DNA of 64,000 bases from Diacronema lutheri. Lineage: Eukaryota; Haptophyta; Pavlovophyceae; Pavlovales; Pavlovaceae. The translations under genes and the position numbers were made by a program. The first letter of the stretch is position 1; each line of letters starts with the position of its first letter. Below are positions 1 through 64,000 of the stretch, piece by piece. The DNA is taken from contig JAGTXO010000016.1 in the NCBI GenBank assembly GCA_019448385.1, forward strand, positions 788,259-852,258. Direction: 5' to 3'. The notes beneath the pieces were generated by a model that saw only the letters and a list, made by a program, of their open reading frames with translations, ran no database searches and was not told the DNA's origin.

Positions 1-302
1 GTCGGCGAGCGCCTCCGCGTCGCGCTGACCGGCGCGGCCAGCGATCGTGCGCCGGGCGGCGTCTGCGCGGTCAGGAGCGCGGTGCGTGGCGGGGGCAGCC
101 CCGATCGCGCCGAAACGCCGCCGCAGACGCGCGGCGCCAAGGCCGCCGCTGGCGTCACCGCCGCCGCCACCGCCGCCGCCACGCCGCCGCCGCCCGCGCT
201 GGGCGCCGCCGCCGCCGCCACCGCCGCCGCCGCCGCTGCTGCCGCCGCCGTGGCCGCGCCGCCACCGCCGCCACCGCCGCCGCCGGCCGGCGACGAGGGC
301 GA

Positions 303-371
<69 letters not shown>

Positions 372-3300
372 GCGCACGTTCTTGAAGCTCGCGCCCAGGG
401 CGCGCGCGGCCGCCTCGGCGCGTGAGGCGTTGCGCGCCGCGTGTGCGCGCGCGGACGCGGCGGCGTCGTCACACGCGTCGGCGCCGCACGCGCCCGCCGG
501 TGCGCGCCGCCGGCGGCGCGCGGGCGCAGGCGAGCTGGCGCTCGCGGCTGCGCGCGCGCTCGCCTCGACGGAGCACGGCGATTTGACGGACGACGCGCTC
601 GAGGCCGCCATCGAGCAGGAGCTGGGCGACGAGCGCGGCCAACTGCTGCTGTGCACGCGGGGCGCAGCGGCGCAAAGGCCCGCGCTTTGCCGGCTCCTGA
701 AGCACGCGTGCGCGTCGGCGCGCGCGGCGAAGCGCGCGCAATTCACGGTGTTCGTCGTGCGCGCGCCCACGCGCGGCGAGCGGGGGGGCGCCGCCGCGAC
801 GCGCGTGGACTCGGTGGTCGAGCTGTCGTGCGCGCTGCACGAGAAGGCGGGCGCGCTCGGCGGCCTCCAGAGCGTCTGTGTGCGTGGCTTTGCCCTCGAG
901 CGCCGCCGGACACTCGACGCTGGCGCCGAGGCCGGCGCGTCCGCCATCGGCCAGGACGAGCAGGTCGAGGCAGAGGCGGGCGAGGCGTCCGTCGCCGGCG
1001 TGACGATGGCCAAGCAGCTGCGTCAGTTTGCCGAGCAAGCTGCCCGCGACGACGTGCTCTTCCACGTCGCCGTGTCCGAGGCCGACGCCCACGCCCGGCT
1101 GGCGCGCGTTGCGGGTGACTATGTCGGCGCGTACAGCGTCGTGCTCGCAGTCGCCGGGCTCGTCTGGCTGGCCAAGGCCGACGAGGTTGCGCCGGCGGCC
1201 GCCCAGCCCGCCGCCGTGCCGCCCGCCGCCCCGCCTGCTGCCGCCACGTCCGCCGACGCCGAGCGCGACGCCTCGCCTTCCGACCGCCTGCGCGCGCTGA
1301 CGCTCGCCGTGCGAGTCGCGCTCGCGCGCGGCGTGCTGCGCCACCTCCTCGCCGACGCGTCGCCGGGCGCGTCCGCGACCGCTGGCGGTAGTTGCGCGAC
1401 GCCCGTCGAGGCGGCCACGTCCGCCGCCGCGCCGCCCGCCACGGGCGTCGTGACGAGTGGCGTTGCGGCGGGCGCTGTGGCGGCCGCACCGGCTGCTGCG
1501 GGCGGTGCGATGGCGGGTGCATCGCCCATCACGCGGCCGGCGAAGCGCGCGCGGCGCACGCTCACCGCCGCTCCAGCCGCCTCGGCCGTTGCGGCCGCTG
1601 GAGGCGCACGCGCGGGCGCACGCGGCGCGGCCGGCGCGCCTCGCGCGCGCGCCGCGCGCGCGCCGGCCGAGTACGTCTGGCTTGCCATCGCGCGCCGGAT
1701 GCTGGCGGCGCGACACGCGGCGGCCGCGGGCGGCGACTTTGTCGCGTCGTGCGTCGCCGCGATGCAGGCCGAGTACGGCGACGGCTGTGCCGTCGTCGTC
1801 GGCGACGCGCCTGATGACGCCTTGGTCGAGGCTGCGGCGGCGGCGCTGCTCGAGGGCAAGCACGCGGCGGTGAGCCTCGGCTGCGTCGACCGGCCGGCGG
1901 TGCTCGTCGTGCAGCGCGCCGTGGACGCGCCCACGTCGCGCGTGCACGGGTGGTGCGCGCACGCGGCGGGCGCCGCCGAGTTTGACGAGGGCGCCGCGCA
2001 CGGCGTGTTCAACGCGATCGTCGAGCGCGCGTGGGCGCTGCGTCCGGACCCGGCCGACGGCAGCCCGCCGCCCACGCGCACGTGGGAGGTCGAGCAAATC
2101 GCTGGCGACGCGCCCGACCAGGCGGGCGTGGCCGCGCTGCGCGTGCTCTACGCGCTCGTCGCGGCGCACGGCCGCTACCGCTCGGCCGCCGCGCTCTTTG
2201 GCGCGCTCGCGCAGCTGCACGCGCCCGACGCCGCCGGCGCGCGCGCGGAGGTCGTCGCGGCGGCGTGCGCGGTGCCGCCCGGCGCGCGGCCGGGCGCCGC
2301 GCCGGCGGCCGCGCGGGACGACGCGAGGGAGCGCGCATGGGACGGCGCGCAGATCGCCGCGCTCGCCGTCGGCGCGGACGCTGCGCGCAGGCGTGTCGCG
2401 CCCGTGCGCGCGCTCGTCGACGCGCTCGGCACGCCACCGACCTCGGCGATCACGGGCGGGCCGGCGGTCCGGCTCGCGGGCGCGGGCGACGGCGGCCACG
2501 GTGCACGGTGGGTGGGCGGGCAGGCGGCGACGCCCGCCGAGCAGCTGCCGAGGGAGCTGCTGCGCGCCTACCACGAGGCGGTGCTGTGCGTCACGCCCGG
2601 CAGCCTCCAGCTCGGCCCGGCGGCGCTCGACGCGGTCACGCGGCCGCGCGAAAACGACACGCTGGAAGGCCTCCTCGCGCGCGTCAGCTGGCAGTGCGGC
2701 GCGAGGGCGAGCACGTGCGCCATGCTCGCCACGTTTTCCGAGCAGGCGGGCACCGGCTCGCGCGTCGCGCTCAAGGCCCTCCGCACGAGCTCCGACCTGG
2801 CCGGGCTGACGGCGGCTGCGGTCGGGCAGCAGGCGCCGCAGACGCCGCCGCCGCCGCTTCTCGTGATGCTCGGCCGCTGCCCCAGCCCGCTCGTCGGCGG
2901 CGGCCTCTTCCCGCCCGACCGCGCGACGGGCGAGCCGGCGGTGCACGCGGCGACGTCCGAGCTCGCCGTCGAGCTGCTGCGCGACGCGCGCGCGCTGGCC
3001 GGCACGGACGGGCGGCTCGTCGTGCTGTGCCTCGAGGCGTCCAACCCGCTCTGGTTCTGCCCCAAGGTGCGCGAGCTCGAGCTGCCGCGGACGCGGTCGG
3101 ACGGCGTGCGCGCGTCCGGCTGCACCTGCCCTGCGACGTGCAGCGATGCGCGCGGCGCGGCGGGTGGCGCTGCCCGCGGCGCATCGACGCGGCCGGCGGC
3201 GCGCGCGATCAACAAGGCGGTGCTCGACCACTTCGTCGCGCTTTTCGGCCGCGAGGGCTTCGCGACCTTTGAGTTTGCGGGCGGCGGCGAGGCGAGCTGG

Positions 3301-6300
3301 CTGTGCGACAGCGCGGCCGGCACGACGACCGTCGCGGCGTGCGCGTCGCTGCCGCCGCGCATGGGCGATGGGCAGCTGGCCATCCGGCGGCACACGCTCG
3401 GCACGGGCGCCGACGCGCCGGCGCACGCCGTCGTCTCGCTCCGCGTCGCGCACGTGAGCCACGCCATCCGCCGCGCGGCGGACGACGGCGGCGCGCGCGC
3501 CGAGCGGATGGCGCGCGCCGCGCGCGCGTTCTGCGATGTGGCGGCCGCGCTGCGCGTCGACGCGATCCTGGCGGAGGTGCCCGAGGACCGCCCGACGGGC
3601 ACGCCCTTCCTTGGCGGGCTGCTCAAATGTTGGGACAAACGCAACGGGAGCTGGACGGCGCCAGCCACGCTCGCGCTCGGAGACGTGCGCGAGGTGGCCA
3701 AGCGGACGGCCGACGCAGCGGCCGGCCGAGCGGACGAGGTCCCTGCGGCTGGCCGTCCGCAGGTCGCGGCGCGCGCGTGCGCTGGCGCGATTGGCGGCGG
3801 CGCGGGCGCGGCGGGCGCCTCGGACGCTGCGCCGCGTGCACTGGCGGGCGCGTCGGGTGCGCGCACGGACGGCGGCCCTGCCGACGCACCGCGCCAGCTG
3901 GAGAGCCGCTACGGCGAGGCGAGCAAGCTCGACCTACCCCAAGATTCCACTACGGGCCGCGTCCTCGACGCTCGCGAGGCCCAGGACCGCGCGCGCGTGC
4001 CTGCTGCGCCCGACGGCACAGCGCTGCGCCGCGTGCTCGACGCCGTCGGCGCGGGCGCGCCCGCGCAGCGCAGCCCGCGCTGGCACGACGAGCGATGGGA
4101 GGAGGTCACGGGCAGCAAGGTTGGCGACGTCGTGAACGACAACGCCGGCGTCGCGCACGAGACGCTCACCGACGAGTACGTGCACCGGCGGCGGCGCGAG
4201 GTGCGGACCAAGGCGACGACCGCGGGCATCCTCGGCGAGGCCGTCGCGCTGCGCAAGCTGGCGGCCGCGTACGGCATCACCGTCGTGTGCAACCTGCCGA
4301 TGGTGCGTGCGGACCCGCACGACAAGAGCGCGCCGTTCGCCTTCTCGCCGGACGGGCTCGCCATCCTCCCCGAAAACAACGAGCAGGTCCTCGTCGAGGT
4401 GAAGACGCTCACCAAGGCGGGCGCCACGGCGCACGAGGACGGGCCGCCGCAGCCGCACCGCGATCAGCTGCAGCTCGGCATGCACGTCCTCGGCGTGAGC
4501 AAAGCGCTCTACGTGCAGTACCTCAGGCACGAGGACCGGATCGTCGTGCACGTCGTGACGCGCGGCGCCGGCTGGCTTGCATTCGCGCAGCCGAGGGTGC
4601 AGGCCTTCTGGGCGCGCGTCGTCGAGCGGCGCGCGCGGCTCGAGCGCGCGCGCGCCGACCACCCGGCTGCGAGCCGGCGGCACCGGCGGCAGCAGACGCC
4701 GGCCGGGCCGCCGCTCGTGCTCGCGCTGGACGGGCGCATCCCCGCCGCGCGCGCCGCCGCGCTGCACGCCGTCGCGCACGGCACCGCGAGCGCGGCGGCG
4801 GTGACGGCGGCGGCGGCGACGGGCGACGCGACGGCGTTGCAAGACGCGATCGCGGCGCTGCGCGCGCCCGTCGGCAATGCGGCGATCGACAGCGCAGCGC
4901 GTGCGGAGCGCGCGGCCGTCGAGCGGGCGATCGCGTACCTCGGGCAGCCGGCAGGCGACGCCGCCGCCCGCGGCACGGCCGAGGCGGCCGAGGAGGAGAG
5001 GACGGTCGACGCCGACATCTGCGCGTTGCTGCACCAGCTCGGCGCGAGCGTGGCGCACGTGCACGTCGAGGACGCGGATTGCGTCACGCGTGAGCACTGG
5101 GGCGGGGCGGTGCTCGCTGCAGCGGGCGACCCGTCGAGCGCCCCCGCCATTTCGAGCGTCATCGTCGCGCACATCGTGCGCCTCGCCGGCTTTGGCGTCG
5201 AGCTCCCGCAGTCGATTCGCGTCGCCCCCAGCACGGCCGACTGGCACGAGGGCTGGCTCGACGTGCAGTGCGTGCTGCTGCGCACGCGCCGGCGCGGGCG
5301 GCGCGACGACGACTTTGTGGCCGTCGTCAGGCGCGGTGGGCGCTGGTTTGCGTGCGAGCCCGGCCGCGCGCGGCGGCTGCAGTGGCGGTCGGTCCTGCGC
5401 CGCGCGCGCGGCGGCGTCGACGGGACCGGCGAGGAGGCGTTCGCGGTCGTCTACGTGCGGCGCGGCGACGCGGCCGGCGACGCGGCTGGCGACGCGCAGG
5501 CCGAACGGGCGCGCGGCGGGCGCGCGCGCAGGCGCACGCGCGGCGGCACGCGCAAGCGCAAGCGCGGCGCCTCCGCCGGGCTCGAGGCGGCCGCGCCCGC
5601 CGGCGCGCCGGCGGGCGCTGCTCACCGCCCGCCCGCCAGGCGTGCCACGGTCGCCGCGCGCACCACGCGCTCTGTGACCGACGCGCGGCACTCGGCGCCT
5701 GCCGCCACGGTTGCACCTGTCTTCGACTGGCGCGCCGGCCGCCCGCCCCCTGCCGCCGCCGCCGCCGCCAAGCGCGGCCAGGCGCTCGAGCCGGGGCAGT
5801 TCGCGCGGCCGCGTGGGCGCGCGCCATGGGGCAAGGTCTGGGACAGAGTCTCGGGTGCGTGGGCGGACAAGCCGACTGGTGCTGCCGTCGCCGCCGCGCC
5901 GCCGCCGCTGCCGCCCGCCGCCGCGCCGCCGCCCGCCGCCGCGCCGCCGCCCACCGCCGCGCCGCCGCCCGCCGCCGCGCCGCCGCCCGCCGTCGCGCCG
6001 CCGCCCGCCGCCGCGCCGCCGCCGCCGCCGCCACCGGCGGCGCTCGGCCGCCGGCAGCACGTCGGCGCGGGCGGCAGCGCGGCGGGCCGGCGGCTCGCGG
6101 CCATCGCACGGCGGCAGCGCGGCGTGCGCGCGCCGCCGCCCGCCGCGCGCTTCCTCGCCACGCTGCCGCCACCGCCACGCGACGGCCTCGCGCGCACGAG
6201 CAAGCAGGCGCGCGCGAGGCGCAACGCGGACGGACGGCCGGCGCACGCGCGCGCGGCCAACGCGCGCGCCTTCTACCGCGGCGTGGAGCTCGGCGTGCAC

Positions 6301-9300
6301 GCGACGCGCGCCATCGTCGACGCGCGCCACGCCGACCTGCCGCAGGCCGTCTTCGTGGCGGAGGCGCGGGCGATCGTCGCGCGCTCCGCCGGCGGCGGCG
6401 CGCTGCTCGCGCCGGACGACGTGCGCGACCTGTGCGACGCGCAGACGGACGCCGATCGCGCTGCGATCTGGGCGTCGGTGGGCGCGCACGAGGCGACGCG
6501 CATCTTCGCGCTCGTCACGCGCAACGCGAGCTTGGCGGGCGCGGCGCTGCTCGTGCTGCACACGCCGGCGGGCGCGCCGGCGCGCGCGCTCGGGCTCGTG
6601 GCGACGCGCTCGCGCGCGCCGTCGACGGGCGCGCCGCGCGACGCGCACAGGGCGCTGGTGCAGCGGTTGGACGTGCTGATGGACGCGATCGCCGCGGCGC
6701 GAGGCGCGTCGCCGCTCGAGCTCGAGCTCGCGCTCGCGCCCGAGCCGCAGAGCGCGTGCAACGCGCGTGCGGCCGCGCTGCTCTGCCTGCAGGCCGTCGC
6801 GGACGCGAGCGGCCGTCCCGCCGCTGAGGACGCGCTGGCCGCGCTCGACGACGCGCGCGGCATCGACCGGCACTGCCACGCCGTCCGGCAGCAGATCGAG
6901 GCGAAGCTCGCGTGGCGGCGCGCCGACGGCGCCGTCGGCGTTGACGGCGCCGACGGCGCGCCCGCGCTCGCGCCTGCCGCCGCACCGCCGGCGTGCGCGC
7001 CGGCGCACGCTGCCGGCGAGGCGGCGGTCGACCAGGCGATCGTCACGCGGGTGCGCGACGCGCTGCGCGCGTGGGCGACGACTGGCACCGCGCCCAGCGC
7101 GGCGGTGCTCGACGACGCCTGCGCCGCGTACACGGCGCGCGCACGCGCGCGCAAGGACGCGCGCACGGCGCTGGGCCCGACGCGCGCGGCCGAGCTGCTC
7201 GCCGCGGCCGCGCGCGGCGGAGCCGACGGGGCGGATGCCGCGCGCGCGCTGCTCGGCGGCACGCCGCGCCTGCTCGTCGTGCTCCTCTGCGTGCCCGTCG
7301 CCGCGCCGTCCGGCGAGCCGCCGCGCCCGGTCGGGCTGCTCGTCGCCGACCGGCCGACGGACGACTCGCGCCCGGCCGCGCTCGTGCGCTACGACTTTGC
7401 GCCGCTCGACGCGGACGTGGCCGTCGCGGTCGGCGCGCATGCCGTCGCGCTGGCCAGTGCGATCTGGCCGCTGCTCGCGGCCGAGGGGGAGCCGCGGCCA
7501 TCGCCCGTCGTGCGCTCGCAGCCGCGCGGCGGCGACGATGGCGCGCGTGCGCTCGCAACGTTCGCGTGCCTCGACGCGCTGATGACCGCCAGCGTCGGCG
7601 CGCACGGCCTCGCGGGCGGCGCGGGCATGCTGCCCGCGCTGGTCGCGCGAGGCGCCGCGGCCGCCCAGCGCGAGCGGCAGCTGCGCGCGGCCGCCGAGAG
7701 GCTGGGCGGCACGGCCGCTGGGTGGCCGGACACGGGCGCGAGCGCGGCGGGCGCGAGCGTCGACGAGGAGGCGCGCACGTACGAGGTCGAGGCGGTCGTC
7801 GACGAGCGCCGCAAGGCGGGCAAGAAGGTGACGTTCCAGTTCCGGATCAGGTGGCGGGGCTACGACGAGAGCGCCGACACGTGGGAGCCTGAGGCCAACG
7901 TGAGCAGCGACCTCGTCGCCCAGTTCCGCAAGACGCGCGACGAGCAGAAGCGGCGCGCGGGCGTATCGGGCAGCGGCAGCGGCGGCGCGGGCGCGGCGTC
8001 GGCATTGGCGTCGGCGCCGCTTCGCGCGCACGGCGAGTCGGGCGCCGCGGGCAAGCGCGCCGCGGCGGGTGCCGCCGCGAGCGCGCGCGACGCCGCGGGC
8101 GCGCGCGCGCCGAGCGTTCCCCGCGCGCGCGGCGTCGAGCGCGCGCGCGTGGACGAGCCCGCTGCGCCGAGCGCGCGCGCCGCCGGCGGCGCGACGGCGC
8201 GCACGCGCGGCAGCGTGCTCCCGGGCTTCGTGGTCAAGCGCTCGACGCTCAACGCGGGGCCGCAGGCGGTGACGGCGCAGCCCGGTGCGCGGAAGGAGCT
8301 GCGGCGCATCGCGGCGGCCGTGCACAGGCTCACGACACAGGCGTACCGCGTCATCAACAAGGTGGTGCGCGACGAGGCTGCGGTGGCGAGCGCGCAGGCC
8401 GTCGGCGCGGCGTCGGGCGGCCCGTCGACCAGCGTGCACACGTCGACCACGATGGACAAGGGAACCGTCCGTGCGATCTTCTCGGCCATCGGCTGGCACA
8501 AGGACGAGAGCACGTACGGTGCAGCGCCCCGAGGCAAGCCCGCCGAGCAAGCCGCCGCGCAGACCAAGGCGGCGACGGCGCGCGCCGTCGGCGAGATGGC
8601 CGAGGGCGTCCAGCCCGTCTGCGCGGTGGGCCTCACGGAGATCCTCGAGGCGGAGGCGACGCAGGTGTCCACCGCGTGCCTGATGCATCCATCGCGCGTC
8701 GTGAACGGGCTGCTCCGCGACGTCGTCCGCGCGGCAGTCGAGCGCGACGAGGCGCTCGTCGCGCTGCCCGAGATGCAGCGAAACGCGCGCGTGCGCGAGC
8801 TGTGCGAGCGGCTGCTGCGCGGCGACGTGGAGGGCGCGCGCGTCGGCTGCCCCGCCGCGCTCGACCGCCACCTGCCCGACATGGTCCTCCACAAGATCGA
8901 CTACAAGTGCACGCCCACGAAAAGGTGGAACTACGACCGGCACACGACGCGCTACTTCCTCGTGCAGATCCGCACCCTGCAGCACGTGGCCGAGGGGCAG
9001 GCGCTGCTCTGCCGGCTCGCGCACATCCACACGCAGCTGACCGGACGGCCGCCGCGGTACAATGTGGCGCCGCTGCGCACGCACAATGTGCGCGCGAGGC
9101 GTGGCTGCCGCTGCCGCCGCCGAGGGCCCAAGCGCGCGCGCCGCCGCCGTGCGCGCCGCCCCGCGGCCAGGTTGGTCACGCGCCCGCGCGCTCGCGCGCC
9201 GCGCGCTGCGCGCAGGTGCCGCGCAACGTGCGCTTCGCCGCGAGCGCCATCTGGGTGACGCTTTCGGATGACGAGCGCAAGGAGCTGCGCGCGCGGCTCA

Positions 9301-10940
9301 AGGCGCTGGACCTGCGCGACCACGATGGCGAGCCGATCAAGTGGACAGGCACAAACGGCAACACCCCGCCGATGTCGGACGTGCGCGTCAGGTACGCGGT
9401 CTTTGCGACGCGCTTCGACATCTCCAACCGCGTCTTCGACTACGCCGGGCGCGAGCGGCCGCCGGCCGATCTGCCGTGGCACGCGCGGCGCTCGTGGGTT
9501 GGCCTCGCGCCGCTGCCGCGCGTGCCGCTTCCGGGCCGGCAGCCCGTCAAGTCGGTGGTGACAGATGGCGTCGCCGTGCACGCCGTCGGGACCGTCCTCG
9601 TGCCGAAGGCGCAGGCGCCGGCCGGCAGCTCGGGCGTCCTGCACCGCTGGCGCCGGCCGGACGGGCGCATCGCCGTCGCGCTCGGCTCCGAGCTGCGGCG
9701 GGCGATCGACGTCGAGGCGGCGGTCGTCGTCGCGGCCGACCCGAACATGGGCAACATCACCACCTACTCTGCGCACGTCGGGCGGGCGGCCGTCTGGCGG
9801 CAGTTCACGCAGCGCGCGCGCGCGCGCGCCGCGGGCTTTGCGCGCGAGACGGCCAAGACCAACGCGGCGCGGCGGCGCGTGCGCAAGGACGGGCGCGGCG
9901 GTGAGTTCAGCGTGGAGGCGGACGAGGCGCGGCTTGGCGAGGCGCACAGCGCCAAGGTGCTCGACGAGGGCGAGTTCCACGCCTTCCACCGCGAGAGCGC
10001 GCGGGTGCGCGAGCGCGCCGCCGAGCACGTGTACGACGCGCCGGCGCGCCGGAAGGAGCGCTGGCGGCGCGACAGCGGCGGGCGGTCCAACGCGGCGCGC
10101 GTCGCCGAGGCGCTCATCGCGGCGCACTGTGTCGACGGCGTGACGCGCGACCGGCTGCTCGTGTGCGTGGGCAAGTGGCTGCGCGACCACAAGGGCGCGC
10201 AGCCCAAGGGCGCGCCGCCCGCCTTCCAGGTGGGGCTGCTGCGCGAGCTGCGGCGGCGCGGCGTCGCGGCCGTCTTCGTGCCCGAGCCGTACACGTCGAT
10301 GCACTGCTCGATGCCGCGGCTCGCCAAGGGCGGCAGGCTGCAGCGCTGCGGCGCGGAGCTCGCGCAGAACCCGCGCCTGCCCGTGGCAAAGGGCGGCACG
10401 CGCACGGTGCACGCGCTCGTCATCTGCCCGGCGTGCAACGGCGGCAAGAAGCCCGTGCACCGCGACTACAACGCCGCGCGCAACATCTTCTACGACGTGC
10501 ACGACATGGCGGCGCACGCGGCCGGGCGCGACACCACGTCGACGCCTGAGCGCTTTGCCCTCGTGCTCGCCTGGTGGGCGCGCGGCGAGGTGTGGGAGCG
10601 TGAGGAGCGCATGGTGCACGGCGAGGGCGACGACTGCGACGACGAGTGCGACGGCGACGACGAGGGCGACGACGAGGGCGACGACGACGACGACGACGAT
10701 GGCAGCGGCGACGGCGGCGGCGGCGAGGGCGACGGCGACGGCGACGGCGACGGAGGCGGCGGCGGCGACGACGACGATGACGGCGGGGGAGGCGGCGGCG
10801 GCGACGGCGGTGGCGACGACGGCGGCGGGCGCGGCGGCGGTGGCGGCGGCGGCTCTCGCGCCCGCACCCCCGCCCGCGGAGCTGCCAGCGCCAGTGCCGG
10901 CGGCGGCAGCGCGCGCGGGCCGAAGCGCGGCCGGCGTTGA
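1..10940 (+). CDS. Giant PD-(D/E)XK nuclease / chromodomain / Fanzor protein (5' partial)
   Basis: One frame is open from base 1 to 9087 and, after a GT-AG intron at 9088-9215, continues at 9216-10940: 3,603 visible residues. The first start-like codon is a GTG at 82, but the frame is open upstream, so the true start is outside the window. Visible parts in order: poly-Ala tract (301-371); unrecognised region; YqaJ-like PD-(D/E)XK nuclease at about 4100-4640 (GEAVALRKL, SPDGL, VEVKTL, then QLQLGMHVLG); Pro/Ala repeats (5880-6030); chromodomain at 7777-7935 (YEVEAVVDERR, RIRWRGY, TWEPEANV); Fanzor N-terminal region and, in exon 2, its RuvC core; acidic Asp/Gly tail. YqaJ nucleases process DNA ends and chromodomains bind methylated histone tails, so a chromatin-targeted mobile-element nuclease is an inference. 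The frame could be two or more genes, because stop-free frames are cheap at this GC content. I am sure of the three domains and less sure that they form one protein. Confidence 0.6.
301..371 (+). repeat. (GCC)n trinucleotide run encoding poly-Ala
   Basis: An almost uninterrupted run of GCC, about 23 units, in frame with the giant protein. It is part of a longer GCC/GCG-rich stretch from about 150. Length variation here would keep the frame. Confidence 0.9.
8452..10940 (+). other. Fanzor (TnpB-like RuvC nuclease) segment of the giant frame, with intron 9088-9215
   Basis: If translated on its own from the ATG at 8452 this would be a 786-aa Fanzor. Exon 1 ends ...LRTHN at 9087 and exon 2 resumes VPRNV... 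at 9216; the 128-nt intron is phase 0, starts gtgcgc and ends cgcag. RuvC-I aspartate is in AADPNMGN (codon 9738-9740). The usual RuvC-II position reads CVGKW with no acid; a glutamate lies in VPEPYTS (10284-10286). A zinc-ribbon is visible as HCS, RCG and CPAC (10425-10436). RuvC-III is RDYNAARNI with its Asp at 10464-10466. Fanzors are eukaryotic relatives of TnpB that cut DNA guided by an RNA from the 3' end of their own locus. The 3' tail is extremely Asp/Gly rich. Confidence 0.85.
10622..10860 (+). repeat. GAC/GGC microsatellite encoding the acidic Asp/Gly tail
   Basis: Runs of gacgac and ggcggc units follow the RuvC-III motif and encode an Asp/Gly/Glu tail on the Fanzor. All visible units are multiples of three, so the frame stays open to the stop at 10938-10940. 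Confidence 0.75.
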
Positions 10941-11339
10941 CGCACGGCCGAGCCGCGCAGCGGTCGACGCTTTGCGGGCTCTGCCCAGGTCGCGCGCGGC
11001 TGGCGACGCGTGCCGCGCGCGGCACGACCGTGCACGCCGCCACCCGTGGCCGAGCGCGCCGCACCAGCCGGCCCGCTCCAACCGCCGTGCGGATCACGGA
11101 CGCTCGCTACGGCTCGTCGGCGCGCGTCACCTGCGCCGGCGGCCACGGCGCCGTCTGCTCCGGCCTCGTCGCGAGCAGCCCGACCGCTGCTCGCCGCCCG
11201 CACGCCGCCGCAGCAACGCTGCGCGTCGTGCTCCCCCGCTCGCCAAACGCGAAGAGCTCCCTCACAAGGACGTCCTTCCGAACGGCCCGCGCTGCACTCG
11301 GGGCGCGATCGTGCCCCTGATCGGATTTGGCTTGACCAT
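10941..11339. other. Intergenic, between Fanzor 1 stop and the desaturase last recognised codon
   Basis: No recognisable gene. It contains an 18-nt perfect palindrome at 11009-11026 (cgtgccgcgcgcggcacg). As the 3' flank of Fanzor 1 it is where a guide RNA could lie, and as the 3' side of the minus-strand desaturase it may hold that gene's missing last exon; neither can be shown by eye. Confidence 0.5.
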
Positions 11340-12259
11340 CTATACGTTGTATTTGTGGTGGAGGACGTGGTAGTCGGCGCCCATGAGGGGGTAGGGCAGG
11401 TGCGGCTCGCCAATGTGGATGTACATGGTCCAGAGCCCGAGCGTGGTCGCGACGGCGAGCACGGCGGCATACGGCACGGGCACGAGCAGCTGCGAGAGCG
11501 GCAGTGGTAGGCCCTGCAGCGTGCCGTCGATCGGCTCGAACGCAAAGCCCGTCCAGACCGTCATCTCGCTCGAGCGCTTGGCCGCGTGGTGCTTGGCGTG
11601 CTGCGCGATGCCGCGCGCGTCGGCGGACCGGGCGAAGCGCCGCGGCGTGAGGGCCGCCCCACGCCGCGCAACCAGCCTCGTCCAAACGGTCATCTCGCTT
11701 GAGCGCTTGGCCGCGTGACGCCGCGCGCGCGCGCGGACCGGGGCGCGCGCGGCGCATGCATTCGCGCGCGAGCGCGCACGTTGAAGGCGGTTTTGCCAAA
11801 GGGTAGGCGGTGGAGGAGGCCCCAATGGACGAGGAAGACGCCGAGCTCGAAGAGCACAAACCACACCACCGTCCATGCGAGCGCGTGCGCGGGCCCGCCA
11901 CACTCGGCGAGCGAGAAGCACGCGCGCGAGAGCCCGCGCGCATGCAGCCACTCGTTCAAGAAGCCGACGCAGCTGTACATCTGGAAAGCGACTTCGCTCT
12001 CGCGGCGGTGCTGGCGCCGCAGCGCGATTGGCGCGCGCGCGGTGCCGCTGCGCGGCGCGAGGCGCTCGACGGCCGCCTGCATCGCGCCGCCGCCCGCGTA
12101 GTAGACGGCGCGCACGGCGAGCGCATAAAACATGTAGACGACGAGCGCGGACGTGGCCAACGAACTCGTGGAGCCGCCCGCGCCGGTGACAAAGGCGACA
12201 GTGGCCGCCGACGCGCCGAGATGGCGCAGCGCCCACGCCACGCTCGTCGCCGCGAGCAT
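11340..12259 (-). CDS. Sterol desaturase-like membrane hydroxylase (C5-desaturase type), C-terminus incomplete
   Basis: Exon 1 is 12259-11780 (160 aa), exon 2 is 11600-11340, joined in phase 0 across a 179-nt intron. The family is di-iron membrane enzymes of sterol synthesis that carry three histidine motifs. Here they appear as HWGLLH at the end of exon 1, HAKHH formed by the very first codons of exon 2, and HVLHH near the end; FAFEPIDG and PLMGADYH are also typical of plant-type C5-desaturases. Exon 1 carries hydrophobic segments at its N-terminus and before HWGLLH. The frame stops directly after HHKYNV, earlier than usual, so either a short last exon starts at the gtatag after the AAC codon or the gene is truncated. 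It is transcribed away from lysA, 156 bp from that gene's start. Confidence 0.75.
11601..11779 (-). other. Intron containing a degenerate duplicate of the downstream exon start
   Basis: Donor GT at 11779-11778 and acceptor AG at 11602-11601, 179 nt. Inside it, plus-strand bases 11679-11717 repeat exon bases 11550-11588 with three mismatches in 39, at an offset of 129. A tandem duplication across an exon edge can produce exactly this arrangement. Confidence 0.8.
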
Positions 12260-12415
12260 CGCTCCCTCCCGCCCTCGCTTGTCGGTGTGGACGGCTCCGC
12301 CGCGCGCCGAAAAGTCGCGGCTTCACCGACTGAGAACTTTTAAAATGTGAGTTTTCTGCTTTTCGCGTCTTCGCGCACGCGTCACGCCATCCCCGTCTCC
12401 TCGCGGTGGGCCACG
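12260..12415. promoter_or_regulatory. Divergent intergenic region between sterol desaturase and lysA
   Basis: 156 bp separate the two predicted start codons. It is locally AT-rich around 12335-12365 (cttttaaaatgtgag, then ttttctgctttt), which stands out in this genome, and probably contains both start-proximal promoters. An in-frame ATG at 12347 would add 23 residues to lysA; I prefer 12416 because a signal peptide begins there. Confidence 0.4.
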
Positions 12416-14101
12416 ATGCGCGCCCTCGTTGCGGCCCTCGCCCTCGTCCCGTTGGCCGGCGCGTTCCGCGCGACGGCGGCGCGCGGCGCGGTCGCGGGCT
12501 CGGCGGTGGCCCGCCGTGCCGCGCCCGTCGCCGCCGTCTCGCCCGGCATCGCCGCCACGTCCGCGTCGAGCCCGCGCTTCTTGTCGGCCGAGCTCGCGCG
12601 GCGCGTGCGCGCCGAGTTTGGCACGCCGGTGTACGTGTACGACGCGGCGCTGCTGAGCGCGCAGGCGCGCACGGCGCTCGCCTTCCCCGCAGCGTACGGC
12701 CTCACCGTCCGCTTCGCGATGAAGGCGTGCCCAAACCGCGCGGTGCTGCAGCTGCTGCGCGGGCACGGCGTGTGGATCGACGCGTCGTCCGGGTACGAGG
12801 TGCGGCGCGCCATCCTCGCCGGGTTCAAGCCGGAGCAGATCTCGCTCTCGTCGCAGGAGATGCCCGACGACATTGGCGCGCTCCTCCAGATGGGCGTCGA
12901 GGTGAACGCGTGCTCGCTCGCGCAGCTCGAGAAGGTCGGCTGCGCGGCGCCGGGTGCGAGGGTGGGCGTTCGCTTCAACCCGGGCGTCGGCTCGGGCGGC
13001 ACGGGCAAGACGAACGTGGGCGGGCCGTCGAGCTCGTTTGGCATCTGGCACGAGCAGATGCCGCAGGTCAAGGCGCTCCTCGCCAAGCACCGCCTCGTCG
13101 CCACGCGCGTGCACACGCACATCGGCTCCGGATCGGATCCGGCCGTCTGGCAGCAGGTCGCGTCGCTCACGCTCGCGCTCGCGCGCGAGCTTCCGGCGGT
13201 GGAGACGGTGAACCTGGGCGGCGGGTACAAGGTGGGACGAATGCCCGGCGAGGCGTCCACCGACCTCGCCACCGTCGGCGCGCCCGTCCGCGCGGCGTTC
13301 GAGGCGTTCGCCGCCGAGACGGGCCGACGGTTACGCCTCGAGATCGAGCCAGGAACATTCCTCGTCGCGAACGCGGGCGCGCTCCTCGCGACGGTGCAGG
13401 ACGTCACGTCGACCAAGGGGTCGGGCGCGGGCGGGCACGACTTTGTCAAGCTCGACGCGGGCATGACCGAAGTCCTGAGGCCATCGCTCTACGGCGCGCA
13501 GCACCCCATTTCAATTCTGCACGCCGCGCCCGCCGCGCCCGCCGGCCGCGTGGGCGGGTACATCGTCTCGGGCCACTGCTGCGAGAGCGGCGACCTCTTC
13601 ACGTGCGCGCCGGGCGAGCCCGAGGAGCTGCTCGAGCGCGCGCTCCACGCGCCGCAGATCGGGGACTTGTGCGTCGTCGACGGCGCGGGCGCCTATTGCG
13701 CGGGTGCGCCGCCCGCCGCCCGCCGCGAGCGCCGCGCGCGCCGCCCGCCGTCGTCCGCGCGCGCGCGCGCGCGCGCGCGCCGGGGCTGCGGCGCGCCGCG
13801 CGCAGCCCCGGCCCGTCCCACGCCGCCGCGCGCGCGGCGCGCGCCGACGGTGCACTGCTGGCGCTGCGCCGCCGTCGCGCGTCTCGCGCCATTCTCGCGC
13901 GCGCGAGGCGCAGGCATGGCGACGAAGAATTACAACTCGTTCCCCGAGGCGGCGGAGGTCCTCGTCGGCCTCGACGGCACCCCGCACCTCGTGCGCGCGC
14001 GCCAGTCGCTCGAGCAGGTGCTCGCCAACGAGTTGCCGCTGCCGCCCGCCGCCGTGCAGGGGCAGCCGGCCGCCGCGGCCGCCGCGGCCGCGCGCGAGTA
14101 G
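12416..14101 (+). CDS. lysA: Diaminopimelate decarboxylase, plastid-targeted
   Basis: This PLP enzyme makes L-lysine from meso-diaminopimelate, the last step of the pathway. Exon 1 is 12416-13703 and exon 2 is 13914-14101, joined by a 210-nt phase-1 intron (GT at 13704, AG at 13912-13913); the product is 491 aa. Landmarks in order: VYVYD, FAMKAC with the PLP lysine, SSGYE, SLSSQE, RFNPG, HTHIGSG, NLGGGY, EPGTF, GHCCESGD, and across the splice GAYCA-GMATKNYN, a typical family ending. The start at 12416 gives MRALVAALALVPLAGAFR, a signal peptide followed by a Phe and a basic Ala-rich stretch, the bipartite leader used for secondary plastids. The intron length is a multiple of three without a stop, so retention would insert about 70 Arg/Ala-rich residues. 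Confidence 0.92.
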   Translation: MRALVAALALVPLAGAFRATAARGAVAGSAVARRAAPVAAVSPGIAATSASSPRFLSAELARRVRAEFGTPVYVYDAALLSAQARTALAFPAAYGLTVRFAMKACPNRAVLQLLRGHGVWIDASSGYEVRRAILAGFKPEQISLSSQEMPDDIGALLQMGVEVNACSLAQLEKVGCAAPGARVGVRFNPGVGSGGTGKTNVGGPSSSFGIWHEQMPQVKALLAKHRLVATRVHTHIGSGSDPAVWQQVASLTLALARELPAVETVNLGGGYKVGRMPGEASTDLATVGAPVRAAFEAFAAETGRRLRLEIEPGTFLVANAGALLATVQDVTSTKGSGAGGHDFVKLDAGMTEVLRPSLYGAQHPISILHAAPAAPAGRVGGYIVSGHCCESGDLFTCAPGEPEELLERALHAPQIGDLCVVDGAGAYCAGAPPAARRERRARRPPSSARARARARRGCGAPRAAPARPTPPRARRAPTVHCWRCAAVARLAPFSRARGAGMATKNYNSFPEAAEVLVGLDGTPHLVRARQSLEQVLANELPLPPAAVQGQPAAAAAAAARE

Positions 14102-14266
14102 GCCTATGTATGGCACGGTCCGGCTGGGCGGCCAGTAGGGCATATATAGGGCGCGCACGCGCCCCATACATGATCGCAATCCTGGCCCCTGCGGTCGGCG
14201 TGCGCACGCACGCTCTCCACAGGGGCAGGGGCGCGTCGTCTGGGACCGCCGCATCCAAAAAGCAAC

Positions 14267-14295
14267 GGGCCCCCGGCCAGCACGGCCGGGGGCCC
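14267..14295. repeat. Perfect hairpin, 12-bp arms, 5-nt loop
   Basis: Left arm gggcccccggcc at 14267-14278, loop agcac, right arm ggccgggggccc at 14284-14295. It could be a lysA 3' structure or part of a Fanzor guide RNA read on minus. Confidence 0.85.
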
Positions 14296-14493
14296 ACAGC
14301 TGAGCTCGCCCAAACTGAGCTCGCCCAAGCTGCGGCAGACGATGTGACCTCGTTTGCGTGACGCCGGCGGCCTGTGCCATCGGCGCAAGCTCCGAGCAGA
14401 GGGGACCGCACACCTAGCAGCGGCCTGTGCGCGAACGCAGCCGCGCGCGCCTGTGCGCGCGCGATCCGCGGACGCGGTAACCCAAGTGCCCGA

Positions 14494-14519
14494 CCGCCCC
14501 GTGCACACGCACGGGGCGG
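14494..14519. repeat. Perfect hairpin, 10-bp arms, 6-nt loop
   Basis: Left arm ccgccccgtg at 14494-14503 and right arm cacggggcgg at 14510-14519. Confidence 0.8.
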
Positions 14520-14541
14520 ATCGGCCCGACGGCCTGCTGCT

Positions 14542-14562
14542 GGAGGCAAGCAACTTGCCTCC
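14542..14562. repeat. Perfect hairpin, 9-bp arms, 3-nt loop
   Basis: Left arm ggaggcaag at 14542-14550, loop caa, right arm cttgcctcc at 14554-14562, about 230 nt beyond the Fanzor 2 stop codon. Confidence 0.8.
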
Positions 14563-14791
14563 GACAGCAGCGCCGCCGTACGGAGCGTGCAGGTCTGTGC
14601 GCCTTGCGGCGTGGTGGTGATGCTTGCGCGAGCGCGCGTCGGCAACCGCGGTGCGTGGCGAGCGGAGGAGCTCGCCACGCGCGCGGCCGCGCGCGTCAGC
14701 TCGGGCGCGAGCGAGCGGCGAGGGGCTGCGCCGCCGGACACGAGCGCGCGGTGTGCGCGCGCGCGCGCTCGTCCGGCGGCAGCCCCGTCGC

Positions 14792-16030
14792 TCACGGCCC
14801 GCGCAGCTCGAGCGCCTTCTTGTAGATGTTGCGCGCGGCGTTGAAGTCCCGGTCAAAGATGGTTCGGCACCACGCGCAGCGCACGAGCGTCTTGACGACG
14901 CGGTTGGTCATCGGGCTCGACGGGTCGTGCTTGCGCACGCGGACCTGCCAGCGCGTCTTGGTGAAGAAGTCGCAGCAGCTCTTGCCGTCGCACTTGCTGC
15001 AGTCCTGCGACGTGTAGCTCTCGTCGATGAAGCCGATCGTGTAGCCACGCGCGCGGAAGGCGTCGACGATGCCCATCGTCTGCGACGGCATCTTGCCGCG
15101 CTCGTGCCACTTGCCAAACTTGGGGTAGTGCAGCTGCAGACTCCAGTCGCCGACCGCGATCACGACCTCGCCCGGCCCGCCGTACGTCGCCGCGAACGCG
15201 TCGACCATCCTGCTGTGCGCGCGCTGGTGGTTGGAGTAGGCGTGCATGCGGTGCGTGCGGAACCACTCGTGCCCGTACGCGCCTCGCAGCAGCTCGCGCG
15301 CCTCGCGACGCTCGTCCTCGTTGAGCAGCGGCGCGCCGTGGCCGTCGCGGCCCGCGAGCGCCTCCTCGAGCTGCGCGATCGAGCGGCGCTGCGGGTCGCC
15401 GCGCACGACTGTCATCTTCTTGCGCCGCAGCATCCGCTCCGTCGCGCGGCGCTCGCCGGCGAGCCGCCGGTGCCGCGCCGCCGACCAGCTGAGCGTGCGC
15501 GGACGCGTCGCGCCGAACAGCGCGCACGCCCACGCGAAGAAGAGCTTGTTCTTGCCCGGGTCGAACACGACGATCTGCTCGGGCGTGTAGCGGCGCAGCG
15601 TCTCGCGGTCGAGGTAGTCGGTGCGCCCGAGCTCGTCGCGCCCGCCAAGGCGACTCGCGAGTGGCGCGTCGCACGTGCGCAGGACGGACGCGGCCTTGCC
15701 GTCCGTCTGGATCGACGAGACGTGGCCACCCGCGCGGTTGGCGCGCCGGAGCGCGCGCGACTCGGTCATCTTGAACACCACGTTGAAGATGCGCGTGCGG
15801 TTGCTGCCTGCGGTGATCGGCAGCCCCGCGCGGTAGCCTCTGCCGACCGCCCGCTCAAAGTCCTCGGTGCAGCGCAGCCAATCCTGGAGGAAATGGGCGT
15901 CGATGCGGAGGAAGTGGCCGACGATGAGGCTCTTCTTGCCCGAAAGGCGCTTCGGGCCGATCGGCTTGTCGCCGTTGGCCTGCCGCGCGGCGTCGAGCAC
16001 GCGGAGCATCGCCATGTACCCGTCGCCCAC
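14792..16030 (-). CDS. Fanzor 2 (TnpB-like RuvC nuclease)
   Basis: 412 codons as counted from a GTG at 16030. RuvC-I is VFDPGKNKL (about 15549-15575). The normal RuvC-II place reads VGDW, without Glu; the nearby FIDESYTSQDC (about 15003-15035) supplies the alternative glutamate known from Fanzors. A zinc ribbon is seen as CSKC and CAWC, and RuvC-III is DRDFNAARNI (about 14825-14855). Residues between, such as RMHAYSNHQRAHSRM, also fit. The coding frame appears to continue upstream as FDADYDGDHNMG, but a TGA at 16060-16058 interrupts it before YRPPGESNN; restoring Trp there would read smoothly. The gene may therefore start at a non-ATG codon, begin with an unseen exon, or be a recent nonsense allele. 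It differs in sequence from Fanzors 1 and 3 and is head to head with Fanzor 3. Confidence 0.88.
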   Translation of the reverse strand: MGDGYMAMLRVLDAARQANGDKPIGPKRLSGKKSLIVGHFLRIDAHFLQDWLRCTEDFERAVGRGYRAGLPITAGSNRTRIFNVVFKMTESRALRRANRAGGHVSSIQTDGKAASVLRTCDAPLASRLGGRDELGRTDYLDRETLRRYTPEQIVVFDPGKNKLFFAWACALFGATRPRTLSWSAARHRRLAGERRATERMLRRKKMTVVRGDPQRRSIAQLEEALAGRDGHGAPLLNEDERREARELLRGAYGHEWFRTHRMHAYSNHQRAHSRMVDAFAATYGGPGEVVIAVGDWSLQLHYPKFGKWHERGKMPSQTMGIVDAFRARGYTIGFIDESYTSQDCSKCDGKSCCDFFTKTRWQVRVRKHDPSSPMTNRVVKTLVRCAWCRTIFDRDFNAARNIYKKALELRGP

Positions 16031-16146
16031 GTTGTTGCTCTCGCCCGGCGGGCGGTATCAACCCATGTTGTGGTCGCCATCGTAGTCGGCGTCAAAGAGC
16101 TCCCAAGCTGCTGTGGTCCGGCGACACGGCCGGCGCGGCGCCGCGG

Positions 16147-16515
16147 CTGCCGCCCGCGCTCGCGCAGCACGCCGACTGGCTCGTGCTCCCATGCGACTAC
16201 AGCACGGATGACCCCAAGGTCAGGCACACGACCAACTACTTCCTGACGGTGCGCGCGCGCGCGCGCGCGCGCGCCGCGCGGCGCGCGCGGGGACGGAGGG
16301 GGCTACGCACGGGCCGGCCGCGCGACGGTGGCCGCGCCGTCCGCGCGGCGCGCGCGCGTGCCGCGGCGCGCCCCGCGCGCGCGCGCTCCGCGGCGTGGCG
16401 CCGCGGCCGGGCATGGACGGGCGCGCGCCGCGCGGACGACGTGCCGCGCGCGCGCGCAGCAGGGCCACGGCGCGCGGAGCGCTCGACGGCGCTGATGGCG
16501 TGCTCCCCGACCTCC

Positions 16516-16582
<67 letters not shown>

Positions 16583-18273
16583 TTCCTTCCCTTGCGTGCG
16601 CCGCGCAGCCGGATAAGGCGGCGATGGGCGCGTCGCTGCTCGCGCGCCTCGCGATGCTCTACACGCACGTCACCGGCGAGCCGCCGCCGTACGCGCTCTG
16701 CCCCCGGCGCATGAGCATGCAGAAGCGCTTTGTCGACCTGTCCGCGCAGGACCTGTACCTCCTGCTCGACGAGGACGACACGGCCTTCGTTCGCGAGTGG
16801 GCGCGCGAGCTGCCGACGGCCGACGGCGTGCCGCACGACGACCCGCACAGCGCGACCAGCGACCCGCGCGTCAGGAACATGATCTTCGGCCACTTCGTCA
16901 ACCTCGACGAGCGGGCGATGCGGTGGACAGGCCAGCAGCTGCCCGGCAGCGACGTGACGGCGGAGCAGCGGCCCACGTATGTCGGCACCGCCGTCCCACC
17001 CGCGACCGCGTCCGCCGGACCGCAGCTGGCGGTGTACCTGCGCCACAACGGCCACGCCTGGCAGGTGGTCGTGCCGGTGTTCAAGCCGCCGCCGCCCGGC
17101 GGCAGCAAGTCCTTCCTCGACGATTGGCGCGATCCCAACGAAACGTTCGACGAGGCGACGCCCAAGCAGCTGGCCGAGGCGATCGAGGTGCACGGCCTCA
17201 AGACGGCCACGGTGGACCCCGGCTCCGACGGCTTCGTGACGTACGCGCCGAACGGCCACGGGCTCGAGCCCACCTCGGTTCGCCTTACGCAGCGCGAGCG
17301 CGCCGCGCGCGCGGGGCACGCGCGCGAGCGCAGCAAGCTCGAGGGCGCGCGGCAACGGCCGCTCGTCGAGCCGGGCGCGCGCGCCGGCCCGTCGGGGCCG
17401 GGCGGCGCGCGGCCGCGCGCGCCGCGTGCTCCGCCGACGGCGGCCGCGCTCGAGGCGGAGCTCGGCGCGGCGCACGGCGGGCGCACCGCGCTCGGCGCGA
17501 ACGACCAGGCCGCCTACGCGCGCGCGCACGAGCGCGTGCGACGGGCTACGCTGCCCGTGTACGGCGCGCGCGCGCGGCTGCGCGCGCGCAAGCGGCGCGG
17601 CGGCGCGAACCGGCGCGAGTGCGCGCGCGCGGCGGCGCGGATCGTGCGCGCGCACGCGACCGACCGAGGGCTGCGGCCAGACCAGCTGCTCGTGCTCTTC
17701 GGCGATTGGCTCCACCGGTCGCGTGGCGGCGGCTGCGTGCGCGGCAAGGCGCCGGCGCTCGGCGTCGGCGTGCTGTGCGCGCTGCGCCGGCGCGGCGTCG
17801 CGGCGACGCTCGTGCCCGAGCCGCTCAGCTCCAAGTGCTGCTCGCAGCTGCGCGAGGTGCGGGGCGCGCCCGCTGCGAGCGCGGCGCCGGCCGCCGACGC
17901 CGGCGCAGGCGCTCCCGCCGACGACGGCGCGCCAACGACGGCGGACGAGGCGGCGGGGCAGCCGCCGCCGCTGCAGCGATGCGGAGGCACGCTGCACCCG
18001 TACGCGCGCAGCTCGCCGAGCGGCCGCGGCGCGTGGCGGGCGACGCGGTGCGACGCGTGCGGCATCATCTACCACCGCGACTGGACGGCGGCGCGCTGCA
18101 TCTACCACGATGTGCTCGACATGGTCGCCGACCACCTCGGCAGGCATGAGCGCATCACGTCCGAGCCCGGCCGCTTCAAGCGCGTCAAGCAGGTCAAGGC
18201 CTTTTGGCAGCGCGCCCTCGGTCGCGAGAGAGAGCACGACGAGGGCGAGCTGCAGGTGAACGAAGACGAGGCG

Positions 18274-18305
<32 letters not shown>

Positions 18306-18308
18306 CGG

Positions 18309-18339
<31 letters not shown>

Positions 18340-18469
18340 GGCGGCGGCGCCGGCGCCAGCGGCAGCGGCGTTGGCGTCCTCGGCGGCGGCCGCGGCGGCG
18401 GACGCGGGGGCGGCCGCGGCAACGGTGCTGGTGCCGCCGGCGCCGCCGAAGGTGCCGCAGCCGCCGCCG

Positions 18470-18500
<31 letters not shown>

Positions 18501-18912
18501 TGCCGCTGCCGGCACCGGCACCGGCACGACCGGCGGCAACGCGCGAGGTTCGCTCGCGTCCGCACGCGACGCGGCGCCGGAGGCGAAGCGCCAGCGTCGC
18601 GTCAGCACGGCAGCCGCGAACGGCGCAGCCCCTCGCCGGTCGGCGGCGACCTTGCGGCGGGGCGGCTCGGCCAGCCCGAGCACGCGCGCCACGCCCCCGG
18701 GCCCGAAGCGGGCACGGGCGAGCCGCAGTGGCGCACAGGACGCGGCCGCCGCCGTGCGCGCGCGCGCGCACGCGGCGCCGCGCGTGGCGGCGCCGCGAGG
18801 CGGCGCAGCCGGTGGCGCGACGAAGCGCGCCTGCCACACCCTGCTGGAAACAACGCTTCATGGCGATCTTCAGCCTCAGCACGAGCCGCTTGCGGCTTCG
18901 CACGCCCCGTAA
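16147..18912 (+). CDS. Fanzor 3 (TnpB-like RuvC nuclease), 5' end unresolved
   Basis: Exon 1 homology begins near LPPALAQHADW (16147) and ends NYFLT at 16248. A phase-0 GT-AG intron occupies 16249-16608 and exon 2 runs 16609-18912. No ATG precedes the intron; the frame is open from 15928, so the start is not fixed. The exon 1 end RHTTNYFL matches Fanzor 1 RHTTRYFL, placing them in one subfamily, but their introns lie at different points. RuvC-I is TVDPGSDG (about 17211-17234), the alternative Glu is in VPEPLSSKCC (about 17815), the zinc ribbon includes RCGG and RCDAC, and RuvC-III reads HRDWTAARCI, keeping the Asp but replacing the usual Asn with Thr. After about 18250 the protein turns into a long Gly/Ala low-complexity tail. 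The nuclease could be active or decaying. Confidence 0.8.
16249..16608 (+). other. Fanzor 3 intron, 360 nt, holding a 65-nt C homopolymer
   Basis: Donor GT at 16249-16250, acceptor AG at 16607-16608. The homopolymer at 16518-16582 sits just before the acceptor and makes an extreme polypyrimidine tract, followed by ccttccttccc. Length is a multiple of three, with no stop in the coding frame. Confidence 0.75.
16518..16582 (+). repeat. Poly-C tract, 65 nt
   Basis: An uninterrupted run of C from 16518 to 16582. Such runs can form i-motif or G-quadruplex structures and are prone to sequencing and length errors, so the exact count is uncertain. Confidence 0.9.
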
Positions 18913-19451
18913 GGGTCGTATAGAGCTGGATGTGCACGGCTTGGATGGTCGCCGTGCTGAGCTGGTAATGCTTCGGGCTGAGGCCACACGCGACGCTGTG
19001 CAAGCTCGGGCCCTCGGCGGAACTACACGGGACGTGGCCGGATTGGCCAGCGCCATCCGACCCCACCACCGTCCTCCCTGCTCGTCGGTGTGTAGACGTC
19101 GAGGAAGCGGCACGCCCTCGAGCGTGCCACGGTGTCGCAGCGCGTACGCCTGCACTTCGTGCCCCACGTCGTCTTGGCCTCCGGCGCCGGCGGCCGCCAT
19201 CCTCGTGGCCTTTCCCGCCCAGAAACTTCAGTTCCTGATCATCATGAACGCACGGCGCAAATTGACGGCGAGAAAGCAGACGAGGAACGCGCACCTCAAC
19301 GGCGCGGGTCACAAGCGGATCCACATGGTGCGCGCGCACATCGGCAAGCTCATGCTCTCGTCAAATTTGGGCAGGCAGCTGGAACACAAAGTCGAGAAAG
19401 CAAACAATCAGCTTTGGACCAAACAGATCGCCTGAGTCAGCCTCGGTGTCG
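18913..19451. other. Intergenic with weak open frames
   Basis: No recognised product. A minus frame between about 19200 and 19025 (MAAAGAGGQDD..., then HEVQAYALRHRG) and a plus frame ending at 19435 (MNARRKLTARKQ...) look more like protein than random sequence, but neither matches a family I know. They may be remnants of a gene broken by the adjacent retroelement. Confidence 0.35.
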
Positions 19452-19467
19452 TAGTATGTATGAGTAG
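19452..19467 (+). repeat. Target-site duplication, left copy
   Basis: tagtatgtatgagtag, identical to 24120-24135. The two copies flank the retroelement. The earliest in-frame ATG of the RT frame (19460) lies inside this duplication, so it belongs to host DNA and is unlikely to be the native start. Confidence 0.88.
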
Positions 19468-22400
19468 AGATGTCAGATCAAGATGTCAAAGTAACGGCCT
19501 CCCTGCTCGCCGCGGCCTTGTCGGGCTCGCGGATATGGCAGGGAGGCCACTGGCGCTCATGCCCCCGGTGGCGGAGATGCCGCAGCCTTTCGCAATCGCG
19601 CTGATGGTCGCCACCCGGCTCCGCCACCTGCAGGCCATCGTCACCTCGTACACGGGGATCTACGACTACCTCGTTTCGCACCGGCTCGGCCCCGATTTTG
19701 TCGACACGGCGACGGCGAAGCACGTGCTCGCGAACCTGCCCCATTCGGAGCGGCCTGGGTCGGACGCCACGCCTGCAGAGTGGGCACGCATTGGCAAGTC
19801 CAACTTCCATCGCGCGCTCGCACGCGGCCTGCACCCGGACAAGCTTTGGTGCGCGCAGACGACGGTTGTGCACGAGTTCATGGCGTCCCGCCTGCGCGAA
19901 TTGGCGCTACGCGCATTGGCGATCCTCACCGGGGGCACGCCCGAGCTCGTCGTGGCACCTCTCGCTCCGCCGCGCGTGACGGGCTGGCAGGGCGTCGGAC
20001 CCGCGCAGGGCGGCGGGCGGCGGGCCGCGGAGCCGTCGCCCGTCGAGGTCTTCGCCTGCGACATGGCGGCGGATGTGTGCACGGGTCTGCGCGTCGCGCA
20101 CCACGGACGTGAGGCGGCGTTCCACGGGCATCGGGGAGTTGCGATGCTCGCCGCCGAGAGGCTGCGGCAGGAAGCGCACCGGCTGTCACCGCAGGTCGGC
20201 GACAGACGCGGCCGTGACGGGGCGGACCGCCCGTCGGCGCGCACCCGTGCGGCCACGGGCGGGCCATCACAAGGGACGGGCTCCTCCCCCCGCGCAAGCG
20301 CGCCGCCGTCACGGCCAGCCCCGCGCACGTTCCGGCGTCCGGCACAGGGCCAGCAGGGGCCACCGCAGGGGCCGCCTCCGCCGCCCTACCCGCCGCCACC
20401 GCCGCCCCCTCCGCCGCCGCCACCACCGCGGGACGGAGACGAGGACGAGCGGGGCGCCGGCGGCGACGACGACGTCGACGTCGTCGACGACGGGCACGCC
20501 GGCGGCGATGATGCCGGCGCGCGCGGCCGGCGGCAGCGGCACCGTGCCGGGGCTAGCCGCGCAGACCCCGTCATGCCGCCGGCCACGGCGCACCGGTCGA
20601 TGCAGGGCGGCACGTACGCGGCGCTGGACCACCTCACCGTCATGCAGGCCGCGGGTCTGGCGCCTGACTCGGCCGTCCCGATGCTGGTCAGCGTGCCGCA
20701 CGACTTTTCGGAGCGCTTCGCCGCGGCTTTCGTGCAGGTGATCCACAAGCTTCGCGACGCCGAGGCGGACGAGGGCACCGGCGGCCACGGCGCACGCCAG
20801 CCGGCGACAGAACGCGCGCTGAAGATGCTTCTCCTGCTGCCAGCGCTCCTCCTACGCGCGACCCGCGCCGACAAAGTGAGGGTAGGCAAACAGCTTGCCG
20901 CGCGCTTCGCCGCATGGGAGGCGGGTGACTACGACCAATTGGTTGCGCACTGGGAGCGCGACTGCTCGTGGCACGCGGCACGCGCGTTCCAGTCGTCGCA
21001 GGATGCGGACGAGCGCCTGCACAAGCGCGTGCTCGCACTCATCGCCAAGGGCAAGGTGTCCGATGCGCGGCGGCTACTGGAGAGCTTGGGTGTCGCCGAC
21101 ATAGCCCGCCCGGAGGTGCTCGCGCAGATGGCAGCCAAACACCCGGTGCGCACGGCGGACGTCGACGACGGCCTTGCCGATCGGGACGACTTGCCCCGAG
21201 TGGTGATCTCGCCGGAAGACATCGTGACGGCGTTCCGCAGCCTCGACACGGACAAGGCGGCCGGCGCCTCGACCTGGCGCTACGAATACCTCATCGCCCT
21301 GGTGCCGACCGTGCCCTTCCCGTCGATCATAGCGGCCGATGCGGCACACTCGGGCGCCTACTTTGCGACGCGCTTCGCCAACAACTTGCTGCCTGCGTGG
21401 TTCAATTTCGTCTTCTCCTCCGTGCGGCTTCTGGCGCTTCGCAAGTGTACGCCCGGGGTGGACGGGCGCGAGGACGCTCGCCCGGTCGGCATCGGTTGTG
21501 CGTTGCGACGGGCGGTTTCCAAGGCGGTGGTCTCGCGCGCATCGCACAAGGCGCTGGCGGCGGGCTACTTCGCGCCGCAGCAGCTGGGAGTCGCCGTACC
21601 GTCGGGCGGCACCAAGCTCGTCCTCTCCGTGCGCGAACTCCTCGACGCGGATCCCACGCTCTGCATCGTCGCGGTCGACGTCTCCAACGCCTTCAACTCC
21701 GTCAGTCGGGCGCATCTCCTGCGCTGCCTGACGGACGTTCGCCTCCCTGAGGACCTCCGAGCGCTCGCTCGCCTCGCGCTCGCGACGCTCGCTCAAGAGG
21801 CGCTGGTCTTCGCGGGCGGCGGCAGCGGCGGGGCACCTCTCCGTGAGCTCGGCTTCCGCAGCTCCGAGGGCGTCCAGCAGGGTGCGCCGGAAAGCTCCTT
21901 CTTCTTCGCGGCCGCCATCCAACCCCTTCTCGAGGAGTTCGACGCGCGCCTGGCGCTCCACGGCGGGGCGGTCCGCGCGGCGCACGACGACGTTTACCTC
22001 CTCGGGCGGCCGGTAGATGTCTTCGCCGCGCTTGCGGACTTCACGCGACGGCTGGAGGACCTCGGCCTTTGCGCCAATACGGCCAAGTCGCAGTGCTGGA
22101 TCGATCCGCTCCACATGGCCACGCTCGAGGCCTGCCGCGGCTCGATCCCGCTCGGCTCGGTGCCAGACGGCGCGGGTGGCGCGCATTACGGCATCGATGT
22201 CTACGGCGTGCCCATCGGCGCGCGCGAGTATGTGCACTCGACCCTCAGCACGAAGGCCGACGAGCTTGCCGGCAAAGCGAACAACATGATTCAGTCGCTC
22301 GGCTCGTCGGACAAACAGTCGCTGTGGGTCGTGTTGCGCTGCTCGTTCCAGCACCGCTTCGCATGGTTCACCTCCAACTCCTACCCTTCCGACGCGGCCG

Positions 22401-24119
22401 GCGCGGCGGCGATCTACGACGCTGCCGTCCTTCGGGTCGCCACCGTCGCCCTCGGCGTCTCGGTGTCCACCGATGCTCACGCCTGCCGCCGGCTGTTCCT
22501 ACCGGTCGCGCAGCACGGCGGCGGCCTGCGCAGGCAGGCCGACTCTGCGCTCGCGGAAGTCTGGGGCGCAGCGTGGCGGGTCGTGCCACACTTGCTCGAC
22601 ACGCTCGCGCCGGACGGCACGGTGCTCATGCAGGGCATCCTCGACCGCCCGGCCATCGCAGCTCGCGTCGGTCGCGGCGCATTCGAAGACATGCCCACGC
22701 AGGGCTGGCGCCAGTTTTTCGCCTCGGGCTCGCGCCTAGGCGGCGAGCTCGAGGCGACGTGGAGTCGCATGCAGACGGAGCTGGCCGGATGGAGGCAGCA
22801 GCCGGACGGCGTGGAGGTGCGCGTGCTGCACTTGCCCGCTGGGTCGGTTGCACCCGCGGCGCCCGACGCGGGTCGCAGGCCCAACCTGCAGGCCGACATC
22901 ACCGGCGACCGCGAGCGCTGCCGCCTCGCGATGCTCGACGCGGAGCACGCCGCCATGCACCCCTCCGCACGCGCGCGCCAGCTGTGGTTCGCACTCGGTC
23001 GGGAGAGCGGCTTGTTTCCCTCGTTGCTGCCGCGCGGCCTCGGCGCCTTCTCGTGCGCGGAGTGGGTCGAGGCCACGGCGCGCTACTTTGGCCTGCCGAG
23101 CCCGGCATGCGCGCCGCTCGCGGCGGCGGGCGCGCGCCTCCCGCGCAGCGGCGCGCAGCGGCCGGTGCCCGTCGACGCTTACGGCGACTCGATCGCTGCG
23201 GCGCCCGGCGTCGCGCACGACCACTTCGCCAAGCTTCGGCATGACCCGGTTCTCGCCGCGGTCGCGTCGCTCGCCCGCATGGCGGGCGCCTACGTGCGCC
23301 TCGAGGACAGTGACATCTTCGGCTCCGTGCTCGCCGGCGTGCCGGCCGCGGGCCGCCGTGCGCTCGGTCGCCGGCGCGTGCCGACAGTCGACTTCGTCAT
23401 CGCGCTCCGCAGCCAGCTGAACCTCTTCGAGCTCAAGACGCTCGCCTTCTGCCCGACGCGCTACAAGCCGTGGGCAGACGCCCGACGCTGCGGGGCAGTG
23501 GAGCTGCGCGCGCGCGAGGTGCCGAGGGAGCGGCTGCGCGAGTGCGTCGCGCTCGACCGGGAGGTCTTCGCGGCGCCAGAGGGCCACGTGGGCACGATGC
23601 AGCGGCGCCTCCACGAGTTCCCGCCGCTGCAGGCGGTCGTCGTCGGCAGTTTTGGCGAATGGTCGGCCGGGCTGGCTGCCCTCCTCAAGACGCTCTCGCA
23701 CATGGGCGCGGACGCGTGGATGGCGCGCATGCGCGCGCCGACTCGCGGCGCCGCCCAGGCGTCGCTCGAGCGCGTCATGCGCCACCAGCTCGCCGCGTGT
23801 GTGGTGCGCGGGCACGCGCAGCTGCTGCTCGCGCGCGCGCGCATGGTGCGCGCAAGGGCCGCGCCGCGTCGTGCGGCCGACCAGGCGGCGGAAGCGGGCG
23901 CTGACGCGTGCGGTGGCTTGGACGGCGTGTATCGCGTGCACGCGGGCGGCGGCACGCGACCGGCAGCGCGCGGCGGTTAGGCACGTGCGGGCCCGTTGGG
24001 CCCGTCGGGCCTCGCTGCCCGCTCGCTGGTGACCGGGATGCGCGGGAATCGACGACATTGGTGGCTACTCGATTCCCCCGCAGCTGGTGCTGACCCCGCT
24101 GTCCTGACGTAAGCGCCGT
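19468..24119 (+). mobile_element. Non-LTR-type retroelement, apparently full length
   Basis: A 4.65-kb element bounded by a 16-bp target-site duplication, with one long frame encoding reverse transcriptase plus a C-terminal restriction-like endonuclease motif. No long terminal repeats are visible. The 3' untranslated part (23981-24119) ends gtaagcgccgtt, a terminus shared with the truncated relative at 28561-29354. A long target-site duplication and truncated sister fit target-primed reverse transcription. Confidence 0.8.
19535..23980 (+). CDS. Retroelement polyprotein: reverse transcriptase with C-terminal ELK-type endonuclease
   Basis: 1,481 aa from the ATG at 19535 (MAGRPLALM...); an upstream ATG at 19460 lies in the target-site duplication. 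The N-terminal 450 residues are unrecognised with a Pro-rich, acidic linker (about 20370-20560). Reverse transcriptase motifs: DTDKAAGAS (about 21245), VDVSNAFNS (motif A, about 21675), QGAPESS (motif B, about 21878), AHDDVYLLG (motif C, about 21980, with the DD pair but not the usual YADD). Near the C-terminus RRVPTVDFVI, FELKTL and CPTRY (about 23365-23465) resemble a restriction-like endonuclease D...ELK centre. It converts element RNA to DNA at a nicked target. The frame is intact, so the copy may be recent. Confidence 0.85.
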   Translation: MAGRPLALMPPVAEMPQPFAIALMVATRLRHLQAIVTSYTGIYDYLVSHRLGPDFVDTATAKHVLANLPHSERPGSDATPAEWARIGKSNFHRALARGLHPDKLWCAQTTVVHEFMASRLRELALRALAILTGGTPELVVAPLAPPRVTGWQGVGPAQGGGRRAAEPSPVEVFACDMAADVCTGLRVAHHGREAAFHGHRGVAMLAAERLRQEAHRLSPQVGDRRGRDGADRPSARTRAATGGPSQGTGSSPRASAPPSRPAPRTFRRPAQGQQGPPQGPPPPPYPPPPPPPPPPPPPRDGDEDERGAGGDDDVDVVDDGHAGGDDAGARGRRQRHRAGASRADPVMPPATAHRSMQGGTYAALDHLTVMQAAGLAPDSAVPMLVSVPHDFSERFAAAFVQVIHKLRDAEADEGTGGHGARQPATERALKMLLLLPALLLRATRADKVRVGKQLAARFAAWEAGDYDQLVAHWERDCSWHAARAFQSSQDADERLHKRVLALIAKGKVSDARRLLESLGVADIARPEVLAQMAAKHPVRTADVDDGLADRDDLPRVVISPEDIVTAFRSLDTDKAAGASTWRYEYLIALVPTVPFPSIIAADAAHSGAYFATRFANNLLPAWFNFVFSSVRLLALRKCTPGVDGREDARPVGIGCALRRAVSKAVVSRASHKALAAGYFAPQQLGVAVPSGGTKLVLSVRELLDADPTLCIVAVDVSNAFNSVSRAHLLRCLTDVRLPEDLRALARLALATLAQEALVFAGGGSGGAPLRELGFRSSEGVQQGAPESSFFFAAAIQPLLEEFDARLALHGGAVRAAHDDVYLLGRPVDVFAALADFTRRLEDLGLCANTAKSQCWIDPLHMATLEACRGSIPLGSVPDGAGGAHYGIDVYGVPIGAREYVHSTLSTKADELAGKANNMIQSLGSSDKQSLWVVLRCSFQHRFAWFTSNSYPSDAAGAAAIYDAAVLRVATVALGVSVSTDAHACRRLFLPVAQHGGGLRRQADSALAEVWGAAWRVVPHLLDTLAPDGTVLMQGILDRPAIAARVGRGAFEDMPTQGWRQFFASGSRLGGELEATWSRMQTELAGWRQQPDGVEVRVLHLPAGSVAPAAPDAGRRPNLQADITGDRERCRLAMLDAEHAAMHPSARARQLWFALGRESGLFPSLLPRGLGAFSCAEWVEATARYFGLPSPACAPLAAAGARLPRSGAQRPVPVDAYGDSIAAAPGVAHDHFAKLRHDPVLAAVASLARMAGAYVRLEDSDIFGSVLAGVPAAGRRALGRRRVPTVDFVIALRSQLNLFELKTLAFCPTRYKPWADARRCGAVELRAREVPRERLRECVALDREVFAAPEGHVGTMQRRLHEFPPLQAVVVGSFGEWSAGLAALLKTLSHMGADAWMARMRAPTRGAAQASLERVMRHQLAACVVRGHAQLLLARARMVRARAAPRRAADQAAEAGADACGGLDGVYRVHAGGGTRPAARGG

Positions 24120-24135
24120 TAGTATGTATGAGTAG
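24120..24135 (+). repeat. Target-site duplication, right copy
   Basis: Exact 16-nt match to 19452-19467, immediately after the element 3' end. Confidence 0.88.
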
Positions 24136-24582
24136 TATGGGAACTGCCAAAAAGTTGTCACCAGCGTCGAGCAAAAGCTCGGCGGCGACGCGCGATGCGG
24201 CAGGAGGCCGCTCCTCCCGCGTCGCAGCCCCCATCAGAGGTGGTGCCAGGTCGCCCTGGCGTTCGGGCTGCGTCGCGGGCTGGGCCGGCGCCGCGGGCAA
24301 AGGGGTGGGGGAAGGAGCAGCTGCCGCCGCCGCGCGCTGCGCCTTGAGCGCGAGGCGGTGGGACTCGGCGCGCCCGCGAGCCCGCACGAGACGCCGGCGA
24401 CCGCCGCCGTCGCCCGTCGGCCGTCCGCGCCCAGCGCGCCACACCAGCACTCGGCCCCGGGCCTCTGTGACTGTCATTCTCGCCCTCCACTCGCCTGCTG
24501 TCCGTCTGCGCGGGTGTCTGCGCGCGCTTTGACTGCTTCTCGCGCCCGTCCGCTTCCGAGTCAGACTGAAGCTCAGCAGACC

Positions 24583-24713
24583 CCGCCTGCCATCGCGAAG
24601 GCCCCAGCGGTTGTCGGGTTGAGCGGGTTGTGGATGCCATAAGGCCCCTGCGTGAAAAGCGGCGCACGCGCGGCGTGAGCGGCGACCGAAGCTGCCGTGG
24701 CAGTAGTCTGCAT
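24583..24713 (-). CDS. Exon-like segment with GIHNPLNP peptide, copy A
   Basis: Reads MQTTATAASVAA... through QGPYGIHNPLNP to AFAMAGG at a candidate GT donor. The same peptide occurs in copy B and, inverted, at 28381-28500; its conservation in three places argues that this frame is translated. Confidence 0.4.
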
Positions 24714-24882
24714 CGGCGTGCGTCCGATGGTCCGACGGCGCCTCGCGCAGCCGGCGCTCGAGGGGGGAGGAGTGGGGGAGGGCCGCGTTGAGCCCGTGCG
24801 GCGTCGCGCGGCTGCCAACGCCGCGCTGGCGCGCGCGCTCGCCATACGAGATGCGCGTCACGTCGTCGGGGGTCGGGCCCAC

Positions 24883-25203
24883 GTTGTCGCGGTTGCGTAC
24901 CGACGGACAAAGCCCTTCCTTGCGCCCCGCCTTGTCCAGTCGGTTCGGGCTCTTGTCCGCGCGGTCGCGCTTGCGCCGCGGCGGCGGCGAGGCGCGCTCA
25001 TCCGTGCCGTCCACCCACGAAGCGACGATGGCGTCCGCGTCCGCGTCCGCGTCGAGGAGCGCGGCGGCCGGCGGGTCCAGCCAATCGGCGCACGCACCCG
25101 TCGCCGCGAGCCGCGCGCACGAGGCGTGCACCCGACGCGTGAGAGGCGGCCGCGGCGCGGGGCGGTGCACGGCGAAGACGAGCGTGAGGACGGGCAAGCA
25201 CAC
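24883..25203 (-). CDS. Putative first exon of a spliced minus-strand gene, copy A
   Basis: Starts MCLPVLTLVFAV (signal-like) and ends VRNRDN at a possible GT donor; 107 codons, the same length as its copy B partner. Contains an acidic LDADADADAIV stretch. Copy A lacks the terminal Cys-rich exon found at 26114-26344, because the sequence to its left is the retroelement, so this copy is probably non-functional. Confidence 0.35.
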
Positions 25204-25507
25204 CGGGCGACTTCCCTCGACTCGAATTCACCTGTCAACGCGCCGCGTCCCCGCACGTAAAGAGTCGTCGTGGGAATCGTCCGCTGCCGCCATCGTGCCC
25301 ATCCATCGTACATGCGTGGCTGACGTTCATGCCCGGCGCCTTTCGCGCGCACCAGCCTCGCGCTTGCCGCGTGCTGTACGGTGCGCCATGCGTGTCCGCT
25401 CACGTGTTCGTGCGCGTGTTCGCTCGCGCGTGCGCTCGCGCGTTCGCTCGCCGTGACGGCTCCGCGCCGCGGGCGCTTGTTATGTTCTGTACGCACCGCG
25501 CGCCGCG

Positions 25508-25730
25508 TTGCGCGCGTCGCGCGCCGCGTTGTGCGCAGTGCGCATCCTCCACGTCTTGCTCATCTGGCTTCTCCAAGGGGCCGTCGCGTGGCAGCCGGGC
25601 TCGCGGACGTACGTGTTCGGGCCTTTTGGCTCTCGTGCATCGCCCCTCCTGACTCGTGCGCCAGCGCACGTGTGCCGGCAGTCGAAGATGGTGTCGGTTG
25701 CACCGCCGCCGCCGCCATCGCCGCCGCCGC

Positions 25731-25761
<31 letters not shown>

Positions 25762-26071
25762 GCTGCCGCCGTCGCCGCCGGGCGGGCTACAGCAGCTGAA
25801 CGACAATGTGGCATTTCTGACCGCCGGACTGGGCGCGTACATCTTCCTTGACAGCCGCTTCGACTCCGCGAGCAAGGAGACGACCGCGCAGATCGCCACT
25901 TCGAGCAAGGAGACCAGCGCGCAGATGGCGCAGACGACCGCGCAGATCGCGCAGCTTGACGTTAAGTTCGCGCAGCTTGACGTGAAGTTCACCGTCTTGC
26001 TCTGCATGTTTGCGGCTCTTGTGCTCGTCGGGATCGCGCTGGTGAAGGGCTCGGATGCCGAGCAACGCTGA
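25508..26071 (+). CDS. Small Pro-rich membrane protein, copy A (N-terminus disrupted)
   Basis: Frame shared with the 245-aa protein of copy B, but a 28-nt deletion shifts it away from the upstream ATG; the first ATG in frame is at 25688, giving a 127-aa product from MVSVAPPPPP. Order: hydrophobic segment RILHVLLIWLLQGAVAW, Pro-rich tract, AFLTAGLGAYIFLD, a Gln/Thr heptad-like stretch (SKETTAQIA...), and a C-terminal membrane helix (VLLCMFAALVLVGIALV). It has 11 residues more than copy B in the coiled stretch. Function unknown. Confidence 0.5.
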
Positions 26072-26113
26072 CGCACTCACTGACGGCGAGCATCTGCATA
26101 CTACTGGGGAGCT

Positions 26114-26344
26114 TCAGTCTGAAAGCTTCCTCCACAACCACCTGCGCTTGGCTGCCGCATGGCTCGCGAAGTCCTCACAAAGGGGGCAACGGATTGCGAA
26201 CGGCATGTAGCACGACCGCGCGGAAAAGACCGCGCCGCCGTACTCCCACTTGGCCCAGCCAAACGAAACGGCTGCCGATTTGCCGACGACGCGTCGCTCG
26301 CGCTCGGCGACCGCCGCGGCCTCGGCCGCGCGCGGCCGCCGGGC
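26114..26344 (-). CDS. Cys/Trp-rich terminal exon (zinc-finger-like) in the spacer between repeats
   Basis: A 76-codon open stretch ending in TGA at 26116-26114. It reads AAEAAAVAERERRVV, then GWAKWEYGGAVFSAR, SCYMPFAIRCPLCEDFASH, and AAAKRRWLWRKLSD. Rich in Trp, Tyr, Phe, Cys and Met, unlike chance translations in this genome; CPLC followed by SH suggests a small zinc-binding unit. There is no ATG at its start and a stop precedes it, so it is probably the last exon of a spliced gene whose earlier exons lie in copy B (26776-26906 and 27077-27397). Confidence 0.5.
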   Translation of the reverse strand, partial: ARRPRAAEAAAVAERERRVVGKSAAVSFGWAKWEYGGAVFSARSCYMPFAIRCPLCEDFASHAAAKRRWLWRKLSD

Positions 26345-26775
26345 TCATCGTGTCCTCGCCGCTCTGACGACTTCGCGGCGACGCGCGATGCGGCAGGAGG
26401 CCGCTCCTCCCGCGTCGCAGCCCCCATCAGAGGTGGTGCCAGGTCGCCCTGGCGTTCGGGCTGCGTCGCGGGCTGGGCCGGCGCCGCGGGCAAAGGGGAG
26501 GGGGAAGGAGCAGCTGCCGCCGCCGCGCGCTGCGCCTTGAGCGCGAGGCGGTGGGACTCGGCGCGCCCGCGAGCCCGCACGAGACGCCGGCGACCGCCGC
26601 CGTCGCCCGTCGGCCGTCCGCGCCCAGCGCGCCACACCAGCACTCGGCCCCGGGCCTCTGTGACTGTCATTCTCGCCCTCCACTCGCCTGCTGTCCGTCT
26701 GCGCGGGTGTCTGCGCGCGCTTTGGCTGCTTCTCGCGCCCGTCCGCTTCCGAGTCAGACTGAAGCTCAGCAGACC

Positions 26776-26906
26776 CCGCCTGCCATCGCAAAGGCCCCAG
26801 CGGTTGTCGGGTTGAGGGGGTTGTGGATGCCATTAGGCCCCTGCGTGAAAAGCGGCGCACGCGCGGCGTGAGCGGCGACCGAAGCTGCCGTGGCAGTAGT
26901 CTGCAT
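26776..26906 (-). CDS. Exon-like segment with GIHNPLNP peptide, copy B
   Basis: As copy A but reading QGPNGIHNPLNP. Lies between the putative first exon and the Cys-rich terminal exon, consistent with a middle exon; the joins are not resolved. Confidence 0.45.
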
Positions 26907-27076
26907 CGGCGTGCGTCCGATGGTCCGACGGCGCCTCGCGCAGCCGGCGCTCGAGGGGGGAGGAGTGGGGGAGGGCCGCGTTGAGCCCGTGCGGCGTCGC
27001 GCGGCTGCCAACGCCACGCTGGCGCGCGCGCTCGCCATACGAGATGCGCGTCACGTCGTCGGGGGGTCGGGCCCAC

Positions 27077-27397
27077 GTTGTCGCGGTTGCGTACCGACGG
27101 ACAAAGCCCTTCCTTGCGCCCCGCCTTGTCCAGTCGGTTCGGGCTCTTGTCCGCGCGGTCGCGCTTGCGCCGCGGCGGCGGCGAGGCGCGCTCATCCGTT
27201 CCGTCCACCCACGAAGCGACGATGGCGTCCGCGTCCGCGTCCGCGTCGAGGAGCGCGGCGGCCGGCGGGTCCAGCCAATCGGCGCACGCACCCGTCGCCG
27301 CGAGCCGCGCGCACGAGGCGTGCACCCGACGCGTGAGAGGCGGCCGCGGCGCGGGGCGGTGCACGGCGAAGACGAGCGTGAGGACGGGCAAGCACAC
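27077..27397 (-). CDS. Putative first exon of a spliced minus-strand gene, copy B
   Basis: MCLPVLTLVFAVH... to VRNRDN, 107 codons, then GT at 27076-27075. The N-terminus is hydrophobic and could be a signal peptide. Together with 26776-26906 and 26114-26344 it may form one gene; without transcript data the order and phase of the middle exon are guesses. Confidence 0.4.
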
Positions 27398-27522
27398 CGG
27401 GCGACTTCCCTCGACTCGAATTCACCTGTCAACGCGCCGCGTCCCCGCACGTAAAGAGTCGTCGTGGGAATCGTCCGCTGCCGCCATCGTGCCCATCCAT
27501 CGTACATGCGTGGCTGACGTTC

Positions 27523-27952
27523 ATGCCCGGCGCCTTTCGCGCGCATCAGCCTCGCGCTTGCCGCGTGCTGTACGGTGCGCCATGCGTGTCCGCTCACGTG
27601 TTCGTGCGCGTGTTCGCTCGCGCGTGCGCTCGCGCGTTCGCTCGCCGTGACGGCTCCGCGCCGCGGGCGCTTGTTATGTTCTGTACGCACCGCGCGCCGC
27701 GTTGCGCGCGTCGCGCGCCGCGTTGCGCGCGTCGCGCGTCGCGCGCCGCGTTGTGCGCAGTGCGCATCCTCCACGTCTTGCTCATCTGGCTTCTCCAAGG
27801 GGCCGTCGCGTGGCAGCCGGGCTCGCGGACGTACGTGTTCGGGCCTTTTGGCTCTCGTGCATCGCCCCTCCTGACTCGTGCGCCAGCGCACGTGTGCCGG
27901 CAGTCGAAGATGGTGTCGGTTGCACCGCCGCCGCCGCCATCGCCGCCGCCGC

Positions 27953-27983
<31 letters not shown>

Positions 27984-28260
27984 GCTGCCGCCGCCGCCGC
28001 CGGGCGGGTTACAGCAGCTGAACGACAATGTGGCATTTCTGACCGCCGGACTGGGCGCGTACATCTTCCTTGACAGCCGCTTCGACTCCGCGAGCAAGGA
28101 GACCAGCGCGCAGATGGCGCAGACGACCGCGCAGATCGCGCAGCTTGACGTTAGGTTCGCGCAGCTTGACGTGAAGTTCACCGTCTTGCTCTGCATGTTT
28201 GCGGCTCTTGTGCTCGTCGGGATCGCGCTGGTGAAGGGCTCGGATACCGTGCAACGCTGA
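27523..28260 (+). CDS. Small Pro-rich membrane protein, copy B
   Basis: 245 aa from an ATG at 27523. A basic, Arg/Ala-rich N-terminus contains a short tandem repeat (ARRAPRCARRA), then a hydrophobic segment, a Pro-only tract of about 35 residues, a second hydrophobic patch (AFLTAGLGAYIFLD), repeated AQLDVKF or RF units that can form a coil, and a C-terminal membrane helix. This looks like a coil-plus-tail-anchor protein; I do not recognise the family. The real start may be further in, because the first 90 residues are poor in features and differ between copies. Confidence 0.55.
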
Positions 28261-28284
28261 CGCACGCACTGACGGCGAGCATCT

Positions 28285-28344
28285 GGGCCTTTGCCGCGTG
28301 CGCGCGCGACGGCTGGGCCTTTGCCGCGTGCGCGCGCGACGGCG
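28285..28344 (+). repeat. Two tandem 30-bp units
   Basis: Unit beginning gggcctttgccgcgtgcgcg occurs at 28285-28314 and 28315-28344, directly at the right edge of copy B. Confidence 0.8.
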
Positions 28345-28380
28345 ACGGCTGCACGGTGACGTGCGTGATGGCATTGACGG

Positions 28381-28500
28381 GAACTACTTCTTCCACGGCA
28401 GCTTCGGTCGCCGCTCGCGCCGCGCGCGCGCCGCTCTCCTCGCAGGGGCCTAATGGCATCCACAACCCCTTCACCGCTGGGGCCTTTGCGACGGAGGGCG
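28381..28500 (+). pseudogene. Inverted third copy of the GIHNP exon
   Basis: Reads TTSSTAASVAARAA..., SSQGPNGIHNPFTAG, AFATEGG and ends at a GT donor-like gtacgc at 28501. Homologous to the minus-strand segments 24583-24713 and 26776-26906 but on the plus strand, with three codons missing in frame. What follows is replaced by the truncated retroelement, so the gene copy is incomplete. Confidence 0.6.
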
Positions 28501-28560
28501 GTACGCTTGCGCGCGCGGTCTGCGGCGGCTTGGCGGCGTGAACGCTTAAGTTATTCGACG

Positions 28561-29354
28561 ATGCGTCCTCATACCCTGCGGCGTCGGCGCGTGCCCACCG
28601 TCGATCTCGTCGTCGTGCTCAACGGTGCGGGCTCGGCCCCTCAGCTCGTGCAGACACTGTGCGAGCTCAAGTCGATCTCGTACTGCCCCACGCGCTACCT
28701 GAGCGGCGGGCGGCGGCCGTCGGCGGCGAACGGCGGCGCGCGTGCGCTCAACTCGACGAGGAGCTCTTCGGCATGCAGCCGGGCCAGGTGGGCCCGATGC
28801 AGGCGCGCCTGAACTCGTTCCCGCCGATCCGCGCGCTGGTCATCGGCTCGTTCGGCGAGTGGTCGGCCGGCCTCGCCGACCTGCTCGCCACCTTCTCGCA
28901 CATGGGCGCGGACGCGTGGATGGCGCGCATGGGCGCGCCCTCGCGCGACGTCGCCCGCGCGGCCCTCGAGCGCCACATGCGCCTCCAGCTCTCCGCGTGC
29001 GTCGTGCGTGGGCACGCGCAGCTCCTGCTCGCGCGCGCGCAGATGGCGCGCGGACAGGCGCCGCCGCACCGCCACGCGGCTCACGGCGTCCAGGCGGATG
29101 TGGACGCCTGCGGCGGTGTGGACGGCGTCTGCTTCCGGCGCGGTGACGGCGGCGGCGGCCGGCGGGGGCCGGCGAGGGGTGGCTAGGCGTGTGTGGGTGT
29201 CCGCCCATACCGCGTCCTGCCGCGTCCTTGCCGTCCCGGCCGTTCCCGCTGCCGGCGTGCACAGGGTCGACGCCCTGATTTCGGCCTGATGTTGCGTGCG
29301 CCCTTTCGCTCGCTCCGTTCGTCACGCCTCGGCCCCGTGGCTGTAAGCGTCGTT
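28561..29354 (+). mobile_element. 5'-truncated, frameshifted copy of the retroelement
   Basis: Begins at RRRRVPTVDLVVV, matching RRRVPTVDFVI near the C-terminus of the full copy, and includes CELKSISYCPTRY. Near 28740 the frame shifts, after which IGSFGEWSAGLADLL, GADAWMARM and RGHAQLLLARA continue to the stop at 29186. The tail ends gtaagcgtcgtt, like the full copy. It keeps only the last fifth of the protein, the usual outcome of incomplete reverse transcription, and cannot be active. Confidence 0.8.
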
Positions 29355-29714
29355 AGTACAGGTAATCGTGTAACTGTCGTGTAACTGAGGCTGCCCGGTG
29401 GCGCGCAGGGGCTTGGCGAAGGCCGGGGCCGCTACTCTGACGTTATCCTTGCTGTCCCCTCACCATCCTTTAGAAATTGCACACAAGAAATTGTGGCTGC
29501 CCACTGAGAAGGCTTGTGAAACAGCGAAGAAACTGAGGCCCAACCCCAAATCCCTGCTTTCTTAATGCCCGCGATTACCTGTATACTCTCAGACGAAAAA
29601 ACAAAAACAAAAAAGCTCTCTCATATCGGCCTTTTTGTAGGCCTTTTGAGGCGAAAAGCCGATCTGGACAACGGCCCTTTTCTTGCCTCGACGAGCCGGC
29701 GAGCAGCGCCCTGC
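29355..29714. other. AT-richer intergenic region before the repeat-domain gene
   Basis: No gene seen. It holds A-rich stretches (aaaaaacaaaaacaaaaaagc near 29600) and tgtatactctc, much lower in GC than its surroundings, and probably includes the promoter of the gene starting at 29715. Confidence 0.45.
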
Positions 29715-31516
29715 ATGGCAACGCCCGGCGCGCTCAAGCAGGTCAACTGGGCCTCGGCTACACCCCCTGTCGTCGAGCTCATCTTCGCGTCGTTCCTCGC
29801 CAACGATTTACCCGAGGCGATCATGGCGAATGAGAAGACTGCTAAGCTGGGCGAGGTCCACGCGCTCCTCGAGCAAGACGATCGCTTCGGAGAGCACGGC
29901 GTGAAGCCGCCTTCCTTGAGCACGCTCGGGACGTGGTTAAGCAATGGGGAAAGGGCGTGGAAGGCCTACCCCAAGGCGCGAGTAAGCCGCTATGCGCGCT
30001 TTACCACGCGCGCGCCGTGCGTATGCGCCGCCGATGTGCGTGCCCGCCGCTGCGCCCTCGCCTGCTCCAGACATGCGACGGCGACGACCCCGAGCTGTGC
30101 GAGCGCGCCGTGGCCAACCCCAACGTGGGTCAGGCGGCCATCAACTCGTTCTTCAACCACCTCGCGTCTTTCAAGCGCGAGAAGAAGAAGTCCGCCAAGC
30201 TGAAGGAGGACCAAGCTCGCGTCGCGGCAAACAAGGTTGTTCGTGTGTGCGGCGACGTGTGTGCGGTGAGCGCGCCGTCGCCCGACGCGCCGCTGCCGCT
30301 GCCCGCTGCGCCGGCGCCGGCCGATAAGCTGACCATGGGCACCTTCGCCAACAAGCGGCTCGTCGCGCGCGTTTTCGAGTCGTTCATCGCCAACGAGCTC
30401 ATTGACGCGATGTTTAACCGCAGCCAAATGAAGAAGCTCGCGGAGATCAAAGCGAAGCTCGACGCGGACGAGTTCATCTCCGGCGTCGTCAAGGCCAAGG
30501 TGCCCAGCGTGCCGACGCTCGCGTCCTGGGTGGCGGAAAACGGAGCGGCCCACGGCTTGTACACGAAAATCGTGCGCCGCACAGCTCCCGCAAACGGCCG
30601 CGCGCCCTGCATTGCACGCGCTCGCGCGCGTTTTGCCCGCAACAGACGAACTGCTGCTGCCAGCTCCTGCCGCGCACGCGGGACCGAGCGGCCGACCGCC
30701 TTGCTGCCCCGCGCCTGCGCGTATGCTGCGCCGCGGCGCTTTTCTCCGCGCGCCCAATGCGCGCAGACGGGCGACGGCCGCGACGGCGCGACGCGCGCGG
30801 CTTCCAAACTCTCCGATGACATGGAGCAGGTCAAGGAATTCTTCGACCGGTACCACGCGTACAAGAAGAAGAAGGCGCTGTCCAAGCAGGCCAAGGGGGA
30901 CGTGGACGCGGCGTGCCTCTCGACCCGCCAGAACGCCGTGGAGACCAACCCAGGCAAGGCGAACACGGCGGAGTCGAGGGCGATAGACCTCGACGAGGAC
31001 GGTGACTCTGATCTCGTCAGCAGCACCGACGACGGCGACGAGCCGTCCACGCTGCCACCGGGCGGCAGCGCCACGCGCAAGCGCTGCGGCGGTGCCGGCG
31101 GCGTGTCGAGCGCCGGACTGAAGCCGTCCAAGCGCGCGGCGATGGCGATCCGGTCGGAGGCGGAGTTGACGGCCTTGGGCCGCCAGGCGATGGGCAAGGC
31201 GTTGGCGCAGAAGGCCACGCCCGAGGCGACGACGAGCGAGCTTCACGCAAGGATGATGCAGGCGTTTGCCGACAACTCGCGCGAGGCAATGACCATGTTC
31301 GGCCAGCTGAACCAGCAGATCAGCGGCCGGCTCGACAAGGAGATGGAGCTGAAGGCCAAGCAGGCGGCGGAGGAGCTCGACTTGAGGCGCAAGCAGCTCG
31401 AGCTTGAGGAGAAGAGGATCGCGTCCGAGGAGCGCCAGGCCACGCTGCGGGAGGCGACGCAGCAGCAGCTGCTCCAGCTCATGCAGGCGCAACTCTCGCA
31501 GTCGCGGCCCAGCTGA
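29715..31516 (+). CDS. Protein with two copies of an unknown helical domain and a C-terminal coiled coil
   Basis: 505 aa from three exons: 29715-29981, 30071-30571, 30767-31516; both introns (89 and 195 nt) are phase 0. Repeat 1 starts VVELIFASFLANDLPEAI and runs through PSLSTLGTWLSNGERAW into SFFNHLASFKREKKK. Repeat 2 starts VARVFESFIANELIDAM and runs through PSVPTLASWVAENGAAH into EFFDRYHAYKKKK. Each repeat is interrupted at the same point, just before a TxDG motif (TCDGDD, TGDGRD). An acidic stretch (DLDEDGDSD) and a long Glu/Gln/Lys coil (ELDLRRKQLELEEKR) follow. The architecture suggests a nuclear, DNA- or protein-binding, oligomeric protein; the family is not known to me. Confidence 0.75.
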
Positions 31517-31696
31517 GCCGTTCTCGCGTGCAAAAATGAAAATCAGGAAAAAAGGAACAAATAATTGGTTTCCCGGGATTTGCGCACGCCTGCTTTAAAT
31601 TTCTTTGACCTTTTGTACTCTCCCTTTGTACAAAGGCAAGCCCCTGCAGAACTATTTTTAGTTTTTACCTCGGGTGCCCGAGCGACCGACGTCACT

Positions 31697-33845
31697 ATGC
31701 GCGCCGACGGCGAGGGCGCTCCTCGGCATCGCGCAGGCGACAACGCGGGGCGGCGGCTGCACGGCACGGTCGACGTGTTTTACACGTCCGCGCCGCTCGC
31801 CAGCCCTGCGCCAAGGCCCGCGAGCGTGGCCGCCGACGCCGAGCGCCGTCGGTGGTTGACGGGCGAGGCGGAGTCGAGCGCCGCGCCGCTCGCGGGCCTG
31901 GACGAGTACGACACGAGCTCGATCTATATGGGCGGACCGCCGGGTCAGCGCGACCCGGCGCGCATGACGTTCGGGCGCGATGCGATGCGCTGGTGGCGCG
32001 AGGGTCTGCGCGAGGTCCGCCGGCCGGTCGCCGTGCCCGGCATTGTCCGTTTCGCGGGCGCATCGACCGACGTCGCGGCGACCGTCTTCGGGCAGGTGAG
32101 AACGGCGGAGGAGGAGGCGAGCGAGCGGCTGACTTCAAAGCACGCCTTCGACAAGGCTGCCGGACGCGCCGTCACGCGCGCGCCCGTGCTCTTCAGCCTC
32201 GAGGTGCGTATGGCCGCCGCCGCAGCGCGCCACGGCCGCCGCCTCGCCGCGCGCAGCGCGGGGGCGAGGCGGACTGTCGTTCGCCGGCTGCTGCGTGCGG
32301 TCGTTTCTTCGCGCGCGGCTCAGCGCCAGCTCCCGCCGAACTCGCTACGCCCCCGCACCGCCCGCCCCACGCGTGCCCTCCGCCCTCCATTGCTCGCCCT
32401 CTCCGCGCGCGCAGCCGGTGGAGCAAAGCGAGCCGCTCGCCATCAGCAAGCCACCCACCGATTTCCCGGCGGCCTTCCATTCCGCGCACGAGCGCGCCGC
32501 CATTGGCCTCTCCTCCAGTGTACGATGGGACCCGAATGCGCTCTCAGAGGGGACGCCCTTCCGGCCGGTCGCGCGGCGCGCCGACGGGCGGCCCGGCGCG
32601 CGCGCGCTCACGGACTGGCCCGCATTTTCCGGCGCGGCCGGACTCGACAGCGCGAAGAGCGCCGTCGAGCGCGCCGCCGCCGCGCGCGCATCGGGGCGCG
32701 CGTCGCGCGCGCTGCCGCCGCCGCCTGGCAGCGCGCAGCAGAGCGCGCGCGCCTTTCGGCCAATCAGCGCGCCGCCGCCGCACGAGCCGGCGGACGGCGG
32801 TGCAGCGCGCGGCGGCGAATGGCCCGCGCACGCGGAGCGCCGCGCGAGGCTCGCGCCGCCGCTCGAGTGCGCGGCCGGCGACGTTGCGCCGACGGACGGA
32901 CGGTGGCTCAGGCACGCGCTTCTGCACGCGGCGAAGGAGGCGGCGGATGCGGAGGCGACGTACCATCCGGCGCGCCGCGGCCGCTTGCCGCCCTCGTCGC
33001 CGAGTGCAAACGCGACGGCGGCGGCGACGTCGCCGACCCTGCCGAGCCGCGCAGCGAGCCCATCGAGAAGACACGAAGTCCTCCTGCGCCTCGTGCGCGC
33101 GACGAGCGCCGCGTCGTCGCCGCTCGGCGCGGCGCGCGCGCGCGAGGCGACGCCGACGCCGCCGCCGCCGCTGCCGCCGCCGCGCTCGGCGCACGCGGCG
33201 GCGCGCGACCGTCGCGGCGGCGGCGGAGGCGGTGGCGGCGCGCGTGGCGGCTACGACGTGCGGCCGGCGACGGCGGGCGGCGCGAGCTGCGGCGCGCCAC
33301 GCGGCTTGGGCGCGTCGCGCGCGCTCTGGGCGTCGCCGCGCGCGCTCGCTGCCGCGCCGGCCTCGCCGTCGCCGGGCGCATCCACGCCGGCGACGAGCGG
33401 CGCGCGGCTCTCGCCGACAGCGCACCTCACGCCACATGCGGCCCGTCCAACGCCCGCGCCAACGCACGCCGCCCTCGAGCCGAACGCGTGGACGCATCTC
33501 CTCGCAAGGCCGCTCGCATCGCCGCCGGGGCCCATGTCGGTCGCGGCACGCGCCGCGGCCGAGCGCGTGGCCGAGCGGCGTGCGGCCGCTGTGCGCTCGC
33601 CTCCCGTCGTCGCCCGCTCGCGCGCCACGCCGCCAGTCGGGGCGGGCGAGCCGGGCGACGGCGACGGGCTCGTCGCCGAGGGCAACGACCCGCTGCTGCC
33701 CGCCGCCGAGCCGCTCGTCGCATTCGAGGCGCGGCTGAACGAGGCGCGCGCGCGGCTGTGCGGCGGTGTCGACTTTGCGGACGGCGGCGCAGGCAGGGCG
33801 GGCGGCAAGCTGGGCGGGCTGCTCGCGAGCACCTTCGAGCGCTAG
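31697..33845 (+). CDS. Unknown Ala/Pro/Ser-rich protein, two exons
   Basis: 645 aa: exon 1 31697-32203, exon 2 32415-33845, joined in phase 0 over a 211-nt intron (GT 32204, AG 32413-32414). Exon 1 has ordinary sequence such as LDEYDTSSIYMGG and FGRDAMRWWREGLREV; the join reads LFSLE-PVEQSEPLAISK, leading into WDPNALSEGTPF. The rest is a low-complexity Ala/Pro/Ser chain with a poly-Gly run, ending GGLLASTFER. No membrane segment or catalytic motif is seen. Probably a real gene, since the splice restores a long frame with natural composition. Confidence 0.6.
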
Positions 33846-33912
33846 GCGCGCTCAGCGCTCGCCGGCGGCGAGGCTGCCGCGCCGGTGCGCCGGTGCGCTG
33901 TGCGTCGCGGCA

Positions 33913-34377
33913 ATGTCACACGAGTATAGTGAGGCCGCGAATACGCGCGAAAGGCGAGGCGAAAGTAGGCGCGGTGAGTTCCACGACGCGGTCGGCCCTT
34001 TGTGCTGTGCGCTCATCGCTTCTGGGCGCGCTCGCTTCGCTCTGCCACGCGTGCGCGCGTGCGCGCACAAGCGCGCGCTTGATCGAGCGTGCGTGGCTAG
34101 GGCGCACCTGGCCCCCTCCCTCGCGCCCTCCCATTGGGAGGCGCGAAACGCCGCCGTCTTCGCCGCCGCGCCGAGCGCCGCTGGTTCGCTGCGCGCGCAC
34201 GCCTTCCTTGACGCGATTGTGCACGCCAACCAGGCGTGGCCACCGCAGTCCCGCGCCGGGGCGCAGCGGCCGCAGACTGCAGTGGAGACGGCGTGCGTGC
34301 CCGCCCTGCGCTCGATGCTGGACGCGCGGCTCGCGATGCTCGACGCGGGGGAAGGCACGCGCGCGTCCGAGGCGTAA
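33913..34377 (+). CDS. Small unknown frame
   Basis: 154 codons from ATG at 33913 (MSHEYSEAANTRERR) to 34377. The second half (HWEARNAAVF, then HAFLDAIVHANQAW, and LRSMLDARLAMLDAG) reads like a helical protein. A GTGAGT in the middle (after 33972) could be a splice donor, so part may be intron. It might also be a 3' exon of the preceding gene. Confidence 0.3.
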   Translation: MSHEYSEAANTRERRGESRRGEFHDAVGPLCCALIASGRARFALPRVRACAHKRALDRACVARAHLAPSLAPSHWEARNAAVFAAAPSAAGSLRAHAFLDAIVHANQAWPPQSRAGAQRPQTAVETACVPALRSMLDARLAMLDAGEGTRASEA

Positions 34378-35194
34378 GGCGGCGCGCGCGACGCCGCCGG
34401 CGAGGCCGACGCGGACGGCGCGAGCGCGCCGCGCGCGCCGGCAAGCCTGTCTGTACTGCTGGTGACGTTGGTTCCCGCGCGCGGCGATGGCAAGCCGCGC
34501 GGTCAACGGCCGCACGCCGCAGCGGCGCGCACGCTGCCACGGCTGCGGGTGGCATTGTTGGTCGCGCGCGCGTGCGCGTCAAAGCAACTCGGCGCGTCGC
34601 ATCGTCGTGCGCCTCGGTCGAGCGCGCGTCGCATTTCTGCGCGGCCGCCATCGCATAACTGCCAAGCGCGGCGAACAATGGCGCGCGCGGCGGCATGCGC
34701 GGCACGGCGGTGCTCACCAACCCGCGCGTCGCGACTGAGCTGCCCGACCGTGAAGCGGGCGCGTGCGCGCACGGCGCTGGCCGCGCGCGCGCGCCGAGCC
34801 TGCGCGCGGCCGCGCGGCCGCACGTCGCGCGCGCGCGCGTCCTCTCCGCGCGGCACGCGCGCGCGCTCGCCGCTGCCGGCGGCGTGGCACGCCGCGCGGC
34901 GCGACGCCCGCGCGCAGGCGATCGACGCACGCCCTTCCGCCGGCGTGAGGCGCGCCGCGCGGCTCGCCGCGGGAGGCGCGATGGCGGTGACAGTGACCGC
35001 GCCGGTGCAGGCGCGCGCACACGGGCGCGCACTTGCGCGTTTAACCCCTTTGCGACCGAGACCGCTGGGTAACGGTGGTGCGCAACCAGTTTCACTCGCA
35101 TATATGACGGTGTTGATTTATCCAGCAAGTTCCCGTGACAGTGATTCGCAGTTCCTACTCGCCTTGCGTGGCCCCCTTCATCAGACGCGCTGGA
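34378..35194. other. Intergenic, about 0.8 kb
   Basis: Only low-information Arg/Ala-rich frames on both strands. The last 100 bases (aaccagtttcactcgcatatatgacggtgttgatttatcc) are AT-rich with a TATA-like catatatg at about 35098, a possible promoter of the gene at 35195. Confidence 0.4.
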
Positions 35195-37561
35195 ATGCAG
35201 CGCCAACCCGCGCCTCGCGCGCAAGGGGCGGTCATGCGCGCGCAGCGCGGCGAGCGGCTTCGCCGCGCCGAGGGACGGCTGAGCGCCGACGCCGAACGGC
35301 TCGCGCGCGGCAGCGGCCTCCGGCCCAGCACGACCGACGACATGCGGGCCTTTTTGCTGAGCGCGCGTGCGCAGGGCCGGACGCTGCGGCTGCGGCTGCA
35401 GGCGCCGCCGCTCGTCGTCGCGCTGGTGTGCTTTGTGGCCCCGCTCGTCATCACGCGCTTGCTCCGTCGCTCGGCCGTCGTCGAGACGGCAACGTACCTC
35501 TTTTTCATCGCGAGCGTCACCGGGCTGCTCTTCGCGCCGCAGCCGTCGCGGCGCTACGAGGAGGTGGCGGCGTCGGCCGCCGTCAGCGCGATGGGCGCGG
35601 TGGTGAGTGCGGTGGTCGTTCTCGCCTTGCACAACACCGTCGGCGTCGCGCGCGTACGCCCGTGCGCCGCGCCCGCCGGGTGCTGCGGCCTCGCCGACGC
35701 GGCGCGCAGCGCGCGGCTGCTTGTCGGCGCGGCTCCGTGCTGGTTCCTCGAGTGGCACCTCGTCTGGCGGCACGTCTACCGCGCGTCGTGCACCTTCGCC
35801 TTCTTGCTGGTCGCCGTTGCGTTGGTCGCGCGCTTCGTGCACGCGCCGTGCGCATCGCGCGGCGCGCCGCGCGCGCCGCGCGAGCTGCTTGACGGGCTAT
35901 GGACAGCGCTCGGCCGTTTCAGCGGCGCGCTTACCCTTTCCGAGGGCTTCCACGCGCTGGCAATGCTCGCACTCGGCCTGTACGCGCGCAACGGGCTCGA
36001 GCTTGGGCTCATCTGTGTGCGCATAGCCGTGTCCGCGGCGTTCGCCGCGTTCGCGCTGCGCGCGCACCTGCGCGACGCTGCGCACAGCTGGCTGGCGAGC
36101 CGCGGAGAGAGCGTGACGACCGCTGTCGGGATCGCGACGCTGATCGGCTCGCGCGCGGTGGACGACGTGCAGGCCACGGCGATCGCGCAGCTGCGCTCCC
36201 TCCGCATCGATCTGCTGCACGAGGCCGACCTCGCCAGCAGCCAGACCGACGCGCGGCTATACGCGCTCTCCTCTCCGGCCAAGTACGGCGAGGTCGACGC
36301 GTTCATCAGCCACTCGTGGCGGGACGACGGCGCGGTCAAGTGGGCGTCGCTGCAGCGGTGGCGCGCGGATTTCAAGCGCTCGTCGAGCGGGCGCGAGCCG
36401 ACGGTCTGGCTCGACAAGGCGTGCCTCTCGCCCGGCGACCTCGATACGCAGCTCGCGCTGCTGCCCGTGTTCGTCGCGAGCTGCAAGTCGTTCGTCGTCC
36501 TGCTTACGCCGAGCTACCTCGAGCGGCTGTGGTGCGTCGTCGAGCTCTTCGTCTGGCTGCACGTCGGCGACGCGCAGTCGACGGTCTTGCTCTGCTCCGG
36601 CTTCCCGCCCGCAGCGTCGGAGAGCGCACCGCCTTCGCCGGCACCGGACAGCGCTTCGCCGGCACCGGACGGCGCTTCGCCGGCACCGGACGGCGCTTTG
36701 CCGGCACCGGACGGCGCTTTGCCGGCACCGGACGGCGTTTTGCCGGCACCGGACGGCGCTGCTTCGCCGGCAATCGACGGGTACGAACGCCAATGCGAGG
36801 ACGAGCAGAAGTGCATCGCGCGCACGGCGGCGGGGCTCGGCAGCTTCAGCGTGCTGCGCGCGTCTTGCGAGGGGCGGCGAACCGCCGATCGCCTCCGCTC
36901 GGTGATCGAGATCGGCTGCGGTGGGCTCGAGCAGTTTGACGCCATCGCGCGCTTGGCGCTCGGCGAGCGGCTCGACGCGATGAGCCGGCTGCTCGAGCTG
37001 CAGCTGCGCCGGGTGCGCCGCACGACGGACGTGCGTTCGAAACTGGCCAATCGTAGCCTCACCCTGCGCAGCACCGGCATCCTCTGCTGCACGCCGACGG
37101 CTGGCCGCCGGCTCGCCGCCGCGCCGTCCAGCGCCTCGTCGCCGACCGCGGCCGACGGCTCGTCTCGCGCGGCGAAGTGCGCGGCCGAGAGCGGCGTCGG
37201 CGCGACCGGCTACACGCCGACGGCCGCGCGCCGGCACACGGCCACGCAGCTCGAACGCGTGCTGCCGCACGTGGCCGATGGTTGGGGGCGCGGAGCGTCG
37301 ACGCTGAGTGACGAGACCGCACCGCGCTCGTCCGCCGCCGCGCCGCTGCCGTGGGCGTCGAACGCGGCGAACTGCGCGCGCCTCCGCGCCGCGCACGCGC
37401 AGCACAGCGCGAGCCGGCAGGGGCGCGTCACGCCGTGGCCCGCCAAGCCCTCGCCGCCAACGCCGCATGGCGGCGCGGCGGCCGGGCGCGGCGGCGGCGG
37501 TGACGACGACGATCACGTTGGCGACGGGGCGCGCTCGCACTTTGGGTGCCCGCCAGTGTGA
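35195..37561 (+). CDS. Multi-pass membrane protein with TIR-like domain
   Basis: 788 aa from ATG 35195. Residues about 65-310 contain five or six hydrophobic helices (LVVALVCFVAPLVITRLL, YLFFIASVTGLLF, VVSAVVVLALHN, FAFLLVAVALVARFV, HALAMLALGLYA, ICVRIAVSAAFAAFAL). A TIR-like fold follows: DAFISHSWRDDGAVKW (about 36297), VWLDKACLSPGDLD, SFVVLLTPSYLERLWCVVELFVW. Animal and plant TIR domains signal or cleave NAD; the Glu in WCVVEL is at the place of the conserved acid, so NADase activity is possible but unproven. A 21-bp minisatellite then encodes six PAPDGA-type units. The C-terminus is Ala/Thr/Arg rich with two similar TPTA(G/A)RR segments. The stop lies in the first unit of a 37-bp tandem repeat. 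Confidence 0.75.
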   Translation: MQRQPAPRAQGAVMRAQRGERLRRAEGRLSADAERLARGSGLRPSTTDDMRAFLLSARAQGRTLRLRLQAPPLVVALVCFVAPLVITRLLRRSAVVETATYLFFIASVTGLLFAPQPSRRYEEVAASAAVSAMGAVVSAVVVLALHNTVGVARVRPCAAPAGCCGLADAARSARLLVGAAPCWFLEWHLVWRHVYRASCTFAFLLVAVALVARFVHAPCASRGAPRAPRELLDGLWTALGRFSGALTLSEGFHALAMLALGLYARNGLELGLICVRIAVSAAFAAFALRAHLRDAAHSWLASRGESVTTAVGIATLIGSRAVDDVQATAIAQLRSLRIDLLHEADLASSQTDARLYALSSPAKYGEVDAFISHSWRDDGAVKWASLQRWRADFKRSSSGREPTVWLDKACLSPGDLDTQLALLPVFVASCKSFVVLLTPSYLERLWCVVELFVWLHVGDAQSTVLLCSGFPPAASESAPPSPAPDSASPAPDGASPAPDGALPAPDGALPAPDGVLPAPDGAASPAIDGYERQCEDEQKCIARTAAGLGSFSVLRASCEGRRTADRLRSVIEIGCGGLEQFDAIARLALGERLDAMSRLLELQLRRVRRTTDVRSKLANRSLTLRSTGILCCTPTAGRRLAAAPSSASSPTAADGSSRAAKCAAESGVGATGYTPTAARRHTATQLERVLPHVADGWGRGASTLSDETAPRSSAAAPLPWASNAANCARLRAAHAQHSASRQGRVTPWPAKPSPPTPHGGAAAGRGGGGDDDDHVGDGARSHFGCPPV
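36635..36760 (+). repeat. 21-bp minisatellite, six units
   Basis: Units of ttcgccggcaccggacggcg plus one base, encoding SPAPDGA or LPAPDGA. In frame, so copy number can change without breaking the TIR-like protein. Confidence 0.9.
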
Positions 37562-37645
37562 CGGGGCGCGCTCGCACTTTGGGTGCCCGCCAGTGTGACG
37601 GGGCGCGCTCGCACTTTGGGTGCCCGCCAGTGTGACGGGGCGCGG
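37526..37645 (+). repeat. 37-bp tandem repeat, three units plus a partial
   Basis: Units at 37526-37562, 37563-37599 and 37600-37636, starting ggggcgcgctcgcacttt. The TIR gene stop codon is at the end of the first unit. Because 37 is not a multiple of three, unit number decides which frame reaches a stop. Confidence 0.92.
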
Positions 37646-38020
37646 CCGGCTACCCGTCTCGGACGTCGCCGCGACCGCGCCGGAACGCCGGTCGCCGCGC
37701 GCGGCGCTGGCGCGCGGCCTTGGCGCGAGGCCGCTGGCGGCGAGACGTTGGCCGCCGTCGGGCCGGAGGGGGCGGGCGTAGGTACGGCCAGGCTTGCGTG
37801 CGACCGTGGGATCGCAATGCGAGTCTCTCAGTTTCAAAGCGGTTGAGATGGCGTGCGACCATTCAGTCGCAGTGCAGTCTTCTCGTTTCCAAACGTATCG
37901 GCGCGCATTCTTGACAAAGCGCTTATGGGTTGCGTGGCCGCGAGCGGGCCAAGCGCGCTCACACGTAGCACAATGCTCTCGTCGTTGGCGGCTGAGGCAA
38001 GGTGGAGGACAGTACACCCG
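37646..38020. other. Intergenic between TIR gene and TPS gene 3' ends
   Basis: No gene recognised. A diverged direct duplication is visible: gcgtgcgacc...tctcagtttcaaagcg (about 37796-37843) and gcgtgcgacc...tctcgtttccaaacg (about 37852-37899). Confidence 0.45.
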
Positions 38021-41000
38021 TCACCAGTCAGAATCCTCGTCGTCCGGTGCACGCGGAGTGGGCGGGAGCGGCATGGCCGCGCGCTCCGCGCCGAGCGCCA
38101 CGCCCGCGCCGTCCGGCCCGCCTCCGCCGCCGCCGGGCGGGCCACGCGCGCGCGCGTCGTCGGCGTCGTCGCGTGCGCCCGTCGACATGCGCAGCAGGTC
38201 GCGCAGCAGGCTGAGCACGTCGTCCGGCCCCTGCAGCGCGTAGTGCGCGAGCGACGTGCCCCCGCCCACCTTGAGCGTGATCGCCTCTCTCAGCGCGGCG
38301 ACGGCGGCGAACATCGACTCATCCGCGCGGTCGTCGCCCGCGACGAGGATTCGCGCGTAGCTGCCGACGAGGGCCGACGGCTGCGGCGTGGCGGCGGCGT
38401 GCGCGGGCCGCAGCGCTCGCGCGCGGTGCGCGAGCAGCGCGCGCACGGCCGCGCCCTTGTCCACGTCGCTCGGCGCCACCTCGACGATCATCGCGCCGTG
38501 CGTCGCGCCCCACGCGCCGAGCGCGCCGGCCGCGTCGGAGGCGCTGAGCGCGTGGAGCTGCGAGAGGAGCGCGAGCGCGCCGGCCTCGCCCGCGCGCGCG
38601 TCGTGCGCGGAGCGGTAATGCCAGACGAGCGACGAGCACTTCTCCTCGACGCGCGAGCCAGCGACGGAGGCGCACGCCGCGTCCATCAGCGCGCGCACGG
38701 GCGCCTTCCACCGCTCGCCCGCGGCGGGCTGGAGGAAGGGCGTCCAGCCTGTGCCGCCGCCGTCTCCGCCGCCGTCTCCGCCGCCGTCTCCGCCGCCGCC
38801 GCCGCCGCCGTCTCCGCCGCCGCCGCCGCCATCGTCGTCGTCGTTGCCGTCGCCGCCGATCGCGAGCGCGCCCCAGCCGCCCGTGCTCGCACCCTCGCCG
38901 CCGCCCGCCACCTCGTCGGGGCGGACGGCGCGGGGCCCGCGCGGCGCCGGCCGCTTGATCGTGCGGCCGTGCTCGCCGACGAGGGTGAACGAGCTGAAAC
39001 GGCCAAGGTGCGTCTCGAGGAAGTGCGCAGGCCTGCCGCTCACGATGTGCACGTCGAGCCACTCCGCGGCGTCGAGCGCGGCGAGCAGCGCGGCGAGCTG
39101 CGGCGTCGGCGCCGCGCGGTCCGGCTCGAGCTCGAACGCGCGCAGCGTGCCGTCGTAGTCGAGGAAGAGGGCGCTGCGCGCGCCGAGCGCGCGCCCGCGC
39201 TCGAGCGCGCGCGCCCAGCGCAGCCGATGCTCGCGCGCCGGCGCGGCGGGCTCGATCGAGATGGCCGCGGCGACGGCGGGCGTTGCGCTCGCCGCCCACG
39301 CGGGCGCGGCGCGCGCCGCGCGCGTCGGCCGCAGCGCGGCCTGCGCGAGCGTCGCGGCCTGCGCGAGGCTGCGCGCCGCGAGCGCCGCGTCGTCCGCGCA
39401 CGCCGCCCACCGCTGCACCGCCTCGGCCGCCGCCGCGACCGCGCCGCCGCCGGCGGCATGGTTGGCGCGCGACGCGTCGGGGGCGCGCGTGGCGAGCGCG
39501 CGCGCACCGCCAGGGCTCGCGCCGTCGCGCGGCGCGCCGCTCGCCGCGCGCGGCGCGTGCGCGACGGCGCGGCCGAGCGGCGCCGCCGGCGCGCCGAGCG
39601 GCGCGGTGCGGCGCGGCGCGCGGTGCGGCGCGGCGCGCGGCGCGCGGCCGTCGGTGGCGCGCAGGCCGTCGAGGCGGTGCAGCAGCGCGAGCGCGTCGGG
39701 CTGCGAGGCGACGTGCGCGGCGGCAGTGGACGAGCGCGCGCCGACGCACGCGGAGACGACCGCCGCGTCGCGCAGCGCGCCGTGCGAGGCGGGCGCGACG
39801 AAGACATCGTCGTCCGCCGGAGCGCAGTCCGCGAGGATGAGCGCAAAATCAAAAAGGGGCGGTGCGGGCGGAGGGGCCGGGCGCGTGGCCAATGGCGCGA
39901 GAGGCGGGGCCGCGGGCGGCGGGCCCGGCGCCTGCCCGCTGGCCCCTGGCCCCTGCCCTTGCTCCGGCCCCTGCAACTGCCCCGGCGCCGGCGCCGGCGC
40001 CGACGTTGTGGGCGGGAAGAGCAGCCGATCGGCGCCGAGTCGGTTGGGGCTTCCGGCGGCGCTCGCACCGCCGACGCCATCGCCGGCGGCGGCGGCGGCG
40101 GCGACGGCCACGCGCGCGGGCGGCGCGCTCGAGCCCGCGGCGGCGAGGGGCGCGGCGGGCGCGAGCGCGGCGGGCGCGGACGGGGCGGGCGCGGGCTGTC
40201 GGCGTATCGCGTCGAGCACCGCCGCGAGCGCCGCGCCTTTTGAGAGCGCGCACAGTCGGACAAGGACGTGCGGGCCGTCCCAGACCACCTCGAGCGGCAA
40301 ATTGGCCAGCACGCCCTCGAGGTGGGCGACGAGCGATGCGGCGTGCAGCCCGCCCAGCCCGCCGTCGCGCTCGCTCGTCGGGTAGTGCCACGCGACTGAC
40401 GACTCGCGCGCCTCGACGAACGCACCGGGCGTGCGCTCGGTGTAGTAACGGAGGACGCCACGCACAGACGCGCGCCAGCCCTCGCGCCACGCGGTGAGGC
40501 CGCTCGAGAGGCCGTCGTCGGCCGCGCCGTCCGCGCTGCCGCCGCCGCCGTCCGCGCCGCCGCCGCCGTCGGCGCCGCCGCCGCCGTTGGCGCCGTCGGC
40601 GCCGTCGGCGCGCGCGGAATGCTCGAGCGGCGACGGCACGCCGCCGCCGCCGCCCACGCACGACGCGGGCGGCGGCGGCGGCTCGTCGTGCGCGAGCGGG
40701 CGGAGGAGGCGCGTCCACGTCGCGTTGCCGCGCCCGCGCACGTACGCGCCGTTCTCGGCGCACAGCCAGAGGCGGGGCGCGGCGGGCGCGAGCTGCGGCG
40801 GTGCGAGCTGCGCGTCGAGCCAGCTCCGGTCCATCGCCGAGATGATGATGACCGTGTTGCGCGGGTCGGACGCGAGGCGGTGCACGAGGCGGCGCGCGCC
40901 GCCGTCGAGCGGGTGCGGGCGCGCGCGCGCGGCGCGCGCGCCGTCGGCGCCGTCCGCCGCCTCGGCGGCGGCGCGCGAGGCGCGCACGGCGCGGACGGGC

Positions 41001-43606
41001 GGCGCGAGGACGCCGCGCACGCCGAGGACGACGAGGCGGCTGCGCGCGCCGCCGTACGCGCGCGCGAGGCCCTCGCCGTCGAGGGGCGGCGGGACGGGCG
41101 CGGCGATGTGCGACTGGCCGAGGGAGAGCTGGGTGACGTACCGCTCGGCCCACGCCTGCGCCGTGTGCTTGCCGACGTAGGCGTGCGCCAGGTCGTGCAG
41201 CTCGACGCGCTCAGCGGCGCCCATCGTGAGGGCTCGGTGCATCGCCTCCGCCACCTCGACGATGTCGTACGGGTTGACGAGCAGGCAGCCGGCGCCGAGC
41301 GCCTGCGCCGCGCCGCAGAACTCGGAGAGCACGAGCACGCCCGGACCGCCCTCGTCGCCCGGACCGCCCTCGTCGCCCGGGCCGCGCGGCGGCAGCGACG
41401 TCGACGGCGGCGGCGGCGGCGGCGCGGCGGCGGCAACGGTGGCGGCAGCGGCGTATGGCGGCGCGAGCGATGCGGCGTGGGCGCCGCTCACGCGCGGGGC
41501 GGCTTCGCGCGCGGCTTCGCGCGCTGCGCTCGCGCCGCCGCCTTCGCCGCCGCCCGCGCCGCCGCCTTCGCCGCTGCCGCCGTCGCCGCCGCCACCGCCG
41601 CCGTCGCCGTCGCTACCACGGCCACCGCCCTTGTCGCCGCCGCCCTTGCCGTGCTGGCAGGCGATGTACTCGAAGGAGACGAGGTTCATCCCGTCGCGCA
41701 GCGACGTGACGAGCGCCACGTCGGCGAGGCGGTAGAGGGCGCACAGCTCGTCAAAGGGCACGCTCCGGTCGAGGTAGTGGATCGCGGCCGTCTCGACGGA
41801 GCCGAACCTGCCGTTGATACGGCCGACGAGCGCGTGCACGGACTCGCGCAACTGCACGTATGATGCGACCTCGGCGCGGGAGGGCACGGCAATTTGAAGC
41901 AAAACAGCATGGCCGATCCACTCCGGGTGGCGCGTGAGCAGCGCCTCCCACGCGAGCAGCTTGTGCGGCAGGCCCTTGATCGGGTCGAGCCGGTCGATGC
42001 CCAGGATGAGGCGCTTGCCCGCGAAGCGCGCGCGCAGGTCTGCGATCGCGGCGCGCACGCGCTCGGAGGCGAGAGCGCGCTCGAAGCGGAGCGGGTCAAT
42101 GCCGATAGGGAACGCGTCCACCACCACCGAGCGCGGCGGCGGCGGCGGCGGCAGCGCAGGCGGACCGACGGCGGGCGCGCGCGCGGCGGCGGCGGCGGCG
42201 TCGTCGTCGTCGCGCTCGCCCTGCGCGCGCGGCGCCGGCCCGCCTGCGCCCGCGCCCGCGCCCGCGCCTGCGCCCGCAGGTCGCGGCGTCGGCGGCGGCA
42301 CGTGCGGCTCGCGCTCGCGCTCGGTGGGCAGCGGCGCCGGCGGCGCGTAGAGCAGCCTGCGCACGTCGGCCGACGAGTGCGCGGCGCTGCCGAGCGTGCG
42401 CGTGCACGCGGCGCGAAAGTGCGTGACCGAGTCGGGCGTCTGGAAGCCGAGCACGTCGGCGCCGAGGAGGCCATGCAGCAGCTGCGCGCGCATAGGCAGC
42501 GTGCGGAAGACCTCGGGCGCGGGGAAGGGCGTGTGCAAGAACCAGCCGATCTTGGTGCCCGCCGGCGCGCGCGCGCGCAGCATCTGCGGCGCGAGCATCA
42601 GGTGGAAGTCGTGCACCCACACGACGTCGCCTGGCCGGAGCACCGCGAGCGTCGCGTCGACGAAGCGGCAGTTGGCGTCGACGTACGCGCGCCACTGCGC
42701 GTCGGAGGTGTCGAGCGCGGCGTGCTGCGTGAGCGGCGAGAGCAGCGAGTGCAGCATCGGCCAGAGCAGCCCGTTGCACAGCCCCGTGTAGAAGAGCGCC
42801 TGCACGTCGCGCGGCAAGAAGACCGGCTCGCACCCGCGCGCGCGCAGCGCCGAGCTGACGGCGGCGGCGGCGGCGTCGTCGTCGGGCCTGTCGGCGCCGG
42901 GCCAACCGACCCAGACCATCTGCAGATGGCGCACGCCGACCAGCGCCGACACGAGCCCGCCCGACGAGCCGACGAGCTCGGGCGGCGCGGCGGCGGGCGG
43001 CGCGCCCGCCGCGCCGCCGGCGGCGGGCGCGCCGGCGGCGGGCGGCTCGGCGCGCGGCGCGGCGGCGGCGGGCGGCGCGGGCGGCGCGGCCGAGGTCCAG
43101 GGCGATGGCGGTGGCGCCGGCTGCAGCGAGTAGGGCAACCGGTTCGCCACGACGACGACGCGCTGGCTGCGGTCGGACAGCGCGATCCGGCCGAGCTGCA
43201 GCGCAGACCGGTGCGCGCGCTCGGCGCGGAGCTGCGCGGCGAGCTCGGAGATCTGGCGGACGATCACGCTCTCGCGCTGCGCGCCCGCCGACGCGCCCAC
43301 CGCCGGGCTCCGCAGCGAAAAGTCGCCCAGCTGGCGCGCCCACGGGTAGGCGCCCGCGCTCGCGTCGGCCGCGCCTGCGCGCGCCGGCGCAAGGCCCGCG
43401 GCAGCGGCGGTGGTGGGGCGCGCGTCGCGGCGCGACGGCGGCGGCGGCGGCGGCGGAGGCGGTGCGTCCGCCGCGCGCGCGCGCACGCCCGCCGGCGCGC
43501 GCGCCGCGAGCAGGAGCAGCGCGACGGCGCGCGCGGTCCGCGTGCGCGTCGTCGCGCTCGCCGCCATCGCATTGGCCACGCCGCGCAGGCGTGTAGGCGT
43601 ACCCAT
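38021..43606 (-). CDS. Trehalose-6-phosphate synthase / phosphatase (GT20 plus two HAD domains)
   Basis: 1,861 aa from ATG 43606 (or 43567, where a signal-like MAASATTRTRTARAVALLLL starts). Synthase part joins UDP-glucose and glucose-6-phosphate: VVVANRLPYSL (about 43150), VWVGWPG, GLLWPMLH, VWVHDFHLMLAP (about 42610), GWFLHTPFP, FPIGIDPLRF, GIDRLDPIKGL, DGMNLVSFEY (about 41675), VLSEFCGAAQ, LVNPYDI. A 100-residue Gly/Ala/Pro insertion splits the last group. The first HAD domain has lost its nucleophile (VVLGVRGVLAPP, about 41030). The second is intact: LFLDYDGTLRAF (about 39150), VSGRPAHFLE, SDVDKGAAV, AGDDRADESMF (about 38320). Plants show the same pairing with a single HAD. Low-complexity insertions throughout could hide introns, but the frame is continuous. 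Confidence 0.9.
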   Translation of the reverse strand: MGTPTRLRGVANAMAASATTRTRTARAVALLLLAARAPAGVRARAADAPPPPPPPPPSRRDARPTTAAAAGLAPARAGAADASAGAYPWARQLGDFSLRSPAVGASAGAQRESVIVRQISELAAQLRAERAHRSALQLGRIALSDRSQRVVVVANRLPYSLQPAPPPSPWTSAAPPAPPAAAAPRAEPPAAGAPAAGGAAGAPPAAAPPELVGSSGGLVSALVGVRHLQMVWVGWPGADRPDDDAAAAAVSSALRARGCEPVFLPRDVQALFYTGLCNGLLWPMLHSLLSPLTQHAALDTSDAQWRAYVDANCRFVDATLAVLRPGDVVWVHDFHLMLAPQMLRARAPAGTKIGWFLHTPFPAPEVFRTLPMRAQLLHGLLGADVLGFQTPDSVTHFRAACTRTLGSAAHSSADVRRLLYAPPAPLPTEREREPHVPPPTPRPAGAGAGAGAGAGGPAPRAQGERDDDDAAAAAARAPAVGPPALPPPPPPRSVVVDAFPIGIDPLRFERALASERVRAAIADLRARFAGKRLILGIDRLDPIKGLPHKLLAWEALLTRHPEWIGHAVLLQIAVPSRAEVASYVQLRESVHALVGRINGRFGSVETAAIHYLDRSVPFDELCALYRLADVALVTSLRDGMNLVSFEYIACQHGKGGGDKGGGRGSDGDGGGGGGDGGSGEGGGAGGGEGGGASAAREAAREAAPRVSGAHAASLAPPYAAAATVAAAAPPPPPPSTSLPPRGPGDEGGPGDEGGPGVLVLSEFCGAAQALGAGCLLVNPYDIVEVAEAMHRALTMGAAERVELHDLAHAYVGKHTAQAWAERYVTQLSLGQSHIAAPVPPPLDGEGLARAYGGARSRLVVLGVRGVLAPPVRAVRASRAAAEAADGADGARAARARPHPLDGGARRLVHRLASDPRNTVIIISAMDRSWLDAQLAPPQLAPAAPRLWLCAENGAYVRGRGNATWTRLLRPLAHDEPPPPPASCVGGGGGVPSPLEHSARADGADGANGGGGADGGGGADGGGGSADGAADDGLSSGLTAWREGWRASVRGVLRYYTERTPGAFVEARESSVAWHYPTSERDGGLGGLHAASLVAHLEGVLANLPLEVVWDGPHVLVRLCALSKGAALAAVLDAIRRQPAPAPSAPAALAPAAPLAAAGSSAPPARVAVAAAAAAGDGVGGASAAGSPNRLGADRLLFPPTTSAPAPAPGQLQGPEQGQGPGASGQAPGPPPAAPPLAPLATRPAPPPAPPLFDFALILADCAPADDDVFVAPASHGALRDAAVVSACVGARSSTAAAHVASQPDALALLHRLDGLRATDGRAPRAAPHRAPRRTAPLGAPAAPLGRAVAHAPRAASGAPRDGASPGGARALATRAPDASRANHAAGGGAVAAAAEAVQRWAACADDAALAARSLAQAATLAQAALRPTRAARAAPAWAASATPAVAAAISIEPAAPAREHRLRWARALERGRALGARSALFLDYDGTLRAFELEPDRAAPTPQLAALLAALDAAEWLDVHIVSGRPAHFLETHLGRFSSFTLVGEHGRTIKRPAPRGPRAVRPDEVAGGGEGASTGGWGALAIGGDGNDDDDGGGGGGDGGGGGGGDGGGDGGGDGGGTGWTPFLQPAAGERWKAPVRALMDAACASVAGSRVEEKCSSLVWHYRSAHDARAGEAGALALLSQLHALSASDAAGALGAWGATHGAMIVEVAPSDVDKGAAVRALLAHRARALRPAHAAATPQPSALVGSYARILVAGDDRADESMFAAVAALREAITLKVGGGTSLAHYALQGPDDVLSLLRDLLRMSTGARDDADDARARGPPGGGGGGPDGAGVALGAERAAMPLPPTPRAPDDEDSDW

Positions 43607-43701
43607 TTTACCTGCATGAGTTCATATGGGCTCAAGCCATGCATCAATCATTGCATGTTTGATTTTGCCGTAGTCGGCCATACGTTACCAAAGGGCGCGC
43701 G
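43607..43701. promoter_or_regulatory. 95-bp divergent promoter region
   Basis: Separates the TPS start (-) from the IQ-protein start (+). AT-rich for this genome (ccatgcatcaatcattgcat near 43637), so both promoters probably lie here. Confidence 0.4.
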
Positions 43702-44566
43702 ATGCTCATTCGCGACTACGCGCCGCTCCGGCCGGCGCGCACGCCGCCGGCGCGTAGGCGAGCGACGGGCGGCTGGTCGCCGGGCGGCGGCGGTGGATCG
43801 ACACGCACGCTCCTCCCGCTCGCCGCCGTCGAGCTGCGCGCTGCGGCCGCGCCCGAAGCGGCGCTCCTCGCGTCCGCCGCGGTCGGCCCGCCGCGCGCGT
43901 GCAGCGTGCCGCGGCTGAGCGCGGACGACTATGAGCGGTTGCGCCGCGGCGCGCGCGCGGTGCCGTCAAGCCGGAAGCTCGTCGCGCGCATCCACTCGCC
44001 GCCGCCGTCTCCGCCACCGCTATCCGATGCGCGGCGCGTGCGCGACGGCGCCGCGTCTCCGCGCGGCTGCGGCAAGCTCGGCTGGCTGCCGGCGCGCTCG
44101 CCGCTGACGGGGCGGTTCGCGCGCGCCGCATCGAATTACGAGGCACAGCTCGACGCGCTGCTCGACCTTGCCGTCCGCTGGAAGCTCGTGCTGCACAACG
44201 CGCACCACGCGCAGCCGCGCGTCGCGACCGCCGCGTCCGCCGACGCGTCCGACGTACATCCCGAGCCGCGCACGTTCGCCGCGCGCTCGGTTGGGCCGAT
44301 CGCGCGCGGCGCGGCGCCGCCTCTCTGCGTTCTGCACGAGCAGGCGGGCGCGCTCCTCGCGCAGATGCGCCTCTCCCTCCTCGCGATGTCGCTGACGCTC
44401 GCCGAGATCGTCGACGCGGACGAGGCGACGGCGCCGCTCGTCCTCGACTCGGCGCTGCGCCGGCCGCTCGCCGTGAGCGTGCGGCGCGGGCGCGCGGCGC
44501 GCGCATCGAGCCCGCCGCTTTCGCGCGCGGCGCTTGCGCTCGCGCCCCAGCCCGCGGCAGCGCGCA

Positions 44567-44603
<37 letters not shown>

Positions 44604-47600
44604 AGCGCCCGTGAGGGGCGCGGTATGCGCGCCGGCCGCGTGGGCGGCCGAGCCGTACGCGCCGGACGGCGGCGTGGCGCGCGGCGGGCGCGCCGAGCTG
44701 CAGTGCGGCGTGGCGGCGTGTGCACCGCTCGGCGCGCACGCCGCCGCGCGCGACGCGTTCGCGCCGCCGCGCCGCGCGCAGACCGTCTTCGCCGTCGCCG
44801 AGGTGGCGTGCAAGCAGCGATCGGCGCCCGCGGACGGCGGCGGCGCATGCGGCGGCGGCGGCGAGCGCGACGGCGCGCGCGGCGGCACGGCGTGCGGCCC
44901 GTCGAGCGTGGGCGGCGAGTCGGCGTGGGGCGCGCGCGCGAGCGACAGCCGGGCGGAGGCGCGCGTCGCGGCGCACCGGCGCGCGGTGGCAAGCGCGGCG
45001 GCGGCAGCGGCGATGGCGTCGTCTTGCTCGGACGGGCTCACGTCGGAGCGCGCGCGCCGGCTGCTCTCGCATTACGACCTCGCGTTCGTGCAGCGCGGCG
45101 AGGCGGGCCTCGCGGCGGGCGAGCGGCTGCGCGAGGCGCGCGAGGCGGCGGGCCTCTTCCGCGGCTTCAACGCCATCCTCAAGGTGCTCTCCGACTGCCA
45201 CCGACTGCCACTGTGCACGGCGACCGACCCGTTTGCGCTCCGCATCTTCGGGCCGGCCGCGCCGCTCGGCGCGCGCGCCGGCGCGAGCGGCGGGTCGGCG
45301 GAGGCGGAGCAGCGGCGCGCCGCGGCGCTCGGCGCGGTGCTCGGGGCGGCGGGCCAGCACACGCCGGCCGAGCTCGCCCTCTTCGCGCGCGCCGAGCGCT
45401 TCTTGCACGAGCGCGTGCTCGGGCGCGCGCGCCTTGACGCGCTGCGCGCGCAGGAGGGCGCGCTGCCGTCGGCGCAGAGCTCGGCGGACTGGCTCGCGTG
45501 CGCCGCGCTGCTCTTCGGCGACGGCGCGGGCTTTGCGCGCGCGCGCGACGCCGCCGGGCTGCGCGCGCGCAGCGCGAGCACGCTGGCGATGGCGTGGCGG
45601 CGGTCGGTGGTGATGCGCCGTGCGGCGGACAGCCGCGCGGCGCGGCTCGACGCGACGGCGCGCTACATCCAGTGGCACTGGCGGCGGCGGCTGCTCAAGC
45701 TGTCGGTGCTCGACGCGGTGCTCGCGCGCACGGGCGAGACGCGCGACGCCTACTACGCGCGCGTCCGGCAGGGCGTGCGCGCGCGCGCGGAGGCGGCGCG
45801 CGCGGCCGCCGAGCGCGATGCGCTGCTCGCGCGCCGGCGCGGCGCGGTCGCGTCGGCGATCGCGCAGCTGCCGCGCTACCAGGCGGCGGTCGTGTCGATC
45901 CAGGCGCAGCTGCGCACGATGCTCGCCGTCCGCTCGCTCCGCGCGGCGCGCACGCGGCGCGCGCGCTTTGAGGCGGCCGTCGGCGAGATGGGCCGGCGCT
46001 TCGAGGTGCTGACCGTCCGTTGGCAGGCGGCGGCGCGCGGGTGGGAGGAGCGCGCGGCGCTCTTCTGGGCGGAGTACTCGCGCGTCGTCGGCGCGCGCGC
46101 GCTGCTCGGGCGCGGCGTGCTCGTCGCGCTGCCGCAGATCGAGCGTACCGTCGTCGCGCAGCGCGGCGCGCACGCGCGCGCGCAGGCGGCCGTCCGGCGC
46201 GAGACGGCGCGGCTGCCGGCGGGCGCGTCGTCCGAGCTGCTCCGGCTGCTCGCCGTCCTCGCGCACGCGGAGGGCGCGTTGCGCGCGCTGCGCGCGTGCG
46301 TCGACTTTTTCGACGCCGAGCCCGAACGCGCCGCCGACGCGCCGCTGCCGCCGGCGCCGCAGCGGCCGTCGGCGCCGTCGCCGCCGTCGGCCGTGCCGGA
46401 GCTCGTGCGCCGGACCAGGCGGCGCACGACGTGCGCCGACATCGCGGTGGGCACGTCGGTGCTCATGCGCCTCTCGCCGATGCGCGCGACGATGAGCGGC
46501 GCGGCGGGCGCGTGCGCGCTGGCCGTCGACGACGCGCCGTCGGGCCGGCCGCGCTCAGCGGCGCCGCCGCTCGTCGCGGCCGCGCCGTCCGCGCCCGCGC
46601 GCGAGCAGACGAGCGCGACCAAGATCGGCGCGGCGGCGCGGCTGCTCGTCGCCGCGGGCGCGCGCGCCTTCGGCTCCGCCGCCGAGGGTGGCGGAGGCGG
46701 CAGCCGCAGCGGCGCGCCCGACCAGCGCGCGGACGCTGCGTTCGCGGCCGCGGCGTCGCTCGCCGTGCACACGGCGGTGGCGGCCGGCGGCGCGAATTTG
46801 CGCCGGTGCTCGACGATGGCGCTCGCGCGCTCGCGCCGCGGCTCGCAGCAGAGCGCGACGCCGCTCGCCTCGTGGGCGTCGACGCTCGCGTTGTCGGGCA
46901 TCAGCACGCCGCTCGGCACGCGGCGCCTCGGTGCGCGATCGATGGTGCTGGAGGAGGCGATGGCGACGCGCGAATGGCACGCGTCGCTCGACAATCTCGA
47001 GGCGGACCTCGCCGGCGCGCGCGACGAGGAGGTTGCGCTCGCCTTCTTGCGCAGCCCCGCCGCGTTCGCGCGCCTCGGCGAGGGGCGCGCCACGTCGCCG
47101 CTGCCGACGGCGGCGGCGGCGGCGGCGGCGGCGCGGCGCGGCGCCGGCCCGCTGGCCGGCGCGGAGCGCGCGCCGTCGGCGGCGGTGGAGGGCGGCGGCG
47201 GCGGCGGCGGCGGCGGCGCGGCGGGCGGCGGCGCGGCGGGTGGCGGTGGCGGCTCGAACCTGCCCGTCGCGTGGCTGCGCCGCGCGCTCGAGCACGTGAC
47301 GGCCGAGGCGGAGGGCACCGAGCGCGTCGACGTGGGCGGCGCGATGGCGCGCGTCTCGCTGCCCGTCGTGCAGCAGCTCCTCGGCGAGCACCGCGCGCGG
47401 CTGAGCAAGGCGCGCGCGCTCGTCGGCGCGCAGGTGGAGCTCGACGAGCTGCTCGACGTGCACGGCGAGTGGGCGGCGCAGGTGCTGCTCGGTGACCGCG
47501 GCCACGTCGCCGCGGCGCTCGCCGAGGCGCGCGCGGCCGAGGCGCGCGCGCCGTCCGTCGGCTCGCTGCTCGTGCTGCTGCGCGAGCACGAGACGGTGCG

Positions 47601-48957
47601 CGGCGCGCACGACGCGCTGTCCGAGCTGCTGCGCGAGATCGGGCGCAAGCCAAAGTACACGCACAAGGTCGTCCTCGCGCGCGTGCACAAGCTGCTTGAT
47701 GCGACGATCGCGACGGCGGCCGCGGCGGCGACCGGCGCCGACGGCGTCGCGAGCGCCTTCGGCCGGTACGCGCGCCTGCAGGCGGAGGGCGACACGCTCG
47801 CCGGGCGCGCGCGCGTCGTGCAGGCAACGGGCGCGTGGCTCGCGCGCGAGCGCTGGTCCGAGCTGCAGTGCGCGCGCGTCCGGCTGCTCGGCGAGCTGGG
47901 CGTGAGCGGCTCTGTGAAGGCGCGGTACAAGCACGCGACGCACGCGAGCCACCGGCTGCGCGGCGCGGCGCGCGCGCTCGACGAGCTGCGCGCGGCGGCG
48001 GCCGTTACGCCGTCGTGGGTGCTGCTGCGCGCGCAGCTCTCCGTCCCCGCCGCGCGGCGTGGCGTCCGCCTCGACGCGGCCGCGCTGCGCGCCGCGGTGG
48101 AGGGCGCGGGCCTCGACGACCTGAGCAATTTCTTGCCACTCGACGATGGCCGCCTCCTCCCGCTGCGCGCCGCCGGCGCCGAGCCGCCGCCGGGCGCGCT
48201 CGAGCCGCCGCCGCCGCCGCCGCCGGTGGCGGCGGCGGCGCGGCTCGGCGGCGCGCCGAGCAGCGGCACGGCCGGCAGCTGCGGCGGCGGCGGCGACGGC
48301 TGGGCTGACGTGCTCGTGCGCGTGGTCGGCACGCAGGACGAGGCGCTCGGCAGCCCGCAGGCGGTCGTCGACGCGATCCGCGCGGCGCTCGACGCGGCGG
48401 GGCGGGGCGAGGGCGTGCTCCCCGGGATGCTCCGCGCGCTCTCGCGCGCGGGCGAGCGGCCTCTCAGCCCCGCCGACGTGCGCGTGCGCGTCGTCGCCGC
48501 GCATGTGCCCGTCGTGCTCGAGCTCAACCCGAAGCGCTATTTGCACGACGCGCTCGCCGCCGCAAACGCCGACGCGGACGCGGCGGGTGCGCGCGTGCGC
48601 GAGCTACGCGGCGAGAAGGAGCGGCGGCACAAGGCGCAGCGCGGCGACAACACGCTGCTCCTCGCCGCAGCGAGGGCCCTCGCCGACGGCGGCGCGCCGC
48701 CCGCCGACACGGCGCGCGCGGCCGCGATGATCGCGGACGCGCTCATCCGCGGCGAGCCGCTCTTCGCGCCCGTGCCGCCGCCGCCGCCGTCGCCGTCGCC
48801 CGCGCCGCCACGGCCCGCGCGCGCCGCGGCGGACGGCGGCGGCGGCGGCGGCGGCTCGCGCCGCTCGTCGGGCGCGAGCGGTGCGGGCGAGCCTGGCGCG
48901 CCGCCCGTGGGCGTGGAAGCGCGGCGCAGGTCGTCCGGTGCGCACGCCCCCGCCGCC

Positions 48958-49022
<65 letters not shown>

Positions 49023-51384
49023 CGCGCCGCCCGTCGCGGACGCGCGCGCGCCGGGCGCGGGCGCGCTCTCGGCGGCCAAGCAGCGGCTGGCCGAGGCGCA
49101 CGGCGCGCTCGACGTGTTGCTCGCGCTCGACGCCGACTGCCCGCCGCGCTCCGAGCCGCGCCTCGGCCGCATCTGGCTGCCCGGCGTGCTCGCCGACGCC
49201 GAGGCGCGCGTCGCTCGCGCGCGCGCCGAGCCGGGCGAGCTGGCGCGGCAGCTGGGCGCGCTCTACGCGGGCCGGCGGCTGCTCAAGCCGCAGCTCGCGC
49301 TCGTGCATGCCGCGATCCGCGCGCTCGCCGGCGCGCTGCCCGCCGCCGACGCGGCGGCGCTGCGCGCGCGCGCGCACGACGCGGACGCGCGCGACGAGCC
49401 GTGGGTCGACGCCGAGCGGCGGCTCGGCGAGAAGCGGCTCGCCGCGCGGCTCGCGCGCGGCGCGGCGAGCGCGACGTACGGGCAGGACGGCTCGCTCGGC
49501 CTCGGCGCGGCGCGCGAGCGCGCGCCGCGTCCGACCGCCGCGTGGCTGAGCGCCAAGGCGTGCACGCAGCTGCGCGCGCGCCCGTCCGTGCATGGCAACC
49601 CGCGCGCGCGCGTCACGTACGAGGCCGTGTCGCGCATGTGCGCGCGGCTCGGCATCGGGCTGGGCGGCGGCGGCGGCGGCGGGCGCGAGCCGGACGAGTG
49701 CTGGCTCGCCTGGCTCGCCGTCGAGGCGCTCATTGCGCCGCTGCCCGCGCTCTGGCGTGAGGTCGTGCCGCCCGGCGCCGACCCGTTTGGCCCGCCACCG
49801 AGCGCGCGTGCGCGCGCGCCGCCGGCCGAGCGGCGCGGCTCGGCGAACGCGGGCGCTGTGTCGTTTGTGCACGAGCTGAGCGGCGAGGTTCGCGACGAGC
49901 ACCCGCTCCTGCCGGCCTTTGAGGCGCACGTCGCCGCCGAGCGCGAGCGCGCGCCGCGCCAGCGCAAGTGGGTGAGTCGTGACGCGCGCGACACGAGTCG
50001 TCACGCGCGCGACAACCGCCGGCAGTCGCGTGCGCGCGCGCGCGCGCGCGCGCGCGCGCACTCGGACGCCTTGTCGTGACCGCCGCGCCCGCGCGTCGCC
50101 GCCCGTTCGCGCCGCGCGCGCGCCGCCAGTCGCACCTCGAGCGTTGGATGCAGTTCGCGACGGCGGATCTGACGGGCGTCGTCACCATCGACCTGCGCAC
50201 GGGCATGGCCGCCGGCGCGGCGCCCGACGCGGAGGCGCCGCGGGTGCGCAGGCGGCGGCTGCTGCTCTCGAGCAACTCGCAGCCCGTGCTCACCATGCGC
50301 CACATGCGCCTCACCGCCGAGCAGCGCGCGTACGGCGGCGGCGTGTCCGCGGCCGACGGCGCGGGCGCGAGCGCGCAGCAGCAGCAACGCTCGTCGCAGG
50401 TCATCCGCATGCACCGGCGGCTGATGGTGCGCAGCGCGCAGCGCGCGCGCCGCGCGCCCCGTCGCGGCGGTCGCGGCGGTCGCGGCGGTCGCTCACGCGC
50501 GCTCACGCGCGCGCGCGCGCGCTGCGCCCGCGCGCCGACCGACCGACCGCGCGCGGCCGCGCGCGCAGCGCGAGCAGCGCGCCGAGCTGAGCGCGCGCAT
50601 GCTCGCGGCCGCGACGGCGGACGGCGCGGCGGCGGTCGCGCCGCTGCGCGCCGAGGCGGTGCGGCTGCGCCCGTGCGCGCTGCCCGCCGTCTACGTCGCG
50701 GCGGGCGCGCTCTCGCTCGGCGCGATCGCGCACCCGGAGCGGCTGCACCTCGCGGAGCTGGCGCTCTCGCTGCGGCCGATGCTGCCCGCCGGCTGGGGCG
50801 AAGAGCCGCCGCCCGAGCCGCTCGCGAGCGGGCCGTCGCGGCGCGGCGCGCGCGCGCCCGCCACGTACGCGTGCGTGCTGACGGGCGGCGGCGGGTGCGG
50901 CCATCCGCTCGGCGTCGAGATCGCGCAGCGGATCGACGAGGCGCAGGCGCGGGCGGAGGCGCTGCTCGCCGAGCACGACGCGCGCGAGGGCGTGCAGTGG
51001 GACGATCGGCTGTACGCGGACGACGGGGACTGGCCCACGCCGCGCCGCGCCGAGCCCAGCGGCCGGCACGAGCTGCTCGCGCCGCCGGGACCGCCGCTCG
51101 CGCCACCGCCGGGGGCGGCGCCCGGCGCGCCGGCCGCGCGGCTAGTGCGCCGCGTACCGCCGCCGCTGATCGTGACGTCGGGCTCGTCGCCGCTCGGCGG
51201 CCGTGCCCCCGGCGCCGAGCCGCGCACGCCTGGCGTGGGCGCGTGCGGCGGCGCCGTCGGCGTGGCCTTCTTGTCGCCGGTGCGCGGCGTGCCCACCGGT
51301 CCGGCGACGATGGGGCCGTCAAGTTCGTCGCGCTGGGGCGGCGGCGGCCTGCCCGAGTCGCCCTCGCGCGCGCGGCTGCGCTGA
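43702..51384 (+). CDS. Large IQ-motif protein, three exons
   Basis: 2,460 aa: exon 1 43702-49971, exon 2 50130-50426, exon 3 50569-51384. Both introns (158 and 142 nt) are phase 0; the joins read QRKW-SHLERWMQ and HRRLM-REQRAEL. Two IQ-like calmodulin-binding stretches are ATARYIQWHWRRRLLK (about 45655) and VVSIQAQLRTMLAVRSLR (about 45890). Long Ala/Arg/Glu helical regions surround them. Poly-Gly runs (44571-44600, 47190-47250) and a 22-unit GCG run (about 48957-49022, poly-Ala) are inserted. Exon 3 has a Cys-containing loop TGGGGCGHPLG. IQ motifs bind calmodulin or myosin light chains, pointing to a cytoskeletal or ciliary scaffold, but no motor or enzyme domain is visible, so the role is unknown. 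The splice sites are convincing. Confidence 0.7.
48957..49022 (+). repeat. (GCG)n run, about 22 units
   Basis: Trinucleotide run in frame with exon 1 of the IQ-motif protein, encoding poly-Ala. Confidence 0.9.
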
Positions 51385-51529
51385 GCTCGAGCGGCGTCCG
51401 CGCGTCGCCATGCGTGCCACGTGCGACGCGTAGATACGGTTGACAGCCGATTTTAAGGAGATAATACGTCATCAAGGGACTCCAAAGTCAGCCGTCTGTT
51501 TCGCCCGCGCGCATGAAACGGCGTGCGGA

Positions 51530-51833
51530 ATGCTCACGGCGGGCTTCGACGACGACCTGGAGCGCGCGACGCTGCCGCGCGTGAGCGGCGCGCTGCCGTC
51601 GGGTGTGCGTGCCGCAATGCGCGGCGGCGGTGCGCGCGGCGCGTCGTGGGACCCGTCGAGCGCCGTGCGCCTCTCGCGCCGGCTGCGCAAACCCGACGAC
51701 GACGCCAGCGGCGGCGGCTCGCCGTTTGCGCCGCCGGCGCGGGGCGAGCTCGGGTGGGACCTGAGCCACGGGCGCGGCCGAGCGGTCACCGCGGCGATTG
51801 GCGCGCGTCGCATGCGCCCGCTCGATGCGGTGC

Positions 51834-51869
<36 letters not shown>

Positions 51870-51873
51870 TCGT

Positions 51874-51918
<45 letters not shown>

Positions 51919-52415
51919 ATTGGGCGGCGCGCGGCAGGCGGCGGCGGGCGACGGCGCGCTGGCGGCGCGGCGCGGCGCGCGCGGCGTCGGCGCGGCAATC
52001 GTACCACCGGACGGCGCCATGCTCGACATCCACGAGGCGCTCGAGTACACGGAGGCGGAGCTGCGTGCGAACGTTGGCGACCTCGGCGCGCGTGGCGACG
52101 ACCGCATCTCACCGCGCTCGCTGCGCAGTGGCGCGAGCCTCGGCGCCGACCCGGCGGCGCAGTTGCTCGCGCTGCGCACGCGGGCGGCGCAGGTGCACGG
52201 CGCTGCCGGCTGGCGCGCGGGCGATCGCGCGTTTGCGAGCGCCGCCGGCGGCGCCGTCGGGTACGGCGCGCTCGGCGCGGGCCGCGCGCTCGGCGCGCCC
52301 GACGCGCGGCGCGCGCGGCCCGGCTCGGCGGGCGAGCTGCGCGCCGGCGCGGCGCGTGGCCGGCGGCCGTCGCTGCCAATGTTTGCGCCGTTTGGCGGCG
52401 CTCGGCCGGGCGCGC

Positions 52416-52455
<40 letters not shown>

Positions 52456-53574
52456 GGGCGGCGCCATGCTCATGCCGATGCTCACGACGGACTTCTTCAA
52501 GAGCGCGCTCTCACAGGTCGCGGCGCAGGCGAGCACCAAGGCGAGCGCGGACGCGCAGCGACGGGCGGACGAGGCCAACCGCCACCTCGCGACGGTGACG
52601 GCAGGGCTCGCGACGACGCTCGCGCGGCACGACCGCGAGATGCTCGCACTCTCGCGGCAGACGCGTATTGGCTTCATCTCGGGCGAGGAGGAGTGGTCCG
52701 ACGACGACGGGCCCGAGACGGTGGCCGACCGGTCGCTGACGCACCAGGAGCAGCTGCGCGCGCGCGGCGCACGTCGGCAGGTGCGGTCGGACGACGCGCT
52801 CTCCGCGGCGGCGGTGGCGGCGGCGCTCGACCACGCCGACGGGCCCGACTCGGAGGGCGCCGCGCTCGCCGCGCTCGACGCGTCGGCGGTCGACCCGGCG
52901 CTCGTAGGCGGCGAGCACGACCCACTCGCCCTCGCGCGGCGCGAGTTTGAAAAGGAGCGCGACGAGCGGCGCGCGGCGGTGCTCATGCTCGTCTCGGAGC
53001 ACGCGGCGCGCGCGCCCGTCCGCGCCGAGACCGACGACGCGCTCGCCGACCTGGTGCACACGCACGCGCTAGAGCTGCCAACGGCGGGCGCGGCGGGGAC
53101 GGACGACTGGCTGGGCGCGCTCGTCGACTGGGAGGATCGCGCGCCCGCCGACGGCCGGGCGGGCAAGGAGCGCCGCGACGAGGCGCACATCGACGCGGCG
53201 GGCGCGCAGATCGACGCCGTGCGCGCGCTCGTCGTCGAGCTCACGCGCTCCGCCGAGGTCGACAACCGGCGCGCCACCGACCGCGCGCGCGCGCTGCACG
53301 TGCGTCTCCTCGAGCTGCTGCGCTCGGCGGTGCGCGCGCAGATCCTCTCCGAACTCGACGTGAGCCGCGCGCACAAGCTCGCGCAGGAGCTCGCCGCGAC
53401 GCGCCGCCTCAGCAACAAGCTCAAGGCCGCGCTGCGCGCCGAGGCCGCCGAGCGCGAGGCGGCCGCGTCGCGCGCGGACGAGCTCGCGGCGCAGCTCGGC
53501 GCGCTCCTCGCCGCGCACGACGCGGACGCCGCGCGCGCGACGGAGGGCGCGGCGGCGGCGTCGGCGGCGGCGGC

Positions 53575-53615
<41 letters not shown>

Positions 53616-56339
53616 AGTCGGCCGAGCGGCGGCGGCGCGACAACGAGCAGCGGCAGCTCGCCGACGCCGCCACCGCGCAACCGGCCAGTGCGGCGGCGCG
53701 CGCGCTCGCCGAGGCGGACGCGCATGACGCCGAGCTGATCGCGCAGCTGCGTGCCGAGCTGCGCGAGGCGAACGCGGCGTACGCCGAGCTGCGCGGCGTG
53801 CTCACGAGCACGGCGGCGGACGCGTCGGCCGCCGCCGCCGCCGCCGCCGCCTCCGCCGCCGCGCGGCGCAACAGCGTAGGCGACGGCGGCGGCGCGGCGC
53901 GCGACGCGCTGCGCGAACGATCGGTGCTGCGCGCGACGCGTGCGGGCGCGTGGGCGGCGCTCGAGCGGCACGGCGTCGAGCGCGACACGCTCGGCGCGCT
54001 GCTCGACGACGACGAGCGCGCGATGGCGATGAACGACGCGCTCGCCGAGTCGCAGGCGCTGCGCGAGCGCGCCGAGCGAGCCGACGCGCTCGTCATCTCC
54101 GAGCGGCAGGCGACGCACGCGGCGCGGCGGGCGGAGGCGGACGCGCGCGAGCGCCTCGCCGCGCGCGCGCGCGCGCTCGGCGCGGCGGACGGCGGCGCGA
54201 CGGTCGACGACGCGCGCGCGCGCGGCGCGCTCGAGACGCTCGCGCGCGAGCGGCGGCACAGCGCGGCGCTCTCCGCTGCGCTGCTCGGCGAGGGCGTGTC
54301 CAACGCGCTCCTCCTCGCCGAGCTCTCCGCGGCCGAGCGCGGCGTCGCGGCGCCGAGCGGTGAGCCGCGCGCCGTCCGGCGCGCCGAGCGCGCCGGCTCG
54401 TCGGGCGTCGAGGGCGTCGACGAGGAGGAGGAGGAGGAGGACGACGATCGCGGCGAAGCGCGCGCGCGCGCGGCCGTTGCGCCGCCCACCACGCCGCCGC
54501 CGCCGCCGCCATCGCTGCCGCCGCCGGCGCCGCCAACGCTGCCGCCACCGCCGCCAGTGCGCGGCGGCGGCGGCGGCGACGCGGAGGCTGCGGCGGCCGC
54601 CGCTGCGCGCGCCACGCTCGCGGCGGCGGCGGATGCGCTCGGCGCAGCGCTGGGCGAGCGGCTCGACGCGCTCGACGCGCGCCTCGGCCTTGCCGCCGCG
54701 CGCGCCAAGCGCGCCGCCGCCGCTGCGGCCGTGCCCAACCGGCTGCGCGCGGTCGCTATCGCCCGCTCGCTGCGCGAGTCGACCGCGCAGACGAGCGTCG
54801 CGCACTCGCTCGCGCAGCAGGCGGCAGAGGAGGCGGCGGCAGGGGAGGTGGCGGCGGAGGAGGCGACTGCCGATGCCACTGCGGCTGCGACGCGCGCATC
54901 CTCGCCCGCCGCGTCGGCCGGCGAGCGCCTGCAGGCGGCAGGAGCGCCCGTGCCTTCTGCCGAGCCACTCACGGCAGGCGAGGAGACGCGCGCGCCGCTG
55001 CTTTGGCGCGACGAGGCGGCGATGGGTGCGATCGTCGCGCGCGAGGCCGCAACGCTCGCGCGCATGCGCGCCGAGCTCTCCGCCGCCGCCGCCGCCGCCG
55101 CGCTCGGCGCGCACAAGGGCGGCGAGGACGCGGCGGCGGTGGTGCGCGACGAGCGTGGCCAGCGCGCGGAGCAGCTTGGGCTGCGCGCGAAGCGGCTGCA
55201 CGGCTTGATCGACTACGCGCTCGGCTGGCTGCAGGGCGTGACGTCGAGAACCCTCGCCGCCGCCGCCGCTCGCGCCGAGCGCCGCCGCCGCCGCCGCCGC
55301 CGCGGCGCGCCCGCGGAGGGCGCGGCCGGCGCCGGCGCCGGCGGCGGTGAGGGCGTGGGCGAGGGCGAGGGCGGGGGCGGCGGGGCTGAGGACGACGAGG
55401 ACGGCAAAGAGACGCTCGACGACTTTGCGATTGTGCGCGCGCACGACCTCGCCACGCTCGAATCGCTCATCGCGGCCTCGCAGCGGCACCTGCACGCCGT
55501 CGCGCAGTGGACGGTGGACGACGCGGCCGCCGTCGTGCGGCCCGCGCGGCGGGGCGGGCGGTGGGGAACGCGGCGACGACGACGAGCTCGCGCGAGTGGC
55601 CGCAGCGGCCGCTGAGGCCGCGGCCGCCGCCGCGGCGAGCGCGGCGGTTGCGGGCGACGGCGACGGCGGCGGCGTCGCGTCCGCCTCGGCGGAGGCGGCG
55701 CGCCAGCACCTCGCGGCCGCGACGCGCGACGCGGCGGCGGCCGCCGCGCGGCGCGAGGCGGCCATGTCGGCCGCGTTCGGCAGGCTCGAGCTGGCGCTCG
55801 TCTCGTCGCAGGAGGCTGCACTGTCGAAGGCGCTCGAGCTGATGCTCAACGAGGCCATGCCCAGGCTCGTCGAGCAGGCGCTCGGCGCTCGGCGGCGCTC
55901 AGCGGACGGCAGCGGCTCGTCGGACGGCAGCGGCGACGTCGACGTGGCGCCCGGGGGCGCTGCGCAGCAGCTCGCCGTGTCCGCGCACGGCGACGCCGCG
56001 CAGCGCTCGTCAGCGCGCGCCGCCGGCGCGCCGCGCGGCCGGCTCGCGACCGAGCTCGGCGCGCTCGCTGACGTGCGCTCGCGGATCCGAGCGCGCCGGC
56101 GGGAGACAGCCGCCGGCGTGCGTGACGACCTGCTCGCGATGCCCGCGCTGCGCGAGGCGAACAGCCGCGCACGCCCGTCGGCTGCCGCAGACCGCGCGCT
56201 GGACGAGCAGGGCGACGCGGAGGGCGACGTGCTCGACGCGCGTGTCGCGCTGGGCGGCCCGGCCGACGGCGCGCCCGACGCCTCGGCGCGCGACGCTGCC
56301 GACGGCGGGGGCGCAGGTGCGGGAGACGGCGGCGGCGGT

Positions 56340-56374
<35 letters not shown>

Positions 56375-57804
56375 GGGCGAGGGCGGAGACGTGTACGTCG
56401 CGCCGTGGGCCGTATTCGGCGAGGGCGAGCCGCGCGACGGCGACGCGCCCGTGCCGCGTGGTGCCGACGGCGCGCGCGTGCGCGAGGGGCGCGAGGGGCC
56501 GAGGCACGTCTCGATCCTGTCGCTCGCATCGCTCGCATCTTTCGACGAGCGGCGCGAGAACGAGGAGCGCGAGCAGGTGCGTGGCGCGTGACGCGCTCCG
56601 CGAGACGCGCTCCGCGTGACGCGTGACGCGCATCAGACGTGACGCCGCGCCGCACCGCGCGCCGCATCTCACGCGCCCGCGCCCGCACCTGCGCGCCCGC
56701 AGGCGGTCGCGTCCGGCTCGGCGGTGAGGTCGGCGGACGCGGCGGCTCGCGACGCGCGCAACGCGCGCGCGTCGCGGCCGAGCCGCGCGTCCGACGCGCA
56801 GCGCGGCGAGCTCGCCGCCGCGCGCGCTGACGCGGAGAGTGCGCGCGCTGACGCGGAGAGTGCGCGCGCCGAGCTGGCGGCCCGCGCGCGCGGAGGCGCG
56901 CGAGCTGCGTGCGGCGCTCGAGGAGGCGGCACGCCGCCGGCCGGTCGAGACGGCATTGGCGGGATGCGACGGCGCGCCGTGCAGCGCGACCCCACCGTCC
57001 GCGCCGTCTGCCTCCGCTGTAGCCGAGCGCGGCGCGCGCGCGCGCGCGCGCGCGCCCGCGGCGGGCGGCGCGCCGCTCGTGGCGGGCGCTGCGGCACGCG
57101 CGACGGTCGGCACGGACCCGGAGGAGAGCATGCACGCGCTCGCCGCCGCGCTCGAGCACGCCGAGCGCCGAGCTGCCGCAAGCGCGGCGCTCGCGGCGCG
57201 GGTCGCCGAGCTCGCACCCGTAGCCGCCAGTGCCGTGTCCGCTGGCACGGCCGCTGGCGCCGCCGGCGCGCTCGCGCTCGGTCCGCCCGTGCTGGCCGCC
57301 GAGACGGTTGCGCTCGTTACGTACAGCAAGCAGATGCGCAGCGGGCGCGTCGCCGCCGAGCTGCGCGCGCTCGCGCAGACCGCCGAGATCGGCCGCACCG
57401 CGCGCGAGGCGCTCGCGCTCCCGCCCGGCTCGCGCGCCGCGGCCTTCCTTCGACGGCTCGAAGCGCACCAGCTGCGTGTGCGTGCGCGCTGGCAGCTCAA
57501 GGCGCAGTTCTACCGCTGGATGGAGGAGCGCACCGCCGACCTTGTGCTCGACGTGCAGCGCGTCGTCGCGCGCCCGCGTGGCGGCGGCGCGCAGCCGCAT
57601 CGCGGCGCAGCGGCCGCTGACCCGCCGCTCGAGGGCGTCGTCGGCGTGAGCGCGCGGCTGGTCGCCGACCGGCCGTCGAGCGTCGTCATGTACGGGCTCG
57701 TCTCGTCGCGCGAGCGCGACCGGCACGTGCCGCAGCCCGTCTTTGTCTCGGGGCTCCACATGCCTAGCCCATCTATTTGGCCGCAGCTCCCGCCGTCGCC
57801 CTAG
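51530..57804 (+). CDS. Long coiled-coil protein with two apparent frame breaks
   Basis: Begins MLTAGFDDDLERATL at 51530. Frame 1 (to about 55560) has poly-Gly runs, then long Ala/Glu/Arg helices (KLAQELAATRRLSNKLKAAL, about 53380) and an Asp/Glu run, typical of a coiled-coil scaffold. Near 55540-55610, in a G-rich stretch, the protein continues in another frame (GERGDDDELARVAAAA). This runs to EREQ at 56576, where a phase-0 intron 56577-56702 joins AVASGSAV. Near 56890 a one-base shift is needed to reach EARELRAALEEAARR and the end at 57804 (KAQFYRWMEERTADLVLDVQ; SIWPQLPPSP). No intron fits the second break. Either the sequence has indel errors in G runs or the gene is damaged. No known family is recognised. 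Confidence 0.55.
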
Positions 57805-57881
57805 CGGGCGAGGTCCCCTTCCTCCCTTCCCTGCCTCGCGCAGCTCGACACTGTGTGCAGTCCGGTACGGCCCGCACGCGG

Positions 57882-59039
57882 TCACATGCTGCCATCCAGA
57901 AGGCGGGGCGCGGTGAGCGCGCGCGCCGGGCGGAATGGGGTCGAGAACATGGACTGCGCGGCCGGGCGGTGCAGCAGCGCGATGAGCGCATCGACGTGCG
58001 GCCGGTAGAACTCGGTGAGCGCAGCATGCGTGCTCGCGCTAAGCGCGGCCCGGCCCCTCGACCGCACGTTCCGGTGCGACGGCTCGATCGCCCTGCGCCT
58101 GCGCACGACGCCGACCTCCGACGCGTCGGCGAGCGCGCGCGCGTGGGTTGCTGATGCGCCCGAGCGCGGCTCTTGGCCGATGAAGGCCGCTAAGTCGGTC
58201 AGCACATCCTTGACGCGCTTGAGATAGCCGCCGAACGTGACGAGGGCGATCTGGCGCGCGGGAAACCAGTGCAGCCATTCCGCGATTTGCGGCGCGTACA
58301 TGCCGCCCGAGAGCGCGTCATACAGCGGCGGGCGGAGGTTGCGGCACGCGGAGGCCCACATCGCTTCGGACTCGACAGGCAGCCAGTGTTTTTTCGCGCA
58401 GGCGCGCATCTCGCGCAGGTTGGCGTACGCAAACTCGTCGATCGACAGGTTGCTGATCCCACGCTTCGTGCCAATGTGCCCGTACCACGAGATCAAGCGG
58501 TCGGTCGGGTTGCGCACGATGACGATCATGCGCAGCGCGCGCACGTGGCCGGCGTACGCCGCATGCACGCGCGCGGCCGTGCCCGGAATGCGCAAATAAT
58601 TCGGCGTCGCGTCGACGGCGCGGAGCGCACGCGCGCCGGGCTGGCACGTCGGGTAGTGCGAAACGTAGAAGGCCATCCCCTTGCGGTAGCGCGCGTCCTT
58701 GCTGAAGAAGTGCTGCTCCTTGGAGAAGTGGCGCGGCTCGACGCCCACCTTGGCACGCGCACTCACCGTCCCCTTGACGTGCTTCATCACATCGGACCAG
58801 AGCGACGAGCTGCCGCACTTCTGCGCGCCCACCATCAGGATGGTGGGCGCGACATGGCCGAGCAAACAGAGCGTCGCGGGCGCGCCCGTGTGCTGGCGGC
58901 GCGTGCTGCTCGCCGCGTCGCCGTTTGGCAACGTCGACGTCACCAAGTCGTCCGATGGCCACGTCTGCGCGCGCACAACGCCGGGCGCGGCGAGGATCGC
59001 GGCGACGATCGCGAATGAGCGCGGCCTGCGCCGCCTCAT
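57882..59039 (-). CDS. Secreted or Golgi-type sulfotransferase
   Basis: 385 aa from ATG 59039. The N-terminus RSFAIVAAILAAPGVVRA is a signal peptide or membrane anchor. ILMVGAQKCGSSSLW (about 58845) is the 5'-phosphosulfate loop and MIVIVRNPTDRLISWY (about 58520) the 3'-phosphate motif of PAPS-dependent sulfotransferases. HFSKEQHFFSKD, DATPNYLR and the C-terminal REFY-like ALTEFYRPHVDALI fit carbohydrate sulfotransferases of the heparan/chondroitin type. It would transfer sulfate from PAPS to a glycan in the secretory pathway; the acceptor cannot be read from sequence. The frame extends far upstream of the ATG, across the antisense of the kinase gene, but that part is a shadow. Confidence 0.85.
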   Translation of the reverse strand: MRRRRPRSFAIVAAILAAPGVVRAQTWPSDDLVTSTLPNGDAASSTRRQHTGAPATLCLLGHVAPTILMVGAQKCGSSSLWSDVMKHVKGTVSARAKVGVEPRHFSKEQHFFSKDARYRKGMAFYVSHYPTCQPGARALRAVDATPNYLRIPGTAARVHAAYAGHVRALRMIVIVRNPTDRLISWYGHIGTKRGISNLSIDEFAYANLREMRACAKKHWLPVESEAMWASACRNLRPPLYDALSGGMYAPQIAEWLHWFPARQIALVTFGGYLKRVKDVLTDLAAFIGQEPRSGASATHARALADASEVGVVRRRRAIEPSHRNVRSRGRAALSASTHAALTEFYRPHVDALIALLHRPAAQSMFSTPFRPARALTAPRLLDGSM

Positions 59040-59126
59040 GCCAGCGTGGCGCAAGTACAACAGTACAACTAATACGAGGTATTTTAAGCTCGACTTTAAA
59101 GCGGGGAAGGTGAGGGAGGGTGTGTC
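59040..59126. promoter_or_regulatory. 87-bp divergent promoter region
   Basis: Between sulfotransferase (-) and kinase (+) starts; contains an AT-rich core (acaactaatacgaggtattt near 59066) in otherwise GC-rich DNA. Confidence 0.4.
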
Positions 59127-62069
59127 ATGGCCGCCGGACCATCCTCTCAAAGCGTCAAACTCATCCCCGCTGGCCCGATGGCCGAGGTAGCCGTGTCGCT
59201 TGTGCTCAACAGCGCGATCCAGGCCTGCCGCGCGGCGTGGCAGGCGTACAATGCGGGGACGTGGAACCGAAAGATGGCCGCGATGCTTTGCGACGAGTGG
59301 CGCCGGCTCGAGAGCCGGCTCACGCAGCTCGCTAGCGACAACATCGACGCCGCCACGCAAGCGCAGCCGCTCGGCGCGCTCACCAAGCTCGCGGGTGAGA
59401 CGGCTGAATTCGTGGCCAAGTACACGTCGCGCTCGCGCGCGCAGCGCATGCGCTGCGTTTTGCGCGATGGGGCGCGCATGCGCGACCTTGCCGAGCGTCT
59501 CGCCGTGCTCCAGCAGCGGCTGCAGCTCAGCCTGCATATCGACGCAACGAGCGCTCTGCGGCTGCGCGAGCGGCTCGCCGAATACGACGTGGCCGACCTC
59601 GAGGCGGAGGCGAAGGCGATGCAAGAGCTCGTCGACGAGCTGCATGCGCGTGCATCGGGCGCGCGCGGCAGCGCCACCGCGTCGGCCGGTGGTGCGCGAG
59701 TGGACGAGCAGATCGACGCGGCCGCGCTCGACACGCTGCTCGACGAGATGCTTGGCGTGTTGCACGCCGCGCGGAGCGACGAGACGCGAGCCGCGGCCGC
59801 GCGCCAGCAGACATTCGCGCATGAGATCGCCCCGTCGCACGTGTCGCGCGCCGAGCCGCTCTACCGCGCGGGCGTTGCCGGCGAGCTGTACGCGGGCACG
59901 TACCAGGGCGTGACGCGCGTGGCGCTCAAGTACGTTTACGGCGGCTCGGAGGCGGCGGCGGACGAGATGCGGCGCGACGTGGCGTTCCAGAGGGCGATGG
60001 GCGGGCCAAACGTGCTGCAGGTCTACGGCGCGATGACGCGCGACCCATCGCGCCTCTGCCTCGTCCTCGAGCTCGCGCCCGACGGCAGCCTGCTCGACGC
60101 GATGCGCGCGCGCTCGCACGACCCACTGCCCGCCGCCGAGCTCGCGCGCTGCGCGCGCGATGTCGTGGCGGGCGTTGAGCACCTGCACGCGCGGCAGGTG
60201 CACCACGGCGACCTCAAGTCGGCCAACGTGCTCCGCTGCGCCGGCGGCGTGTGGAAGCTCTGCGACTTTGGCCTCGCGCGCGCATGGTGCACAACACGCG
60301 CGACGCGCTCGACGGGCGGCGGCGCGGCTGGCACGCTGCCGTGGATGGCGCCCGAGCTGCTCGACCGCGCGCGCGACCGTATGGCGATGCGCGACAAGGT
60401 GGACTGCTACGCGCTCGGCTGCGTCTTTTACGAGCTCCTCGCGTGGCGCACGCCGTGGGAGGGCAAGTCGGACGCGATCGTGTTCGACGCGGTGCGCGCG
60501 GGCGAGCGGCCTCGGCTGCCCGTCGACCGGCGGCCGGCGGCGGCGCTGCGCCCGCTCATCAACGAGATGGCGCAGCTGTGGGCGCACGAGCCGTTGGACC
60601 GGCCGCCGGTCGACCTGGCCCTCGTCGCACGCGTCCAGTGCGTCGTCGAGGCGGCGGAGGCCGCGGACGCGGCGGCGGCGGCGGTGGCGGCGGCGGGCGG
60701 TGGCGACGACGGTGGCGCACAGGGCGCGCGCGCGCAGCAGCCGGCGCCGCCGCCGCTCGACGCGCCGCCGCCCGTCGCGCAGCGGCGGCCGCCCACCGCC
60801 GTTCAGCTCAACGTGATGTCGTGGCCGCAGCTTGTTGCGGCCGTGCGCGCGGGCGCCGCGCCGGCGGACGGCGCCGGGTCCGGCGGCGAGGATTGGGTCG
60901 CGGCGATGGCGGAGCGGGCCGAGGAGGCGGCCGCTGCCATTGTGGCGGTGTGCCGTCGCACGATGGCGGACGTTGCGAGCTGCGAGAGGGCTGCCAACGC
61001 AGGCGCGCTCGAGGCCGTGGTCGCCGCGATGCGCTCGCACGCCGCTGACACGGGCGTGCAGGAGGTGGCGTGCGCGGCTCTGAAAATCGTCTGCAACGGC
61101 GGCGATGCGGCCGGGCTCTTGCGTAAGCAGCGGGCGGCGGTGGCGGACGCGCTCGAGGCCGTGGTCGCCGCGATGCGCGCGCACGCCGCTGACACGGGCG
61201 TGCAGAAGGCGGCGTGCTGGGCGCTGGCCAACGTCTGCGCCAGCACCGATGCGGCCGGGCTCGCGCGCGAACAGCGGGCGGCGGAGGCGGGCGCGCTCGA
61301 GGCCGTGGTCGCCGCGATGCGCGCGCACGCCTCTGACACGGGCGTGCAGGAGGTGGCGTGCTCGGCGCTGGCCAAACTCTGCTCCGGCGGCGATGCGGCC
61401 GGGCTCGCGCGCGAACAGCGGGCGGCGGAGGCGGGCGCACTCAAGGCCGTGGTTGCCGCGATGCGCGCGCACGCCGCTGACGCGCGCGTGCAGGAGCGGG
61501 CGTGCGCCGCGCTGGCCAACATCTGCGAAGGCGACGATGCGGCCGGGCTCGCGCGCAAGCAGCGGGCGGCGGAGGCGGGCGCGTTTGAGGCCGTGGTCGC
61601 CGCGATGCGCGCGCACCCCGCTGCCACGGGCGTGCAGGAGCGGGCGTGCTCGGCGCTGGCCAACATCTGCTCCGGCGGCGATGCGGCCGGGCTCGCGCGC
61701 GAACAGCGGGCGGCGGAGGCGGGCGCGCTCGATGCCGTGGTCGCCGCGATGCGCGCGCACGCCGCTGACACGGGCGTGCAGAAGGCGGCGTGCTGGGCGC
61801 TGGCCAACGTCTGCGCCAGCACCGATGCGGCCGGGCTTGCGCGCGAACAGCGGGCGGCGGAGGCGGGCGCGCTCGAGGCCGTGGTCGCCGCGATGCGCGC
61901 GCACGCCGCTGACACGGGCGTGCAGAAGGCGGCGTGCTGGGCGCTGGGCAACATCTACGAAGGCGACGATGCGGCCGGGCTTGCGCGCAAGCAGCGGGCG
62001 GCGGAGGTGGGCGCGCTCGAGGCCATGGTCAACGCGATGCGCGCGCACGCCGCTGACACGGGCGTGTAG
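59127..62069 (+). CDS. Protein kinase with helical N-terminus and armadillo-like repeats, cut short by a stop
   Basis: 980 aa from ATG 59127. Residues 1-240 are helical (AEFVAKYTSRSRAQRMR; LAERLAVLQQRLQLSL), resembling the four-helix bundle in front of MLKL-type and some plant kinases. The kinase domain has VALKYV (about 59920), HHGDLKSANV (about 60200, Gly replacing the Arg of HRD), DFGLA (about 60263), WMAPE (about 60345). From 61005 come 48-residue repeats (ALEAVVAAMRAHAADTGVQ, then ACWALANVC), armadillo-like as in Vac8-type proteins. The frame stops at a TAG (62067-62069) in repeat 8 where the other units have CAG, and the repeat frame continues beyond it. It is a likely Ser/Thr or TKL-type signalling kinase; the repeats would bind partners. 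Confidence 0.8.
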   Translation: MAAGPSSQSVKLIPAGPMAEVAVSLVLNSAIQACRAAWQAYNAGTWNRKMAAMLCDEWRRLESRLTQLASDNIDAATQAQPLGALTKLAGETAEFVAKYTSRSRAQRMRCVLRDGARMRDLAERLAVLQQRLQLSLHIDATSALRLRERLAEYDVADLEAEAKAMQELVDELHARASGARGSATASAGGARVDEQIDAAALDTLLDEMLGVLHAARSDETRAAAARQQTFAHEIAPSHVSRAEPLYRAGVAGELYAGTYQGVTRVALKYVYGGSEAAADEMRRDVAFQRAMGGPNVLQVYGAMTRDPSRLCLVLELAPDGSLLDAMRARSHDPLPAAELARCARDVVAGVEHLHARQVHHGDLKSANVLRCAGGVWKLCDFGLARAWCTTRATRSTGGGAAGTLPWMAPELLDRARDRMAMRDKVDCYALGCVFYELLAWRTPWEGKSDAIVFDAVRAGERPRLPVDRRPAAALRPLINEMAQLWAHEPLDRPPVDLALVARVQCVVEAAEAADAAAAAVAAAGGGDDGGAQGARAQQPAPPPLDAPPPVAQRRPPTAVQLNVMSWPQLVAAVRAGAAPADGAGSGGEDWVAAMAERAEEAAAAIVAVCRRTMADVASCERAANAGALEAVVAAMRSHAADTGVQEVACAALKIVCNGGDAAGLLRKQRAAVADALEAVVAAMRAHAADTGVQKAACWALANVCASTDAAGLAREQRAAEAGALEAVVAAMRAHASDTGVQEVACSALAKLCSGGDAAGLAREQRAAEAGALKAVVAAMRAHAADARVQERACAALANICEGDDAAGLARKQRAAEAGAFEAVVAAMRAHPAATGVQERACSALANICSGGDAAGLAREQRAAEAGALDAVVAAMRAHAADTGVQKAACWALANVCASTDAAGLAREQRAAEAGALEAVVAAMRAHAADTGVQKAACWALGNIYEGDDAAGLARKQRAAEVGALEAMVNAMRAHAADTGV

Positions 62070-62530
62070 AAGGGGGCGTGCTGGGCGCTGGGCAACATGT
62101 ACGAAGGGGACGATGCGGCCGGGCTTGCGCGCAAGCAGCGGGCGGCGGAGGTGGGCGCGCTCGAGGCCGTGGTCAACGCGATGCGCGCGCACGCCGCTGC
62201 CACGGGTGTGCAGAAGGCGGCGTGCTCGGCGCTGGCCAAACTCTGCTCCGGCGGCGATGCGGCCGGGCTCGCGCGCGAACAGCGGGCGGCGGAGGCGGGC
62301 GCGCTCGAGGCCGTGGTCGCCGCGATGCGCGCGCACGCCGCTGACGCGCGCGTGCAGGAGGTGGCGTGCTGGGCGCTGGCTAACGTCTGCGCCGGCGACG
62401 ATGCGGCCGGGCTCGCGCGCAAGCAGCGAGCGGCGGAGGCGGGCCGTGGTCGCCGCGATGCGCGCGTACGCCGTTGCCACGGGCGTGCAGGAGGTGGCGT
62501 GTAGGGCGCTGGGCAGCGTCTGCTCCGGCG
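61005..62530 (+). repeat. 144-bp tandem repeat array (ten units plus a damaged one)
   Basis: Units start at 61005, 61149, 61293, 61437, 61581, 61725, 61869, 62013, 62157, 62301 and, damaged, 62445. They are highly alike at DNA level, so recent unequal exchange is likely. Confidence 0.93.
62070..62530 (+). pseudogene. In-frame continuation of the armadillo-like repeats after the stop
   Basis: The same frame codes for KGACWALGNMYEG and two further full repeats. At about 62440 an 11-nt deletion (the cgcgctcgagg-type segment present in all other units) breaks the frame; after it VVAAMRAYAVATGVQEVAC continues in another frame to GSVCSGDDK. Confidence 0.8.
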
Positions 62531-63548
62531 ATGATAAAATGCTAGTAGTCTGGGCGAACGCGAAGGGAGCGTTTCGCGGCAAACCTGGCCAGGCCGATCG
62601 ATACAGTAGACCTTGGGGACACCTGGCTCCAATTTTGAGCGACTTTGGCCTGGTGGATCTTGGCCGATGGTCGCGCGAGCGTGTCGGACGGCCAAACGAG
62701 GCGCGCGCGGCGCCGACCACGCGCGTGCGGGTGATCGAGGCGGAAAGTGCGCGGACCTGCCGAGCCGATTCGATGGGCATGGTGCATGGAGCCACGCGCC
62801 AAAGTCTCGCGACATTCGGACCAGCCAATCTGCCGGACGAGCACCTGCCGGCGCGGCGCAGCCTCGCACGGTGTAGGACGCGCCGCACGCGCGGCCTCGC
62901 GCGTGGCGTGCGGGCGTTTGGCGGGCGGAGGCGGGTGATGAGGGCGCAGGACTGACCACGCACGGCCCGTTGGCAGCCACACGCACGCCTCAGCCGAGCA
63001 AGGGCGCCCATCCGCCTCACCGCAGCGCGCCGCCGACGCGCTCTCCGTGCCATGCCCGCCATCCCTAAGGCACATTTCAAAAAGGGCCGCCCTTACCCAG
63101 CTTTGGGTTCATCATGAGGGCAGGCAGGGCACGTGACACCCTCCTGAGGCCTCACCTTCCCCGCTCCGAGCGTGTGCGACTTCGAGCGTGTTGCCTCGCT
63201 GCCCGCTCCTCGGCGGCGTGAGCGAGCGCATCATCCGCTACGTCGCGTTGCTCCCGAGCCCATCCTCCCCCTTCCCCCCCCCCCCCCCCCTCCGACACTC
63301 TTCCTTAGATTGCCTTCTTCCGGCCCGCCGCCCCTTTCGTTGAGGGTTAGGGGCTGCGCGATAGTCCAACCGACGCCCGCGACATTTCCGAGCGCACGCG
63401 CGCCGCTAGCCAACGCGCCGCCATCGCGCGGCCGGCGAGCCGCGCGCCTGGTTGGGGTTGTCTTCACGGCAAAACGCCGTACGTCAGCACCTTGGCGTCG
63501 TTCCCCATGTGCGCGTGCGAGCGGAACGAGAGAGCGCGCACGTAGTCA
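62531..63548. other. Subtelomeric region without recognised gene
   Basis: Open frames here are featureless on both strands. A 17-nt C run is at 63274-63290. Sequence complexity falls towards the telomere-like array. Confidence 0.5.

Positions 63549-64000
<452 letters not shown>

Follow-up and report, generated by a model that had tools for sequence, protein, structure and literature searches.

The window, by which we mean the whole 64,000-nucleotide stretch of Diacronema lutheri DNA analysed here, begins inside a mobile element and holds its 3' third, the whole copy extending over about C11:767392-799603 (32.2 kb; C11 is the contig of this copy). The features concerned are:

1 to 11345, plus strand: 3' part of the mobile element (11.3 kb of 32.2 kb; 99% identity to other copies by blastn)
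1 to 9087, plus strand: giant gene, exon 1, last 3,029 of 6,080 codons (open frame, codon-position G+C)
4072 to 4560, plus strand: RecE/YqaJ/lambda-exonuclease-like PD-(D/E)XK nuclease (PHROG 434, 4.7e-17)
7774 to 7932, plus strand: chromodomain (PF00385, 3.4e-12; CDYL and HP1 types in the PDB; Y, W and Y of an aromatic cage)
8224 to 9087, plus strand: Fanzor N-terminal (REC/WED) part (C-terminal stretch homologous to the window's second Fanzor, Fanzor #2)
9088 to 9215, plus strand: predicted intron, phase 0, GT..AG (frame switch; gap-free spliced alignment to Fanzor #2)
9216 to 10940, plus strand: exon 2, Fanzor RuvC/zinc-finger core (PF07282, 4e-6; alignment; TGA stop)
10941 to 11345, plus strand: 3' non-coding region, candidate guide (omega) RNA site by position only
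11346 to 12701, minus strand: sterol-desaturase-like gene, N-terminal part (FA_hydroxylase, 1.6e-8)

Exon 1 of the giant gene is an open frame with 9.1 kb in the window and another 9.1 kb upstream, and its first in-frame Met (C11:779124) lies six codons past a stop. Codon-position G+C follows a single coding track across the 18.2 kb, and in the window the track keeps to frame +1 until ~9,087 and to frame +3 from ~9,216 to ~10.7 kb. The predicted intron of 128 bp is followed by an exon 2 of 574 codons, for a predicted total product of ~6,650 aa. The intron is supported because Fanzor #2 aligns gap-free where the two exons would join (28.9% over 218 aa, 1e-8, with the low-complexity filter on; 34%, 3e-77, with that filter and the composition correction off). 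The sequence bears out the original prediction of a one-frame fusion of a Fanzor, a chromodomain and a YqaJ-like nuclease with a phase-0 intron; its start of the feature at base 1 was wrong, as the element extends 20.9 kb, and the frame about half as far, upstream of the window. Also overlooked there were the frame's being the 3' part of one of ~6,650 residues, the 32-kb high-copy element around it, and the two Fanzors that the window holds besides that of the giant gene. The choice of insertion sites by chromatin state that it proposed is speculative, and the window copy for its part lies within a gene. Chance long frames in sequence of 80% G+C, where antisense frames do reach 1,787 codons, are rejected as an explanation, given that one and the same frame carries several significant domain matches, that the coding track changes frame at the predicted intron and that a period-3 pattern is present.

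The domain first called YqaJ-like PD-(D/E)XK stands as a nuclease and is better named RecE/lambda-exonuclease-like, its profile match to the RecE-like exonucleases of PHROG 434 being significant versus 0.019 only, under cut-off, for Pfam YqaJ; the lambda-exonuclease family TIGR03033 of NCBIfam gives 2.7e-7, under the curated cut-off. It carries a D at 4351-4353, ExK at 4396-4404 and HRDQLQLGM from 4456, positions read by what we take to be the D...ExK...Q motif order of RecE/YqaJ nucleases, and profile and motif together identify an exonuclease of this type. Family and motif order are those of the phage RecE/YqaJ exonucleases in PHROG 434, whereas the present enzyme is eukaryotic and shares one frame with a chromodomain and a Fanzor. 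The chromodomain (aa 2594-2644 of frame +1) has its best PDB relatives among CDYL, CDY1 and HP1 types (top 2dnt, 2.5e-11); this match and the Y, W and Y, which we presume by analogy with HP1 to form the aromatic cage, suggest an HP1/CDY-type domain.

The Fanzor, whose REC/WED domain names are given by analogy with SpuFz1 (Saito et al. 2023, PMC10432273), has a TNB domain (PF07282) barely over cut-off (27.3 versus 26.3 bits), and a PDB search with its core gave nothing significant (best 0.19, unrelated; Cas12f1 0.25). Its catalytic and zinc-finger residues are intact (D 9738, E 10284, D 10464; Cys 10305, 10347, 10425 and 10434), and the published Fanzor motif D-X(125,275)-[TS][TS]-X-X-C4 zinc finger-X(5,50)-RD (PMC3627910) is found as D 9738, 184 residues, T-S-M-H-C, four Cys, 8 residues and RD 10461. 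A DPG at RuvC-I is described as near exclusive to Fanzors, not strict (PMC10711439); it is present in Fanzor #2, and the giant-gene Fanzor reads DPN, which we do not take as excluding a Fanzor because the proven SpuFz1 uses D383 and N385 (PMC10432273). TDG in the WED domain is a marker of the Fanzor1 type (PMC10711439), and the TDG at 9561-9569 of exon 2 points to this type, an assignment by that motif alone. SpuFz1 is alike in its RuvC D/N...E...D and zinc-finger arrangement and differs in lying, by the passages available, in a locus of roughly 2.1 kb that holds one ORF and has inverted repeats (PMC10432273). An acidic, Gly-rich C-terminal tail begins at ~10,615. Among the copies compared, differences in the RuvC part show an excess of synonymous changes (16/41 versus 19.8% expected, P = 0.0035). 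The 3' non-coding region gave no Rfam match, and the RNA fold of 10938-11343 is not unusual (z = -0.97), giving no sign of a specially structured 3' RNA.

The genome holds at least 107 copies of the element's 5' coding end and at least 150 of the chromodomain, 99-100% identical. The C11 and C26 copies agree at 99% identity over 18.9 kb and 12.4 kb (blastn), which is counted for a recent spread of the element, and its share of the genome is perhaps 7-8%; the available text of the D. lutheri genome paper names LTR and LINE repeats only. Among the matches listed, 82/98 Fanzor cores are preceded at 0.5-3.5 kb by a chromodomain of the same strand (this linkage count used 114 of 148 TNB matches; the 34 omitted were by score or frame like other Fanzor families, and the other match lists were taken entire), and 109/150 nuclease matches have a chromodomain downstream. 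Of the chromodomain matches, 64/150 are listed without a linked N-terminal match, which truncation, contig ends or a partner beyond the matches listed may explain.

The copies bear on whether the domains belong to separate proteins, whether encoded by several genes or released by processing, that happen to share one frame, a reading we find unlikely. The giant frame is broken at 1,345-1,505 codons, upstream of all three domains, in 98 of the 107 copies listed and open past 3,000 codons in the other nine; this split near codon 1,345 would suit separate proteins, internal promoters are possible, and two Ulp1-like modules could cut a polyprotein. Those modules were seen in the polyprotein by eye only, and profile and PDB searches with them gave nothing relevant. 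Against separate proteins, neither a stop nor a break in coding signal occurs from the nuclease through the chromodomain to Fanzor exon 1, the frame around the chromodomain stays open for 3,000 codons or more in 123/150 same-genome matches listed, and the three-domain part is a single frame of ~4,500 codons in most copies among the matches listed. A 4-bp GCGC separates the C26 and C22 copies from C11, ~100 codons ahead of the stop at codon ~1,345. Differences among copies show no synonymous excess in window exon 1 (29/106, expected 23.5%, P = 0.20) or in the N-terminal coding part (9/41, expected 24.9%).

The window copy ends at its right in ...TTGACCATCTATAC, and the right terminus CATCTATAC recurs in 19 of the 20 loci for which flank was also read. 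Of 14 junction pairs, 13 lack a duplication of at least 9 bp and one has 13 bp; duplications of a few bases (e.g. TATA) are possible. This set comprises the copies with both ends found; one-ended copies were omitted, namely C9b and C86 (left end not found in the stretch examined), C9c (right end not found there), C10 (left stretch past the edge of the contig), C8 and C33 (both ending at the contig end). Two insertions sit after GTTAG, and a related repeat that is unbroken at that point reads GTTAG-TATA after the same GTTAG, so the left-end TATA may be target sequence; the argument is weak because the right flanks of both copies do not continue that repeat.

Near-fixed ends and few duplications recall Helitron- and IS605-like elements. 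That this is a giant Helitron-like (Helitron2-type) rolling-circle element, with the Fanzor, chromodomain and nuclease as captured passengers and a Rep acting in trans that would move it with no need of the polyprotein, is possible, if doubtful. A Helitron-type helicase is aboard, closest among PDB structures to Helraiser (9e-26; PIF1 structures 7e-6), though its frame is broken in 124/124 copies listed; the right terminus is constant and large duplications are rare, as just described, and the 5' part is missing in two of five other copies compared. Published Helitron2 elements of Chlamydomonas whose 3' ends are intact also carry Fanzor1 (Bao and Jurka 2013, PMC3627910), and the D. lutheri genome does hold one Helitron Rep. 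What speaks against membership is that no Rep/HUH domain had a Pfam match in the element ORFs searched; the one Helitron Rep of the genome (sole PF14214 match) is on C63, a contig without a listed element copy, and a six-frame HUH motif scan gave 10 matches, one of them inside the giant frame and none in convincing context. No transposase was found in the element. A 10-base match (9/10) between the ends, taken as a candidate for Helitron2-like terminal inverted repeats, is no better than chance, since 1173/2000 random pairs do as well; the element's 3' end is not CTRR and has 5-bp stems 22-38 bp from the terminus (DNA fold z -0.10). Counted as a gauge of one-ended transposition, left and right ends gave equal numbers of 269 candidates each, and with ~40 of them scored these do not show an excess of 3' ends; the large frame is open in most copies listed. 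On the searches made, the element does not qualify as a Helitron.

An endogenous giant virus or virus-like element in place of a transposon is very improbable. RecE/YqaJ nucleases and Fanzors do occur in viruses too (PHROG matches; PMC3627910), but the element ORFs searched with Pfam matched no capsid, polymerase (PolB included), packaging gene or integrase, as a virus or Polinton would have; scans of viral contigs, run with the Fanzor core, with the nuclease and with an alignment of three Fanzors, found no relative, nor did phage records, and the element ends are sharp and repeated.

We therefore prefer to regard the giant gene as the main gene of a ~32-kb high-copy D. lutheri transposable element, encoding a polyprotein that ends in a RecE-like exonuclease, a chromodomain and a Fanzor and works by cutting, resecting and copying, a proposal whose chances we see as evenly balanced. 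Domains, frame, copy number and ends are established at the level of the nucleotide record; our best guess beyond them is a chromatin-bound machine that cuts under RNA guidance, resects and copies, its mechanism, its expression and its production as one protein all being inferred. In favour of this reading we count the domains and the single coding track, the linkage among the matches listed, the recent spread, the intact Fanzor catalytic residues with the synonymous excess of the RuvC part, the Helraiser-like helicase, the rarity of duplications of 9 bp or more and, weakly, the GTTAG-TATA sites; the split frame in most copies listed, the lack of a synonymous excess in the other coding parts and the failure to find a transposase count against it. 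An RNA transcribed from the right end of the element out into flanking DNA would guide the Fanzor to cut a matching empty site, the RecE-like exonuclease would resect the cut ends to 3' single strands, recombination would copy the element into the cut, and the chromodomain would tether the complex to methylated-histone chromatin. To enter a new site for the first time, the element would need strand transfer from another source, perhaps from a Helitron-like Rep working in trans. The boldest form, a one-polypeptide chromatin-directed homing engine in which a histone-methyl reader finds the site, the Fanzor cuts it, a RecE-type exonuclease prepares the ends and 32 kb are copied in, and which would have powered the element's recent expansion to well over 100 near-identical copies, making up perhaps 7-8% of the genome, is tentative and, taken whole, rather improbable.

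Fanzors are known from many transposons. Among the closest systems, Fanzor1 CRe-1/2/3 of Chlamydomonas Helitron2 (PMC3627910) likewise belong to an algal element with a constant 3' end, full-length copies without target duplication and 5'-truncated copies; the passages available mention no nuclease or chromodomain fusion, and here the element is 32 kb and ATIR ends were not found. Helitrons and Helentrons that carry accessory domains (Arkhipova and Yushenova 2019, PMC6431247) share the helicase, a cysteine-protease-like accessory gene and large size, whereas here Rep was not found, the accessory domains are others and there is one giant frame. Burro giant Gypsy-like retrotransposons (PMC6431247) are alike in a ~5,000-residue polyprotein with many accessory domains and differ as retroelements, the element frames searched here giving no reverse transcriptase match. 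The original prediction that the combination is undescribed agrees with the literature searched, in whose retrieved passages no Fanzor with YqaJ and no YqaJ with transposon and chromodomain were found, those on Fanzor and chromodomain being unrelated. With a natural Fanzor apparently linked to a chromatin reader and to an exonuclease that resects ends, on an element that has recently multiplied in an alga open to culture, two questions can be put to direct test: does Fanzor cutting drive the copying-in of the element through recombination, and do marks on chromatin steer insertion? A Fanzor that naturally shares its polypeptide with a chromodomain and an exonuclease would be a lead for genome-engineering design, and the element, perhaps 7-8% of the genome, would constitute a new giant transposon family.

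A telomere-specific element was considered and rejected: 17/150 listed chromodomain matches lie on the minus strand at most 4 kb from a contig start, which we read as assembly breaks because contigs, C1, C8, C13 and C32 among them, break off at the 3' terminus of the element or 1-2 bases from it, and because the contig of the window itself closes with TTAGGG-like repeats. A ubiquitin-hydrolase-like gene is also aboard the element. The window copy splits the sterol-desaturase-like gene, presumably a sterol desaturase by its motif, leaving its C-terminal part at the opposite flank; the junction reads ...HHKYN at the right flank and FGMFTVLWDSAFGTIKHP at the left.

A frame-+1 reading frame runs without a stop over positions 1–9258 of the window, and no start lies inside it, the frame entering the window open. 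Once 30 kb of sequence from upstream is added, it begins at a methionine at C11:779124, on the contig that carries the window, six codons past a stop, and reaches base 9087 after 6,080 codons. Codon-position G+C (position 2 low, position 3 high) marks this giant frame as coding, the signal being absent from repeat-rich stretches ~0.8–3.8 kb upstream of the window, and for 9216–10.7 kb it moves from frame +1 to frame +3, which fits a phase-0 intron between the two. The product is predicted to have ~6,650 residues. The features of this gene, and a second Fanzor gene used for comparison, are as follows.

~4072–4560, + strand: RecE/YqaJ/lambda-exonuclease-like nuclease (PHROG 434, 4.7e-17)
7774–7932, + strand: chromodomain (Pfam, 3.4e-12; structure relatives CDYL/HP1)
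9088–9215, + strand: predicted phase-0 GT..AG intron (frame switch; gap-free alignment to the second Fanzor)
9216–10940, + strand: exon 2, Fanzor core (PF07282, 4e-6)
16100–18909, + strand: second Fanzor gene (34% identity to the first, filter off; core with DPG)

The original prediction held that a Fanzor, a chromodomain and a YqaJ-like nuclease share one frame, and the profile matches do lie within a single coding track. It also joined the Fanzor N-terminal region to the RuvC core through a phase-0 intron; this is supported by the frame switch and by the second Fanzor, whose alignment shows no gap where the two exons join (28.9% identity over 218 aa, 1e-8, low-complexity filter on; 34%, 3e-77, to the giant-gene Fanzor with the filter off). 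The nuclease carries the ordered motifs D, ExK and Q, and its matches to TIGR03033 (2.7e-7, under the curated cut-off) and Pfam YqaJ (0.019, under cut-off) are weaker. The Fanzor core has the D-E-D triad, four cysteines and the TDG motif, a Fanzor1 feature (PMC10711439). Its RuvC-I reads DPN, the near-exclusive DPG being absent; SpuFz1 uses D383 and N385 (PMC10432273). A search of PDB sequences with the core found nothing significant (Cas12f1 at 0.25). Elsewhere in exon 1, the part inside the window matched neither an NCBIfam nor a Pfam family, and the upstream half of the frame matched no Pfam family. Two stretches of the giant frame (L011:866–1500 and L011:9690–9900) resemble, on visual inspection, Ulp1/C48 cysteine proteases with H, D, Q and C ordered, as does a third, weaker one near window position 6739; no profile or PDB match backs them.

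The giant gene belongs to a mobile element whose anatomy, copy number and ends can be read directly from the assembly (43,492,796 bases, 103 contigs), in which the window maps to C11:788259-852258. The Fanzor core has at least 98 matches (98–100% identity), the nuclease region at least 150 (98–100%), the chromodomain region at least 150 (99–100%), a tile from the 5' coding end of the giant frame at least 107 (100%) and the element's helicase at least 124 (97–100%). When merged, chromodomain matches give at least 150 places; adding the nuclease raises this to at least 191, the Fanzor core to at least 196, and the kept matches to the Fanzor-core domain TNB to at least 212. We estimate that the family spans ~3.3 Mb, or 7–8% of the assembly, if most of the N-terminal-tile copies are full length. 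Copies measure 32.2 kb on C11, 31.0 kb on C26 and at least 29.6 kb on C22, the latter two reaching contig ends, and differ mainly by single bases, homopolymers and tandem repeats aside. In an initial comparison with five further copies, two (C9:1361121 and C13:239638) had no 5' part; the C32 copy was compared over 2.1 kb.

The right end is CATCTATAC at 19 of the 20 loci read with flank and CATCTAAC at the remaining one (C9d). Six further right ends lie at contig ends, with CTATAC in C1, C8, C32 and C33, CTATAA in C6, and C26 about ten bases short. Among 18 copies with an identified left end, 16 read TATATA(G/C)GGCGCGGTCC, and a G or C stands just before it in 15 of the 16; TATATA is absent in the other two. 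The terminal 200 bp of each end has at least 40 matches at 100%, the left end having one partial match (81%) besides. Duplications of 9 bp or more, the lengths covered by this test, are absent in 13 of 14 copies with both flanks, and one copy has 13 bp. The window copy interrupts a sterol-desaturase-like gene (HHKYN in the right flank, FGMFTVLWDSAFGTIKHP in the left). Per 10 kb, TATA occurs 29 times in flanks (34 stretches of 300 bp) versus 3.3 in host sequence (61.6 kb, same contig), and GTTAGTAT 7.8 versus 0.2 times, an enrichment owed in part to a common dispersed repeat. TATA may belong to the target, because GTTAG precedes two insertions where a related repeat, unbroken there, reads GTTAG-TATA; this reading is weak, because the right flanks of both insertions do not carry the repeat on.

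Linkage and frame integrity were assessed among the matches listed, so that a partner missing there may still exist in the genome. A chromodomain lies upstream on the same strand for 82 of 98 Fanzor cores (16 without) and downstream of 109 of 150 nuclease matches, and a Fanzor core or TNB lies downstream of 113 of 150 chromodomains (37 without). The frame around the chromodomain is at least 3,000 codons in 123 of 150 (shorter in 27). From the N-terminal tile, the frame passes 3,000 codons in only 9 of 107, the other 98 meeting a stop at 1,345–1,505 codons, which counts against a full-length giant frame; a 4-bp GCGC about 100 codons ahead of this stop sets C26 and C22 apart from C11. Differences among eight copies, five of them partial, introduce no new stop in any coding part. 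They are near neutral in window exon 1 (29/106 synonymous, expected 23.5%, P = 0.20) and in the N-terminal part (9/41, expected 24.9%). The RuvC part, one of several examined, has a synonymous excess (16/41, expected 19.8%, P = 0.0035), and because it alone does, recent copies seem mostly to drift, with constraint on that part only.

Near the left end lies another gene of the element.

L010:2500–4904 (upstream of the window): PIF1-type helicase, best structure relative Helraiser

In structure searches the helicase matched the Helitron transposase Helraiser at 9e-26 versus 7e-6 for PIF1 structures. Its first motifs lie in one frame and the remainder in another, a break or intron common to the copies since all 124 listed match end to end across it; either introns or a family relying on another element's helicase would account for it. 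A ubiquitin hydrolase match (4e-9) follows the helicase. Part of the region upstream of the helicase resembles by eye a single-strand-binding fold, and inverted stretches with GTGTAGGGTGTAGG telomere-like repeats lie in the left part of the element, at L010:1140–1440 and 1690–1990. A Helitron-like origin is consistent with the type of helicase and with the absence of long duplications. Neither Pfam on the reading frames searched nor an HUH motif scan found a Rep domain in the element, and the single genomic Helitron Rep (C63:35738–36019, 8.3e-23) is a possible helper; lacking this defining domain in the frames searched, the element is not classed as a Helitron.

We infer that the Fanzor would cut the empty site, the RecE-like nuclease would resect it and the element would be copied in by recombination, with the chromodomain as a possible tether. 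A cut-and-copy idea has already been put forward for Fanzor (PMC10432273), and parallels are offered by the Chlamydomonas CRe elements (PMC3627910) and by Helentrons that carry protease and RPA domains (PMC6431247), as far as the accessible text of these papers goes. Full-text searches, covering few subscription journals and no bioRxiv, returned no report of Fanzor with YqaJ, or of YqaJ with transposon and chromodomain; a publication naming both Fanzor and chromodomain is, in its accessible part, unrelated. The available text of the D. lutheri genome paper names LTRs and LINEs as repeat classes and lacks the word start 'transpos' (PMC8379373).

The window holds several other features.

14795–16057, − strand: third Fanzor, of a different family (TNB 2.6e-10)
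19436–23977, + strand: long frame that includes a reverse transcriptase domain (RVT_1 2.3e-9), perhaps LINE-like
24182–28285: direct duplication of ~2.2 kb (96–100% identity in reported blocks)
59100–62066, + strand: protein kinase fused to armadillo repeats
63550–64000: contig end, TTAGGG-like repeat turning into GTGAGG repeats

The upstream part of the second Fanzor abuts the third at ~16.06–16.1 kb, pointing to insertions that were nested or truncated. Besides the third Fanzor, 13 other places in the genome share one nearly equal TNB score; seven of them lie in open frames of 1,484–1,779 codons, perhaps additional fusions of Fanzors, perhaps frames open by chance. Similar 144-bp (48-codon) repeats occur at 60.8–62.4 kb, and the repeats at the contig end are probably a telomere.
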